This document shows, piece by piece, positions 1 to 64,000 of a stretch of 64,000 nucleotides of DNA. The DNA lies in assembly GCF_002994745.2 (NCBI RefSeq), contig NC_037088.1, positions 1,617,001 through 1,681,000 on the forward strand, given 5' to 3'. The notes under the pieces are model-generated. The model had not been told where the DNA came from. It saw nothing but the letters and a program-made list of their open reading frames with translations, and made no database searches. Origin of the DNA: Rosa chinensis (lineage: Eukaryota > Streptophyta > Magnoliopsida > Rosales > Rosaceae). The position numbers and the translations under genes are program-made. Position 1 is the stretch's first letter; every line of letters starts with the position of its first letter.

Positions 1-224
1 CATCAATCCTTGCAGACATGTTTGCAGCAGTTATATGTGATCTCATCACTTTTAGGGGATCAAGATGAGACATAGTGGGGACAGACCACGACAATTCCTG
101 TCGTTCCTGTTGAATGTTGACGTTCTAATCTCCCCCTAACGACGGAAAGACTATCTCATCAAAGTGACAATCCGCAAATCCAACGAAAAAAGAGATCGCC
201 TGTCAAGGGTTCTACATAGCGGAC

Positions 225-768
225 TTATAGTTGGAGGCTCATGTCCAACACAAATATATATATGAATTCGTTGCAATGACTCATGTTGATGCGCTGTGGC
301 GGTGCAATTGGCACATGAACCGCACACTCAAATATGCATAAGTACAAGATATTAGAATCGAACCCAGTCACTAGCTGTAACGCAAATAAAAGTTGAGTGG
401 TTGCTATGAGTCGTAGACGAATTAGCATAGCTACATACGATATTGCATAACCCAAGCGGAAATATTGGTGCGCATTACCAATATCTGGGCTACCATCGTA
501 GTTGTTTAATGGTGGCTTTTTTATGAGACCAATTGGGTGTGTACATGAGAATATGATACTTAATATCAATACCCAATGATATGCAATAGTCATCAAAAAT
601 TTTCAATGTAAACTCTGTAGCATTTTCAAGTCGAATTGACTGAACGGGATGATCCGGGTAGTGAGCCCGTAGCCATATGATTTGGGCTAGGAGTTCATCT
701 TTAGCAGCATTACAAGTGGACGATAGTGCGACACGTGACCAATGTGTCTGCATATCAACCAACAGCAT
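225..768 (-). pseudogene. copia integrase core fragment
   Basis: Two overlapping minus frames (768-490 and 596-225) together resemble the copia integrase catalytic region. The first contains MLLVDMQTHWSRV, the usual YxMVxVDxxTRWS strand around the first catalytic Asp, and IRLENATEF, where the family has IRLDNAGEF with the second Asp. Here that Asp reads Glu. The second frame contains IGLIKKPPLNN and APPQRINMSHC, typical of the linker after the core. The frame break between them falls near 490-596. Dead fragment. Confidence 0.75.
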
Positions 769-956
769 AAAACATCTAAGCAGTCCGCAAGTTGGTTGAG
801 TTGATCCACAGAATCCCCTTGGATTCTTTGTAAGAATGAAATTATTTCTTTAGTTTCCTTTGCATAGGATGGTTGTGATCCTTAAAAAAACAGGCTTTAT
901 AGAACGAAAGATTGGCCTTATAATCAACCAATGAAGGTTTTGGTTGAGCCACAATG

Positions 957-1440
957 TCACAATTTACTTTGATAAGTAGAGAGAGGAGCCAAGCCTCCAT
1001 ACATGACGTCAAAGCCATGATTTTCCTGCAGGGGGATCACGGCGCCGGTGTTGGCCGGCCGGTGGTGCATGGCGGCGGCTCCCCCAGGAGCGGCGCCGGT
1101 GCAATGCTCTCTTTGAATCGACTTTTGATTCTTACTTCTCTTCTTTCTAAAGAAGATATGTCCGTATGAAGTCTTTAGTATCACGGATCATCATATCATG
1201 ACCTGGGTGTCCCAAACGGTCATACCAAAGCCTATATGTGTCAAAATCCCATAAGTCATCTCTCATGACATGGTTGGATTCAATAACTCGAATAGTGGTT
1301 GCATACAACCCACTAGAGCGATACAAAAGTTTCTCTAATACTCGTTTATGTCTGTAGTCATTAGAGGTGATGCAAAGGAACTCTTGTCCATTCTCACAAT
1401 GTGTTTCCACATGAAAACCATTGGCTCTTATATCTTTCAA
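957..1440 (-). pseudogene. copia GAG-pre-integrase fragment
   Basis: The minus frame 1440-1147 ends with LWYDRLGHPGHDMMIR, the hallmark of the copia GAG-pre-integrase segment (LWHxRLGHPG). It is followed in a second frame by ILKTSYGH. Just downstream the sequence turns GC-rich (about 1035-1110, with an AAPGGAAAMHHRPANTGA reading), unlike the element's AT-rich body. This may be a spacer between protease and integrase or a small foreign insert. Inactive. Confidence 0.7.
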
Positions 1441-2080
1441 ATAATAAAGTTCGAATTAAGGTATGTCCAGGACATTAAGTAAAAGAATCGACATTTTATT
1501 AATAGCCAATTATTACATCAAAGTTTCTTTAACCAAAGTCTAATCCAAAATAAAATCAAACTTAGACAGATTGTAGTCACTCAATCCGTTCGGTTACACT
1601 AATCAAATATGACTAGGAAAGTAGGAAGAGATGTTGGTAGAGCGAGGCTCTCTTAAGTACCACTAATCTCAATTACTTTCCTAGACATCATACTTAATTA
1701 GGTGAGCCTAGAAAGAAAGAGTTAATACAAAATGTCATTACTGCCATTACATAATTCTTGGAAATAAAAGACTATAATAAAAATCTGAGGCATTTTTTTT
1801 TCTTCATTGCCAGATTTAAAGTCTTCTTGAACTCGATGTCATGATCGCCATGAGGCGGCTACCTCTTTAGGTACATTGCAAACTCAGGTCCATTGATTAG
1901 ACGTTCCATATCAGAAATAGACACCATGAAGAGAATTCTCCCTTGATTGAGGCGCATTGGCGCAATGTGCATGGTCCTTAGGACCAGAGGCGTTGGAAAA
2001 TTATGACCATGGCCAACGTTGGCTCTATGGTTTCCAACCCTTCGTCCCTCAAAGTCACGGCTCCTACGGTGGCGTGATTG

Positions 2081-2787
2081 TCACCTTTGGCGACTACCTT
2101 TATGAGCATTTCGATCATATGGATCATGACGTCTATGGCGACTTTTTCTAGCCATGGGACGATGCTCTGGATAGCTATCTCGAAGCCTATCAATTTCTCT
2201 TCTCACAAGCTCGTTGCCTTGCCTTTCAGCAATTTTTATAGCTTCAATAAACTGTTGAAAGCTTGTGATCCGTCTTGCATTTATATGAGTCCGAAATAAA
2301 TCACAGAACCTCATAGCATAGACAGGGAAGGTATTGAGGGTTTTCTCAATCAATTGTTCTTCTGTGATCGTCTTGCCACAGAAGCGCATCATTCCTATGA
2401 TGCAAAGAGCTTCCGAATAAAATTGTATGACTGTATCAAAGTCAGAGAAGCGAAGATCATTCCATTCTGCTTCTAAATTCGGAGGCATAGAGTCACTAAC
2501 GTTGCCATAACATTCACGAAGCGCTTGCCATAGCTTTATAGCGCTATCCTCATTCATGAACTCAAACCTGAGGTCCCTATCCATGTGATGCATCATTAGG
2601 GCAAGTATACCCTAGAATTTTCGATCTCAGTTTGAGGGTCTAGAGCAGTTCCTTTATGACAAAGCTCTTGGATTATATGCAATAAGTCACGGGCAATAAG
2701 GTGGAGCTCAACATCCTGAGCCCACATTAGGTATCTTTTGCCTGCATAATCCAATGGAATAAAATCGAGTACGTTCAAGTTTGACAT
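2081..2787 (-). pseudogene. copia gag (UBN2-type), broken
   Basis: The gag begins at 2787 with MSNLNVLDFIPLDYAGKRYL, the usual copia gag start followed by the YxxWxxDVExHL motif. It stops at 2596 and resumes at once in another frame (2596-2081). That part has the helical UBN2-like segment (IKLWQALRECYG, LIEKTLNTFPVYAMRF) and a basic C-terminus rich in Arg and His. No CCHC knuckle survives in this frame. The frame break near 2596 makes it a pseudogene. Confidence 0.8.
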
Positions 2788-3910
2788 CTTGAAAAAGGGT
2801 GAAATAAGAACGAATTATTTTTGGAGCTAAACTTCCACAAAAACGAATAATAATAAGATTTCCGAGCTATTCTACCAAGAAATCGATTTCCAAGAATATT
2901 TGGATTTAGATCGAAACATTGATGTTTAATATAGTCACAATTTGATGCTTGCGGACGCTCTTAGTCCGAATATTATGAACACTCTTAGTTCGAATATTAT
3001 GAACACTCTTAGTTCATTGATTACAAACGTTCTTAGTTCGTTTAGCGTGAATCCCCACAATTCCGCTTATTAAATAATCGAACCCATGTTCTTATATTGA
3101 AAATCCTGCAGCAAATAAAGAAATTTAAAAGACAAGAAAGCAGGAACTTTAATCACAAAAACTTACTTGTTGAAATTCCGAGCAAATTCACTTCTGAACA
3201 GCACCTACTTCGAATGGTGTATAGGTCTCAAAACGACTCCAATAGGGCTGAAAGTTGAAGGTCAGATAGAAGAGAAAGAGACAAACAACTTTTATGAAGA
3301 AAGGATTTTGATCAAAGATCCCGAACTAGATGTTTCGAGGCATACCGACAGACTGATATGCACAGGCACGAGAGGAAAGGTGAGAGGAGGAGGATGCAAC
3401 GTGCGTGCGGCGGTGCTGCAAGGGCAAAAGGTGGCACACAGGTGCCCAGGGATTGCAGGGGCAGCGTACGGTATGGCTAGCTAGGGATAGGAGTTTGCGG
3501 TAGTTGGTATTGGCCGAAACAGGAAAATCAGGGCAAAAAGTCATTTCTGCCTGTTTTTCTGCATGAGGATCAATTGGTGTGACGGCCGGTTCAGGGACTT
3601 CTGAATAGGTTCTTGGCCTTCCACTTCCGGTTCCTGAATCCTAGGACAGAGATGGTGCTGCTGACAAAATTTGGTGGCAATTGGGTGTTCGGAAGGTGGT
3701 GAACCGGTGGAGAGATCGCAGCGGACGGTTTGGGGCTTTCGGCGGCCGGTTCGGTAAGTTTTTGGCCAGTTTTGATTGTGTTGCTGCCAGTTCCGGACTC
3801 CGTAGGTCTGGGGCTACTAGTTGGAAGGCGGAGGCAATTAGGGTTTAAGGGTTTCGACTTGTTTTAGGTTTTGGTTATTTTTTTCAGGGTTAGAGCTCGT
3901 GCTGATAACG

Positions 3911-4109
3911 TGTTTAAGGAAAATATGATTTGCAGAGAGAATTGTAGTAGTATTATTGATAATAGGAGCCCTATATATAGGGATTTACAGAGTACACGAA
4001 AGGTAATAGAATCTGAACATAATTAGGAAATCTAGAACCTTCTCCTATTACAACTGTAAGACTAAACCCTAGTTTGAAGAGGCACACATGATGTCAACTT
4101 CCTTCAACA
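3911..4109 (-). repeat. copia 5' LTR (199 bp)
   Basis: On the plus strand it runs TGTTTAAGGA ... CCTTCAACA, with TG/CA ends. A TATA-like CTATATATAG lies at 3971-3980. It is short and related in plan to the 204 bp LTRs at 33742 and 39609: same start, the same GATAATAGG(A/G)GCC core, the same TATA position and the same adjacent GTGCTGATAACG primer-site complement. No partner LTR is in the window. Confidence 0.8.
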
Positions 4110-4243
4110 CTTATTCCAAAAAAATTTGTTAAAATCAATACATGGGAGTTTGTTCACTAAAAAAAAAAAGTTATAGGAGCTTTTGACACCGTTACAAAAG
4201 AATAGAGCAGTATTTCAAATAACTTATGAAGGCTAAATACCAA

Positions 4244-5840
4244 CAACTCAATGGTTATAGGAGCTTTCGAAGCTGTCACCGCTAGCTTTGCCGCCTCCTT
4301 GGCTCTTGCTAAGGGTGGTCACGTCCCAGACCTTGGAAGAATTGGTGGAGGCCCTGTGAAGAAATCCTCCCAATCTTTTCTTCTCAGAAAACCTCTCACT
4401 CGCAGACCTGTGGACTCTGCCACCTTTAAATCCCACTTCCTCCGAACTTGGATGGTGGAAAAGGAATTTAGGGTTCAGGAAAAGAATGATAACCTCTTCC
4501 TATTCTCTTTCGAATCAGCCCGAGACTAGAATAAGGTTCTCAAAGGTAGAGTTTGGTGCTTTGATCTTGCTCTGGTCTGTCTGGAGGAGTACGAAGGAGT
4601 CCTGCCTATTGCGGAGGTTCCACTGAAGCATGTTCGAATCTGGGCTAGGATTTTAGGTATCCCTCCACTCTATGAAGAACCTGAAAACCTTATCCTCATT
4701 GGGAATCTGTTGGGGGGCTTCCTGGATTATGACAAGGAGTTTCGAAAAGGATCTATGCGCATCTTCTTCTTGCATGATATCTCCAAACCTATTCTCCTTG
4801 AATGTAAGATCTTCTTGGCTGCAGGGATTGAACCGATCCTAAAGTTTCAGTTTGAGCATCTCAAAGGAAGGTGTTCTCAATGTGGCTTGATTACGCATTC
4901 TGGGACCAAATGCATGGAACCTAATATGATCATATCTACCCCTAGGGTTCTGCAGTTTGGTGGTCCTCCAACCATAGGTGGATCCTTTTCCTTTTCGGCC
5001 CAGGCCAGCCGGGAACTCCCGAAACCCTCCTCTGCTTTCCTCAAGAAGAAAAAGCCAGTAATCAGGAAATTGGACAGATCACCACCAGAAGATAATCCAT
5101 CTGCTAGTTCCATGCAAGATATGACTGCTGAGGAGTCTGGTGAGCATGCTGTAATATAGCAACCAGACAAAGTTGGGATTGAAGCTTCGGGCTCGGCCTC
5201 CATGGTTGGCGGTTCTGAATCCAGTCTACTTGTCCAGGCTGTGCAAGTGGAACCTCGTGTTTACAAGAAACGAAGCAGAACTGGAGGTTGTACTCCCTCC
5301 CCAAAGAAGCTTAAAACAATCCTAGGTGGTAAGTTGCCTACACTGCAAGCAGATGCCTTAGGATTGATTGGAGCTAATAGTGAGAGTGAACAAGGAATTC
5401 TGAAGAAGAAGGTTGGAAGACCTCTAGGTTTAGGTGAGTGGGGCACTGCGTCTGACTTACCCTCCTGCTGATGCTGCTCAAGAGATTAGCCCTAAGAATA
5501 AGGGCAAAGGAAAGCTCCAAGCTTCCTGCTTTCGGTACCTAGCATTTGATTCCAGTCTATTGCTATTTAAGTTAGTTTCTCTGATTGTATGCCAAATGAG
5601 GTCTCTAGGCAATTAGGGTTACTCTAGCAAGGATTTAGATAGTTGTTGGATTTGTCTCCTTATGGCTAGGTCTAAAATTTATGCTCAAGTTGTTTCCCAA
5701 TGAGGGTTATCTGTTATGTGCTTGACAGCTTTGACCATCTAGGTTTTATTTGGTGTAAGACAGCATATGATGTACATGTCTTCTGGCCATGGATAAGGAA
5801 TGAAATTATTTACTTCTAAAAAAAAAAATAACTCAATGGT
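4244..5840 (+). mobile_element. LINE copy containing only ORF1, with poly-A and target duplication
   Basis: An 11 bp direct repeat, AACTCAATGGT, flanks the insert at 4244-4254 and 5830-5840. The right copy directly follows an A-run (5819-5829). This is the signature of target-primed reverse transcription. Inside is a plant LINE ORF1, then an untranslated tail of about 350 bp. There is no endonuclease or reverse transcriptase, so it is either an internally deleted LINE or a retroposed ORF1 transcript moved by another LINE. The apparent ATG of the reading frame lies within the target duplication, so the start is probably not the original one. Confidence 0.75.
4251..5471 (+). pseudogene. LINE ORF1 (DUF4283 plus zf-CCHC_4), two in-frame stops
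   Basis: One reading frame runs from 4251 to 5471, interrupted only by TAG at 4527-4529 and TAG at 5157-5159. The first part fits the DUF4283 nucleic-acid-binding domain of plant LINE ORF1 proteins (FLFSFESARD, then GRVWCFDLALVCL, then VRIWARILGIPPLY). It is followed by the zinc knuckle CSQCGLITHSGTKC near 4875-4920. The C-terminal part is low-complexity and basic (KKKRSRTGG-like, PKNKGKGK). The protein would bind LINE RNA. It is related to the ORF1 of the larger LINE at 53547-54944 but clearly diverged from it. Confidence 0.75.
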
Positions 5841-6799
5841 AACTCAGTACATACATAACATTCATTGCACTTTCAAATGAACCAGTTATGCAGAAGGATT
5901 CTCCATGATATACATAACATTCATTCCACTGAAACCAAAGCGGCTCTACACTTCTAAAAGCGGCAATTCTCCATGAACCTAAAGCAACCAGATGCACAAT
6001 TCAAATATTCAATCCAAGAACTTGTCCATACATATAAACACAATCCAATCTTATTGAAAAAGAAAAAAACCAAAGTCTTTCTGGGCTTCTCTGCAACCAG
6101 ATTATACAACAAACACAATAGACAAATATGAGCAAATTGAAGAAAACCAGAAGGAAGACAAATTACTACGCAAGCCAGAAGAAAGACAAAACTTACCAAT
6201 GACCAAGAGCAAGCCAGAAGAAAGATGCTTCAAAAAGACAATTATGTTGCCTTTGAAACTTCCAACCAGAACAATCAACACAGTTTCAGAGGTAATACTT
6301 GCCCTACATAATATAAAATGTTAGCAATCCCTTCAGGTGCAAAGTGAACACAACAAAAAATAAAAATTGCATTTCACATTAACTTCTAATCAACCCTGAA
6401 AAATCAAAATGAGCAGAGCACTTCTTTAACAGTGGAGTCATGTTTTAACCTAACTAATTAATCGACAAAAAACGCAATATTGTCTCGTAGATTAATTAAC
6501 AAACAAACAAACAACAAAGGTAAAACTAATACAACCTCTATTCCAGAAAACAAAAAAATTATGGTAATTCCCAAACTCTGGAGAAACTGAGACCAAAGTA
6601 ATGTCCAGAATTTAACTCTAGCTCATAGAAATTCAACCACCTCTCATATGTAATTTTCAAAAATCATTCAAGTAAACAACGAAAAAAAATCGCTGACAGT
6701 CCTTAGTTCCATTTGGCTTTACCCATCATAATCCCTATACAATCACACGTTATGCTTCTCCATAAGTGGATCATAATCCCTATACAATCAAACTCAATC
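5841..6799. other. AT-rich stretch without a recognisable gene
   Basis: No exon with plant-protein character is visible. Two short direct repeats stand out: ACATAACATTCATT at about 5853 and 5914, and ATCATAATCCCTATACAATC at 6725 and 6770, the second pair 45 bp apart at the edge of the fold-back element. Confidence 0.5.
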
Positions 6800-7873
6800 A
6801 AGGTTTCAAATTTCGGTTTCAGTTTCGATTTCGGTACTTCAAATTCAAGGAAATTTTGGAGAAAGTTTCGATTTCGGTAGAAATTTTGGTTAAAAATAAA
6901 GAAATCACCTTAATTACACTTATAAAATGATAATTTTGAATGAAACTTTTACATAGACTAAACTAACCTATAATAAAGATATTTACAATGTAACCTCACT
7001 AAAATCATACATAAATAATAGAATTGTGATATTTAATATGGACGAGTAATTAACTAAAACTGTAGTAAGTTGCTGAACTAGTGTTTTTATATATATGTAA
7101 TTATAAATGTTTTGTATATTGATAATGTGAATGTGATTTACTTTTTATTATTTTTTTATTTTATTTTTTTATGGCTGGAACCCAGTGGGAGGCTTAGCTA
7201 TCACGCCTTTTTCACTAATAATTGGTATTACGTCCCCCCCTCCCCGCGGTTGTATTTTTCTAATTATTAGTGAAAAATACGTGATGGTCAAGCCTCCCAC
7301 AAGGAGCAGTATTATATGATACTAAATGGAAGCAGTTAGACCATATGGATCGAACCACATCATAGTAACAATTATTCTTAATACTTTATATTGCTTTTAT
7401 TGTACTTGTTCATTTTCATTCATGGGGTTTTGGTATTATGTCCCCCCCGCCTCCCTGCCGCTGTGGGGGCGGTTGTATTTTTCTAATTATTAGTGAAAAA
7501 GATGTGATGGGCCAAGCCTCACACTGGGTTCCAGCCATAAAAAAAGAAGAAGAGTAAATTACATTCACATTATCAATATACAACATAATTATAATTACAT
7601 ATAGATAAAAACACTAGTTTAGCAGTACTAGTTAATTACTCGTACATATTAAATATCACAATTCTATTATAAATGTATAATTTTAGAGAGGCTACATTGT
7701 AAGTAGGTTTATTATAGGTTAGTTTAGTCTATGTAAAAGTTTCATTCAAAAATATCATTTTATAAATGCAATTAATATCATTTCTTTATTTTTAATCGAA
7801 ATATCCACCGAAATCGAAATTTTCTCCGAAATTTCCTTAAATTTGAAGTACCGAAACCGAAATTTGAAACCTT
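6800..7873. repeat. 1.07 kb fold-back (long inverted repeat) element
   Basis: The left end AAGGTTTCAAATTTCGG and right end CCGAAATTTGAAACCTT are perfect inverted copies, and pairing continues with mismatches for roughly 400 bp per arm. Examples are the GAAACTTTTACATAGAC / GTCTATGTAAAAGTTTC pair and the GGCTGGAACCCAGTG / CACTGGGTTCCAGCC pair. The centre (7220-7525) carries two direct copies of a segment of about 80 bp with a C-run, CGGTTGTATTTTTC and TAATTATTAGTGAAAAA. No coding sequence and no convincing target duplication were found. The arms could fold into a very long hairpin. The superfamily is undetermined. Confidence 0.8.
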
Positions 7874-9039
7874 GGCCGAGAGAGAGGTAGGCAAGTAGCC
7901 CAAATTATTTGAGAGATTCCTAGAGATGAAATCCCTTCAAGGCGTATCTGAGTAAAGTGGAATCAGGTTCTAGTCAAGAAATAGGCAGAGAGGGAGGCGG
8001 CCCAACATATTCCTCGGCCAGATCTAGGTAAGATGGAATCAAGTTCTGATCAAGAAATGGGTCAAGAGGGAGGTGGCTCAGTCTATCTAAGAAATTACTC
8101 GAGGCGAAATCCCCTCAAGGTAGATCTGGATCAGGCGGAACAGGTCAGCTCGACCGAATCCATTGCAAGCGGGAAGTACTCCTCCACTTCGTCTTAAGGG
8201 TGGTGTTATGGACACAATAACGCGTGACTTGCAAAAGTTGCACACCACTATGCACATTAATTAAAGATATCTGCTCAGGTTTACCTTTAAATACTTGATA
8301 AGGTGAACAACCTTTCACTTCTACTCCAGTCAACAAAATAAGTGAGGAGAGCTTCTACTGAATTGTTCCGCACAAATAGTTGATATATGAAATATAAGAA
8401 GATTTTTTTTAGTAGAAATGTCAATTTTTATTAAACAAACGATTAATTATAACTGAGAAGATATAATAACAAATTGATGAGTCAAACTCAGGACATTCCA
8501 CTGCATAAAATGTGAAAAATGCCAATTATGCATTATCTTTTAAGACACCCAACAAACATAAACATTAAATTGTTGTAAGGTAAAAGATTTTCTTAGATCA
8601 CAGAAGCTATTATTTCCAAGTAGTAGTATCGAATGGTTCTTAGAAAGAAAAATTAATGGATGTTTCAAAGGTATAAGAAATTTGCTCTCTGCCTCTTTGG
8701 TCAAAGTAAGAGGTTAAAACAGTACTTTTAATTTTAGCTGAATTAAAATGTAGTTTGATCTTGGTAAAAGACGAAAGAATTAATGGAGTTAATTTTCAAT
8801 CAAAAAATTAATAATGGGTAGAGTTGACAAAAAAAAAAAAAAATTGGAGGGAATTGAGAGAAAAAGAACATTACAACCACAGACTCCAATATTCTTTGGA
8901 GATGAAAAACATTACGAGAAAGCCACAGACTCCTTATGCTCATAAGGTGTTCAACAGAATGCCTAAGAGAGGAAGCAACCAACAAATAACACCAAGAAGT
9001 GAGTTTTTTTTTTCCAAATGCATAATGCATTCCGAAGGC
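7874..9039. other. intergenic stretch with a degenerate tandem repeat
   Basis: At 7955-8075 a motif of the form TGGAATCAGGTTCT followed by TCAAGAAATRGG and GAGGGAGG occurs twice, about 76 bp apart, with GAAATCCCNTCAAGG on either side. This is a decayed two-copy tandem repeat of unknown origin. The remainder is AT-rich and shows no gene. From about 8600 on it begins to resemble the duplicated unit described at 9040. Confidence 0.45.
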
Positions 9040-9918
9040 CCGAAACTAAAATGTTGAGATATTGAAAATGAAAATGATAATGGAGTAGCTTTGAAATTGA
9101 GGAGGGTAATGAAGGAGTTGAAGAGAAAGTGTTTTCTACCGGGTTGTGCTGGACTTTTCTTGGGAATGTGAAGGCAAACAACGTAAAAACCTTCCTCTAT
9201 CTCTATCCGTTTGACTTAGAGCTGGTAATTATTTGAACACAGGTAGTATTTCATTGTATTTGTTTTTATAAAGTTTTTTAAAGTTGGTAATTTCTAGAGG
9301 GATTATGTTGATATTTGATATAAGCATAATATGAGCACAGAGCATAAACGATGCCCAAGAATTAGTTTTTTTTTGCATTCAACTTATTTATGTATTGTGA
9401 AAAACCGCCAATATTCAGCTAGCTGATGATGATGTGGTTCTAAAAACTTGAGTTTGAAGAGGTTTATAAATGTCAAACTAAGAAACTGTCTTATCTGTCT
9501 AAATTCCGGAATACTATAAAACTTTTGAATGTACAAATGTCACAATAAATTTGTTCAATTTGCTTTTAGTTGCTTATTTGATTATTGAACACAAGCAAAT
9601 ATAATGGAAATTATTCTATGCACTGACGGTGTAAGTGACCCAACCCTTATAAAATAATCTCAACCCTTGATATTTATTATCAACTTTATTTTTAATAAAC
9701 AAAAAGTGTATTTAATGCAATCTAACCATTTATTTGTGTTGGTGCAAGTGCACGGCGGTGCTCTGAATACTCCCTGCAAATATAAATGGCTGAGTTCTCA
9801 AATAAATCTAATCAATAAAGTGAACTGAACGTCTTGTGGATTGTCGGATAACGAAATTTGTTAAGCAGTGAAAACACTGCACATAGATGATGGATCAGTA
9901 ATGAAGTTTCGGTGTCCT
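9040..9918 (+). repeat. copy 1 of a duplicated resistance-gene upstream unit
   Basis: Landmarks recur in order at 10355-10811 and then 17519-17690: GTAGCTTTGAAATTGAG, CCGGGTTGTGCTGGA, AGGGATTATGTTGAT, AAGCATAATATGAGCAC, TTATTTGATTATTG and AGTTCTCAAATAAA. Copy 1 lacks the CACTA element but holds a 172 bp insert (9604-9775). Similarity is high over long stretches but far from perfect, so the duplication is old. Because the third part leads into the region upstream of the TIR-NB-LRR gene at 18995, these are most likely remnants of tandem duplication in a resistance-gene cluster. Confidence 0.7.
9604..9775. mobile_element. 172 bp MITE with 9 bp target duplication
   Basis: GCAAATATA occurs at 9595-9603 and again at 9776-9784. 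The duplicate copy of this region (17560-17590) has a single GCAAATATA at the equivalent point and no insert. The insert is AT-rich and non-coding. It has CACTGACGGTG near one end and GCACGGCGGTG near the other. A 9 bp duplication would fit the Mutator superfamily, but terminal inverted repeats are not obvious, so the family is uncertain. Confidence 0.6.
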
Positions 9919-10354
9919 GGAAATAGGAAATTATGACTCGTTGTGAAATATAACATTTAACCGTATGTTCTTTCTGGGGAAAGTAACAGGTTAAAACAGT
10001 AATTTTCATTTTAAGCTGGATTAAATGTCGTTTGTCCTGGTAAAAGATGAGACTCAAAAACCGAACAGTCCAAGTAGTCGACGTCCCTTGAGATGGATGA
10101 AGGACATTACGCAGAAAATAAGCTGTAGACTCGAAATATTCGAAGGCCTCGAACCCGAGTCAACCGGAACGTGTTTGACGTAACGCCTGAGAGAGGAAGC
10201 AACTAAGAAATTGAAGAGGGCAGTGTAGGTTGTGCTGGAATCTACTTGGAAATTTCGAAGTGTCATATTGCTACCTAGCTTTTGCTAGGATACAATCTTT
10301 ACGTGTGAATGCATGGAAGGTGTTCGACATAATGCCTCAGTCAAGAATTGAGCT

Positions 10355-10811
10355 TTTTTCCAACTCAAATTTCGAGGTAAAGAGAATGAGAATGAGAGTG
10401 GGGTAGCTTTGAAATTGAGAAGGGTAATGTAGGAGTTGACAAGAAAGTGGGATCTGCCGGGTTGTGCTGGAATTTTGTTGGCAATGTGAAGGCAGACAAG
10501 GTAAGGATGTTATTTCCATCTTTATCTGTATGATTACAAATGCATTTAGAGGTAGTAATTTTTTTGGAAAAAAAATTTAGAAACAGGAATGTTTGTTGTT
10601 TGTGGAGGGATTATGTTGATTTTGCTGCTTTGCATATAAGCATAATATGAGCACAAAGCATAGAAGATCCTCAAAGATTAGTGAAGTAGACCAAGTCACC
10701 AAACTAGCAAATTGTCTTGATTCTCTCACTATTATTCAGTGTGCAAGGTTGCTCTACCTTTATTATGGAGCACTATGAAAATATTAAGTATACAAATATT
10801 AGGATAAAGTT
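10355..10811 (+). repeat. copy 2 of the duplicated unit (left half)
   Basis: This is the homologue of about 9055-9560, ending at the CACTA insertion point. Its continuation resumes after the transposon at 17519. Joining the two flanks reproduces the arrangement seen uninterrupted in copy 1 around 9530-9600. Confidence 0.7.
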
Positions 10812-11345
10812 CACTACTACAAAAAGTTAATCACACAACACTAATCACACAACGGAACAGAAATCATCCGTTGTGTGTTTAAGTAAGCTTTATTGCACAA
10901 CGGTACTTGTTATATTCTGTTGTGTGAATGCCAACAAAGTGATAACTTTTTTATCAGAACTACATTACACAACGGACTTAAGTAATGTATGTCGTCTGAG
11001 TCTTAAAAAAATTAGCGGCAGATTTCCCTCCACTTTGGAGCCTTGGTTGCCTCTTGAAATCTGAAATTTGTGCTACTTGATACAACGATGCTTTATATTT
11101 TCCGTTGTGTGATTGAAAACTGGATGCCAAATTTTGAGGAAGCTTGATTGAATGTCTTCCACAAGATAAACCTAGTGCAAGCTGTAGAAATTAGACAACA
11201 GAAGTTATACTTTTCTGTTGTGTGAAAGTGGGAACATATAGGCGGCAACATTTTGAGCCAAATTGCTGTATGCGGCAGATTTCCCTCCATGTTTTGACAT
11301 TTTGATACTCTTACAACAGTTTGTTAGGTTTCTGTTGTGTGATTG
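10812..11345. repeat. left subterminal repeat zone of the CACTA element
   Basis: Short motifs of the form CACACAAC(G/A)G and their complement (C/T)(C/T)GTTGTGTG recur about every 30-60 bp, for example near 10850, 10870, 10895, 10915, 10966, 11100, 11215 and 11330. A short segment, GGCAGATTTCCCTCCA, occurs twice (about 11017 and 11274). No reading frame here looks real. Confidence 0.75.
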
Positions 11346-11629
11346 CTTTGTTGGAAGTTTAATTGTGCCTCCCACCCAGGCCAAGCCACATCGTGTCGAA
11401 AGAAAAATGAAACAAATTCTCTCGAGCTCTCTCAGTTATGAAACCCCGGCCCGTCTCTCCACCCCCCTCCCTACGACTCTCCCAATCGTGAAACACCCCC
11501 CCCCCCCCCCCCCAACGAAACCCCTCTCTCTCAGTCTCTCGATATCTCTTGTCTCAATTTCATGCTCTCTTCTTCTTCAATCTCATCACCCCTTTCAAAC
11601 CCTAACCCTAAAATCTTCCTCCCCCAGCA

Positions 11630-11744
11630 ATGGCCTCCTCCATCATCGACAACGCCACCACCGCCGCCGCCATCGTCCTCCAGCAGGCCGCCTGGGGCTT
11701 CTCCGAGAGCAAGTTCGAGCAGGGCGACAAGGGGAAGGCTAATG
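11630..11744 (+). pseudogene. captured first coding exon of an unidentified gene
   Basis: A pyrimidine-rich leader (11400-11625, CTCTCTCT-type, ending AACCCTAACCCTAAAATC) leads to an ATG at 11630. The exon encodes MASSIIDNATTAAAIVLQQ and continues for 38 codons to a good donor (AATG/GTAGGT at 11744/11745). It looks like a genuine plant 5' UTR with first exon. I do not recognise the protein. No downstream exon of the same gene is evident, so only the promoter-proximal part seems to have been captured, and it may supply the start of a chimeric transcript. Confidence 0.45.
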
Positions 11745-11889
11745 GTAGGTTCTTTTGCCCGCCGTCGATTGCGTTTTTGTATATGTACGGAACTATGTTA
11801 TGAAGTCATTTACCTCCACTCTCTCTGGCACCAAGGTCCCCCTAATCGCCGAAACCCCATTCCCAATTCCAAAATCCGAGCCACGCCAA

Positions 11890-14033
11890 ATGGCGGAAAA
11901 CCCCAATTGCCGTACCCGATTGCCGCCCAAGAAGGCCCCACCACCAAGAGGAAGACAAGAACCGAAATTGAATTGCCCAGCAGCAACAAGAAGCCCTCAC
12001 AACCCGACCCGCGTTGGGAATGCCCGCATCTGGCCTCGAACGATGACTCAACCTCTGAGTGGCCAGTGACTTCAGCCAAGCTCAATTTGGCTCCGGCGTC
12101 GGCGGAAGAGCAGCTGAGGCACCACGCACTTCGGCTACACAACCGGGCCTTGGAGGCCTGTGGCGGATTCTTTAAGGGCAATGCCGGGTCGGGTAGTGGG
12201 TCCGAGAGTGAGGAGGGAGAAGAGGATTGCAAGGTTGGAGATGAGGAGAATGAGGAGTACAAGTTTTTGTTGAATTTGTTTGTGGAGGAGAGTGGGTTGA
12301 GGAGTTATTACGAGGGGAATTGGGATGGTGGTGAGTTCCATTGCTTGGTGTGTGGTGGGTTGGGGAAGACGAAGAAGATCAAGGGTTGTGTCGGGCTTGT
12401 TCACCACGCGGTTTCGATAAGCAAGACGAAGAAGAAGAGAGCTCATAGGGCTTTTGCTCAGGTTGTGTGTAGGGTTTTAGGGTGGGATTTTGACCGGCTG
12501 CCCATTGTTGTGCTCAAAGGCGAAAGGCTCAGTTTTTATTTGGCAAAACCGGGCGATGAATGGGTGATTAGAGATTGTTTTTCGGGTAATGTTTGATATT
12601 TGAATGCGGTAATTGTTGCGGTTTGATTGAATTTGGTTCTGTTGTGATGGTGCAGGGTGAGAGTGAGGTAAATGCCGGTGCTAGTGAGGCTGTTTCGGGT
12701 GCTGTTAAAGACAATGTGGGAGATGAAAGGGATGGTAATGCCGAGTCAGGTGAAAAGGAAGCATCTAATGGAGACCTAATGATTTGTCAGGTTATTTATG
12801 TCTATCACTTTGAGTTAGTTTTTAGGGTCTTGAACTATAAGTGAGCTCCGGCCTTGTTTTACTATAAGTTGATATTGGTCGTGCTGTTGCAGAAATCTTT
12901 GAAAGATGATGATGCAAATCAATGTAAAGAAACCCTTAATAAGGGGATATCAGAAATTAAAGAAGAGAAAGAAGAGGCAATGGATACGCGGGTGAGATGA
13001 TTGTTCTAAAATCATAACTGTTACGCCATATCTTTTCTTTTATGTTTCTTCTTAGGGGGCATGTTGGGTCCGAAATAAGTTCCTTACATTTTAAAGATTT
13101 TAATTCCCTCTTGGTTTGTAGTTGCTGAGGTTTATATTAATTGGGTTGAGTTGTGCATATTCAGAGTGAGCCTGAGTTAAATGTTGACCAGTTGGATAGT
13201 GCACTGAAAGACAATGTGGCAGCTGAAACTGATGCTCCTGCTGAATATAGTGAAAAGGAGGCATTTGATGATCATCAGTGCAATGGTAAAGAACCAATCA
13301 TCTGTCAGGTTAGTCATCACTGTAACTAGGCTTTTGTTTTTAAACTGTACATAAGTTTCAGTCTTTCAGATGTTTTGCATTGTGGAAAGGGAAAATCTGT
13401 AAGCAACGCCTTTGAATTGTACATGAATTGTAAAGACTTCGAAGCCTTTATTTCATCTTAAGAATATAACCATTGATAGTGCTCAGACCTTAAAGTTTGG
13501 TTAAAGCTGTAAAAGGCAAGGGCATAAGAAAGAGAACTAAACCCATAAAAGAGTGCAACACTTGGTTATATATCAAACTTTAGCCGATCAAATTTTTTTA
13601 TAATTTAGTGCTGGTTGTCCTGTTTCAGAGCTCTTTGAAAGATGACTGTACAGATAAAAGTATAGAAAGCCTTGATGAGGGAAAGACAGTATTAATGAAG
13701 GAAGCAATTGGAGAAGAAGCAAAGGATGCATTGGTGAGATGATTGTTGTGAAAAAGAATTTACTAATGCCATATTATTGGTGAGATGATTGCGTTTTGTA
13801 TATGTTATGAACTATGTTAATAAATTCCCCTGAATGGATGCAGGTTTCAATTTCGAAGACATGCAAGCTTTTGAAGTCAATCTCAAGGTTGAAAGCTTTT
13901 GAAATATTGTTATTTGTTTTCGTCTGAGAGGGAATTTGTTTTTTATTCATATTGACTGATTGAATGTGATGTGAAATCAGAACCAGAAACCGGGGTTGTT
14001 GTTGTGGATGAGGATGGAAAACTAGAAGACTGA
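11890..14033 (+). pseudogene. captured multi-exon gene for a conserved plant CxxC/H-type protein
   Basis: A long exon up to 12585 encodes KRKTRTEIELPSSNKK, an acidic stretch near 12200-12250 (SESEEGEED), and then the probable zinc-binding block FHCLVCGG followed by GLVHHAVSISKTKKKRAH and VLGWDFDRLP. Further acidic exons follow with good splice sites: 12656-12790, 12893-12991, 13165-13308, 13629-13733, 13844-13888 and 13981-14033 (ending in TGA). Exons 2/3 and 4/5 look like an internal duplication (SLKDD starts, ICQ ends). The frame near 11935 and across 12585/12656 does not join cleanly, so the copy is probably decayed. I recall uncharacterised plant proteins of this type but no function. The Cys/His block suggests nucleic-acid binding, which is inference. 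Confidence 0.55.
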
Positions 14034-14419
14034 GTTGGAGTGGCCTTGAAATGTCTTCCAAACTATGATCCTGCTACCTGTTTGTTCGAAACAGTTTAAA
14101 GCTGCAACGGAATCACCCCCTATACAGAAAGTGTGTGTGTAGGATTGGAGCATGCACAGTCTTTTTTCCAGTTTCAAAGCGCAGAGACAGAGAGAGACTA
14201 CACTTTGTTAGATCGCAGGTTTTGTTCCTTGGTTTTGGTTGGACTCTAAGGGCTTCTGCTTTTTGTGTCCTTCCCCTGCTGCATTGTGTTGTTAGATTTG
14301 GTTTGGATTGGATTGTTTGTTTTATAGGATTCTCAGAAATTGGTCAGTTGTAAAAGAACTGCATTACTAGTATTGATTGTTTAGATTGATTGTTTGTTTT
14401 TGGTTCAGAACACGTCATA

Positions 14420-14519
14420 ATGGAAGAGAAGATGAGAATTGGAGGAGGGTTGCTTAGTGGAGCACAGTCTAGTATACTTGAGGAGATGAAGTTGTTAAAA
14501 GAACTGCAGGATCATTCTG
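14420..14519 (+). pseudogene. captured N-terminal exon of an auxin response factor
   Basis: An exon begins with ATG at 14420, reads MEEKMRIGG then GLLSGAQSSILEEMKLLK and ELQDHSG, and ends at a donor (TCTG/GTTTG). This matches the short N-terminus of auxin response factors of the ARF5/MONOPTEROS type, where EEMKLLKEMQDxSG directly precedes the B3 DNA-binding region. The B3 domain and everything after it are absent: the next exon belongs to another gene. About 300 bp of leader-like sequence before the ATG may also be captured. The match is short, so the identification rests on this motif only. Confidence 0.65.
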
Positions 14520-14737
14520 GTTTGTTAATTTGTTCCCTTCCTACGTTGCTTTTTTTTTTTCCTTTTCTTCTTACTTAAATTTTTGAATTTGGGTGGTTTA
14601 AACATATAATCGAGTCTTGTGCTAGGTGGAGGTAGAGGAGAAGTTACTTGGGTTTCAGATAGCTTTGAAAATGTTTGATCTTTAGTTTTTGCTGGATGTA
14701 ATTTGCTCATGGTTTGTTGGTTTTGGATGGTTTTTAG

Positions 14738-16047
14738 ACTCCGCTTATGTTGGCTGCAATGCATGGCAAGATCTCTTGCGTGCGAAAGCTTCTTGAAGTA
14801 GGAGCAAATGTATGTGAAAAATCACAGCTTTGGTTTGGTTTGGGTTTCTGATTTTTTTTTTCCTCCAGATATGGAGTGTGAGGCTAATGTGTGCTATTGT
14901 GTCAGGTATTAATGTTCGATTCCCTTCACGAAAGAACTTGTTTGCATTATGCTGCTTACTATGGCCATGCCAATTGCCTCCAGGCCATTGTTTCCGCTGC
15001 TCAATCAAATCATGTAGCTGTTTCATGGTAAGTACAAACTCTCTGAAGTGATTTGGTCCTGCTTTGGTTGATCTTACTAATTTGGTAAATGATGACCCCG
15101 TTGCATTTAGCATCGAGGCGAAGTAGGCCTGAATGTGTACGTATATTGTTAGACAACGGAGCTCTTGTTTGTGCTTCAACTGGCGGATATGGGTAAGAAT
15201 TAAACTCAAAGTTCTTAATCATCATTGATCTGTAGTGTCGATTTTACTCTTAGACTGAGAAATTGGTGTTTACAGCTGCCCAGGAAGCACTCCGCTGCAT
15301 TTGGCGGCAAGAGGGGGATCTCTGGATTGTATACAAGGATTGTTGGCATGGGGTGCAGATCGCGCTCAAAGAGATGGATCGGGGTATAATTCCATTTCCA
15401 TCTATATTCAAAAATCAAATTCTGTAGTCTGTAACACACACAGATCCCCTTGTGTTGTTTATCTCTAAATCAGTGCATGTTCTGTTCTTTCTGTTTCATC
15501 TATCCAACCACCATAGTTTTGTAAAAAAAAAAAAATTCTTTCTTGATGGAGAGAGCAAGAATTGAATCTATTTGCATTAAGTGACAAACACTAAGGCCAA
15601 CAAGTGTTAAACATTAAGGCCTCATTGGGGGTCTAACTCTGTTTTAAGATATTTTGTTTTTTTTATTCAAGAAAACCTGAACCAATGATCATATCTCTTA
15701 ACTTGATTTTAAACACTTTATTTGAAAGTTTGATCTTTATCTATTGTTTTTTTTTTTTTTTTTTGTAAATATGCAGGAGAATGCCATATATAGTTGCTTT
15801 GAAACACAAACATGGAGCTTGTGCAGCTATGCTAAATCCGTCATCAGCTGAGCCTCTGGTGTGGCCATCACCTTTGAAGTTTATTAGTGAGCTTAGTGAG
15901 GAGGCAAAAGCTTTGTTAGAACAGGCCTTAACGGAGGCAAACAAGGAGAGGGAGAAGAATATCTTGAAAGGAAGCGGTTACTCTCTTGCATCTCCATCGC
16001 ATTCTGATGTGCATTCTGATATAGGGATGGATGACAATCTTTCTGAG
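14738..16047 (+). pseudogene. captured XBAT31-like ankyrin-repeat E3 ligase fragment, no RING
   Basis: Five exons with introns are visible: 14738-14809 (TPLMLAAMHGKISCV), 14906-15027 (RTCLHYAAYYGHANCLQAIV), about 15090-15191 (RPECVRILLDNGALVCAST), 15276-15382 (GSTPLHLAARGG, LLAWGADRAQRD) and 15777-16047 (YIVALKHKHGACAAMLNP, FISELSEEAKALLEQAL, ILKGSGYSLASPSHSD). Residues, order and exon structure fit the XBAT31 group of plant ankyrin-RING ubiquitin ligases. Missing are the N-terminal exon, the start of the third exon shown (about 15 residues before TPLHLA) and the whole C-terminal RING exon that should follow NLSE at 16047. Retained introns show DNA-level capture, not retroposition. Without the RING domain it cannot be a ligase. 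Confidence 0.85.
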
Positions 16048-16359
16048 GTAATTTCCTACCTTCCTGTCTATTTCTAAGTTCTGTTCTCAAATATTTTACA
16101 CATTTCAATTTTCTAGTTACTACTCCTACTAGTAGGATGCACCTCAACACCTTGATTTCCCTTTTTTACAGAGAAAATAATTACCCACACCCCATCTACA
16201 TCTATCTGAAACTTTATATTATGGGGGTACAGTTACTGCTGGCAATGCTTTTATCATAAGATTATTTATATATGTGTCTGTGTTTAGGTACTTCTCATAA
16301 ATCATAATGGTCTCTCATTTTTAACAGTGCATAATGGGTTGTGCTTTTCTCTTGAGCAG

Positions 16360-16422
16360 TGATGGTGCAGCTTCATTGGTGCTAGTGAGTGGGGAAAAGG
16401 CACTTGAACTTGGGTTACATGC
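16360..16422 (+). pseudogene. captured fragment of acetoacetyl-CoA thiolase
   Basis: After an intron-like stretch ending TTGAGCAG, a single small exon piece reads DGAASLVLVSGEKALELGL. This is the highly conserved thiolase segment (DGAAALVLVSGEKALELGL in plant acetyl-CoA C-acetyltransferases of the mevalonate pathway). After LGLH the similarity stops, and the catalytic Cys and His regions are not present. It is a fourth recognisable host gene donor within the CACTA element. The reading frame runs on to a stop at about 16515 in unrelated sequence. Confidence 0.7.
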
Positions 16423-16800
16423 TCTTGTTCTTCATTCCTCTGGAAAACCAACCCCTTTGGTACTGTATCATGCTCTTCTGCTGCAATATGTGCTAACTCG
16501 TGAAGCTTCACAATAAGCTTGGAGGTGATGCAAATGAGAGTATATATAGTGCACAGGATGCTTGATAAAATGGCACAAGAAGGTTTTGTTGAAGCGAAAA
16601 GATATTATATCAGCTTTTGATTCATGTGTAGCTAGCTAGGAATGCTTTCTTGTTTGGTACATTACCTAGTCACTTGAATGTATGGATGTTTGAAAAATGG
16701 TAATGGAATGATATGGATTTGAGTACTTTTGATGTGGTAATTACTGTCCAATAGTCACTGGTTTGTTACTCAATTTGATTACAATATTCACACTACAGCT

Positions 16801-17515
16801 AACCAAATAGAGTAGTTGTGTGAACTAACAACCAACAACAAAAGAAACAAACTTCTGTTGTGTGAGATTCATAACACACAACAGAAACCAAATAGAGTAG
16901 TTGTGTGAACAAACAACCAACAACAAAAGAAACAAAGTTCTGTTGTGTGAGATTCATAACACACAACAGAAACCAAATAGAGTAGTTGTGTGAACTAACA
17001 ACCAACAACAAAAGAAAACAAAGTTCTGTTGTGTGAGATTAATAACACACAACAGAAATGAAATCATCTCCGTTGTCTGAGTAATCAACAGACAAGGGAT
17101 ATAATTTCACTTCAGTTGTGTGTTATTAATCTCAGACAACAAAGAATGAGTAATATCTGTTGTGTGTTACATATCTCAGACAACAAAGAATGAGTAATAT
17201 CTGTTGTGTGTTATGAATCTCAGACAACAAAGAATGAGTTATATCCGTTGTGTGTTATGAATCTCACACAACAGTGAATTCTTTCTTCTGTTGTCTGAAT
17301 GTGCCGAGGCATCGCCGCCCATGCCATGCCAGGCACATGCTGCGCAGAACTCACACAACGGAAATAGGTATTTCTGTTGAGCAAACTATTATCACACAAC
17401 GGTGAAATCACCGTTGTCTGATTTTTCAATCACACAACACTCACTTAGACCACGGTGAGCTTGGTCATCATACAACACAAATCCACCGTCGTCTGATGAC
17501 CTTTTTGTAGTAGTG
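16801..17515. repeat. right subterminal repeat zone of the CACTA element
   Basis: Three near-identical tandem units of 85-86 bp start at 16801, 16886 and 16971 (each begins AACCAAATAGAG and contains TTCTGTTGTGTGAGATT and AACACACAACAGAA). A second tandem series with a 44 bp period starts at 17131, 17175 and 17219 (CTCAGACAACAAAGAATGAG, then CTGTTGTGTGTTA). All units are built around the motif (C/T)TGTTGTGTG and its complement, as on the left side. The zone ends in the inverted repeat at 17501-17515. Confidence 0.85.
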
Positions 17516-17518
17516 GTT

Positions 17519-18994
17519 GTTTATTTTTGCTTTTTCATTACTTATTTGATTATTGGAAACAAGCAAATATAGAATGCCTAGTTCTCAAATAAACTTAATG
17601 TGTAAAATGAATTAGTGACTTGTGGATTGGGTTAAGAAATTTCTTCAGCAGTAAGAAACTGTACATGGACTAGTAAGGAAGGAAGTTTTGGTGTCATATA
17701 TTGCTACCTAGCTTTGGCTAGAATACAATCATCAAGTATGAATTCACTTATATCATTAGCTAGATAGAAACAGCTACCAAATATCGACCGCGGTTAGAGC
17801 ATTAGAAAGAGTTTATACAATACAGAGTTACAGACACTGAAGCAATTAGCTTTACCAACATTATGGTATATTACCTACACATTGAGATGATGGATAGAAC
17901 AAGAGAAAACACATTGTGGTCCATCATATCATCTCTACAGTCCTGTTAAACACACAGTACGCTCCATTTTTTGAAGTTGGTGAAAGCTAACTGGAAGGAG
18001 GAAATTAGGGACCCATGGTTGCAAGCCACAGTACTTTAGTCAATAATGCCGACTTGCATGATAGAAAGATATTTGGCCGCAAGTGCTGGGAAATTTTCAT
18101 CTCTGCTTTTTACCTCTGCATGCTTTCCTGGAATATATGTGCACAGTATGGTTTCTTATTAGTCTAGTTTGATTCTGATGAAGAATCAAAGTTTATTAGA
18201 GTAGATGAAGAAAGTTGCTGAGGGAAGATCAAAATATAAGCTAGCTGAAAACACATTCGACTTGTTTGAGTGTTGGAAAAGCGATCAGTATTCAACTTAA
18301 TTGAAATTCCAGTCGAGAATGTTTTCTAAGCACTTGGGTTTGAGTGAGGTTCTAATTGTAATAAGTCTCAACAAAATGTTCTGTAGCTACAGTATTTCAA
18401 AGTCTGAGTCAATGGCTAAGAGGTCTGAGACCAAGTTACAGATGTCTCAAGTTAGGTGGTAGACACTTGAAAGCTGTACTATGCATGATAGCCAGTGGAG
18501 TGGACCAAACTTGCACCATCGTGGATTAGTGTGTAAGATGCCTTTCTATGTTTGATAAGTCACTTCAACGGAATGCTTCATTTTGAACAGTCGGTGAAAG
18601 CAGTAATGGTGGCCTCTGAATCGTCTACTTTTTGAATGATTGAAAGATAGTTCACCGAAAGTGTAGAGAAATTTCCTCTGTGCTAGCTTTTTACTTCTGA
18701 CTACTTTCCTGGAAAATGTACGCATAGGTTTTTTACCTGGTGTTCTTTCATTCTGGTGAAGAATATAAGTTCATTCAAAATAGATGAGCTAAGTTGCTGA
18801 GGGCAGAAAGAGAGCTGAAAAACTGATTGGGAAGTGTCTATTGATATATTTACTCGTCCAAGTTCTAACCAGGTTAGTACAACTGCTAAGAACACTAGTC
18901 TTGCTGTGCAATTACTCATCTGTTTTGCATTCTGAATCTTTGTATTCATCGGAAAGGTTTGCCTATTTTGACTTGTTGATCTTCAGGCTACAAT
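17519..18994 (+). other. upstream region of the TIR-NB-LRR gene, with internal duplication
   Basis: The first 180 bp continue duplicated unit copy 2. Further on, about 18075-18250 and 18665-18830 are related to each other: TTTTTAC(C/T)TCTG, CTTTCCTGGAA, TGAAGAAT and AGTTGCTGAGGG in the same order. No coding exon is visible. The promoter of the resistance gene should lie here, but I cannot point to a convincing TATA box. Confidence 0.5.
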
Positions 18995-19502
18995 ATGGCC
19001 GCTTCTTCTTCTTGCTCTGATAGCATCCCTCAGGAGAAGCATGATGTTTTTCTTAGTTTCAGAGGCGAGGACACCCGGAATAATTTCACCAGCCATCTTT
19101 ATGAGGCTTTATGTCAGAAAAAAATCCAAACTTACATAGATTACGATTTGGAGAGAGGAGATGCAATCGAACCTGCCCTTCTCAAAGCAATCAGTGAATC
19201 GAAGCTTTCGGTTATCATTTTCTCCAAAAACTATGCTTCTTCTACATGGTGCTTGGATGAACTTGCGCACATACTCGAATGCAGAGATAAAGCGCACATA
19301 CTCAAATGCAGAGGTGAACAGTTGTTATACCCATCTTCTACGGCGTAGATCCATCAGATGTACGCAAACAATTTGGGAGTTATGCAGATGCATTTGTTGA
19401 ACATGAGAAACGTTTCAAGGACTCAATGGACAAGGTGCTCAGGTGGAGAAAGGCTTTGACAACAGCAGCCAATATATATGGGTTTGAATCCCAAACAAAT
19501 AG
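18995..19502 (+). pseudogene. TIR domain exon with frameshift
   Basis: It starts MAASSSCSDS and then KHDVFLSFRGEDTRNNF, the canonical TIR-1 motif. VIIFSKNYASSTWCLDEL is TIR-3. A 27 bp tandem duplication follows (GCGCACATACTC at about 19264 and 19291), adding nine residues in frame. At about 19318 one base is missing: the frame runs into a stop at 19346-19348, while the family continuation IPIFYGVDPSDVRKQFG is read one frame over, up to the donor at 19502 (FESQTNR/). The frameshift removes the second half of the TIR domain and all downstream domains. Confidence 0.9.
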
Positions 19503-19557
19503 GTAACTCATTCATTAACTCATGCGTCCATTTGTGATTTCTATTATGGCAATGAGT

Positions 19558-22348
19558 GTTACAGACAGTACCCGCCCCGGATTTCACCCCGAAATCCGGA
19601 GTGACCCTGCGGGACCTACCTTAGAAGACATTCTACCAAAAAATTTGGCAGAACATCCCCTAAAAGTAGGCTACCTAAAACCTGTAGGAAAATTTTACAC
19701 TTCTAAATCAATCCATTCTTATTCTCCTGGAGCCACCTGCTCCCCAAATCACTACTCCAATTTCACAAATAACAGTCTCAACCCAAGTAGCATAAATCCC
19801 ATAGGTAATCAGAGCAATTCTAACAGAAAGGTATAAGAGGAAAACCTAATTCAAAGGCAGATGCGGAAGCCATGCTGTTGACTATGCCTCAACTCCGTGT
19901 ATGCCCGACCTCAACCAATTCGCCTGCAAACTGGGCATTTGAAACCTAATGGCCCAGGGGAAAGTACATAAAATACGTTAGCGTGAGTGGACAAAAATAA
20001 ACAATTTTTAAACCAAATGGATTTTATACTTTCCCACATTTATTTCCTTAAAAACTCTCGATGCATGCAACGATTTAGAAAACAAATCACGAGAAGCTCC
20101 GCTCAAGAAAAAAAAACCGACTAGCCCCGCTAGTCACAAACAACTGAGGGGAAAGATCGAAACTCCGATACTCAACAGGATAAGACCAGCCCCGTTGGTT
20201 ACACGGAAATCAGACTAGGCCCCGCTAGTCGAGAAATGAAAGGATATGGGGAAGAGATATCACCATACGGGAAATGGAGCCTCCCAGGCTCTACCTACCC
20301 TCAACTGCCACTCACACATAGATTGTGCGAGGAGGAGAACTAATAACCTCAACTTCCACTCACACATAGATTGTGCGAGGAGGAGAATAAATTACCTCTA
20401 CTGCCACTCACCAACACAAAGTAGGTGAGGAGGAGAACAAGCTACCTCAACTGCCACTCACCAACACAAAGTCAGTGAGGAGGAGACCTAATCACATAAC
20501 CCGCGTATGGTGAGGAAAAAATCATCGAAAACCAATAAATCCATGTAGCTTCCCCACATTCTCACGAGATAGAAACCATGTATTCAACGACGTGACCCCG
20601 CACGCCAAGATTAATCTCAATCTCAAAATGGATAAGTGAGAAATATGAATAAATCGACGGCATGTCCCACACGCCCAAAATTTTCTCAAATCCGTAACCA
20701 AAACCGGAAATTAGTATAGGTAAATCCCATTTCCAAAAATCTCTCAAAATCTCCAAGAAGCCAACCAAATCCAAAATCCTTAATTAGGCATTCCTGATGC
20801 CAAAAACGAAAGTCAATAAACAATTGACAATATCCAACTCCATTGAAACTCATCTTAAAAATCTTCCAGGAGCTTAACTCGGTGATTAGGGATATGCTAA
20901 ATTCCGGAAATTTACCTCGAAAATAAGGAATTCATCAAATAATATTATAAATCAAAACCAACCTTTGAAACTCATTATTGAAAGCAAATCTATGATATAA
21001 TTCCAAATCAATTTCCGAAAATTAATTCATTTCCTCAAAAGTAATATGAATAATCACTAGAGCATCATTTTAAGAAAATAAATGCATGCATCGTTATTTA
21101 AAATAAAAGTCCACTCACAGTACTATTCCGACGATCACGCATTCGTGTTCCGTCATCGAGCAATAGCTCAGTATGTCGTCCTGTACACAGTTATATTCCG
21201 TGAATAATTCTTCAATAATTTAATACAATTCCTAAAATCAATTCCTCATAATTTCACCTCCCAATTCTCCTCGGATTTAACCCAAATTATACCACTAATA
21301 CCAATTCGTTAATTTAAAGGTTCCAAGGCAGAATCGAGAGATATCCGACGGTCGGATTCTTGTAATTCGATAATCGAAACCCTAAACTTCAAAAATGCAT
21401 AATTAATTTCAAGTTTCTCCAAAAATTACCAAACTTCACATATAAGCTCTACACAATTTATAGGATTGAACTAGCCAGAAATTGGAATTAAAAAGCTACC
21501 CTAGCCGCCGCTACCGCCGCCCACAGTGGCGGCGCTGCCGCCACCGCCACCATCTCCGATGGCCACCAAAATTTGGCAGTAGCACCTTCTCAACACACCC
21601 ATTAATTCTTTCAACTGTGACCAAGTTAGAAAATCAGTGGAAGTACCTCAACAATTAAAGAGAAGTTTGGACCCGAATCGTGAATAGTAACTCAGAATTT
21701 CAAACCTTCGATTCGACCTCCACACTACAAATCGTGGCTCAAGGCTACGGGCAACATGATCCTTGGGAAAAACCGTTCCTTCGACGTCGGTTTGGTGGCC
21801 GGAGATGGCCGGAATCGCCAGAAATCGACGAAAATCCCAAACTGCTACAGTAAACTTCTCGGCCTTGGTTCGCCGTTTTCCGGCCAAAACTCGACGATTC
21901 ATCACTGCAGGCGCGTCTAGGAGGAGGAGACGAGTCTACTGACACCAAGCTTGCACCACCAGGTGGCCGGAAAAGAAGAGAAGGCCGGAGCTACAGATCG
22001 CAGAAGGAGACAGGAAAATGCGGGGAGGAGGAGAGAGAGGGAGGAAAAGAAAGTTATCGGCCCCCAACAGTAAAAATTCAAATTTATACTTTCTACCAAT
22101 GAACAGTAACTTTACTATTTCGCTTGTAACTTTCACATACGAACTCCGATTTTTACGCACCACATATGCACGCGCTCGGTTTAACGTCCTCTACGACTTC
22201 CATGAAGAACATTTTCCCAAATTTTGACCCGAACAAACAGTCAACTTTAAGGGCCACTAAAGTTGCCGAAAAAGAGTAAAAGTAAAATAAATTACCGTTT
22301 ACTGTCCAAATGACTAGTAAACCGGTGAATTTGGGTTCGGGACGTTAC
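19558..22348. mobile_element. 2.8 kb non-coding insertion in TNL intron 1
   Basis: The insert is bounded by direct repeats GTTAC (19558-19562 and 22344-22348), extendable to GTTACAG. Its left end reads AGACAGTACCCGCCCCGG and its right end GGGTTCGGGAC. There is no coding frame of note. Inside are four tandem units of about 48 bp (20301-20495: CTGCCACTCAC then GAGGAGGAGA), three copies of a GACTAG-CCCCGCTAGTC hairpin motif (20119-20230) and GC-rich CCGCCGCTACCGCCGCC near 21500. A 5 bp duplication and no coding capacity fit a large retrotransposon derivative or a long solo LTR, though TG/CA ends are not clear. The superfamily is uncertain. Confidence 0.55.
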
Positions 22349-22398
22349 AGTTACTGCATCACTTACTAACTACTTTGTCTTTCATATGTATATGGCAG

Positions 22399-23509
22399 GC
22401 CGGAGTCTGATTTAGTTAAGATTGTGGTCAATGACATTTTGGCGAAATTGAATCTCAAATCGGAAATGGCAAGTGGTTTAGAGGACCTGGTTGGAATCGA
22501 AAAACACGTCCGACAAGTTGAATCATTATTATGCCTTGACTCACAGGATGTCCGGACCGTAGGTATTTGGGGTATGGGTGGTATCGGTAAGACCACTATT
22601 GCTGATGTTGTATTTCACCTTCACTCTTCTCAATTCGAAGCTTGCTGCTTTATTGCAAATGTTAGGGAAGCATCAGAGACGAGACATGGACTAAATGATT
22701 TGTGAAATCAACTGCTTCGTACAGTACTTAAGGAAGACAATCTATATGTGGCCGCTCCATCTATTGGATCAATGTTTGCAAGACAGAGGCTTTGCTGTAC
22801 AAAGGCCCTCGTTGTTCTTGATGATGTGAGTGATTTAGGCCAAGTAGAATTTTTGGTTGGAGGTGATCGTATCCTGTTTGGCCCTGGAAGTAGAATCATT
22901 GTGACAGCTAGAGATAAGCGCATGCTTGGTGTTGACGATGATAAGATATATAAGGTTAACTTACTAGATTGTGATGAAGCTCTTGAGCTCTTTCATTTGA
23001 GAGCTTTAACAAATCTCTCCCCTCCAACAGATTATACAACTTTGTCAAGAGAGGTGGTAGATTATGCTGGAGGTAATCCATTGGCTCTTACAATCTTGGG
23101 CTCCGTAATATTCTGTCAATGCAAGAGCAAAAAAGACTGGGAAGATGAATTAGATAGATTGAAAAAATTTCCAAACAAAAGAATCCAGAATGTATTGAGG
23201 TTCAGTTATGATGGATTAGAAGAAAATGAGAGGGAGATATTTCTCGATATCGCCTGTTATCACAAAGGGAAGTATATTAATGAGGCAAAAAGAATTTTAG
23301 ATGCCTGTGGTTTTTGTGCCAATGCAGGAGTAAAAATTCTCGTTGATATGTCTCTCATATCCGTGGGTAAATGTTCAACACTTGAGATGCATGATTTGAT
23401 ACAAGAAATGGGTCGGGAAATGGTTCGTGATCAATGTGTTAAAAATCCTGGAAAACGCGGTAGATTGTGGCTTCCAAATGATGTTCGTCATGTACTGACA
23501 AATAATACG
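22399..23509 (+). pseudogene. NB-ARC exon with one nonsense codon
   Basis: Motifs in order: P-loop GMGGIGKTT (about 22572), kinase-2 LVVLDDVSD (22808), RNBS-B GSRIIVTARDK (22887), GLPL as GGNPLAL (23072), RNBS-D-like REIFLDIACYHKGK (23231) and MHD as MHDL (23387). The kinase-2 Trp that follows DDV in many NLRs is absent, which is normal for TNLs. TGA at 22703-22705 interrupts the frame after GLNDL, where relatives have a coding triplet; CGA to TGA or CAA to TGA would explain it. Otherwise all nucleotide-binding residues are intact, which argues that the gene was functional until recently. Confidence 0.9.
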
Positions 23510-23643
23510 GTAAGAGCCTAATACACTCTATTGAAAAAGAAAAGACCAAGCAAAATCTCATTTTCTATAAAAGTTAAGTAAATTTAGTGAAATCATTTTT
23601 GCTCTCTACTGTATGCTCATATATATTTTGCCATTGATTTCAG

Positions 23644-23958
23644 GGTACTGAAGACATTGAGTGCATGGCCATGAATATGTATCCCATTAAATCTCATATA
23701 TACGTGAATGTTGCATCCTTCGAAAAGATGCATAAGCTAAGATTACTAGATCTATACTCGTACTCGTACTCGTACACCAGGGGTGTCAGCAAATTGCACC
23801 TTCCTCCAGGTTTCGAGTTTCTCCCTGATGCCCTTAAATATTTGAGGTGGCATTTCTATCCTTTGACATCTCTGCCATCGAGGTTTTCTTCAGAAAATCT
23901 TGTCGAGCTTCATATGCCCAGCAGCCGACTTGAGCAACTTTGGAATAAAGGCGTGCAG
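23644..23958 (+). pseudogene. TNL exon 3 (NB-ARC to LRR linker)
   Basis: It opens GTEDIECMAMNMYPI (family GTExIEGIxLD), then FEKMHKLRLLDLY, a run of a TACTCG triplet-pair repeat (YSYSYSY, 23755-23775), and LPDALKYLRWHFYPLTSLPS with NLVELHMPSSRLEQLW. This is the standard junction between the NB-ARC and the LRR region in TNLs. It ends at GCGTGCAG/GTTTGC. The frame is open. Confidence 0.85.
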
Positions 23959-24040
23959 GTTTGCTTAATTTAGTTCTTGTGTATGAATAATGGTGTGGAA
24001 AATATAACTCTTGCCATTAATTGCCTTTGATTTGTTACAG

Positions 24041-25534
24041 ATCAATCTTGAGAGCTTAAAACGTATCAATCTTGGTGACTCCGAGCACCTGGCTGATGTT
24101 TCAGCTCTGATTGAGAGTCCAAATCTCGAGAGAATTCACCTTGGGGGTTGTAAAAGTTTGGTTCAACTTCCTTCATCGTTTCAGAATCTTGCCAAGCTTA
24201 CTTATCTTTGTTTGTGTCTTTGCTCCAATCTCAAAATTCTCCCAGAGATGCCAAGCAATCTGGAAGTCTTAATGTTGAATCAGACTGTAATAGAAGAATT
24301 GCCTTCATCAATTTGGTCTCTCGAGAATCTTTATAGTTTGGATCTTTTTATATGTAAAGAGCTTAAGAATCTTCCAAGCAGCACTTGTAGGTTGAATTCG
24401 CTCCCAAATCTTAATCTAGCTGGCTGCCGCTCTCTTGAGTCTTTGCCTGTCGAGCTACCTTCTGGGCTGGAGTACCTGGACTTGCGCGCTTGCGAGAGTC
24501 TTGGGTCTTTGCCTGTCAAGCTACCTTCTGGGCTGGAGTACCTGGACTTGTGCGCTTGCGAGAGTCTTGGGTCTTTGCCTGTCGAGCTACCTTCTGGGCT
24601 GAAGACACTGCATTTGAGAAATTGCAAGAGTCTTGGGTCTTTGCCTGTCGAGCTACCTTCTGGGCTGAAGACACTGTAGTTGAGAAATTGCAAGAGTCTT
24701 GGGTCTTTGCCTGTCGAGCTACCTTCTGGGCTGAAGACACTGTAGTTGAGAAATTGCAAGAGTCTTGGGTCTTTCCCTGTCGAGCTACCTTCTGGGCTGA
24801 AGGAGTACTTGGACTTGAGCGGTTCTGAGAGTCTTGGGTCTTTGCCTATCGAGCTACCTTCTGGGTTGGAGTACCTGGACTTGAGCGATTGCAAGAGTCT
24901 TGGGTCTTTGCCTGTCGAGCTACCTTCTGGGCTGGAGTACCTGGACTTGAGCGATTGCTAGAGTTTTAGGTATTTGCCTGTTGAGCTACCTTCTGGGCTG
25001 GAGTACCTGGACTTGAGCGATTGCAAGAGTCTTGGGTATTTGCCTGTCGAGCTACCTTCTGGGCTGAAGACACTGCAGTTGAGAAATTGCAAGAGTCTTG
25101 GGTCTTTGCCTATCGAGCTACCTTCTGGGCTGGAGTACCTGGACTTGAGCGATTGCAAGAGTCTTGGGTCTTTGCCTGTCGAGCTACCTTCTGGGCTGGA
25201 GCACCTGGACTTGAGCGATTGCAAGAGTCTTGGGTCTTTGCCTGTCGAGCTACCTTCTGGGCTGAAGACACTGCATTTGAGAAATTGCAAGAGTCTTGGG
25301 TCTTTACCGAAGCTGCCATGGCTTCTAGAAGTGTTTGATGCACATGGCTGCACGTCACTAGAGACAGTCTCAAGTCCGATGAGGACTGCACCCATACAAG
25401 GTAGGGATCAATATATCAACGGATTCAATCTCGAGCACCTATTATTTACGAATTGCGTGAAATTGGATCAGAGTGCACGGAGCAACATAATGGCTGATGC
25501 ACAGCTTAGAGTTATGCGAATTGCAACTGCATGA
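24041..25534 (+). pseudogene. LRR exon with recently amplified 22-residue repeats
   Basis: It begins with ordinary LRRs (LESLKRINLGDSEHL, NLERIHLGGCKSLVQLP). From about 24430 to 25310 the sequence becomes a near-perfect 66 bp tandem array of about 13 units, each a 22-residue leucine repeat with core SLGSLPVELPSGL and alternating LEYLDLSDC or LKTLHLRNC endings. TAG at 24677 and 24743 arises in the variant CTGTAG where sister units have CTGCAT or CTGCAG. TAG at 24959 is TTGCTAG versus TTGCAAG. The exon then returns to single-copy TNL sequence (ARSNIMADAQLRVMRIATA) and meets TGA at 25532. The repeat ladder points to unequal exchange or replication slippage. Confidence 0.9.
24430..25310 (+). repeat. 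66 bp LRR-encoding tandem array, about 13 units
   Basis: GAGTCTTGGG recurs at 24496, 24562, 24628 and 24694 with exact 66 bp spacing and continues, with one three-base irregularity near 24800, to about 25300. Because the units are so alike, all six frames stay open for long stretches. Apparent proteins in the other frames here are artefacts. Confidence 0.9.
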
Positions 25535-27411
25535 CGTCTCCTCAAAGAACGCCGTACGATTAATATTGTTTGTCCGGGAAATGAAATTCCAAAGTGGATG
25601 AGGTATCAAAGTGAGGGATGTTCGATAAATATCAAGCTTCCTCCTCATTCGTTTCGTCAAGGCTTCCTCGGTTACGCTTTATGCATTGTGGTTGCATTCA
25701 ACAATTATACGACACCCTATAGTTCCTACTTTAGTTGTGAAACCCATCACAAAACTAACAATAGTCACGAAGTTTGTCGGGAAGCCCTCAGTATAACCCT
25801 ACCAGCTACTCTCATCAATTCAGATCATGTGTTCGTGGGGTATTTCCGCCCTAAATTTGTTCCTGAGGATTGGGTAAAAGCATCTTTTGACTTCAAGTTG
25901 TACCAAACTATTTTTCACCCAAAAGAAAGAAATCTCTTTGACCCCTCCACTGTGAGGGTGAAAAGGTGTGGAGTCTCCTTGTTGTATGCCCAAGAGATTG
26001 AAAAATTACTTGGGAGCTATGATGCATGGAAACGCCAAAATGCTCTCGTTTCCCGTATCGAAATGGGAAACGGGTCGGAAACGCTCGGAAACGCTAGGAA
26101 ACGTGTATCTGGATTTGGAAACGTTTTGGAAACGTACGTATCCAATACGGAAACGCAGAATGTAAATAAATAGGAAATGTGGGGGTAATACTGACTTTTT
26201 ACTAGGCCAAAATTGAAAAAATAAATAAATAAATAAACAAACAAAAGACCAGATGGAGGCGCGACGAGATCGAGGGAGAGAGACCAGAGGCGCGACCAGA
26301 TCGAGAGAGAGAGACCAGAGGCGCGACAACGAGGTGACCCAGTTCCGGTCGTTCTCCAGTCCGGAAACAAGACCCTCGATCGGTTCTCTTCTGCTCGAGA
26401 CCCTCGATCGTTTCTCTGCTCCGACGCAACCCAGTTCCTCTTCTCCAGTCCGGTCCCGATTCGGAATCGTTCCTCTTCTCCAGATCGGAATGTTTTCTGC
26501 TCAAGACTTCTCCTCTTCTAGCCGCTTCGGGTACGTTTGTTCTGCTCTTCTTCTCATATTTGTTCTTCAATTTGGAGCTTGGAGATTGTTCTGATATGGT
26601 TATTTGATGTGTGTATAGCAGCAACTATGGGCTAGCTAGTTCTTAAGTTCTTATCCTCTTTGCTTTTCTGAGTTTTCTCGATCGATCTGTTTAAAAGCAA
26701 TATTGCTTTATTGTTTTGGCTGAGCTTATTGGGTTTTCATTGAGGATGCTAATTGGGTCTACAAGTCTAAATATTGGGTTGTTTGCATATTGGTGTAACG
26801 TTGTGGAAATTTGGAGCTTGGAGATTGTTCTGATATTGTTATTTGATATTGTTAACTTATTTAAATGTTGGGTTGTTTGCATATTGGTGTAACGTTGAAT
26901 TGTGTATTTTTCAAGAACCATGAGCAGCGGAGGAACACCTCCTATTAGTTCTAGTGCCGGGTCTGTTAACGCCGGTGCCTAGTAGTGGATCTGCTGATCC
27001 TGAAAATAAGACAATTGATGACAATGGATTGATAATGTTTGATTGTCACAGACTAGTACTTTGTTTATGTTTCATATTTTTTTTTCTAATTATATATATA
27101 TATATATATTTAATTAGCGTTTCCTTCACGTTTCCGTTTCCTATTACATTTAAGATTTGTCGTTTCCACGTTTCCGATCGTATCGTATCCGGAAACTCGT
27201 ACCCGTTTCGGTGCTTCTTAGCTTGGGAGGCATTGATGAAGATGAAGTTATGGAACCAAAACAAGCAGTAGAAGAAGAAGATATCATCATCGAAACTAAG
27301 AGGCGACGGGACGAGTCTGAACTCAGTGGAAGTGGAACTGCAAGCTTCAAAGAAGAATATAACGACCAACTACCTCCCCAGAGTAGTAAAAGGAAAATCA
27401 ACATCATGTGA
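25535..27411 (+). pseudogene. TNL post-LRR (C-JID) region, split by a hAT element
   Basis: After the TGA at 25532 the same frame continues RLLKERRT, then IVCPGNEIPKWMRYQSEG and SINIKLPPHSF, the post-LRR jelly-roll domain of TNLs that helps recognise effectors. It continues to KRCGVSLLYAQEIEKLLG at 26016, where a transposon enters. After the element (27230 on), the protein end follows: IDEDEVMEPKQAVEEED, TKRRRDESELSGSG and a stop at 27409-27411. Removing the element and one 8 bp duplicate restores continuity, showing a single late insertion into the last exon. Confidence 0.85.
26017..27221. mobile_element. 1.2 kb non-autonomous hAT element
   Basis: The 8 bp target duplication is CTTGGGAG at 26009-26016 and 27222-27229, diagnostic in length for hAT. 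The imperfect terminal inverted repeats are CTATGATGCATGGAAACG and CTAAGAAGCACCGAAACG. Both subterminal zones are full of GGAAACG / CGTTTCC motifs. The interior has a leader-like region (26250-26540) and at 26921 a short frame MSSGGTPPISSSAGSVNAG that resembles the N-terminus of a hAT transposase, then stops. The dimerisation and catalytic regions are missing. The pieces TGGAGCTTGGAGATTG and GTTTGCATATTGGTGTAACG each occur twice (240 and 95 bp apart). It is an internally deleted derivative. Confidence 0.85.
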
Positions 27412-28454
27412 AATATTCACGTTCATATGCCATTTTATGTGGTATGTACTCTCGCGCTCACATTCATAGCTTTGTTTTACATTTTATGGCTCTGTTTAGC
27501 TTATCCTCAGAACAACTTGGCTTTTGTTGTGGCTAAAGCATGTGGAAATTCAATTTTATACCCCAACTTGATTTGTTCCTTTTTCTAGCTCTTTTGTGAA
27601 TTAAGCTTTGTAATGTGATAAATTCTTAGTTAACGATGAGGAAGAAATGCATATAGCAAGAGTACTAGAAGAATCTGCAATGCATTTTTCAGTTATGATG
27701 GTTCATGCTGTAGATTTACTACGGGGTCATAAAGAACGTGTATGGTTTGATTGCATAATTTTAAGAATGACAAATACTTTTACTGCAGTCACAAGCGACA
27801 AGCTTGAGATCGTTGGAAGGAATCAAAGCCGACTCACCAGAAAGGTGTTTGACGTACCTGAGATAACGGAGTTAAGGAGATATAAGAGTGAGGAGGCCAG
27901 CTGTAAAGTCTGACTCTGGCTCTGCTGTGACTTTGACAAGGTAAAAACGTTCACCTATGCCTATCACTATAATTACAATATCTGCACAGATCACACACGC
28001 ACAAACTCCTAACTAGGGAAAGATATGCTCTTAAAACTACCTGTGTTTGATCTTTTTCCTTCGATCCTTGGCCTTTCATGTTTTCTGCTGGTTGATAAAT
28101 TGACATTCATACATAATTTTCTCAGATATGCACATTTTGTGCTAATAAAAACCTGCTGGCGAATGAGACAGTCAACACTGGTCTATCCAATTACCCTCAC
28201 ACCAGTACTCAACTAAATTAGAAATCGAGGGATGTATCCATGTAAAGCCTGCATGGTTTCTAGTTAAGTTGCCAATACTGCTACGTAGTTAGAATGGTGA
28301 TGTGATAGAGATTTTTAGCTGCAGACAGAGTTTGACCAAAATAATGCTACAAATATCTATCTTCTAATAAAAGTCTGACAAAGACAAGTCAAAATCTGAA
28401 TTATGCAAGCTAATTATAAGAAAATGACAGGGTGCCAACTTAATCCCATTCCAG
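27412..28454. other. stretch between TNL and receptor kinase, no clear gene
   Basis: It is AT-rich. A frame of 88 codons at 27647-27913 (containing GRNQSRLTRKVFDVPEI) has no family resemblance I can name and no splice context. It might be the TNL 3' region or an old fragment. Confidence 0.4.
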
Positions 28455-31400
28455 AAGTACACTGGGATCAAATTGCCAAGCACCAAACAATCTTGGTTTA
28501 ACACAAGTCTGAACCTCAAGGAATGTGAGATGTTGTGTATGAAGAACTGCTCCTGTACAGCTTATGCAAATTCTAATATCAGGGAAGGAAGAAGTGGGTG
28601 CTTGCTGTGGTTAGGTGATCTGATTGACTTAAGAAATTTAGCTGAGAAAGAGAATGGACAAGATATCCATATAAGATTAGCTGCATCAGAGCAAGGTATG
28701 TAATCATCTTGATTCCTCAAGACTTGGTACTTTATACCAACTTAGAATAGGAAAGCAGAGCACTATACTTCCAATAAGAATATGGTTAAAAGTATTCACT
28801 TGATCGATGGTGATTTATGCATTTAATGATCATATATGCACAAAATGATGTCAAAACAGAACAAATGTTTTAACAAATTAGCTGAAGCTCTGTCATTTAA
28901 CTGACTGTGATATAACTAAGAAAATCTTCTTTTAAATTCTTTGGACGATAGACATTACAGAATTCTTTTTTGGTTAGTCTTTAACTCAAATTAATTTCTT
29001 CTTTCAAATTTCATTCATAGATAATGAAGAGACTAGTACCAGAATCAATGCTAAACCTGCTAAATCCAATGTGAAGAAAGTGAGAATCGTAGCTAGCACT
29101 CTTGTTTTATCTACTGGGCGTAGCTCTGCTCTTTTATGTTTGGAAGAAAGATGGTAAGTTGTTTGTACTCTTCTGATCCCTCGGTTTTCCAGTGAAGTAG
29201 TTGAGTTTTGTAGTGAGTTATTGATTATAAATTTGATTTTATAATGACAAAAGGAGCTGTACCATTTTTCTAATGTAGAAGTTTATTGAAAAAACCTTTA
29301 CTTCATTTTAGCAGGAAAACTGAGCCGCGGCCACAAAGAAAATCTGGAATTACCATTGTTTGACTTGGCTACTGTTGTTAATGTAATAAACTAGGAGAAG
29401 GTGGCTTCGGATCTGTTTTTAAGGTAAAAGCTAACAATCATATCCACTTGATACATGTAGTTTTGGTTTTAACCTGGACTGATGGATAATTGTACTACAT
29501 AGTGCAAGTAAATTGTGAAGACTACACGAGCATAAATTTTAGTCACAATATACATGAACTGATGACTTTCAGGGTATGATGGAAGATGGACAAGAAATAA
29601 CAGTGAAAAGGCTCGCAAGAGACTCTATGCAAGGAATTAATGAGTTCAAAAATGAGGTTGTATGATAGATTCATAATTCCATATATTTTTATACCCTTAA
29701 ATGTAGGATTCTAGGCTTAGTTCTTATCATTTTTGAGTCATTTACTTTGTGTTTGTGTTTTGTAGGTTAAATTGGAGAAAAGAAAGATTTGGAGCTTAAA
29801 ATCAAACGCAGGATTAAAAGGATGCTGGCTATCCTGAGTGTCCAGAATTGTCTCTGCTTTGCGTCAACTTCACAGATTAAACTGTACCTTCTCACAAGGA
29901 ACTAGCAGGCGAGCCTTATACCATTGGAAAGATACGGATGTTAGCTTTCTGAGGAATTTTAAGGAAGTGGATTCACATTCTTGTGGAGGAAGTTATGATG
30001 ATTTAAGTGAACCTAGTTCGGGAAGGCAGATTCTGACGGATTTTGCATATCTTTTGGGAATCTAACTAGTGAGGCCCAAGTCCGTTGTTCTTAGCAGTTG
30101 AATGAAACAAGGCTGAACGTGTTTGACATATTTGGAGTAATTTCTTGCATTGACTTTAATAACACTGCGTTCCTTTGGAGAGAAGAAAGCTATTCCAAGT
30201 TGGACTAGAAGACCGAAGAAGCCCAAGTCAAGTTGGATTGGAAAGAGACATATTCGGCAGAAAACCTAGCATGTTGAGACACAGAAAACACAGCATATTC
30301 GGCAGAGAACAAGGAGAAGAAAAAGCTCTCACCATCGTTGGACCCGAGTTCCTCAATTCTTCTATTGTTTGTTTCATGTTTTCTTTGATTCTAGTCATGT
30401 TTTTCATGGTTATGGACTGTTAAATTTCTAGGCTAGGGCTGAGATGAAGCCCCTAGTATGACTATTCTACTTATTTAGTTGGTTTGCTATTGAATTTCTG
30501 GATTTCTATGTTAAACTCTTAATCACCGTTTCAATAGAACTTTTATTCAAAATCTTTGCTCGGGATCAATAAGACCTAGGTTTTGTTTATGAGTTATTTG
30601 GTTGGAAAATATGATGCTTGATCAATGAGTAGATGTTTTCTAGGGTGCCAAAAGATAATTTAATCTTGTGATTAAAGAGTTGTGAATTAAGAATACAAGT
30701 GCTTGATCATAGTCGATATTCTTGTTTGCATGATTTCCTAGTTCTTTTGTGCTTAATGGAGTTGAACATGTTTGCTTGAACCTGGTCATTAAGTGAAGTA
30801 AATTATAGTTTGGCTACTTGAGTTCTATACATGATCAATAGGTTGGAATTCATAGGTTAGAAGAACTTTGGCATATGTCTGGGATCAATAAAGCTTATGT
30901 ACGGAAATCTTTAGCACGATATCTAGGGAATTCAATGGTTATCAACTAGAGAAGCGGATAGAAGTATTAGGTGGTGGATTCAATGCTTTAGCATCTTCAT
31001 AATCTGCTTTCTTTAGAGTTTACATCTCATTGCTCATTCTTGTTTTTAATTTCAGTTTCCCTTTCTTTAATTAAACCTCAATCACATCATAAAAATAAGT
31101 TTGTTTCACTTAAGTAAAGCACACCTGTCATTGCAAAATTGTTTCAATCAGTCCTTGAGGGAATGACCTCGTGCTTGCACATCTATCCTACAATTGAATC
31201 GTGCACTTGCGAGTACTAAATTAAAATTGACAACATTGTACATATTGCCAAACTTCAGCACAGGAATCTAGCGAAGCTTCTAAGGTGCTGGTTTTTCAAT
31301 AACATAAATGATGCTGATCTACAAATGCATTCCCAACAAAAGGTTGGACTTCTTTATTTTTGGTTTGATCACTGACAACTTTATATTTGGTTTTATTGGT

Positions 31401-32030
31401 CCATAGTAAGTACAAACCCCAAAGAATAACTAGTCTTAATCTACTTTCTTTTGTTACAAAACTAATCCTTGATTCATTGGTTTACAGTGGTTACGTGTCC
31501 CCAGAATACATAATTGATAGGTTCTACTCAATAAAATCCAATGTCTACAGCTATGGAGTTTTGGTGTTAGAGATAGAGAGTGGGAAGAGTAACCGAGGAT
31601 TCTCACATCCAGGCCAAAATCGCAACCTTTTTGGACATGTGAGCTACAACTGTCAACTTGAAAGAAATGTATTGCTGCTTGATTCTTCTTCTTCTTCTTC
31701 TTTTATAGATTCAGTATAAGTGAATGTTTTCTTCTTTCAAGCATGGAAGCTGTTCATAGAAGGTAGGTCCATCGAACTTCTTGATCCATCAGTAGAGGAC
31801 TCTAGCACTCTACATGAAGTTGTGAGACCGATTCATGTAGGTCTTTTATGTGTGCAACAAAAACCACAAGATAGGCCGAGTATGCCAGCTGCTGTTCTAA
31901 TATTGAGTGGTGAAGGTGCATTGCCTCAACCTCAGAAGCTTGGAATCTGACAGAACTTGAAGATTCTACAGATGACGCTACAGAATGTTCAGCTAATGAA
32001 CTCACTGTTACACTAGTGAGGGCTCAATGA
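28455..32030 (+). pseudogene. G-type lectin S-receptor-like kinase, partial and broken
   Basis: Exon order follows plant SRK-like kinases. The PAN/apple exon is 28455-28695 ([51 protein letters not shown]). A transmembrane exon at 29021-29153 is frameshifted. A juxtamembrane exon (29315-29423: LPLFDLATVVN, then EGGFGSVFK) has a deletion of about nine residues before the Gly loop. 29573-29659 reads GMMEDGQEITVKRLARDS with the ATP-binding Lys. After a foreign insert come HIAKLQHRNLAKLL (about 31240), [24 protein letters not shown] (31490-31560) and a last exon AWKLFIEGRSIELLDPSVED to IHVGLLCVQQKPQDRPSMP (31740-31880). The lectin and S-domain exons and the HRD and DFG catalytic segments are absent. 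It cannot be an active kinase. Confidence 0.85.
29768..31228. mobile_element. 1.46 kb retroelement-like insertion in a kinase exon
   Basis: The kinase exon should read from the acceptor at 29764-29765 straight into the VxHIAKLQHRN segment, but that segment only appears at about 31229. The intervening DNA is non-coding. It ends CGTGCACTTGCGAGTACT-AAATTAAAATTGACAAC, a type of sequence familiar from the LTR/leader region of plant gypsy elements (the CGTGCACTTGCGG motif). No TG/CA pair or target duplication could be fixed, so this is called from the interruption and the motif only. Confidence 0.5.
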
Positions 32031-32395
32031 ATGTTGAGTATTCTCTGCCCTTCATCCCCTTGCTTTCCTCTGATATGAATTGGGGCTCATTTGAAAGATG
32101 AGTTACAAGCACAAACTTTTGTTAACACTTTAGGCCTAGTTAATTATCAACTTCACATTGGCACCGATTTGAGTCTGAATTAACCACTGGGTTGAACCAG
32201 CCAACTCTTAGTAAATGACTCTGTAAAACTGTATATGGATGCCTAACCAGCCATTTCAATTGAAACTTCGACTGCTACTCTTGTATCCCAAAAGCTACAC
32301 TTACTACAATACATTTTCTACAACTTATTTATGTGGATAGTTGAACGTTGAACCTCATTTAATAGGTAATTCGAAAGCGAAGTAACATAAAACAT

Positions 32396-32831
32396 AGGGT
32401 GGGACTACTGCCACCCTACTAAATACGATGTTCACCCTACTTGTAATTTTTAGACTATAAAGTTCCATTTTTATCCTTGAATTCAATCAAAAATAAAACA
32501 AAATGAAGTGAAAAAGATACAAAATGTAAATAGTCAAATACTAACTGAAAAGCTATTACCCTTCCCAATAGAAAAGCTCTGCGTTTTTGTATCCCTTGAA
32601 ATTTTGTGTTTGTTTCTGCAACAGAAAAGCTAATACCCTCCCTTTGTTCCATGATCCCATCTAACAAGACAACTATGTTGTTGAGACTTGAGAGACATTC
32701 ATACATTCAATGACACAGTTAAACCAAGAGAAGAAAAATATGTTCATATTAATCTCGCAACGATACTAAAACAACCTCTCCATTGATACACACAAAATTA
32801 GGAAACTGAATGCCTCAATTGAATGTTTCTC

Positions 32832-32862
<31 letters not shown>

Positions 32863-33061
32863 GCGCTGTTGGTTGCGGCAAACATCACAGGTTTGGGTTG
32901 CTGGATGACAGCCTAAGGGTGAGTTGCTCGAATAGGACTGCTGGCTTATTTGTTTTTGTTATCTTGAATTATTATTTATTTTTTCAAAATTCAAATACTC
33001 AAGGGTAAAATTGGATTATTATCATAAAAATACATATGTAGGGTGGATATAGCCACACCCT
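32396..33061. mobile_element. 666 bp MITE with inverted ends AGGGTG
   Basis: AAACAT repeats at 32390-32395 and 33062-33067. The ends AGGGTGGGACTACTGCCACCC and, inverted, AGGGTGTGGCTATATCCACCC are similar, with weaker inverted similarity for about 80 bp. A (GA)n microsatellite sits at 32833-32855. Short frames inside are not convincing. The superfamily is uncertain (Mutator-like or PIF-like MITE). Confidence 0.6.
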
Positions 33062-33067
33062 AAACAT

Positions 33068-33736
33068 ATAGTGAAAATTTTTGATAATGTAGTGGTGGTA
33101 TTCAATTACTTTTATCCTACTCCACTACTTTAGTCTTTCAATTCGGTATTGTAATCCTTCAACTTTTACTAATGTGTTTTCCATCTTACTCCATTAGACT
33201 TTTGTTACATGTAAAATGGTAAGTCCAAGTCACCTCCTTGTTTTATGTCATCAAAGCTTCCTAGTTAAGCAATTCTCATATTGACATATTCTTCCAAGCT
33301 TGCAAACGGGGAATGCTCAACCTTCCGACGCTTCTGTCTACTTTCTCTTTGAACACTCTCAATATGGTCGCCCTCATTCTTGTCATCTTTAATGTCAATA
33401 AAATCATTATACTTTCTTTTAGATGTCTTTAGCTTGATAACATCTCATAATTTTTGTCCCGGTGCTTTTAAACTTGGAAAAATAGTTTTCAATGGTGGTC
33501 ATAAACTCACAAATATTGTCATATTGAGATGAGATGTGATTGGAGAATCAAAAGGTCTCTAGTGGGACGGTCGAAACATTAGGTTCGGTTGATCGTCTAT
33601 CCAAGTCTCTTTATGTGTTAAATAAAACGAATCGAAGTTTCTTTCGAGTTTTTGCATCGAAGAGAGTGATGATTTTGGTATAATTATTATTATTACTCTT
33701 AGTTGTGATTGGTAGGGGAAAAAATAATATAATAAA
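33068..33736. other. intergenic, no gene seen
   Basis: AT-rich sequence between the MITE and the copia element. The right-hand part (33640-33736) is the copia insertion target. Confidence 0.4.
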
Positions 33737-33741
33737 ATAAC

Positions 33742-33945
33742 TGTTTTAGGGAATCAGAAATTGAGAGATAATCGCTGTGTATTCTCATTGATAATAGGGG
33801 CCTCTTTATATAGAGGATTACAATGCATAGAGATAGAATCATACAAGGAAAGAGAATCTCTAGATTCTTCTAATTGAACCCTATTACCACTAGGTCAAGT
33901 AACCTAGAGTTTGGATTAAACACAAAATAGAGATATCCTTAAACA
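33742..33945 (-). repeat. copia 3' LTR (204 bp)
   Basis: TG...CA ends on the plus strand (TGTTTTAGGG to CCTTAAACA). A TATATAAAG box reads on the minus strand (complement at 33805-33812). The polypurine tract is immediately to the right. Confidence 0.9.
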
Positions 33946-34199
33946 CTCCCCCTTGTGTTGTCCAAACGCGGTGCTTCTCTTGTTGCCTCTTTAAAAACCT
34001 TGCCGAGTAACAAAAACCCAGTGGGACAAAAATAACCTCGGTCGAAGGGGAAAAAGAGCACAACACACCCTTCACATTTCGAGGTGAACATGTAGACATC
34101 TCCCCCTGATGTCTGCGCCTCCCCCTGATGACTACGATCATGGGAGTTCAGATAATTTCTGCAAGCCAATTCTTGCCACATGTTTCTCGAACGTGGATT

Positions 34200-35760
34200 T
34201 GGGCAATGACTTAGTACAAGTCTGCCTCACTGTCCTTAGATCAAACCCAGTTCACTTTGATCTCGAGGAGAGTCTGTTGTTGCTGATTATGCTTGGTTTT
34301 GTCGCTTTTGATGTAGCCTTGCTTCATTTGTTCAAAACAAGCAGTATTATCCTAAATGCTCGTAGGCTCATCTGTGGTAGACTTCAAATCACAATTGCTT
34401 CGAACATGCGTAATTATGGATCCAATTCATATACATTCACGAACCACTCTGTGAAGAGCAATGATCTCTGCATTGTTTGAAGATATAGCGACTAGGGTCT
34501 ATTCTGTAGACCTCCAAGATGTCACGGTCTTTTCCCATGGTGAACACTTAACCAGTTTGGGAATGACATTTGTGTGGGTCAGAGAGATACCCAACATCAG
34601 CAAAACCTTCCAAAACACTTATATCGTTTTGGGATGGGGATAGAGAACGCAGGCTAGTGTTGGCGGCGTACCTGGTGTGTGATGGATCTGCATCTCTTTG
34701 TAGGGATAGAACAAGCTCATATCAATCGTACATCTCAAGTACTAAAGGATATCTTTTACACCAATCTAATGGCGTCGCGTTGGCGCAGAGCTATATCTAG
34801 CTAACAAGTTCACAACATATGAGATGTCCGGTTTTGTGCATTGGATAAGTACAATAATGCGCCTATTGTACTAAGTAAAGCACTTCTGCCTCTAGCACAT
34901 CTTCGTCATCATCCTTTCGACGAAGATGATCCTTTTCAGGATCAAGACTATAGACGATCATGGGGGTGCTTGAAGGCTTGACCTTGTCAAAATGCCTAAG
35001 CATCTATCTACACGATGCTCAAGTTCTAAACCGAGACATAATCGTGTTCTCCCAAAATCCTTCATCTCAAACTCGGATTTCAAGTGTTCAGCGGTTTCCC
35101 TTAACTCTTTAAGGACTTCTAATGAAGATCATGTCCAACATGAACCGCGATAGAATCCAAAACTTGTCATAGAAACGCGTGGGCATATCCCTTCCCAATC
35201 AAGTAGTCACTTTAGTGAGCGTTTCAACCTTATTGTAAACGCGCTCCGTGGTCTAGAACCTCTTGACTTGGGTAAATGAAGTTCCCCATGAACCTTCATG
35301 TATATTCCGTATCTAGATCCCTATAGAGATACGTAGTGACCACATTTGTAAGTTGCATGTTCAGTTATTCGGAAACTACCAAACTGATAAGGTAGTGGAG
35401 TGCAATAACATCCATTACGAGAGAATATGTTTCATCGTAGTCGATTCCAGGGCATTTTGTGAGAAGCCTTGCGCCATATGGCGAGATTACCATATCTTTT
35501 TCTCATCACGCTTTCTAACGAAGACCCATTAGTCAACAGGTTCTATGTTAGGAGGTGTTGGCATCTCTAACTCGAAAACCTTCCTCTTCGTTAGAGAATC
35601 CATCTTAACCTGGATCGCATCTTTCCATTTAGGCCAAAACTCTCTACGTTGGCATTCATTCATCAACGGAGCGTGGTTCGATATCATCTGACTCAACAAG
35701 CTTATGCGCAACGAAATACGCAACTACATCACCATTATGATGGAGTTTCTATCCCACGTC
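34200..35760 (-). pseudogene. decayed copia reverse transcriptase region
   Basis: At 35723-35529 the minus frame reads ECQRREFWPKWKDAIQ and LTKRKVFE, the conserved start of copia reverse transcriptase (W..A...E...L). Just downstream (35528-35430) broken pieces WVFVRKRDEKK and KILHKMPWNR-like text are readable across several frames and stops. Further left only short, unalignable pieces remain and the YVDD box is not recognisable. Confidence 0.6.
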
Positions 35761-36295
35761 TCATGTACACTAGTGTAAGTTTCATAGAGCTCTATATTCT
35801 CAGGAATAGGTTCTGACGTTGAGGCGTCCCCCAACGATAACCATAACCCGGAAGATTCTCATCAGACGGATTTTGAGTCTTGATGATCAAAGGATTGAAA
35901 TGTGCCAAAGTATCCTTCGAACTCACGGGCCTCCCACGCATCCTAGCTGGGGCCATGGCCTATAACGCCAGAGTGCCACTTTCTTTGGCATTGGCGCCAT
36001 GCCTACCTCTGTGTAGGGCGGCGCTACGTCCTCTTGTAGGGACATCCTTCCTTGCAGGCATGTTTGCAGCATATCTATGTGATCTCGTCACTTTAATAGG
36101 GATCAAGATGAGACATAGTGGGGACAGACCAAGACAATTCCTGTCGTTCATGTTGAACATCTGTATTCTTATCTCCCCCTAATGATGGGAAGACTGTCTC
36201 ATCAAAGTGACAACCCACAAATCTAGCGGTAATGAGATCGCCTGGCAAGGGCATTAAGTGGCGGACGTAGTTGCCCATTTGTCTGTAAGGACCTA

Positions 36296-36804
36296 TCATA
36301 GAGCGCTGTGGCGGCGCAATTGGCACATAAGTGGCTCACTCAAATATGCGTAAGTACGATACTTGTACCCAGTCACTAGCTGTAACGCAGAGGTGCATTG
36401 AGTGGCGGTGGGTCGTAGACGAATTAGCATAGCTGCATGCGATATTGCATCACCCCAAGCAGATATAAGGAGATTGGCGCGCATTACCAATATCCGGACT
36501 ATCATCGTAGTCGTTTCCGCAAGACCATTTGGGTGTGTACATGTGATGTTCAACATCAGTCCCATTGCAATATCCATCAAAAGTCTTTCGATGTAAACTC
36601 TCTAGCATAGTCAAATCCAATTAACTGAATAGGATGATCTGGGGAGTGAGTCCGTTGTCTTATGATATGTGCTAGGAGTGTAGCATAAACAGCATTACAA
36701 GTGGACAATGGCACGACACGTGACCAGCGTGTTTGCGCGTCAACCAACATCATGAGATATTTAAACGTCCGCAAGTTGGTTGAATCAATCCATAGAATCC
36801 CCAT
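36296..36804 (-). pseudogene. copia integrase fragment of the second element
   Basis: 36804-36577 reads LMMLVDAQTRWSRVVPLST and then IGFDYAREFTSK (family IRLDNAGEFTS, so the Asn-Ala-Gly is altered). 36580-36296 continues the linker region (AMLIRLRPTATQ, ALQLVTG). It is homologous to 225-768, and the two elements belong to one family. Confidence 0.75.
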
Positions 36805-37511
36805 GGATTTGATGTAAGAACAAAATGAGTATTTTCATATCCTTTGCGTAGAGTCCACTAAAGAGACACATAAAATTCTCTAAGATGCGCCTTTATTTGC
36901 AATCGTTAGAGGTATTTGCAAAGGAACTCATCTCCGTTCTCTACATGCGTTTTCGCATGGAATCCGTTGGCTATTCATAGGGCAATTTTCCCTAAGAGCA
37001 TAGAGAGTTTCTGTGACAGTAATTAAGATGCCATTTGGCAAGTGGAACTTGGGCTATTCCATGTCCTTGAATTAATACTGATGGCCCAGCCATCGTAGTC
37101 ACAAAGTCATATGCTCAGAATCAAAATTGAGTCATAAAGAAAAGAACTCGAAATTTTATTCATAAGCCAACAAAGTACATCATTGTCTCTTAACCATTAG
37201 GAGAATCTAATCCAAATGCTAGCTAATGCAAAACAATGGTAGTCGTCTAACTTCTTTCGGTAATTCCAAAATAAATGTGACCAGGTGAGTAGAGAGATGT
37301 CGGTGGAGCAAGGCTCGCTTAAGTACCACTAATCTCAAAACCTTCCTAGACATCACACTTACTTTGGGTGAGCCTACTCTGAAGAAAGACTAAACCAATG
37401 TCATTTACTACAAAGTATATGGCAATTGCCTATTACATCTCTTGGAAAAATAAAGACTTAAACAGAATTGGCGATCTATTGATCCCAGCCAGATTTGTAG
37501 TCTCCAACCCT

Positions 37512-38726
37512 TCACTTTAGATCATCTTCTTGATCTTCTTGTTCCACATAGTGAGCTTCTCTTGCTTCACAATATGCTTTGTAGGCGGTGACAAGTTCTT
37601 CACGAGCTCTACAAATGTGTGCCCAATGATCAGACACTCCACATCGAGAACATACATCTCTTTGCTCGAACTCCATTGATTGAGGCACTTTGAAAGCGTC
37701 ATTTAGATGGCTCTTAGTATTGGTGGCGCCACCAACATGGCCAGAGGCGTTGCCTCCCTCTCTCTTTCCACGTTTACCTCTTCGTTTCCGTGTTCGCCTA
37801 TTTTGGCGGTTACCTTCCCAAGTAGAGCGATTATATGGATCAGAATGTCCAGAAGTATACCTAATATTAGGGTTTCGCTCTTGGCGCCCTCTCTTAGAGG
37901 TGCGACTATAATTGGATTCCGGAATATGCTCTGTTTCCACGGATCTCGAATTATAGTTCTTCACAAGGATATTGTCATGCTTTTCAGCTACATTCATAGC
38001 TCCAATGAGCTCATGAAACCTTGTGATCCGTCTTGCATTAACATCGATTTGATAGTTCTTAGCAACCATCAATACAGAGACGGGGAAGGTAGAGAGAGTC
38101 TTCTCAATCAACATCGCATCTGTGATCTCTTTACCACAGAATTCCATTAAGGATTTAATGCGAAGTGCTTCCGAGTTATAGTCAAGAACTGACTTGAAAT
38201 CACAGAAGCGGAGGCTATGCCATCTCACTTCTAGGTCAAGAAGCAAGAAGTCATGGACGTTGCCAAATCTTTCTTCGAGTGAGACCCACAGCCTTCTGGG
38301 GTCTTCTTCATTCATATACTCGTACTGGAGCGAATCATCCATATGACGAGTCATTAGGATGATGACTTTCGCCTTATTTGCCTCTAAGGCTGCTCTATTT
38401 GCTTCCAAAGCTTGAGCTTGCTCAACAGTTATCACGTCCTGGCTAGGCTCGAGAATCATATCCAAGATTCATACAGCCTTGAGATGCTGGCGGATATCAC
38501 GAACCCACCTGTGATATCCAGAGCCAGTTGTTCCCAATGGAGCAAAGTCCAATTTGTTCAGGTTACTCATCGAACAAGAAATTAGGGTTAGTTTCGGAGT
38601 GAAATAGGCTACCACAAAAACATATGAAATTTCTAAGCGTAATCGCTTCCAAGAAATTAGGAATTTCCGAGCGTAGTCGCTTCCAAGAAATTCGATTCCA
38701 AGAGATATTGGATTAGATCGAAACAA
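37512..38726 (-). pseudogene. copia gag with one in-frame stop
   Basis: The N-terminus is at 38726-38469 (MSNLNKLDFAPLG preceded by other residues, then YHRWVRDIRQHL) and ends in TGA. The same frame resumes at 38465 and stays open for 317 codons: the UBN2-like helices (EYMNEEDPRRLWVSL, LIEKTLSTFPVSVLM, RRITRFHELIGAMNVAEKH), a basic Arg-rich tract and the CCHC knuckle CSRCGVSDHWAHIC near residue 285. A single nonsense codon therefore separates an otherwise complete gag. This is the best-preserved gene of the element. Confidence 0.85.
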
Positions 38727-39608
38727 TGATGTAAGTGGTCGATCATAAATTCTCTACAAACTCTAAGTTTGGAGATCTCAACAAGCTCTAAGCTTGGAGT
38801 GAGCACGAACCCCCACAGTTCGGCTTAATTTGGTCTCCCCTATAATGAAGAAAGGGGGGTAGAAGAAGGGAGGTTGCAAGTCCCCGAGAAAAAGAAGCGA
38901 AAAAGAATTAAAAAAACTTCAAAAACGGGAACTTTTAGTAAACCATACCTCTTAGGATTGCAGAGCGTATTCGATCCTTATTGTAGGATTGCAGACGAGC
39001 TTCAGTCCTAGGCGAATCAAACTTGTTGAAATTCGGAGCAAATTCGCTTCTGAACAGCTCCCACTCCGATTGATGTACATGTCTCAAAAAGACTCCAATA
39101 GGGCTTAAATTTGGACGTTAGATAGAAGAGACAGACTTGAACAACTTTGATGAAGGAAGAATTTTGATCTGAAGTTCTGAACTAGGCGTTTCGGGGCTTG
39201 CAAACTGACTGATATGCACAGGAACGAGCATGCTGAACAGCTCCCACCTCGAATGGTGTACATGTCTCAAAACGACTCCAATAGGGCTGAAATTTGGAGG
39301 TCAGATAGAAGAGACATAGATGAACAACTTTGATGAAGAAAGTATTTTCATCAGAAGTTCCGAACAAGATGTTTCGGCGCGTGAAAGCAGACTGATCTGC
39401 ACAGAAACGAGCGTGCTGCTGTGTTGCAGGGGGCAACAGGCGTGCGGCAATGCTGCAGGGGCAGTAGGCGGCACACAGGTGCGCAAGGGCTGCAGGGGCA
39501 GCATAGGGCATAGCTAACAAGGGCTAGGAGCTTGCGGCAGTTTTGGTGAGAAGAGTTTTCGGGTTTTTTTTGTTTTTAGGGCTAGGGTTAGGGCTCGTGC
39601 TGATAACG

Positions 39609-39812
39609 TGTTTTAGGGAATCAGAAATTGAGAGATAATCGTTGTGTATTCTCATTGATAATAGGGGCCTCTTTATATAGAGGATTACAATGCATAGAGA
39701 TAGAATCATACAAGGAAAGAGAATCTCTAGATTCTTCTAATTGAACCCTATTACCACTAGATCAAGTAACCTAGAGTTTGGATTAAACACAAAATAGAGA
39801 TATCCTTAAACA
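39609..39812 (-). repeat. copia 5' LTR (204 bp)
   Basis: Partner of 33742-33945, with two differences over 204 bp. The TATA complement is at 39672-39679. It is followed on the right by the ATAAC target duplicate. Confidence 0.9.
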
Positions 39813-40739
39813 ATAACAACACATTTTGGGTAAATTTTTGTGTTCATTCTGCACGTTAAATTTTTGGGTTAAAAAGCACTGCAAGTATTTTCGAATACTC
39901 AGTGTGATGTAGTTGTGACACTACACGGTTTTACCAAATAGCCACCGCCAGTTGCTGAGAAGGCATTTGCCTACTCTTTTTCTCACTTCAAAATCCAAAA
40001 TTTCCAATCTCCCCCATTTTCCATTATCAAAACAGAGAACCTCTCCTCTTTGCAAAAACCCTAATCTCCTTTGAATTGCAATTTCTGGGTTGACTCGTAC
40101 AACAATTTCATTCTAACATGGTCAGCTCTCTCTTTCTGTCTCTCTCTCCCCCTCTCCTTGTGCTTCCTTTAAGAAATGCGAATGTCTCATCTTAAACCCA
40201 TTTACCCAGTGTTTTTTTCACTTTGAATTGAAATCTTAGTGGGTACTCTTAATTGAAGCTAATTTTGGTTTGATAATGGTTGTGAATTCGTCTATTGGGT
40301 TTTATCCTGCTAAATTATATTTCTTTTATCAAACCCAACATTGCAACAATTGGATAAAGCTCAATGGAGAGGGTCAACGTTGCCCCATGAATTTTTCCAA
40401 TGTTTTCATTTTGATGTATCAAGAAAGAATACTTTTTAGATTTTACTCCTATAGAATTGAAGCTGTAGTTTTGAAATCTGCATTTCATTTACTTCTACCT
40501 TTCACCACTTGAATATCACTTGAATTTTCTGACTTCTGATCTTAGGATTATCTTTACATGTATAAAGATCGATATTTTGATGTCTGAAAGAAGAAAAGAA
40601 TGGTGTTTTAGGTTCTTACAATACCAACTGAACTCAATTATGATTCTTTGAATGGTCGTAGCTTTCGATATTCCTAGTGTCTGGGAATTCCTCTCACTAA
40701 GAAAAACGAAAGAAAGATGGATTGATCATTGATGATGCT

Positions 40740-41254
40740 TGTACATGCATGTCCATTTGCAAGCATAATTAGCTATAATGAGCCACGCTCATGGTACCAC
40801 CAGGGGTACCAACGCCCACCATATGGGTGACTGGCGTAAAGACAGTTAGCCGGGTTACCGCCTGAGCCCCGGATCAACCCCAAAGCACCGCCGACGCGCC
40901 GCCACGCGCCGTGTCAAGATGGCATCAGAAGCTACTGAAACTGGGAACTGAAGCACCATCAGTCCCACATCGAAAACAAAGAGAAGATCATCCTCTTCCT
41001 CACCTATAAAAGGTTCTCTCCTCTCTCCTCATTAATGACGCATTCAATACTTACCTACTATTACTTTGTCAACATAAATACATTGACTAACTTAGGCATC
41101 GGAGAGTTGAAGACCGCCCGGCGCGGTCTCCCTCTGACGCCCATTGTATTTTATTTGACAGGTAACGGGAACCACTCACAACAAAGGTATCGATCCGCCT
41201 GCCGGATCAGCGTTAACTAAGGTCCAGCTACCGCTAGACTTTTAGACATTAACA
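40740..41254 (+). repeat. gypsy 5' LTR (515 bp)
   Basis: It starts TGTACATGCATG and ends GACATTAACA. The promoter TATA box TATAAAAG is at 41005-41012, about 30 bp before a plausible transcription start. I found no difference from the 3' LTR in a line-by-line comparison. Confidence 0.95.
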
Positions 41255-41307
41255 TTGGCGCCGTCTGTGGGAATCCTTGAACAGAAGGTCATCCCATCAC
41301 AGTTACC

Positions 41308-42720
41308 ATGACTAACGGTAGCGGGGGAAATATCGGGGAGCAGGCAGACCAGTCCGCCGTTCCCCAACCCGTCCGCCCAGCGGTAAGCATCAACCGCGCA
41401 CTATTCAACACCCCGGTCAACCCAGGCGGTGAAACAAATCCAAGCAGCAGCCGTCCCCCAGGTCAGGACCTCGCCGCCTTGTATGAACTGGCGCTGGCAG
41501 ACCTCCACAAAGCAAACAGAGAGCGCGAGCAGGAACGCAAGGAGAAGGCGGAGGCCCAAAACCAAGTGGCCACGCTGATGACACGTTTCGACGAGCTAAG
41601 GCGAACGCTGGACGCAAACGCCAACCCTGCACGAAGTGAGCAGTCACACAGCACCAGACACAGCCGGCCTACCGCTGGTATAGGACCCATCGTGCAAATG
41701 CAGGTACCGCTAAGCCCACCTGAGCTGGCAGGAATGGGACCACCCCCTATCCCACAACTGCCGAAGCAGGAGGCGGAGTCATCGCTGCGCACCCACCACT
41801 CGAGGACTAGAACAAGGACTGAGGGTAATCTACCCATTCCCGGGCGGGGGTTCGCTCCCCGGAACGCCCGAGCGGGCCCCGCTGGCGACGCAACCACCCA
41901 AATTTTGGAGAGGATGCAGCAGTTAGAACGGAGATTAATCCTGGCGGAGGCAGGCACCCCAGCGCCAGCCCCAAACCCACTCTTCCCGTCCAGGCCAGGC
42001 CCATTCACCGCCACAATTTTGCAAGCCGTCAGACCAGCGTTTGCAAAGACCCCAAAAATGTCACATTATAGCGGTAAGACCGATCCCTTCGTCCACATGG
42101 ACACGTTCAAGAAGGTCACCAACAACAAGGGATTTGATGACGCCACCCTGTGCCACTTGTTCAGCGAAACGCTGGATAGTGAGGCAATGAGTTGGTTTTT
42201 CGAGTGTCCGCCAGGCTCCATCGACTCATTCCACGCATTATCTCATGCTTTCCTCTCTCGATTCATCTTGTTGTCCGCCGGTCATCACAACACGAGCCAG
42301 TTGTTTGGCGTCAGACAGGGAGGGGACGAATCATTGAAGGCATTCGTCACAAGATGGCGAGCGGCAGCATCTCAGTGCCGCGATCTCGACAAAACAATGG
42401 CTTCGGCGGCTTTCAAGCAGGGATTCCTCAAGGGACCATTCCTATATCACCTCAACTACAATCATCCAAATGCGGCGTATGATCACCTTATGAGTGAGGC
42501 GGTCATTCATGCCCAGGCAGAGTTTATCACATATGGAGAAACCCCACCGCCACCAGCAACACCAACAAAGTCATCTCAACCCTCCTCCAGCCATCAAGAG
42601 ACCGCCAGCAATGCCCCCACTGCACCGCCAGCTGACAAGAAGAGGGAATGGCAGCAGGGCGGTTACCAAAGCAAGAGGCAGAAAGACAACCACTACAAGG
42701 GCAACCGCCAATCCCAGGGG
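41308..42720 (+). CDS. gypsy Gag polyprotein (reading continues in the pol frame)
   Basis: ATG at 41308 lies 54 bp after the LTR. The protein has a Pro-rich N-terminus, a coiled-coil-like Glu/Lys stretch (LHKANREREQERKEKAEAQ), and from about residue 255 the retrotransposon gag domain (MSHYSGKTDPFVHMDTFK, LDSEAMSWFFECPPGSIDSF, LSRFILLSAGHHNTSQLF). This frame stays open to 43005. From about 42720, however, the sensible sequence (ASYEEIYNQCKDQIPPP and the knuckle CKYHEDSGHNTNSC) is in the frame one base back. The natural Gag therefore crosses a minus-one shift at the GGGG run 42717-42720, so this CDS entry stops there. Confidence 0.8.
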
Positions 42721-45700
42721 ACAATCGCAACAAGCAGACGGAATCCTCTCAGCGGTATGCAGTGTTCACCGTCCTCACAGCCTCGTACGAGGAGATTTAC
42801 AATCAGTGCAAGGATCAGATACCACCGCCACCCTCGCCGAGATTCCCCAAAAAGGGTAAGCCAAGAAACACCGGCATGTGGTGCAAGTACCACGAGGACA
42901 GCGGTCACAATACCAACAGTTGCAACGCTCTCAAAACAACCATTGAGACCCTATACCGTGACGGCAAGATGGATCAATTCAAGGTGCGCCAACCGCCACC
43001 TGTGATTGCCAACATTGAGCCACTGGGCCGCATCAACACCATCGACGGCGGGGCTCCAATCACCAACATGTCTCACAGGGCAAGAAAGCGTTACGCACGC
43101 GCCAATCACCCAAAGGAAGTCTGTAACATCCGCTACGAGAGATCCACCAAACTCCCAAAGTCTGGTTGGGAGCCCATCACCTTCTCAGAGGAGGAGGAGC
43201 GAGGAGTACATCTACCCCATGACGACCCATTCCTGATCGATGCCATTCTCGACAGATGGTCAGTAGGAAGAATCTTGGTGGATAGCGGATCTGCTGTCAA
43301 TGTCATATTCAGCGGTTGTTACAACAACCTTAAGCGGAACAAGAAACTACTACAAGACCATGAGCCATTGCTTAGCTTCTCCGGCGATATCACTCAGCCG
43401 CTGGGCTCTGACTACATGCGGTTAACCATCGGCTCCAGTCCATGTATGGCGGAGGTACATACCGAATTTATAATTGTGGACTGTTTCAGTTCGTATAACG
43501 CCATCATAGGACGGCCGGCACTCAACAAGCTCAAATGCATCATCGCCGGATACATGCTTCTCATGAAGTTCCCCACACCCAACGGCACAGGCTGTGTCAG
43601 GGGAAGTCAGCAACTGGCACGAGAATGCTACTCTACCACCATTGCGCGGTCAACCCGCCGCCACGAAATCCTAACGGTAGGAAATCAGGCACCGCCACCA
43701 GATATCTTCGAGGATCCTAGGGATGAGGAGGAGAAATACGTAAGGAAGGAACCGGTCAATCCTGAAACATCGTTGAAGGTCATCAGCATCTCTGACGAGC
43801 ACCCAGAGCGGACAGTCCGCATAGGAGCTCAGCTAGACCCAGAAGTAGCCGCAGAACTCACTCAATTCCTGCGGGACAACGCCGCCGTTTTCGCATGGTC
43901 ATATGCGGACATGCCAGGTATCTCTCCCGAAATCATCACACACAAACTAACCATTAAGCCATCCTTCCATCCCATCAAGCAGAGGCGAAGGGCCTTCGAC
44001 GAGGAGAAATACCGCGCCATAGGAGAAGAGGTCGCCAAACTCCAGGGCATTGGATTCATCCGCCAGGTAATCTATCCCCAATGGATCTCCAACCTGGTCA
44101 TGGTCAAGAAGCCTAGCGGCAAGTGGCGGATGTGTGTCGACTTCAAAAATCTCAACAAGGCGTGCCCAAAGGACAGTTTCCCTCTCCCACGCATTGATCA
44201 GCTGGTTGACGCAACCGCCGGGCATGAACTCCTCAGCATGATGGACGCTTTCTCCGGCTACAATCAGATCAAGATGCATCCCAGCGATCAGGAGTGTACC
44301 ACCTTCACCACCGACAAGGGCCTCTATTGCTACAATGTTATGCCTTTCGGTCTGAAGAACGCCGGAGCAACTTATCAGCGGCTGATGAATGCTATGTTCG
44401 CTGAACATTTGGGCAAGATAATCGAGGTCTACGTGGACGACATGTTGGTCAAGAGTATAAAGGCCAGCGGACACGTGGCAAACCTCAAGATCATAGTTAC
44501 CATCCTCCTGGCCTATGGCATGCGCCTCAACCCAGAAAAATGCTTCTTTGGCGTCACCGCCAGCAAATTTCTGGGTTATATCGTCAGTGAACGAGGCATC
44601 GAGGCTAACCCGGACAAGGTGCAGGCCATACTCGACCTGGCAGACCCTGAGTATAAGGTACACGTCCAATGCCTCCAAGGCAAGTTAACCGCCCTCTCTC
44701 GATTCATCTCCAGGCTCACTGACAGGTGTGCCCCATTTTTCAAACTCCTCAAAACAACTCACAAGAAAGTCATCAACTGGAACCCAGAATGTCAGGCGGC
44801 GTTTCAGGGCTTGAAGGATTACCTGGCGGCAGTCCCACTACTCTCTATCCCTGTGCAAGGAGAGACACTGTTCATATACCTAGCGGTATCGGTATCAGCG
44901 GTGAGTTGCACCATTGTCCGGCGGGAGGGACAGGACGAGCTCCCAGTTTTCTACGCCGGCAGGGGCATGAACGGGGCAGAAACAAGGTATCCACCCTTAG
45001 AGCAGCTAGCTCTTGCACTCATCGTTGCCGCCAGGCGCCTCCGCCAGTATTTTCAAGCGCACACAATCCACGTGCTGACCAATCAACCACTGAGACAGGT
45101 GATGCAGAACCCTGAACATTCAGGGCGCCTCAGCAAGTGGGCCATCGAGCTCAGTGAATTTGACATAGACTACAAGCCAAGAACCGCCATGAAGGGTCAG
45201 GCGGTAGCGGACTTCATCGCCGAGCTCACTGAGCGTCAGCCCAGTCCCAGCACGGAGAATGAGCCCGGGACGGAAATGGTCACCGCTAAGGAGCCAGCTC
45301 CCCTACAATCAGATTGGAACCTGCATGTGGACGGCTCCGCCAGCGCCAAGGCCAGCGGCGCAGGAGTCATCCTCACAGGCCCTGGGGGGCTGAACGTGGA
45401 ATACGCACTAAAATTCAACTTCAAAGCCTCCAACAACATGGCGGAATACGAAGCACTCATTGCCGGCCTACTCCTCGCCATCGATTCAGGGGCTGACAGC
45501 GTCAACATCTTCAGTGATTCCCAGTTGGTCGTAAATCAGGTCAATGACAGCTTCCAGGCCAAGGACCAACAGTTAGCGGCATACTTGGGGTACGTTAAGA
45601 CACTCCTCAAGAAATTCAAATTTCATAACATCACACAAATCCCCAGGGAAAAGAACGCCAAGGCTGACTCACTGGCAAGGCTAGCAACCGCCCAGCCACA

Positions 45701-47015
45701 TCAGAGTCCAGCGGACACAAGAGTGGAATGTCTTGACAAGCCAAGTATCACAAAAACCCTGGCGGAGATCTTTAACATTGAGGTCAATACCAGCTGGATG
45801 GACGAAGTCATTGAGTACAAGCGCAACGGCACATTGCCGGGCGACAAAGTTAAGGCGCGACAACTCCAGCGGAGGGCAACCCGCTACAACATCCAGAACG
45901 GCAAGCTGTACCGCCAGGGATTCACCCATCCCAACCTCCGCTGCCTAACCCCAGAGGAGGGAAAGGTCGTTCTGGCAGCAATTCATAGCGGAGAATGCGG
46001 AAACCATTCAGGCGCCAGATCCTTAGCCAATCGCACTATGCGACAAGGCTATTTTTGGCCTACTCTCGGCGACGATGCCCGCCAGGTAGCAAGATCATGC
46101 CACAAGTGCCAACAATTTGCTGACATCCTGCATGCACCGGCGGAACCACTATCGGTCATCGTCGCCCCATGGATCCACTCAACTTGGGGCCTGGATCTGA
46201 TGGGAAAATTTCAAACCGCCAAGGGCCAGTTCAAGTACATCATAGTGGCTATCGACTACGACAGCAAGTGGATAGAGGCGGAACCACTAACAGCAATAAC
46301 TACCGCCAAGGTAATTCACTTCCTCTGGAAGAACATCTACTGCCGTTACGGTGTCCCACACACGAAAATCACCGACAATGGCACACAATTCAACAACAAG
46401 GAGCTCATCTCTTTCACCGCCAACTTGGGTACTAAGATGAGTTTTGCATCTGTCGCCCACCCCCAGACCAACGGTCAGGTCGAAGCAGCAAACAAGATAA
46501 TCAAAAGGCTGCTGAAGAAAAAACTCGACAAAGCAAAGGGTCTATGGGCGGAGAAACTCCCGGAAGTTCTATGGGCCATCAGAACAACCCCAACTTCCGC
46601 AACAGGTGAAACTCCCTTCTGCATGATGTTCGGAACGGAGGCTGTCCTGCCCATTGAGGTCTCTCAACCTACCGCCAGAGTCGAGGGCTACCGCCCAGAG
46701 ACCAACACTGACGGCATCAACCTGGACAAGGACCTCCTGGAGGAAAAGCGACACAGGGCCCACCTATGCAACCTGCAAAACAAGCAGCGGGTATCACGTT
46801 TCTACAACGCCAGAGTCAAGGCCCGGAACCTCCAACTGGGGGACTGGGTAATGAAGGAAGTCATTCCACCGCCAACAAAGCTTCGCCCAACTTGGGAAGG
46901 TCCATACAAAATTGTGGAAGTCGTTAGCCCAGGCACCTTCTACTTAATGGACAAGGACGGCGTCACAACGACCCACCCTTGGAATATCGAACACCTTCGG
47001 TATTATTACAAATAG
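42648..47015 (+). CDS. gypsy Gag C-terminus and Pol polyprotein
   Basis: An open frame of 1455 codons; its first codons overlap gag in the other frame, and true homology begins at about 42720. Order: CCHC-type knuckle (nt 42882), aspartic protease with LVDSGSAVNVIF (residue about 211), reverse transcriptase (about 440-605) with KKPSGKWRMCVDFKNLN and the catalytic YVDDM, first RNase H (about 740-860), second RNase H starting LHVDGSASAKASGAG (about 890-1010), integrase zinc site HSGECGNHSG...CHKC (about 1112), and catalytic Asp in GLDLMG, Asp in DNGTQF and Glu in NGQVEAANK. It ends HPWNIEHLRYYYK. All catalytic residues that I can check are present and there is no stop. Confidence 0.95.
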   Translation: MAAGRLPKQEAERQPLQGQPPIPGDNRNKQTESSQRYAVFTVLTASYEEIYNQCKDQIPPPPSPRFPKKGKPRNTGMWCKYHEDSGHNTNSCNALKTTIETLYRDGKMDQFKVRQPPPVIANIEPLGRINTIDGGAPITNMSHRARKRYARANHPKEVCNIRYERSTKLPKSGWEPITFSEEEERGVHLPHDDPFLIDAILDRWSVGRILVDSGSAVNVIFSGCYNNLKRNKKLLQDHEPLLSFSGDITQPLGSDYMRLTIGSSPCMAEVHTEFIIVDCFSSYNAIIGRPALNKLKCIIAGYMLLMKFPTPNGTGCVRGSQQLARECYSTTIARSTRRHEILTVGNQAPPPDIFEDPRDEEEKYVRKEPVNPETSLKVISISDEHPERTVRIGAQLDPEVAAELTQFLRDNAAVFAWSYADMPGISPEIITHKLTIKPSFHPIKQRRRAFDEEKYRAIGEEVAKLQGIGFIRQVIYPQWISNLVMVKKPSGKWRMCVDFKNLNKACPKDSFPLPRIDQLVDATAGHELLSMMDAFSGYNQIKMHPSDQECTTFTTDKGLYCYNVMPFGLKNAGATYQRLMNAMFAEHLGKIIEVYVDDMLVKSIKASGHVANLKIIVTILLAYGMRLNPEKCFFGVTASKFLGYIVSERGIEANPDKVQAILDLADPEYKVHVQCLQGKLTALSRFISRLTDRCAPFFKLLKTTHKKVINWNPECQAAFQGLKDYLAAVPLLSIPVQGETLFIYLAVSVSAVSCTIVRREGQDELPVFYAGRGMNGAETRYPPLEQLALALIVAARRLRQYFQAHTIHVLTNQPLRQVMQNPEHSGRLSKWAIELSEFDIDYKPRTAMKGQAVADFIAELTERQPSPSTENEPGTEMVTAKEPAPLQSDWNLHVDGSASAKASGAGVILTGPGGLNVEYALKFNFKASNNMAEYEALIAGLLLAIDSGADSVNIFSDSQLVVNQVNDSFQAKDQQLAAYLGYVKTLLKKFKFHNITQIPREKNAKADSLARLATAQPHQSPADTRVECLDKPSITKTLAEIFNIEVNTSWMDEVIEYKRNGTLPGDKVKARQLQRRATRYNIQNGKLYRQGFTHPNLRCLTPEEGKVVLAAIHSGECGNHSGARSLANRTMRQGYFWPTLGDDARQVARSCHKCQQFADILHAPAEPLSVIVAPWIHSTWGLDLMGKFQTAKGQFKYIIVAIDYDSKWIEAEPLTAITTAKVIHFLWKNIYCRYGVPHTKITDNGTQFNNKELISFTANLGTKMSFASVAHPQTNGQVEAANKIIKRLLKKKLDKAKGLWAEKLPEVLWAIRTTPTSATGETPFCMMFGTEAVLPIEVSQPTARVEGYRPETNTDGINLDKDLLEEKRHRAHLCNLQNKQRVSRFYNARVKARNLQLGDWVMKEVIPPPTKLRPTWEGPYKIVEVVSPGTFYLMDKDGVTTTHPWNIEHLRYYYK

Positions 47016-47428
47016 TCATGCCGCTACCCAAGAGCATCTTGACTTAGCTAAATTTTTGTTCAATATTTAGCTAAGGGAAGCTACCCAACGGGTACTACCC
47101 CTCTTTTGTAAACGCTGATCAGTCAGCTATCAATGAAACGAGGAATTATTCAAACCATTGTTACCAAGTCTAGCACTGAGGGCAACTGGCAACGCCAGGA
47201 ATCGTCAGCGGACCACGTCCGCTACGTGGTGCACTTGGACCAATTTTAATTCCTTTAATGTTTCATTGCTTGGCAAAAGAAAAATCTCTACGTCAAAACT
47301 CTAGCGGTACAAACACATCATGACAAACGTCAAACTCTGAAATTTCATTTCAGGGCTGGGACTCCCCACCCAAAATAGTTCATTATTACAGTGTAAAAAA
47401 AAAAAACCTATGGAAGTCTCAGCTGGTT

Positions 47429-48972
47429 TCAGCGGTTGTCTTCGGCTTCTCCGGCTTCAACTGACGGCGGCACGACCGATCGGCTCGCCTGATCGGACCC
47501 TCGAGCTGTCGGACTGGGAGTCTCCATTGTACCATCCGCCCGGGTGTGTGCCTCCAGAAATCCGGCACGTGACACCTCCGACGGGGTCTGCTGGGGAGTC
47601 TGACGGGACCTTTCCGGCGGATGGGAGCTACTTTCCCCGCTGCCCGAATGGGTACCTGCCGCAGTGGGAGGCACGACTTCTGTCTCCGGCGGGACACCAT
47701 CGACCACCGGCACGTCGGGCTGTGACGCCTTTACAAAGTCAATGGCGCCCTTCCGCGTCAACATGTCTATATTTGCCCGGGCCCCAGACTTCGCCGCTTC
47801 GGTCAATGTCTTTTTATACTCCGCCGACATCTTGAACGCTTCAACGGCGGCGGCTGCAGAAGAACTCTGTTCATTTTTCAGGCGGTTGACCTCCCCGTCC
47901 AGCCGCTGCATCTCACCCAGTCTGGCGGCAGACTCCCGCTGCACAATAATGAGCTTCTTATCTTTAGCGGCTATCCGCTCCTGCAGCAATGCGATCTCCT
48001 GCTCCAACTGGGAGACGCGTTCATTCCTCTCCAGGTCCCGCCTTATGGCCGCATTAAGCTTGCCGCGGGCGTCCGCATAGTCACACTCCGCCTTGGCCAG
48101 CCCCTGCTCGGCCTCCGCCAATCTCTCCTTGGCCTCCGCCAGCTCCCTCTGGAGACCTCCGATCTCCCCCCTGAGCTCTTCCTCAATCCGGGGCTGCTTA
48201 GACGCCGCCTCGAACATATCATGTAACCCCGCAGATATTTGACCAAACGCCGAGCTGAAGGGCGATTGGTCAATTGCCGTCGGGCGCGATATGCCCGCCA
48301 GACCCCCGAACCCCAGCCGCTCGCACAGATGGAAAAGGAATGCCCGCTCCCCTTCTGTCATGAATGGCGCATACTCGGCAAAGGAGTCCAGATCACTGAC
48401 GGCTGCTGCCTCCCCCTCCGCCACTGCACCCTTCGACGCAGCTTGTCGAGCCTTCTTTTGTTGGCGGACTCCGATCACCACCTCTTCTTCCTCTTCCTCG
48501 ACGGGGGAGTCAGGCTGCCGGCATTTTTTCTCCAACGCCCGTTGTGTCCCAGCAGCGGTCCTCGTCACCCGCACCGGCGGCTCACCCCGGGACTCGGTGG
48601 CAGTCCCCGTCGGCTGCACCGTCTTCTTTTGAGGACCGCGCCGGGTGGTAGGCATCCGTTCCCGCGGCCTTGTACCAACATTCCCCCTCTCCCCGCCACC
48701 CACTTGGGTGTCCGCCTGCACTACCGGCAGGCCATCCTCACCCAGATGGGAGTGGTGCGGCATCGGCAGCTCCACCGCAACCTCAGACTGGCTCAGCACC
48801 AGCGTCTCCGGGTTCACCACCGTCTGCTGGGCCGCCAGCCCCTCGGCATACATAGCCTCCAGAAAATTTTCTATCTCGGCACGATCCATTGCTTTTTCGA
48901 AAGCGTCGCGACTAGATTTGTTACCGGGCGGGGTTTCTGAAAAGAAAAACACAAGCACCCGTCAGTCCGGAT

Positions 48973-49013
<41 letters not shown>

Positions 49014-50161
49014 AGGTGTGGCGGAGTGGCTCTCACCAATAGAGCGAGTTAGCCCCAGGTCGACCAGCAATTCCCAACCGGTCAGAAGACGGAAGTCAAG
49101 CAAATTGCGGTTCCGCCAGCAGCTGCGGATCCTCGCCACGCGACACTCCTCTTCGCGCGTCAGAATATACCTTAGTCCCGCTGCACAAACACAATAATCA
49201 TTAGCAAAAACCGCAGGTTTGCAAAAGTTTGAAACCGCCAGTTAGTTTTAGCGGAAACCAGTTGCCAACCTCGGATGGGCTGGAATTCCGACTTAGTCTT
49301 AAACGTCGGCCCCTCCACATTCGACCTAGTATGGTACTCCCAGCCATCTGTGGCGACACAGAAGGTCCCCCGCCAGTAGGACATTGAGTCCCTTAGATTC
49401 TCAATCAACTTGGGCGCTCCCTGGCGGCGGCTCAGGTTCACGCACCCTCTGCAACCTCGGCGCTTCACATACACTAGCTCGTAGAAGTGAAGCACTTCCG
49501 CCACGGTAGGCCCCTCGCACCCCGACAAGCGCCACAAGGAGTTCATCGCCAACAGCAACCGCCACATGTTGGGACAGATCTGCCCAAAGGCAAGACCAAA
49601 CTCGCACACAAGAATTTGGAGATTGGGCACTAGCGGGAATGTCACTCCTTGGCGGAATATGGCCTCGTGCACGGCAGCACATCCCGCTGGGAGCATCGAG
49701 GCCTTCTCATCCGCTGTCGGGGGGCGCAGCTTCACCGAGCCTGGCAACCGGAACGTCCGCTTCATCCGGTTAACAGCGGCGGCATCCATCCGCCCACCTG
49801 CCTCGTCGACGGCGGTGCCATCTGAGAGGTACCACGCCGACTCAACATTTTGGCCCGGCGCTTCCCCTTCGCCAGCGGAGCCGCTAGCAGCACTATTGCT
49901 CGCCAAGCGCTCGTCGCGCCTAGCCAACTCACCCGCCCTAGAGCTCTCTGGACGCGAACCACGATCCATAGCTATTTCCCAGGGGATGGTCCGAAGTGGC
50001 TCAACTTCAAGCGGTTCTGGCAGTGAGGTTCCTGCATGGGCAGACGGACGCAACGAGTCAATAAAGGTCATATCCGCCACGCTGAACGACACGTCAGACC
50101 CGGAATCCTCACTGCTCGAAATATCTATGACGTTGGCCATCCCAAACCCTAAAACCCACAT
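47429..50161 (-). CDS. antisense three-exon gene inside the gypsy element (PF04195-like plus coiled coil)
   Basis: Minus strand, start ATG at 50161 (MWVLGFGMANVIDISSSED). Proposed exons are 50161-49270, 49180-49037 and 48936-47429, with GT/AG at both introns (CCGAG/GTTGGC, TTTGTGCAG/CGGG; CTATTG/GTGAGA, CTTTTCAG/AAACC). The total is 2544 nt, exactly 848 codons with the stop. Exon 1 has a Ser/Glu-rich start and the block FRQGVTFPLVPNLQIL, FGLAFGQICPNMWRLL; with exon 2 (GLRYILTREEE, LLDFRLLTGWELL) it resembles Pfam PF04195, the putative gypsy-type transposon domain. Exon 3 has a long coiled coil (ELRGEIGGLQRELAEAKERL and on) and an acidic SPVEEEEEEVV tract. Antisense extra genes are known in Tat-lineage elements. 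Function unknown. Intron 2 contains a 38 bp T-run (minus strand). Confidence 0.8.
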
Positions 50162-50919
50162 CAGTTAGCACAAATACAGATCTAACCTACTCTCACATCA
50201 GATATAGCCAAAGATGCCAAGAACAACTACCCACAAAAATACCAAAACAAAAACAACCGCACGCTCAACCCAGATTAGACCGTCTAGCAAAACCCAAAAC
50301 CCCAACTTTCTGTCAAACACCATAACCTCCCTCAAATCTCTCCCTACACCCTCCGAAAACAGCACAGAAGCAATATCATACCATTAACAGAAATACCAAA
50401 ACCCAGAAACCACCATTGCAGATTCAATGAAACAGGAAGAGGATCCGAAATACCAACCTCACGTCGAAGACTTTGGAGTGCAGTTCGTCTTCACTAACAG
50501 ATTTCGTCCTCTCCAGTCCGACTACTCCACGCAAACCCGGGGATCTCCTTCGCAATTCGCAGGCGAACAAGGCTCGAAGCAGGCAACTCAGATTTGAAGA
50601 TTTTCCAGAAATGTCGAAACTCGCTCAGTTCCCCCCTTTTTATGTCAACATCAAATAATCCTGAGCCGTCCGCTACAAAACTACATCACGTACCAACCGT
50701 ACACGTGTCCCACGTCTTCATTAACTCCCTGGATTAACCGAGGCGTCGCCTCGGTTACGAAATCCATCATTACTCGCATTAATGACGAGAAGACGGCTAG
50801 GCTTAGGAGGCAAGCCTCCAGACGCTAACCCTCTCAGAGTTAGCCACGTGTCAACCGTCATCATTCTTTGGCTTCCAAGGGAAGTCACCACCTGACAAGT
50901 AAACCCCCCAACCATGGCA

Positions 50920-51600
50920 AGTCTCCGCTGAGCGAAACCCCGCCAGCGGATCCTCACTTGTCATCTTCCAAGTGACGGAGTCTCCGCTGAGCGAAACCCC
51001 GCCAGCGGATCTTCACTTGTCATCTCCCTAGTGACGGAGCCTCCGCTGAGCGAAACCCCGCCAGCGGATCCTCACTTACATCTCCCAAGTGACGGAGTCT
51101 CCGCTGAGCGAAACCCCGCCAGCGGATCCTCACTTGTCATCTTCCAAGTGACGGAGTCTCCACTGAGCGAAACCCCGCCAGCGGATCCTCACTTGCATCT
51201 TCCAAGTGACGGAGTCTCCGCTGAGCGAAACCCCGCCAGAGGATCCTCACTTGCATCTCCCAAGTGACGGAGTCTCCGCTGAGCGAAACCCCGCCAGCGG
51301 ATCCTCACTTGTCATCTCCCTGGTGACGGAGCCTCCGCTGAGCGAAACCCCGCCAGCGGATCCTCACTTACATCTCCCAAGTGACGGAGTCTCCGCTGAG
51401 CGAAACCCCGCCAGCGGATCCTCACTTGTCATCTTCCAAGTGACGGAGTCTCCGCTGAGCGAAACCCCGCCAGCGGATCCTCACTTGCATCTCCCAAGTG
51501 ACGGAGTCTCCGCTGAGCGAAACCCCGCCAGCGAGTCCTCACTTGCATCTCCCAAGTGACGGAGTCTCCGCTGAGCGAAACCCCGCCGGCGGAGCTTCTC
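50920..51600. repeat. 58-60 bp tandem array, about 12 units, with higher-order structure
   Basis: Each unit contains GGAGTCTCCGCTGAGCGAAA and CCCCGCCAGCGGATCCTCAC, with a variable linker (CTTGTCATCTTCCAAGTGAC, or shorter forms). TCCGCTGAG is at 50923, 50983, 51042, 51100, 51159 (variant) and 51217, and so on to about 51570. Linker variants recur in the same order at 51001-51120 and 51301-51420, giving a higher-order period of about 300 bp. It lies between the start of the antisense gene and the 3' LTR. A promoter or enhancer role for that gene is a guess. Reading frames over it are repeat artefacts. Confidence 0.85.
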
Positions 51601-52209
51601 TCCTCATTTGGTAAACGGGGCGTCCTCCGCTACACAGCGCACCGCTGGCTGACCCCATTTCTCATCTGACAAGCTGCGTACTTTATTCAGCGCAACACCG
51701 CTCAATAAAATACCAGGCACGTCTACTTGACGCTGCTTCCTGCTACATCTAGCGGGGGGACTTCCGCCAGCGGCGGATCCCGAGGCCACGCCTCTCTGAC
51801 AACGCCGCCACGCGGAGTTACGGTCAGAATGTCCCTACGGGACACGGGGACTAGTCAACAGTCTACGACAGCCCTGATCAGGTACGTTGACCCCCGTCAC
51901 CTGGGTGCTAAGATTGGGCTCGCAACCCAACACCCTCTGCTCCGTGCAGCGCTGCTCCGTGCAGCTCCCCCTCAACAAACAATAACAACGACCATCCGGA
52001 GGTCCATCTTAGCCGGGGAGTGGGGGACTCCCTGGGGGGCCTAGCAGGGGCCCACCCGAAAGGGCACAAAGCGTTTGCTCAGTAAATCCATGGTTGACAA
52101 CGCACTGACGCTAATTATGCTTCTGCAAAGTCTAGCGGGAGAAACGCTTCAAACCGCCGATCAACTCCCCAACCAAGATTGCCCTCCTTGACTGGGGATT
52201 TGGGGGACT

Positions 52210-52724
52210 TGTACATGCATGTCCATTTGCAAGCATAATTAGCTATAATGAGCCACGCTCATGGTACCACCAGGGGTACCAACGCCCACCATATGGGTGA
52301 CTGGCGTAAAGACAGTTAGCCGGGTTACCGCCTGAGCCCCGGATCAACCCCAAAGCACCGCCGACGCGCCGCCACGCGCCGTGTCAAGATGGCATCAGAA
52401 GCTACTGAAACTGGGAACTGAAGCACCATCAGTCCCACATCGAAAACAAAGAGAAGATCATCCTCTTCCTCACCTATAAAAGGTTCTCTCCTCTCTCCTC
52501 ATTAATGACGCATTCAATACTTACCTACTATTACTTTGTCAACATAAATACATTGACTAACTTAGGCATCGGAGAGTTGAAGACCGCCCGGCGCGGTCTC
52601 CCTCTGACGCCCATTGTATTTTATTTGACAGGTAACGGGAACCACTCACAACAAAGGTATCGATCCGCCTGCCGGATCAGCGTTAACTAAGGTCCAGCTA
52701 CCGCTAGACTTTTAGACATTAACA
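52210..52724 (+). repeat. gypsy 3' LTR (515 bp)
   Basis: Reads identical to the 5' LTR over its whole length. The purine tract precedes it, and the target duplicate ATGCT follows at 52725. Confidence 0.95.
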
Positions 52725-53157
52725 ATGCTTCTTTATATTGTTTATCTTGTGTTTGTTTTTGTGATATGACGTATGTCATTTGTAATCTATGCAGTTGATT
52801 GGATAATATCTCTGTTCAAAATCGGGTAGGGAGTATTCCAAAGGAATTTATGGCAGGTAGTGGCCTGCCATCTCTAGGTCGTGTGAAGCTAGCTGATCTC
52901 GTACCTTCTGAAGGCCTTCCATCAGATTCTTACAAACTATCTGTTTCAACTTTGTCACAATCATTGGCCGCCCAGTATTCCGCTGCCATTATTCAATTAT
53001 CAGTGAGTGATGGAGCTTTTAAAGGTTCGGTTTAGATTCTGCTCGCCTCTACTTTCATCAGAGAGCATCATACCCAGCTCCTGATATTGTTCAAACCAAT
53101 GACCCTCGCGAATGGTGCAAGACTTCTGGTTATAATGCAGATCCTCACTTATGGCTA

Positions 53158-53349
53158 TGAAGTTTTTTTTGGTCAAATAGCTAATTCATTAAAGGGGAAC
53201 AAATTACAAATGTTAATGTGCATAAAGAAGCAAAAGTTCTAAGCTTGGAGGCTCAATAGACAAAAGCTTAATTAACCTACACCAAAACAGAAAAGAGAAA
53301 CAAACCGAGGCCCAAAAACCCAACAACAACCAAAACAAGTTGACATAAA
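53158..53349 (-). mobile_element. possible 3' end of a LINE in minus orientation
   Basis: A T-run at 53162-53170 begins exactly where the host gene's similarity stops and is followed by AT-rich non-coding DNA. This is what the poly-A end of a minus-strand LINE would look like. No coding part remains, so support is weak. Confidence 0.3.
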
Positions 53350-53546
53350 GAATATATATTAATACGTAACACAAAACGTGAACTGTTCCCTTCTCTCTCT
53401 CGACAAGTGCTCAGAGAGAGTTAGGGTTTAGCCTAGTTGGTGTGAGGCGCTGGTGTCTTGGTGACAGCGGACTGGTCTTGGTCCGTATGAACTGGGTTCC
53501 CCTCCTTAAATCGGTGTGGGGTTTTATTACAAAAAACTTGATAGAT

Positions 53547-54944
53547 ATGGAGGAGATGCTCGGTGGCTTTATTTGTAAACTCGCTCTTACTGAGTCGGAG
53601 GCAGTGGAGGTAGTCCTCCCTCAGAAATGACAGAAACAGATGCCGAGGCGTTTCTTCCTTGTGGGGGAGTTGTTGACGGATAAGCAATATCGAATGGATT
53701 CTCTGATCAGTACTCTTCGTGGCTTATGGATCCCGGAGGGGGCCGATCGCTCTAGGTTAACGGTGTGTCAATTGGATGGTGGTAGACGACTGCTTTTCTC
53801 TTTCACCCTTGAATCTGACCTTACTTGGGTGGTCACTAGGGCACCTTGGTCGTTTGAATGGGCTCTCTTTGCGTTGGCGGTGACAGATGGTATGGTGGAC
53901 CCGTTGAAAGTTTCGTTACAGACACAGTCTTTTTGGCTTAGAATTAGGGGTTTCCCTCCCCTATACATGGATGAGTCAACCGGAAGAGGGATTGGTAATG
54001 CGGTTAGGCAGTATGTACATACTGGTAAGGACAGGAATGGTAGCTGCTTGGGTAAGTTTCCGCGCATCCGAGTAGGGATTGATATCGGAAAGCCTCTGAA
54101 TAAAGGTGTTACTATCCCTGGAGCTGCATGGGCAGGGAACAAGCTTTTTGACTTGGAATATGAGAGATTACCACACTTTTGTCTCTATTGTGGTATGATC
54201 TCACATACCGGCTTTAGTTGTCCACGTAGAGCCTCAGGGGAGATTCCGGAGCCAACATATGATGTCCTCCTTAATAACGAGAAGAAGGAGGCTTGGCTGG
54301 CTAAGATGGAGAGGGAGAGAGAGGTGGTTGATGTCACGACTGGGGGCGGTGGGATGCGTTTTGGACTCTACCCGGCGAAGTCTTCTGGTTGGACTATGAC
54401 AGCGCCTGAGTTTCCTACAATAGGGTTCGTTAGTTCTCAGGAGGAAAGAGATGGTGCTGTTGATCAGTTATTTCCGGATGAACATGCAATGGAGATTGAG
54501 GAGGAAGGTAGGGTTAATGAGCTATCCGACGGACCGGAGATGAAGAAACGGCGGTTGGTTGTGCAGCAAGAGCATACGGCAGTAGGAGACGGTGGTTTGA
54601 ATGAGGTGCCCATTTTGCAATGTGCGCAGTTAGGGAATGCTTTGATTGCAAACTTGTTAATTGCGCGATCTGATGCAATTTCTCCATCAACAGCAATTTC
54701 TCCACAGAATGTGGATCTATTATTATTGAGAGGGAAGTCATCTCCACAATCAAAGAAGTTCTCGGCGATATCGGATCAAATTGACTTAATTATGCCCGCG
54801 AATGACTCGAGTGAGTCAAGTCCTAGCCAAACTGGGGCTACTGGTGAGCCGGGCTTTGAGACAAGTGGGGGGCCAAAAGGGGAAGGCAAATTTGGGCTCT
54901 GGGGGGAGTCAGAAGAAGGCCGGTCTGGCCCCCAAGCTGAGTAG
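53547..54944 (+). pseudogene. LINE ORF1 (DUF4283, zf-CCHC_4), one in-frame TGA
   Basis: The best start is ATG 53547 (MEEMLGGFICKLALTESE). TGA at 53628-53630 interrupts the frame, which then runs open from 53640 for 434 codons. DUF4283 features include LRGLWIPEGADR, LFSFTLESDLTWVVTRAPW and FWLRIRGFPPLYMDE. The knuckle CLYCGMISHTGFSC follows at about 54180-54230. The C-terminal third is low-complexity. The encoded protein would coat LINE RNA. Confidence 0.85.
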
Positions 54945-55105
54945 GCCTGCTGGTCCAAGTTCTAGTACTACTGGTAGGGAGATGAAGAAAGTTTACGTGA
55001 TGAGGAAGAAAACAGTTTGGTGATTGCAAAAGGTCTGAAATCGAGTTCTGGGCGCACTCCTAAGCGCTCTACCGTGATGGGTCCGGTCTCGACCCATCAC
55101 GAGTC

Positions 55106-58100
55106 ATGAGGATTCTATGTTGGAACTGCCAAGGAATTGGGAATCCTTGGACAGTTCAGGGTCTTAAAGGGGTGTTATCCCTCAATCTTCCCAGTATTAT
55201 TTTTCTTTGCGAAACCCGTTATACAATAGAGGAGATGAATAAGGTTAGTTTTCAAATTGGTTTTAAGAATGCTTTTACAGTCCCTTGTATTTTTTATGAA
55301 AAAGAAAAATGGCAAAGGAGTTAGTCGACGTGGAGGCCTGTGCTTACTTTGGGACGCGGATGTTGCTGTCTCTCTGAGAACATACTCTGATAATCATATT
55401 GATGTTGAAGTCGGAAAGCAGGATGATCCTGGAAGATGGAGATTTACCGGGGTTTATGGTCACCCTAGAGCTGAGAGACGTCATCTAACCTGGAACTTGC
55501 TCAAAACTTTGGGAAACCAAAGCACGCTCCCCTGGGTCTTAGGGGGTGATTTTAACGAAATTCTTGCTTCGTGTGAGAAGGAAGGGGGCGGTTTAGACGT
55601 GAAAGGCAGATGGATGGGTTTAGAGAAGTGGTTAATTTATTCTCCCTACGTAATATCACCTGGTCAGGACCTTTGTTTACTTGGAGAGGTACCAGAGGGG
55701 GAGAAGAGGTCAAAGTGCGTTTGGATAGGTTTCTTGCCACGCAGACTTGGTTGGATAGATTTCTACATTCAAGGGCTGTTAATCTGAATCCAAGTAAATC
55801 TGATCGTCTGCCGATTTTGTTAGAGGTTCTTGAATGACGTATTTTAAAGAAGAAGACGAAGAAGAAGAAAAGGAGGAGAGAGTTTCGTTTTGAAGAAATT
55901 TGGCTGAGAGAAGAGGATTGTGCGTAGGTTGTCAAGACCGGTTGGGAAGGGACTGGAGGTGATGACCCTTTTTTTAGGGTGTGCAACCAAATTAAGACTA
56001 CCAGACAAGCTCTCTTAGAGTGGAGTGAGGTTTGGTTTGGGAGTCTGAAGAAGAAAATTGAAGAAACACGAGCTGGCCTTGCTATTTTTTATGACTCTTC
56101 TTTTTTTGCTCCAGATGACAATGTTCACAGGGACTTGGAATCAAGGCTAAGTGAGTTGCTCCAACAAGAACAGGTATTTTGGAAACAACGTGCTAAGGTT
56201 TTCTGGCTTAGTGATGGTGATATGAACACGAGATTTTTACATCAATGGGCTAGCAATAGGAGAAGGAAAAATTGCACTAAGGGGTTATTTGATGATGATC
56301 ACAAGTGGTGTACGGAGGATGAAGACTTGGAGAGGGTGGTTCTATCTTACTTCGGGGATCTTTTTACTACGTCGTCTCCTTCGTCTTTTGACAGGATGGC
56401 GGACGTGATCCCGACCCTAGTTACGGAAGAGATGAATAGAGAGCTTATACAGGTTATTTCTATGGAGGAGGTGCATGGAGCGTTGAAACAGATGCACCTG
56501 GTCCTGATGGTTTCTCACCTTGCTTTTATCAATGTTTTTGGGATGTTGTTAGAATGGATGTCTTGGAAGCAATCTGGAGCTTTGCTGGGTTTGAAAGTCT
56601 AACAAGATAAATCAATCACACAAATGTTACACTTATTCCAAAAGTGAAAAATCTGGAGTACATGAATCAGCCACGCCCTATCAGCTTATGCAATGTTCTT
56701 TATAAGATTGGTTCGAAGGTGTTGGCTAATCAGTTGAAGCTGTTGCTTAAAAATCTTATCTCCCCATATCAAAGTGCTTTCGTACCGGGAAGGTTGATTT
56801 CTGACAATTCCTTGATTGCATTTGAGCTCTCACCTTTTCTGAAGAGGAGAAGACGAGGTAATAAGGGGTATGGAGCATTGAAACTAGACATGAGTAAAGC
56901 CTATGATAGGGTGGAATGGAGTTTCCTCGAAATGGTGTTGCTACAATTTGGTTTTAGCTCTATTTGGGTGAATTGGATTATGTGTTGTATCAAAACTGTA
57001 TCCTACTCGTTCCTTGTCAATGGTGAGCCCAGGGGTAATCTGACTCCCTCGAGAGGAATTCGTCAAGGAGACTCTATTTCTCCTTATTTATTCCTTTTGT
57101 GAATTGAGGTACTGTCTAGTCTAATTTTGAAAGCTGAAAGTGAAGGGCTATTGCATGGAGTGGAAATTGGTACAGGTGCCCCTTGTATCTCACACCTTTT
57201 TTTGCTGATGACTCTTTTATTTTCTACCAAGCAGACATGGCAGATTCTCTTGTGCTAAAGGACATCTTGCGGGAGTATGAAAGAACATCAGGACAGATGG
57301 TTAATTATCAAAACAGTAGCGTGTGTTTTAGCAGAAATGTTCCTAGACATATGCAAGACAGAAGTCTTCAGCTTCCTAACAGAGAGGATGAAGAAGCGAA
57401 TGAAGGGGTGGTGTGAGAAGACATTGAGTACTGCCGGAAAAGAAATCCTAATTAAGGCTGTTGCTCAATCCATTCCAATGTACGTTATGAGCTGTTTTGA
57501 GTTGCCTATCCACTTGTGCAATGAAATGCATAGCTTAATGGCGAAGTTTTGGTGGGGGTCTACGGAAGATGATAAAAAGATTTAGTGGCTTGCCTGGGAG
57601 AAATTATGCTTACCAAAGAATGCAGGTGGACTCGGGTTCAAAAATATGCACCATTTCAACTTGGCTCTCTTGGCCAAGCAGGGGTGGAGAATTATTCAAA
57701 ACCCTGACTCACTCATTGCAAAATTGTACAAAGCAAGGTACTTCCCTAACACTGATTTTATGCATGCCTCTATTGATGGGGACGCCTCTTATGCTTGGCG
57801 TAGCATTTTGAAAGGAAGAGAGGTGCTTAGCAAGGGATTACGATACAAGGTGGGAGATGGTTTTTCCATTAATGTGTGGAGGGATCCTTGGGTACCACTC
57901 CTCTTTAACTTTAAACCATTTTCTCGGCCTCCTGAGGGCATAGGTGACTTGGTTGTGGCGGATTTGATTGATGATGAAAGTAGAGATTAGGACCTGCAGT
58001 TGTTGCATCAGTTGTTCACGGAGAGAGAAGTGGAGATTATTGCTGGGATTCCACTAAGCACAAGGGTAATGAGTGATAAATGGGTATGGCATTATGAGAA

Positions 58101-59168
58101 GAGTGGTTTGTACTCTGTCAAGGGTGGTTACCACACGTACAGAACCTGCATGCATGCACATACGACCGCATCCTCTTCTACAAGTAGGCATGACGTGGAG
58201 ATAGATTGTGGCATAAGATTTGGCATGCCCATATTCCTCCAAAGGTACGTTCTTTTGTTTGGAGACTTTTAAAGGGAATTATTCCAACACGTTGGGCTCT
58301 TGCTAGAAAGTGCTCTCTTTCTGAAATACATTGTCCTTTCTGTGATCTGGATATTGAGGATGATTTACATCTATTCAAAAATTGTAAATTATCAAAGGAG
58401 TATTGGTTTGTTGGGCCGTTGAACATTCGGTCTAGGGAAGTCCAAGCTCCTAGTATGATTGATTGGGTACTCCATATTATGAAGAGTGTAACTTGGCAGC
58501 AGACAGAACTTTTTTTGACCTTGATGTGGGCATTATGGACAGAAAGGAATAATGTGATCTGGAAGGGAGGGGAATTTAATCCCATCAACACTATTTGTTG
58601 GGCATCCAGGTTTCTTGATGATTATAGGAAGGTTCACAAGCTTAAGGATAAGAAGACGAAATGTCCTATGACTCGTTGGAGACATCCCCCAAGTGGTAGA
58701 CTGAAACTTAATGTTGATGGTGCTTTTCAAATGGATACAGGACAAGGAGGGATAGGGGCAGTTATTAGAGATGAGAATGGTAGGTTTTTAGCAGCTATTG
58801 CACGTCCTTTCTCCTTTGTTTGTTCTGCGTTACATATGGAACTAGAAGCAATGAGAGCAGGCCTTCTACTTGTGATTCACCAAGGCATGATGAATGTTGA
58901 CATTGAAACTGATTGTGCAACCGTGGGTACTGCACTAAAGGGAGATTTTGAAGACCTGTCAGAGGTAGGTAATATTATAGAGGATTGTAAGTCTTACTTA
59001 AGGGCTATTCCTTCTGTTAGTTTACAATCCATTTATCGTGAAGCAAATGATGTAGCTCATAGATTGGCGCACCTTGCTAGTTCAGGTTACGTAGATGAGT
59101 ATTGGCTAGAGGAGGCACCTGTGATTATCCAGGATGTTCTCTATGAGGATTCTTGTACTAGTACTTGA
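55106..59168 (+). pseudogene. LINE ORF2: endonuclease, reverse transcriptase, RNase H, frameshifted
   Basis: The endonuclease starts MRILCWNCQGIGNP at 55106 (catalytic Asn and Glu in FLCETR) and is split by frameshifts near 55320 and 55620. GGDFNEIL is intact. Reverse transcriptase has ALKLDMSKAYDRVEW (56872) and GIRQGDSISPYLF (57055), then a stop at 57100. The catalytic box reads FADDS where the family has FADDD or FADDS. Stops occur also at about 57583 and 57988. A zf-RVT region is at 58206-58400 (WHKIWHAHIPPKVRSFVWRL, CPFCDLDIEDDLHLF). RNase H (58690-59060) has LNVDGAF and IETDC. Coding stretches are long, so the decay is moderate. Confidence 0.9.
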
Positions 59169-59422
59169 GGTGAAGGTTATATGTCCCCCTCGTTGTACAA
59201 TCATCCTTCTTCTACTAATAATATTCAGGCGTGGGGCTGAGCCTCCCAGTTAGGCTGGGTTCCAAACCCCTTTAAAAAAAAAAAAAAGGAATATATATTA
59301 CATCAATAATTCTTTTATGTTTTGGTTACGTACTATGTTACTATCGAATCCCAAAGTTCGGTACCCATGGATCATTTCTTGCATTATATATATATATATA
59401 GACACACATACATACAAATATA

Positions 59423-59816
59423 CAGATCCTATCCAGAGCGGAGTTCCGCTTTGAAATTACAGAGTAAACTTCGAGTTTTTGTCACTTTTAGGTCGCATAT
59501 CCACATCTCGACCGTTTAGCTTTTAGGTACTAGTGTATAGATCATCTATGCAAATTTTCAGTCAAATTGATGATCGTTAAGGCATTGATAATTGCATTAA
59601 AGCTAGTACGGTTCAGGTTGGACATATTCAATTCATCGATTGTTTTAAGCGAGATACCTTAACGATCATCAATTTGGCTGAAAATTTGCAGAGATGATAT
59701 ATACACTAGTACCTAAAAAATGAACGGTCGAGATGTTGATTGTGACCTAAAAGTGACTCAAGACTCGAAGCTCACTCGGTAATTTCAAAGCGAAACTCCA
59801 CTTTGGATAGGATCTG
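59423..59816. mobile_element. 394 bp fold-back MITE with TA target duplication
   Basis: The ends CAGATCCTATCC and GGATAGGATCTG are inverted copies, with TA on both sides inside (TA)n tracts. The two halves pair over most of the length (GAGTTCCGCTTTGAAATTAC with GTAATTTCAAAGCGAAACTC, and GATCGTTAAGG with the reverse). TA duplication and fold-back structure fit Tc1/Mariner-type (Stowaway-like) MITEs. Confidence 0.7.
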
Positions 59817-59826
59817 TATATATATA

Positions 59827-60137
59827 GGGCATTAGACCAACTTTTCGAACACATTTCGGCATCTCAACCGTTTAGTTTTTAGGTCCTAATGTGTTGATTA
59901 TTTCTGCAAATTTTCAGCCAAATCGGTGATCGTTAAGGTATCAAACTAGATTAAATCAATTGATGAACCAAATCTGTCAAACTTGAACCGTTCATACTTA
60001 TAAACTTAAATCGCCATTTTAAATGCCTTAACGATAATTAATTTGGCTGAAAATTTGCACAAGCGATCTACACATTATGACCTAAAAACTAAACGGTTGA
60101 GATGTCAAAATATGATCTAAAAATTGGTGTAATGCCC
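59827..60137. mobile_element. 311 bp fold-back MITE related to its neighbour
   Basis: The ends GGGCATTAGACCAA and TTGGTGTAATGCCC are inverted, flanked by TA. The inner part shares AACCGTTTAGTTTTTAGGT and GCAAATTTTCAGCCAAAT with the element at 59423 but has different termini, so the two are related subfamilies. Confidence 0.7.
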
Positions 60138-60189
60138 TATCCCTAGAAAAGACCAAAAAAGGGATCCCTTATATATATATATATATAAA

Positions 60190-60330
60190 GGAGGTCTGTT
60201 CTTTAGCAAAGGAACGGATTTTCATATTTTGACCACTTTTCGATCACATATTCACATCTTAACCGTTCAATTTTTAGGTATATATGAGTAGATCATCTCT
60301 GTAAATTTTGAACCAAATTGATGATTGTTG
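60190..60330. mobile_element. truncated third copy of the MITE family
   Basis: It starts GGAGGTCTGTTCTTTAGC, contains CTTAACCGTTCAATTTTTAGG and AAATTGATGATTGTT, and then ends abruptly at about 60326 in the next, unrelated sequence. Only one arm is present, so the retroelement remnant to the right has replaced the other. Confidence 0.6.
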
Positions 60331-60429
60331 TTTTGCAAGTGTACTATGAAACTACTCTTACTGGAGTAGCAAAGAAATATTATTAATATTTCAAAGAAAC
60401 TGCCAGAGGAATAAGCTGGCTAGAAGAAA

Positions 60430-60872
60430 TAAAAAAAATTCAAAATCTCCTTATGATTTTGCAACACCTCTGTACGATCAGTTCTTTGGAGATCTCTCAA
60501 ATCTGAGTGAGAATGCCAAAGAAACGGCCAAGTCAAATATCCCTCTCAAAATCTGTGACATGAGATATTTTGAAGGATACTTGAATGAATTTCAAGAATA
60601 CTACTGTACAATAGGTGAACTAGAAAACATTGATCTAGTCAACCTGTTACACAAGAAACTCCCTGAACCATGGAGAACAGCTGTGAGAGAAAGCATAGCT
60701 GAAAAACCAATTGAAAGATTTTCAGTTAGAGGAATTGCCGACAAAATCCGGCGATTATTAAAAGAACAATTTAAACCCACAGCCGCAAAGCCTGTCACAT
60801 CAGAAACCCTTCCAGTCTCTCAAACCCAGAAACACCCATTTCTTCCAATATCTCCTTTACAGACAACCAGAA
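60430..60872 (+). pseudogene. gag- or coat-like retroelement remnant
   Basis: An open stretch in one frame (ATG at 60560, readable from about 60450) encodes CDMRYFEGYLNEFQEYY, LLHKKLPEPWRTAVRES and IRRLLKEQF. The helical pattern with KLPEPW resembles capsid regions of reverse-transcribing elements, either gypsy-like or plant pararetrovirus-like. No zinc knuckle, protease or polymerase follows; the plant mobile domain gene begins in another frame at 60873. I cannot decide between the two sources. It is a fragment with no replication capacity. Confidence 0.35.
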
Positions 60873-63800
60873 ATGGCTCCCCCAAAGAAAATCATCATCG
60901 ATCAGGAGGAAGAGTTAAACGAAAAAGCTGCTCGGACTTGGGGCATCAACATCGGTGCTCGCATTCATCTTGAAACCTCTATTCATCGACCCCTTCTCCT
61001 TCGTTTTTACGACCATCAAACCGGATTGGGCCCAGCGCCGCAAGGTGTTATCCCAGACGACGCTATAGCCCTATACGGCCTACCCGTCCGTCGACCCATT
61101 CCAGTCCTCCGAAGGACTCCTGGAGATTTTAGTGGCTGGGGTGCCCAAAACCATCGAGCCAAGATAGGGAATTGGCCATCCTCCATTAGTGTACCGGAGA
61201 CTTCCTGGTATCGCGAGACGCGGGTGCGGGATCTGGCTCGCTGGAATGCAGCAGGTATCACATATACTATCGACCTGTGTTTCCATCTTCCTCGCGGTGG
61301 CAACCGCTCGCCGCTCGCTGCTTTCCTTTGTTTCTGGAATACCGCCACCAACACATTTGACTTCAGATTGATTAAATGAGCATCACTCTGTTGGATATCC
61401 TCGCCATCACTGGCCTGCCCATCGATGGCGAACCTTACGTGCATGGTCAATTTGATTCTGTCAACTTCACCTCGACCATGGCCCAGCACGGTCGTAGCGC
61501 CCACAGTGGCTCCTACCCACGATGGTTGGCATATTACAGCCGAGAACACAATGCGACCGGCGGAATTGCTTTTCTTGAATATTGGCTCTGTAAGTTCATA
61601 TTCTGCACCTCCTCCTGTAAGCCCATTGGCACTTGGACCTCCTTAGCGACGGCCCTCAACAACGGCCGTAATGTCGGACTCGGGCAACCGGTACTCGGAG
61701 CCCTCTACCGCATGCTATACCAAGCGACGATGCATCCATTTGAGACCAACATATCTGGCCCCTTCTGGATTTTGGATTTCTGGATCCAGACTTACTTTCC
61801 ATTCTTCCGCCGTGATGACATCCCGCTACTTCCACCGGCCGATCAACTCTTAGGACGATGGTTTAGCCGCGAGGCAAAGTACTCATCCCCCCCTTATTCT
61901 GAGTGTTTTTCTTATCTGTACCTCTTGGATGAAATGCCATATTGCGACATAATTCTGGGCAGAAGATTCCCATCTTTGCTTGAATATGGTTTTCTTCCTG
62001 GCGATCCTCGCTACACCGACCGCACTCGCCTGGCTTTTCGCCTGCGGTCTCCTGCTCAAACATTAGGATCGCCGCCGAAGAACTCAGCTACGAGCTCTAT
62101 GCCCCCAATCACTTTGCTCGCCAGTTCGGTCTTGTCCAATTGGTACCATTTCCTCTATACGATGCTTGGAACTACAACACCTCTTGGCGCAGACTTGGGC
62201 CCCCTCAGGGCCCCCGCCGGCACAGAGCATGCTCGCGCTAGTTGATCTTCCTGATTGGGCTCAGACCATCGACGCCGTGGACGGAACTGAAGAAGGATAC
62301 GAAACTTGGTGGGCAGAAGTCTCCACCAATTGCTGGACTCAACTGGACGACGAACTCTTTGCAGCCCTTTTTGGAGAGCTGAGGAACCCCTATCCTGCTG
62401 ATATTGAGATGCTCGCTCGCTTCTCTGAAGATGCTGCAAGACCCCAGCCTCTTCAGGTGGTACGACCGGTGCGAGCCCCTCTCCCGGCCCAGGCTGGTAT
62501 CGTGATTCGCGAACCCCTTTTAGAGGTAAGTGTCGTAATTCTTCCCTCTGCAAGGTTCTTATCTGCTTTCCCTTTACTCATCCTTCTCTGTATCAGGGGA
62601 GTGCGCCGCGCTCAGGCCGCCGCTTAACCAGCGCCTGCCAGGCCGCCGCGCAACCAGCGCCTCCCAGGCCGCCGGCCAAACTGGAAAACAGAAAGCGGTG
62701 CTCGCTGAGCCTGAAGCTGAAAATTCTTCTTCCGATGACGACAATCCACAAACCGTAAGAATCTTCTATCTTTAGGATCATATCTTCGCGAGTTAAGTCT
62801 TAACTTCTCGATTTTGACAGGTCGCAGCTGCCCTGGCTCGCAAGCGTAACTGCTCGAACCCTCGCACTGACCTATGGGCAGGAGATGAACCACTTGCTGA
62901 TCGATTGGTAAGAAATAAGGAGTTCACACTAGAAATTATCTATGCTCTCGCCCATGCTCCACTAACCTTTTCACTCGTAGGTTCGTCGCCGGTCCTCTGG
63001 ACATACTGGGGAAGGCTCTTCAGCGGCTAGTCAAGGAACATCTGCTTCACAAGCGCAAGCACCCACAGACCCCGAAAACCTTCCACCTCCTGTCAGCACC
63101 GCCGGCGATGTACATCAGCCCCAATTCCTGTACAGATCATAGAAGATAGTTCGCCTGAGCTGGAAGAAAGTACAGTCCTTCCGAATGCATCGCCTGAGGA
63201 GCCAATCGCTGTACAACCCTTTGCACAGGTATCGCCTGATCCCAATCCCGGCGAGGTAGTTCAAGAGCCTGCACCAATAGCAATTCCAGACGAGCTTCCA
63301 GTCGGAGAGGTACCCCCGTTCCAAAATCAATGCCTCAGTTCTTGTTTATCTTTGTGTATCTGATAATCCTTCCTCAATCGTAGAGTATTATTCCTGCTGA
63401 GGAAAACGCTGTCGCTGATCCCGCTGAGCCCGTTGGTGAAGACATGGTGGCCCAAGAGCCTGCCCCTCACGTTCTTGAAGTAGGAGCGGGGATAAATGCG
63501 GAATCGGAACCAGACGCGGCCCCCATCGTCGAGCTTCAAGAAGCCCCTGCTGCGATCGATGTTGATACTAATGCTAACGCTAATGTTCCCCCGCCCGAGC
63601 CTCCTAACAAGCTGGAAAGGCTGGTTCGCATACTCGAAATGGCTCCTCCAGGAGTTATAGATGAAGCGAGGGACGGGCTGCAGCGACTTCTGGGTCTTGA
63701 CATTTTATTACAGGGCGCGCCTGCCAGAGCTCAAGAATATTTGATGGTCCTTCGCCGCGAACGAACTATCACCGAGGCTGAGTTTATCGAGATATATAAG

Positions 63801-64000
63801 CTATTACAAAACCTCCCAACACGGATTAATGAAAGAACGACTGCAACCGCGCAAGTTAGGCAAGTTCAGGCTCACTATCGTGGCCTTGCACAACAGGCAG
63901 AAGCATCCCGCGACTCTTTGGGCGATAGAGCTATTCTCGTTAGGGACTTGCGGATCTCGCAGAACCACTTTCGGACCCACATTCAAGAGCTTCAAGCCCA
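60873..64000 (+). pseudogene. plant mobile domain (PMD) gene, multi-exon, frameshifted, right end outside window
   Basis: It starts MAPPKKIIIDQEEELNE. The aminotransferase-like plant mobile domain (PF10536) is recognisable from FDFR at about 61365 with MSITLLDILAITGLPIDGEP, then FWILDFWIQTYFP, and after a second shift ELYAPNHFARQFGLVQLVP. Frames break near 61375 and 62060. Later exons have good splice sites: to 62525 (WWAEVSTNCW), 62597-62755, 62821-62907, 62981-63309, and 63384 to the window end, with Pro/Glu-rich and then helical, coiled-coil-like text (KLERLVRILEMAPPG, YLMVLRRERTITEAEFIE). PMD proteins include host silencing factors (MAIN type), but most copies ride in transposons. High GC relative to flanks suggests a transposon-borne copy. 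Confidence 0.7.

Follow-up and report, generated by a model that had tools for sequence, protein, structure and literature searches.

A CACTA transposon of Rosa chinensis carrying fragments of at least five host genes, most likely assembled stepwise by template-switching repair

Introduction

A locus on rose chromosome 1 (C1) raises the question of how a DNA transposon can come to hold pieces of several unlinked host genes, with their introns and in a single orientation. Within the window, a 64,000-nucleotide stretch of Rosa chinensis (NC_037088.1, positions 1,617,001 to 1,681,000), the initial annotation had proposed a CACTA element with cargo from at least four unrelated genes. Non-autonomous elements with terminal inverted repeats (TIRs) and coding DNA from several loci are described as Pack-CACTA or Pack-TYPE elements, with fusion of neighbouring insertions proposed as the Pack-CACTA capture route in the passages drawn on (PMC8903248), and a 2026 review, as excerpted, allows that an undiscovered mechanism for the uptake of unlinked gene fragments by DNA transposons might remain (PMC13317346). 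We propose that the rose element is a Pack-CACTA without a recognisable transposase, carrying fragments of at least five host genes, which most likely arose by stepwise template-switching repair within existing copies and would be mobilised by the transposase of another element. In this one plant genome, donors, a pre-insertion site, and intermediates occur together with composites a few percent diverged from their donors, and the capture route is therefore readable from the junctions and testable.

Results

Boundaries of the element and a second copy

Positions 10812–17515 form a single CACTA transposon, as judged from paired ends, target duplication, and subterminal repeats. The perfect 15-bp ends reported initially are present, the left one (CACTACTACAAAAAG, 10812..10826, +) being matched over 15/15 bp by its exact reverse complement on the right (17501..17515, −); they start with CACTA, as is typical of the CMC/EnSpm superfamily, and the sequence reads GTT on both sides (10809..10811 and 17516..17518), the 3-bp target-site duplication of CACTA elements. 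Repeat analysis placed the subterminal repeats, also a trait of the superfamily, in a 5′ region (10827..11345, +) and in a 3′ region of 85-bp and 44-bp tandem units (16789..17500, +), so that direct and inverted repeats cluster at both ends as had been noted; the exact 8-mer GTTGTGTG occurs five times in the first 560 bp, once in the middle, and ten times in the last 719 bp. No further copy of either 15-bp end, allowing ≤2 mismatches, was found in window positions 10001–18500, and the end pattern had no match among viral contigs. Pfam searches of three forward frames over the whole element and three reverse frames over 10812–16700 gave only ankyrin models at E ≤0.01, in agreement with the claim that a transposase is lacking. 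Within the frames scanned the element is thus non-autonomous, as Pack-TYPE elements are.

The genome search for further copies with the same cargo, which the initial annotation had recommended, found one composite, L009, at C1:49.80 Mb, 48 Mb from the window copy (C1:1.63 Mb). It is 240 bp shorter, aligns with the window element over 880 columns at 98.8% and 5,604 columns at 98.7%, and lacks element positions from about 878 to 1119. Its target duplication is TCG/TCG versus GTT/GTT in the window copy, which means that identical cargo has moved to new sites, another Pack-TYPE trait. Because this copy has the same two ends with a different duplication, both ends belong together; the second copy and the paired duplications rule out both an assembly chimera and an origin from two elements. 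Nor were the cargo segments seen side by side at a site without CACTA ends; their donors lie apart on C3, C5, and C6.

Donor genes of the cargo

Alignment to parent genes in the same assembly traced five segments to intact donors outside C1, one on C3, two on C5 (45 Mb apart), and two on C6 (36 Mb apart), with all segments in one orientation. Since blocks of 45 to 1,996 columns, introns included, match the donors at 89–99%, chance resemblance is excluded; such fragments of host coding genes are characteristic of Pack-TYPE elements. The initial reading of several host genes with exons and introns on one strand therefore holds, and its count of at least four becomes five located donors plus one remnant, the desulfhydrase and fatty acid amide hydrolase (FAAH) pieces having been missed.

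The element's 5′ part contains a CT-rich stretch (11392..11547, +, left limit approximate) that has no counterpart in the donor locus of the desulfhydrase piece, about 1 kb before its ATG included. It is followed by the remains of an L-cysteine desulfhydrase-like gene (11548..11792, +; donor C3:7180339-7181676(−), L032), consisting of 5′ UTR and ATG (11630) and then coding pieces with internal deletions (blocks 11548–11659, 11638–11728, and 11748–11792). The CT-rich leader described before the cargo is thus present, but its last 82 bp or so, together with the ATG that follows, are captured desulfhydrase DNA, while the earlier CT-rich part is not. A reading of the leader at 11638–11800 as an intron-bearing exon was dropped because desulfhydrase proteins show the supposed intron as coding sequence. 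Next comes the CxxC/H-type conserved protein piece, recognised from the start, which retains exons and introns (11802..13774, +) and matches LOC112202412 at 96.2% over 1,996 columns (donor C5:24539619-24541613(−), L005).

Beyond older cargo whose donor was not placed and which recurs in L013, L014, and L023 (13816..13909, +), the element carries a FAAH piece (13910..14084, +; donor C6:26633372-26633546(−), L031) and three blocks of an auxin response factor, now identified as ARF5, which take in upstream region, exon 1, and the beginning of intron 1 and are internally deleted (14087..14597, +; donor C6:62615071-62615936(−), L030). The ARF5 and FAAH names come from PDB matches (6.4e-83 and 8.2e-50). 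A 49-bp remnant (14598..14646, +) derives from a PRP38-carrying insert that lies within the ARF5 piece of L022 and L024. The ankyrin repeats described as XBAT31-like are exons and introns of XBAT31 itself (14659..16153, +; donor C5:70087412-70088969(+), L029), lacking the first exons of the donor as well as its RING end, with 66 bp lost at 15094–15096. Next comes a shared 3′ module (16154..16690, +), parts of which occur in at least 40 places genome-wide, window copy included (40 of 348 candidates scored). The stretch behind the initial thiolase assignment, SDGAASLVLVSGEKALELGL, is present from about 16350 and presumably resembles thiolase, but that label is unconfirmed, since a PDB search with the 51-residue peptide was empty at E ≤1.

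Nested captures in sister elements

The desulfhydrase start near the 5′ end is common to all 20 family elements examined, whose interiors differ; in each, the match to the donor begins within the same 7 bp, and element positions 1–826 are matched over 96–100%. Identical 3-bp duplications flank every element with both ends found (18/18, one of them read across the two stretches L014 and L015), and a 3′ end was not found at two further loci, L021 and L023.

Sister copies appear to preserve stages of the cargo's build-up as a nested series. In a scan of 23 sequences (the 20 elements, L007, L008, and the 3′ stretch L015), the right flank of the LOC112202412 insertion was found in seven, of which L013, L014, and L023 have the site uninterrupted and four (the window element, L009, L007, and L008) contain LOC112202412 DNA and share one right junction. 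The left junction has a 5-bp microhomology (GAAGT). At the right junction (13775..13815, +), 14 bp are lost. A 16-bp filler there (13776–13791) has identical counterparts in the donor and, 46 bp upstream, within the captured piece itself, and then, from 13787, the left flank is repeated imperfectly. Microhomology, donor-copied filler, and imperfect flank duplicate together point, as sequence scars, to template-switching repair, with filler shown at this one junction. A further layer, one capture inside another, is seen in L022 and L024, where about 795 bp of PRP38-carrying DNA interrupt the captured ARF5 at donor base 1230, with no base lost and ≤1 bp shared; no inverted repeat is visible at the ends of this insert in either element. 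Pieces of ARF5 are present in several different settings (L016, L022, L024).

A tree of the first 800 bp, which takes in up to about 110 bp of the desulfhydrase leader and none of the later cargo, gave (L025,(L014,(L010,(EL,L009)))), where EL is the window element, with supports of 0.97, 0.86, 0.75, and 0.92 from the outside in, and agrees with the cargo. Because the 3′-end tree is in part at odds with this, placing EL, L009, L010, L007, and L008 with L027 and placing L014 and L025 with L022 and L024, an exchange of ends between family elements is also probable. LOC112202412 occurs without XBAT31 in L007 and L008, and the nested order therefore needs a later deletion. Divergence from the donor is 2.6% in EL and 2.1% in L009 for LOC112202412, 1.5–2.1% for XBAT31, and 4.6% in EL (175 bp) and 1.6% in L025 for FAAH. 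This order differs from the structural one, in which LOC112202412 is last, a mismatch that could come from unequal rates or an unsampled donor allele, and divergence was set aside for dating because it contradicts the structure. No uninterrupted site was found for the FAAH step.

Orientation of the cargo and coding potential

In 13 scanned elements, all Pfam matches were in sense orientation, representing nine families when the ankyrin models are taken as one, and none were antisense. Forward and reverse scans covered the same stretches of each (13900–16700 in the window element), and the other seven of the 20 (L009, L014, L021, L023, L024, L025, and L026) were left out as presumably redundant; rescanning the window element over its whole forward strand and over 10812–13899 in reverse had the same outcome. 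Four of the nine families (BRE, Aminotran_5, Fumble, and Rif1_N) fall below Pfam's own cut-offs, and the Rif1_N match sits in L010, the element with a nested CACTA-like end. It is possible, though we put it forward tentatively, that the family acts as a repair-driven exon trap, in which a fixed captured gene start and a common 3′ module enclose breaks in existing copies that are refilled, always in sense, with exons and introns from unlinked genes, stacked on each other. Should the sense rule extend to the whole family, a link would follow between transcription through the element and either capture or survival.

An uninterrupted ORF of 344 amino acids is predicted from the leader, outside the desulfhydrase frame, into a LOC112202412 exon (11562..12596, +). 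Among the best 120 of 670 protein matches at E ≤1e-80, model P0048 best matches the window copy and P0127 the copy at C1:49.80 Mb. A junction present in that second copy is contained in LOC112168890 (P0002). These models are annotation, not expression, and they mean that transposon-borne pieces stand as rose proteins in databases. We read the element as passenger DNA that may have the potential for chimeric transcripts.

Discussion

Assembly of the composite and alternatives

Under stepwise repair, a founder would have taken up the start of the desulfhydrase gene, and internal breaks in later copies would have been refilled from unlinked genes, namely ARF5, the PRP38-carrying piece within the captured ARF5 intron, XBAT31, and finally LOC112202412 beside the desulfhydrase remnant, with FAAH having no fixed place in this order. 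Completed composites would then have spread by ordinary transposition, mobilised by transposase supplied from another element and presumably of the TNPD type that moves CACTA elements. We infer repair synthesis from the scars described above.

An insertion-fusion model for Pack-CACTA was reportedly set out by Catoni in 2019. In this published plant model, as excerpted (PMC8903248), two CACTA elements insert close together around a gene, and once their inner ends have disappeared the outer pair moves the whole interval. Nesting does happen in the rose family, since L010 carries an internal CACTA-like 5′ end, but the located donors are on three chromosomes, the LOC112202412 piece lies within element sequence that is uninterrupted in three relatives, the focal element retains no inner ends (≤2 mismatches), and the PRP38-carrying DNA splits ARF5 without loss. 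Fusion is accordingly improbable for the composite as a whole; it could account for the oldest step, the uptake of the desulfhydrase start, and is disfavoured for the LOC112202412 step. Somewhat less improbable, though still unlikely, is that recombination between single-gene Pack-CACTA copies built the composite with few direct captures, a route compatible with repair for single steps. The partly conflicting end trees and the several contexts of ARF5 are consistent with such exchange, yet it does not account for two features of the LOC112202412 junction, the donor-derived filler and the repeated flank, and no simpler LOC112202412 carrier was seen among 40 scored of 1438 candidates.

Retention of the composite as a chimeric gene under selection would fit the 344-residue open frame and the three protein models, but the pieces are truncated, with XBAT31 missing 66 bp and its RING end and the desulfhydrase gutted, and on this sequence evidence we consider it very doubtful. 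That the assembly artificially joined unrelated sequences is next to inconceivable: no support for it was found, the composite occurs twice, each copy flanked by its own target duplication, and four elements have the LOC112202412 right junction in common. Stepwise template-switching repair within existing copies thus remains our preferred reading.

Relation to known elements

The Tpn1 family of Japanese morning glory is said to have been studied by Kawasaki and Nitasaka in 2004. These CACTA elements have conserved ends and interiors replaced by captured host sequence in the account drawn on (PMC5105172), and the rose family resembles them in both respects; beside what those passages describe, every one of the 20 rose elements examined has retained one and the same captured gene start close to its 5′ end, and some captured pieces lie inside earlier ones. 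Like Pack-CACTA elements as excerpted (PMC8903248), the rose element is non-autonomous, with TIRs and multi-locus coding DNA, whereas its scars point to repair inside an existing element rather than to fusion. The rose elements form a new family, Pack-CACTA/Tpn1-like, of value for the capture series that it makes visible.

A CACTA element with several donors has a precedent, and the initial view of an unusually rich multi-donor case is to that extent tempered. The 5.7-kb soybean element Tgm-Express1 contains pieces of five unrelated host genes, exons as well as introns, and its chimeric transcripts were cloned by RT-PCR, according to the excerpted report (PMC1947982). The rose element likewise carries exons and introns of several unrelated host genes; unlike Tgm-Express1, it is known from DNA sequence, and, against the excerpted soybean description, its sister copies reveal cargo in nested stages, a site without the insertion, and filler taken from a donor. 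Animal Pack-TIRs, in the portion of the study used here, form by gap filling, with microhomology and template switching at the breakpoints of captured DNA and more than half of cases near the parental copy (PMC8277862). Rose breakpoints share the microhomology and signs of template switching, whereas the rose element is a plant CACTA whose donors lie on other chromosomes.

Structure of the element and of its relatives

The CACTA transposon at window 10812-17515 has perfect inverted CACTA ends of 15 bp, flanked by a GTT/GTT duplication, and subterminal repeats based on ACACAAC/GTTGTGTG occupy both of its ends and are scarce in between. Pfam scans of the focal element (whole element forward; 10812-16700 reverse) returned ankyrin models only, and the initial annotation of these ends, duplication and repeats, as well as of the lack of a transposase, holds. 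The further copy with the same cargo that the annotation proposed to look for exists: when the 515-Mb assembly (53 contigs) was searched with the element, the 40 candidates scored out of 1438 included, besides the focal element, a second copy made up of two blocks of ~99% identity (C1:49796834-49803297), along with many partial relatives.

Twenty family stretches were fetched from this assembly, corresponding to 19 other elements (L014 and L015 being two ends of one) and giving 20 elements with the focal one. The 3-bp duplications were identical in 18/18 elements with both ends found, including GTT in the focal element and TCG in the second copy, and therefore, as first annotated, the two ends belong together in one element rather than in two. 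For L021 and L023, a 3′ end was not found at ≤2 mismatches. The L014/L015 element is split by ~11 kb of other DNA (L014 5206 to L015 7677; C2:50.545-50.557 Mb), and its outer ends retain a matching CTC duplication. Inside L010, an XBAT31-bearing element, a nested stretch at element positions ~2239-5109 opens with a second CACTA-like end (CACTACTACAAAAAT). Two family elements 0.2 Mb apart (L018 and L026; C6:16.28 and C6:16.48 Mb) are 99% identical over nearly their full length with TGC duplications in both, possibly a local segmental duplication instead of two insertions.

Donors of the captured pieces

Five donor genes and a 49-bp remnant of a PRP38 insert were located for the cargo, which had been described as pieces of at least four unrelated host genes, and the CxxC/H-protein, ARF and XBAT31 pieces recognized at that time were each aligned to a donor locus. 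The CxxC/H gene LOC112202412 (C5:24.54 Mb) accounts for 11802-13774 at 96.2% identity over 1,996 columns, introns included, and 272/272 first-exon residues of this locus match the Rosa chinensis protein. The fatty acid amide hydrolase (FAAH) piece at 13910-14084 (95.4%) derives from C6:26.63 Mb, where the hand-spliced exons match the enzyme in PDB at 8.2e-50, and the three ARF5 blocks at 14087-14597 (94.0-96.5%) derive from C6:62.61 Mb, which, hand-spliced, matches ARF5 in PDB at 6.4e-83. The 49 bp following ARF5 match the start of the PRP38-domain insert in L022. Two XBAT31 blocks at 14659-16153 (97.3 and 97.4%) come from C5:70.09 Mb. Donor exons on both sides, including the RING end, are absent from the element; the putative positions of these outer exons follow from protein comparison and are backed by many relatives called XBAT31 among the protein matches listed. 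The thiolase-like peptide belongs to a 3′ module, parts of which recur in at least 40 scored places genome-wide.

The fifth donor, a complete and open gene at C3:7180339-7181676, is called L-cysteine desulfhydrase-like from database labels. Its start is present in 20/20 elements, with the match opening at donor positions 933-939, 86-92 bp 5′ of the ATG, and this common start looks like a single ancestral uptake. The right end of the match differs among the 20 elements, and the focal element keeps only scraps (blocks of 88.9, 98.9, and 93.3% identity).

Probable stepwise build-up of the cargo

Cargo presence was scored against the donors in 22 sequences (the 20 elements plus L007 and L008). ARF5 DNA was present in 10/22 (the focal element, L007, L008, the second copy L009, L010, L014, L016, L022, L024, and L025), FAAH in seven of these (all but L016, L022, and L024), XBAT31 in 5/22 (the focal element, L009, L010, L014, and L025), and LOC112202412 in 4/22 (the focal element, L007, L008, and L009), and all of these pieces share one orientation. 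Outside the 22, the assembly search showed one more carrier of LOC112202412, the fifth, at C2:13.21 Mb. In L022 and L024, ~795 bp with PRP38 (domain scan of L022 only) splits the captured ARF5 at donor base 1230 with zero bases lost and ≤1 base shared, and in L014, L025, and the focal element XBAT31 is joined behind part of this insert. L007 and L008 have LOC112202412 and lack XBAT31, and we infer that they are internal-deletion derivatives. In a tree built from the first 800 bp, the focal element and L009 fall within L010, L014, and L025; this nesting is absent when the last 760 bp are used, where L014 and L025 cluster with L022 and L024.

The site that received LOC112202412 is visible in L023, L013, and L014, where the older sequence runs uninterrupted without the piece. 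In the focal element, this sequence is broken after a 5-bp donor-shared stretch (GAAGT) at the left junction; at the right junction, donor sequence ends and gives way to 16 bases that exactly repeat a stretch of the donor 46 bp upstream; an imperfect left-flank duplicate (88% over 26 bases) comes next, past which the old sequence picks up again minus 14 bp. No element ends flank the piece, and its source gene lies on another chromosome (C5) than the element (C1). Microhomology, donor-copied filler, and a duplicated flank are scars of the type left by template-switching repair. PMC8277862 offers a comparison case for such scars. The same right junction is common to the focal element, L009, L007, and L008, which points to a probable single origin followed by spread.

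Orientation and coding potential

Both strands were scanned in 13 of the 20 elements, which yielded nine sense-strand Pfam families (BRE, Aminotran_5, PRP38, Aminotran_4, PAD_porph, Fumble, STICHEL, Rif1_N, and ankyrin, whose models were tallied as one), five of which passed Pfam's own cut-offs, and zero on the opposite strand. L012, L017, L018, and L028 had no Pfam match on either strand. Counting located donors and Pfam families, with the weak Rif1_N left out, 11/11 distinct donors are sense (sign test by hand, ~0.001, for events that are possibly non-independent), extending the earlier remark that all captured pieces lie on one strand.

A predicted 344-aa frame in the focal element links the leader to LOC112202412. 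Four Rosa chinensis database proteins (P0043, P0048, P0127, and P0002; isopenicillin-N epimerase-like, ankyrin, and uncharacterised) appear to model transposon cargo, not host genes. The last 99 residues of P0048 match the window copy at 100%; P0127 has the second copy as its best match, and its last 99 residues are identical to the donor's as well. LOC112168890 (P0002) contains the leader-to-cargo junction present in the second copy, and its N-terminus was not found in the 632 bp preceding that copy. P0048, P0127, and LOC112168890 are protein models, predicted only. An ORF at window 61011-61187 has 54% identity with LOC112168890 residues 7-62, the rest of which matches the second copy.

Relation to known elements and other features of the window

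This kind of element is already known, because captured host-gene pieces in CACTA elements are described for Tgm-Express1 (PMC1947982) and Tpn1 (PMC5105172) and in Pack-CACTA surveys (PMC8903248); for Tgm-Express1 and in the surveys, one element may hold several such pieces. No earlier description of the rose family was found in the open-licence papers searched, and its distinctive feature is the stepwise capture series together with a visible pre-insertion site.

Elsewhere in the window, a disease-resistance-like gene at 22706-26173, NBS-LRR-like in appearance, carries a 66-bp leucine-rich unit repeated in tandem ~13 times (24433-25305), and a tandem array with a 58-bp unit (11.5 copies, 93% matches) occupies 50920-51593.
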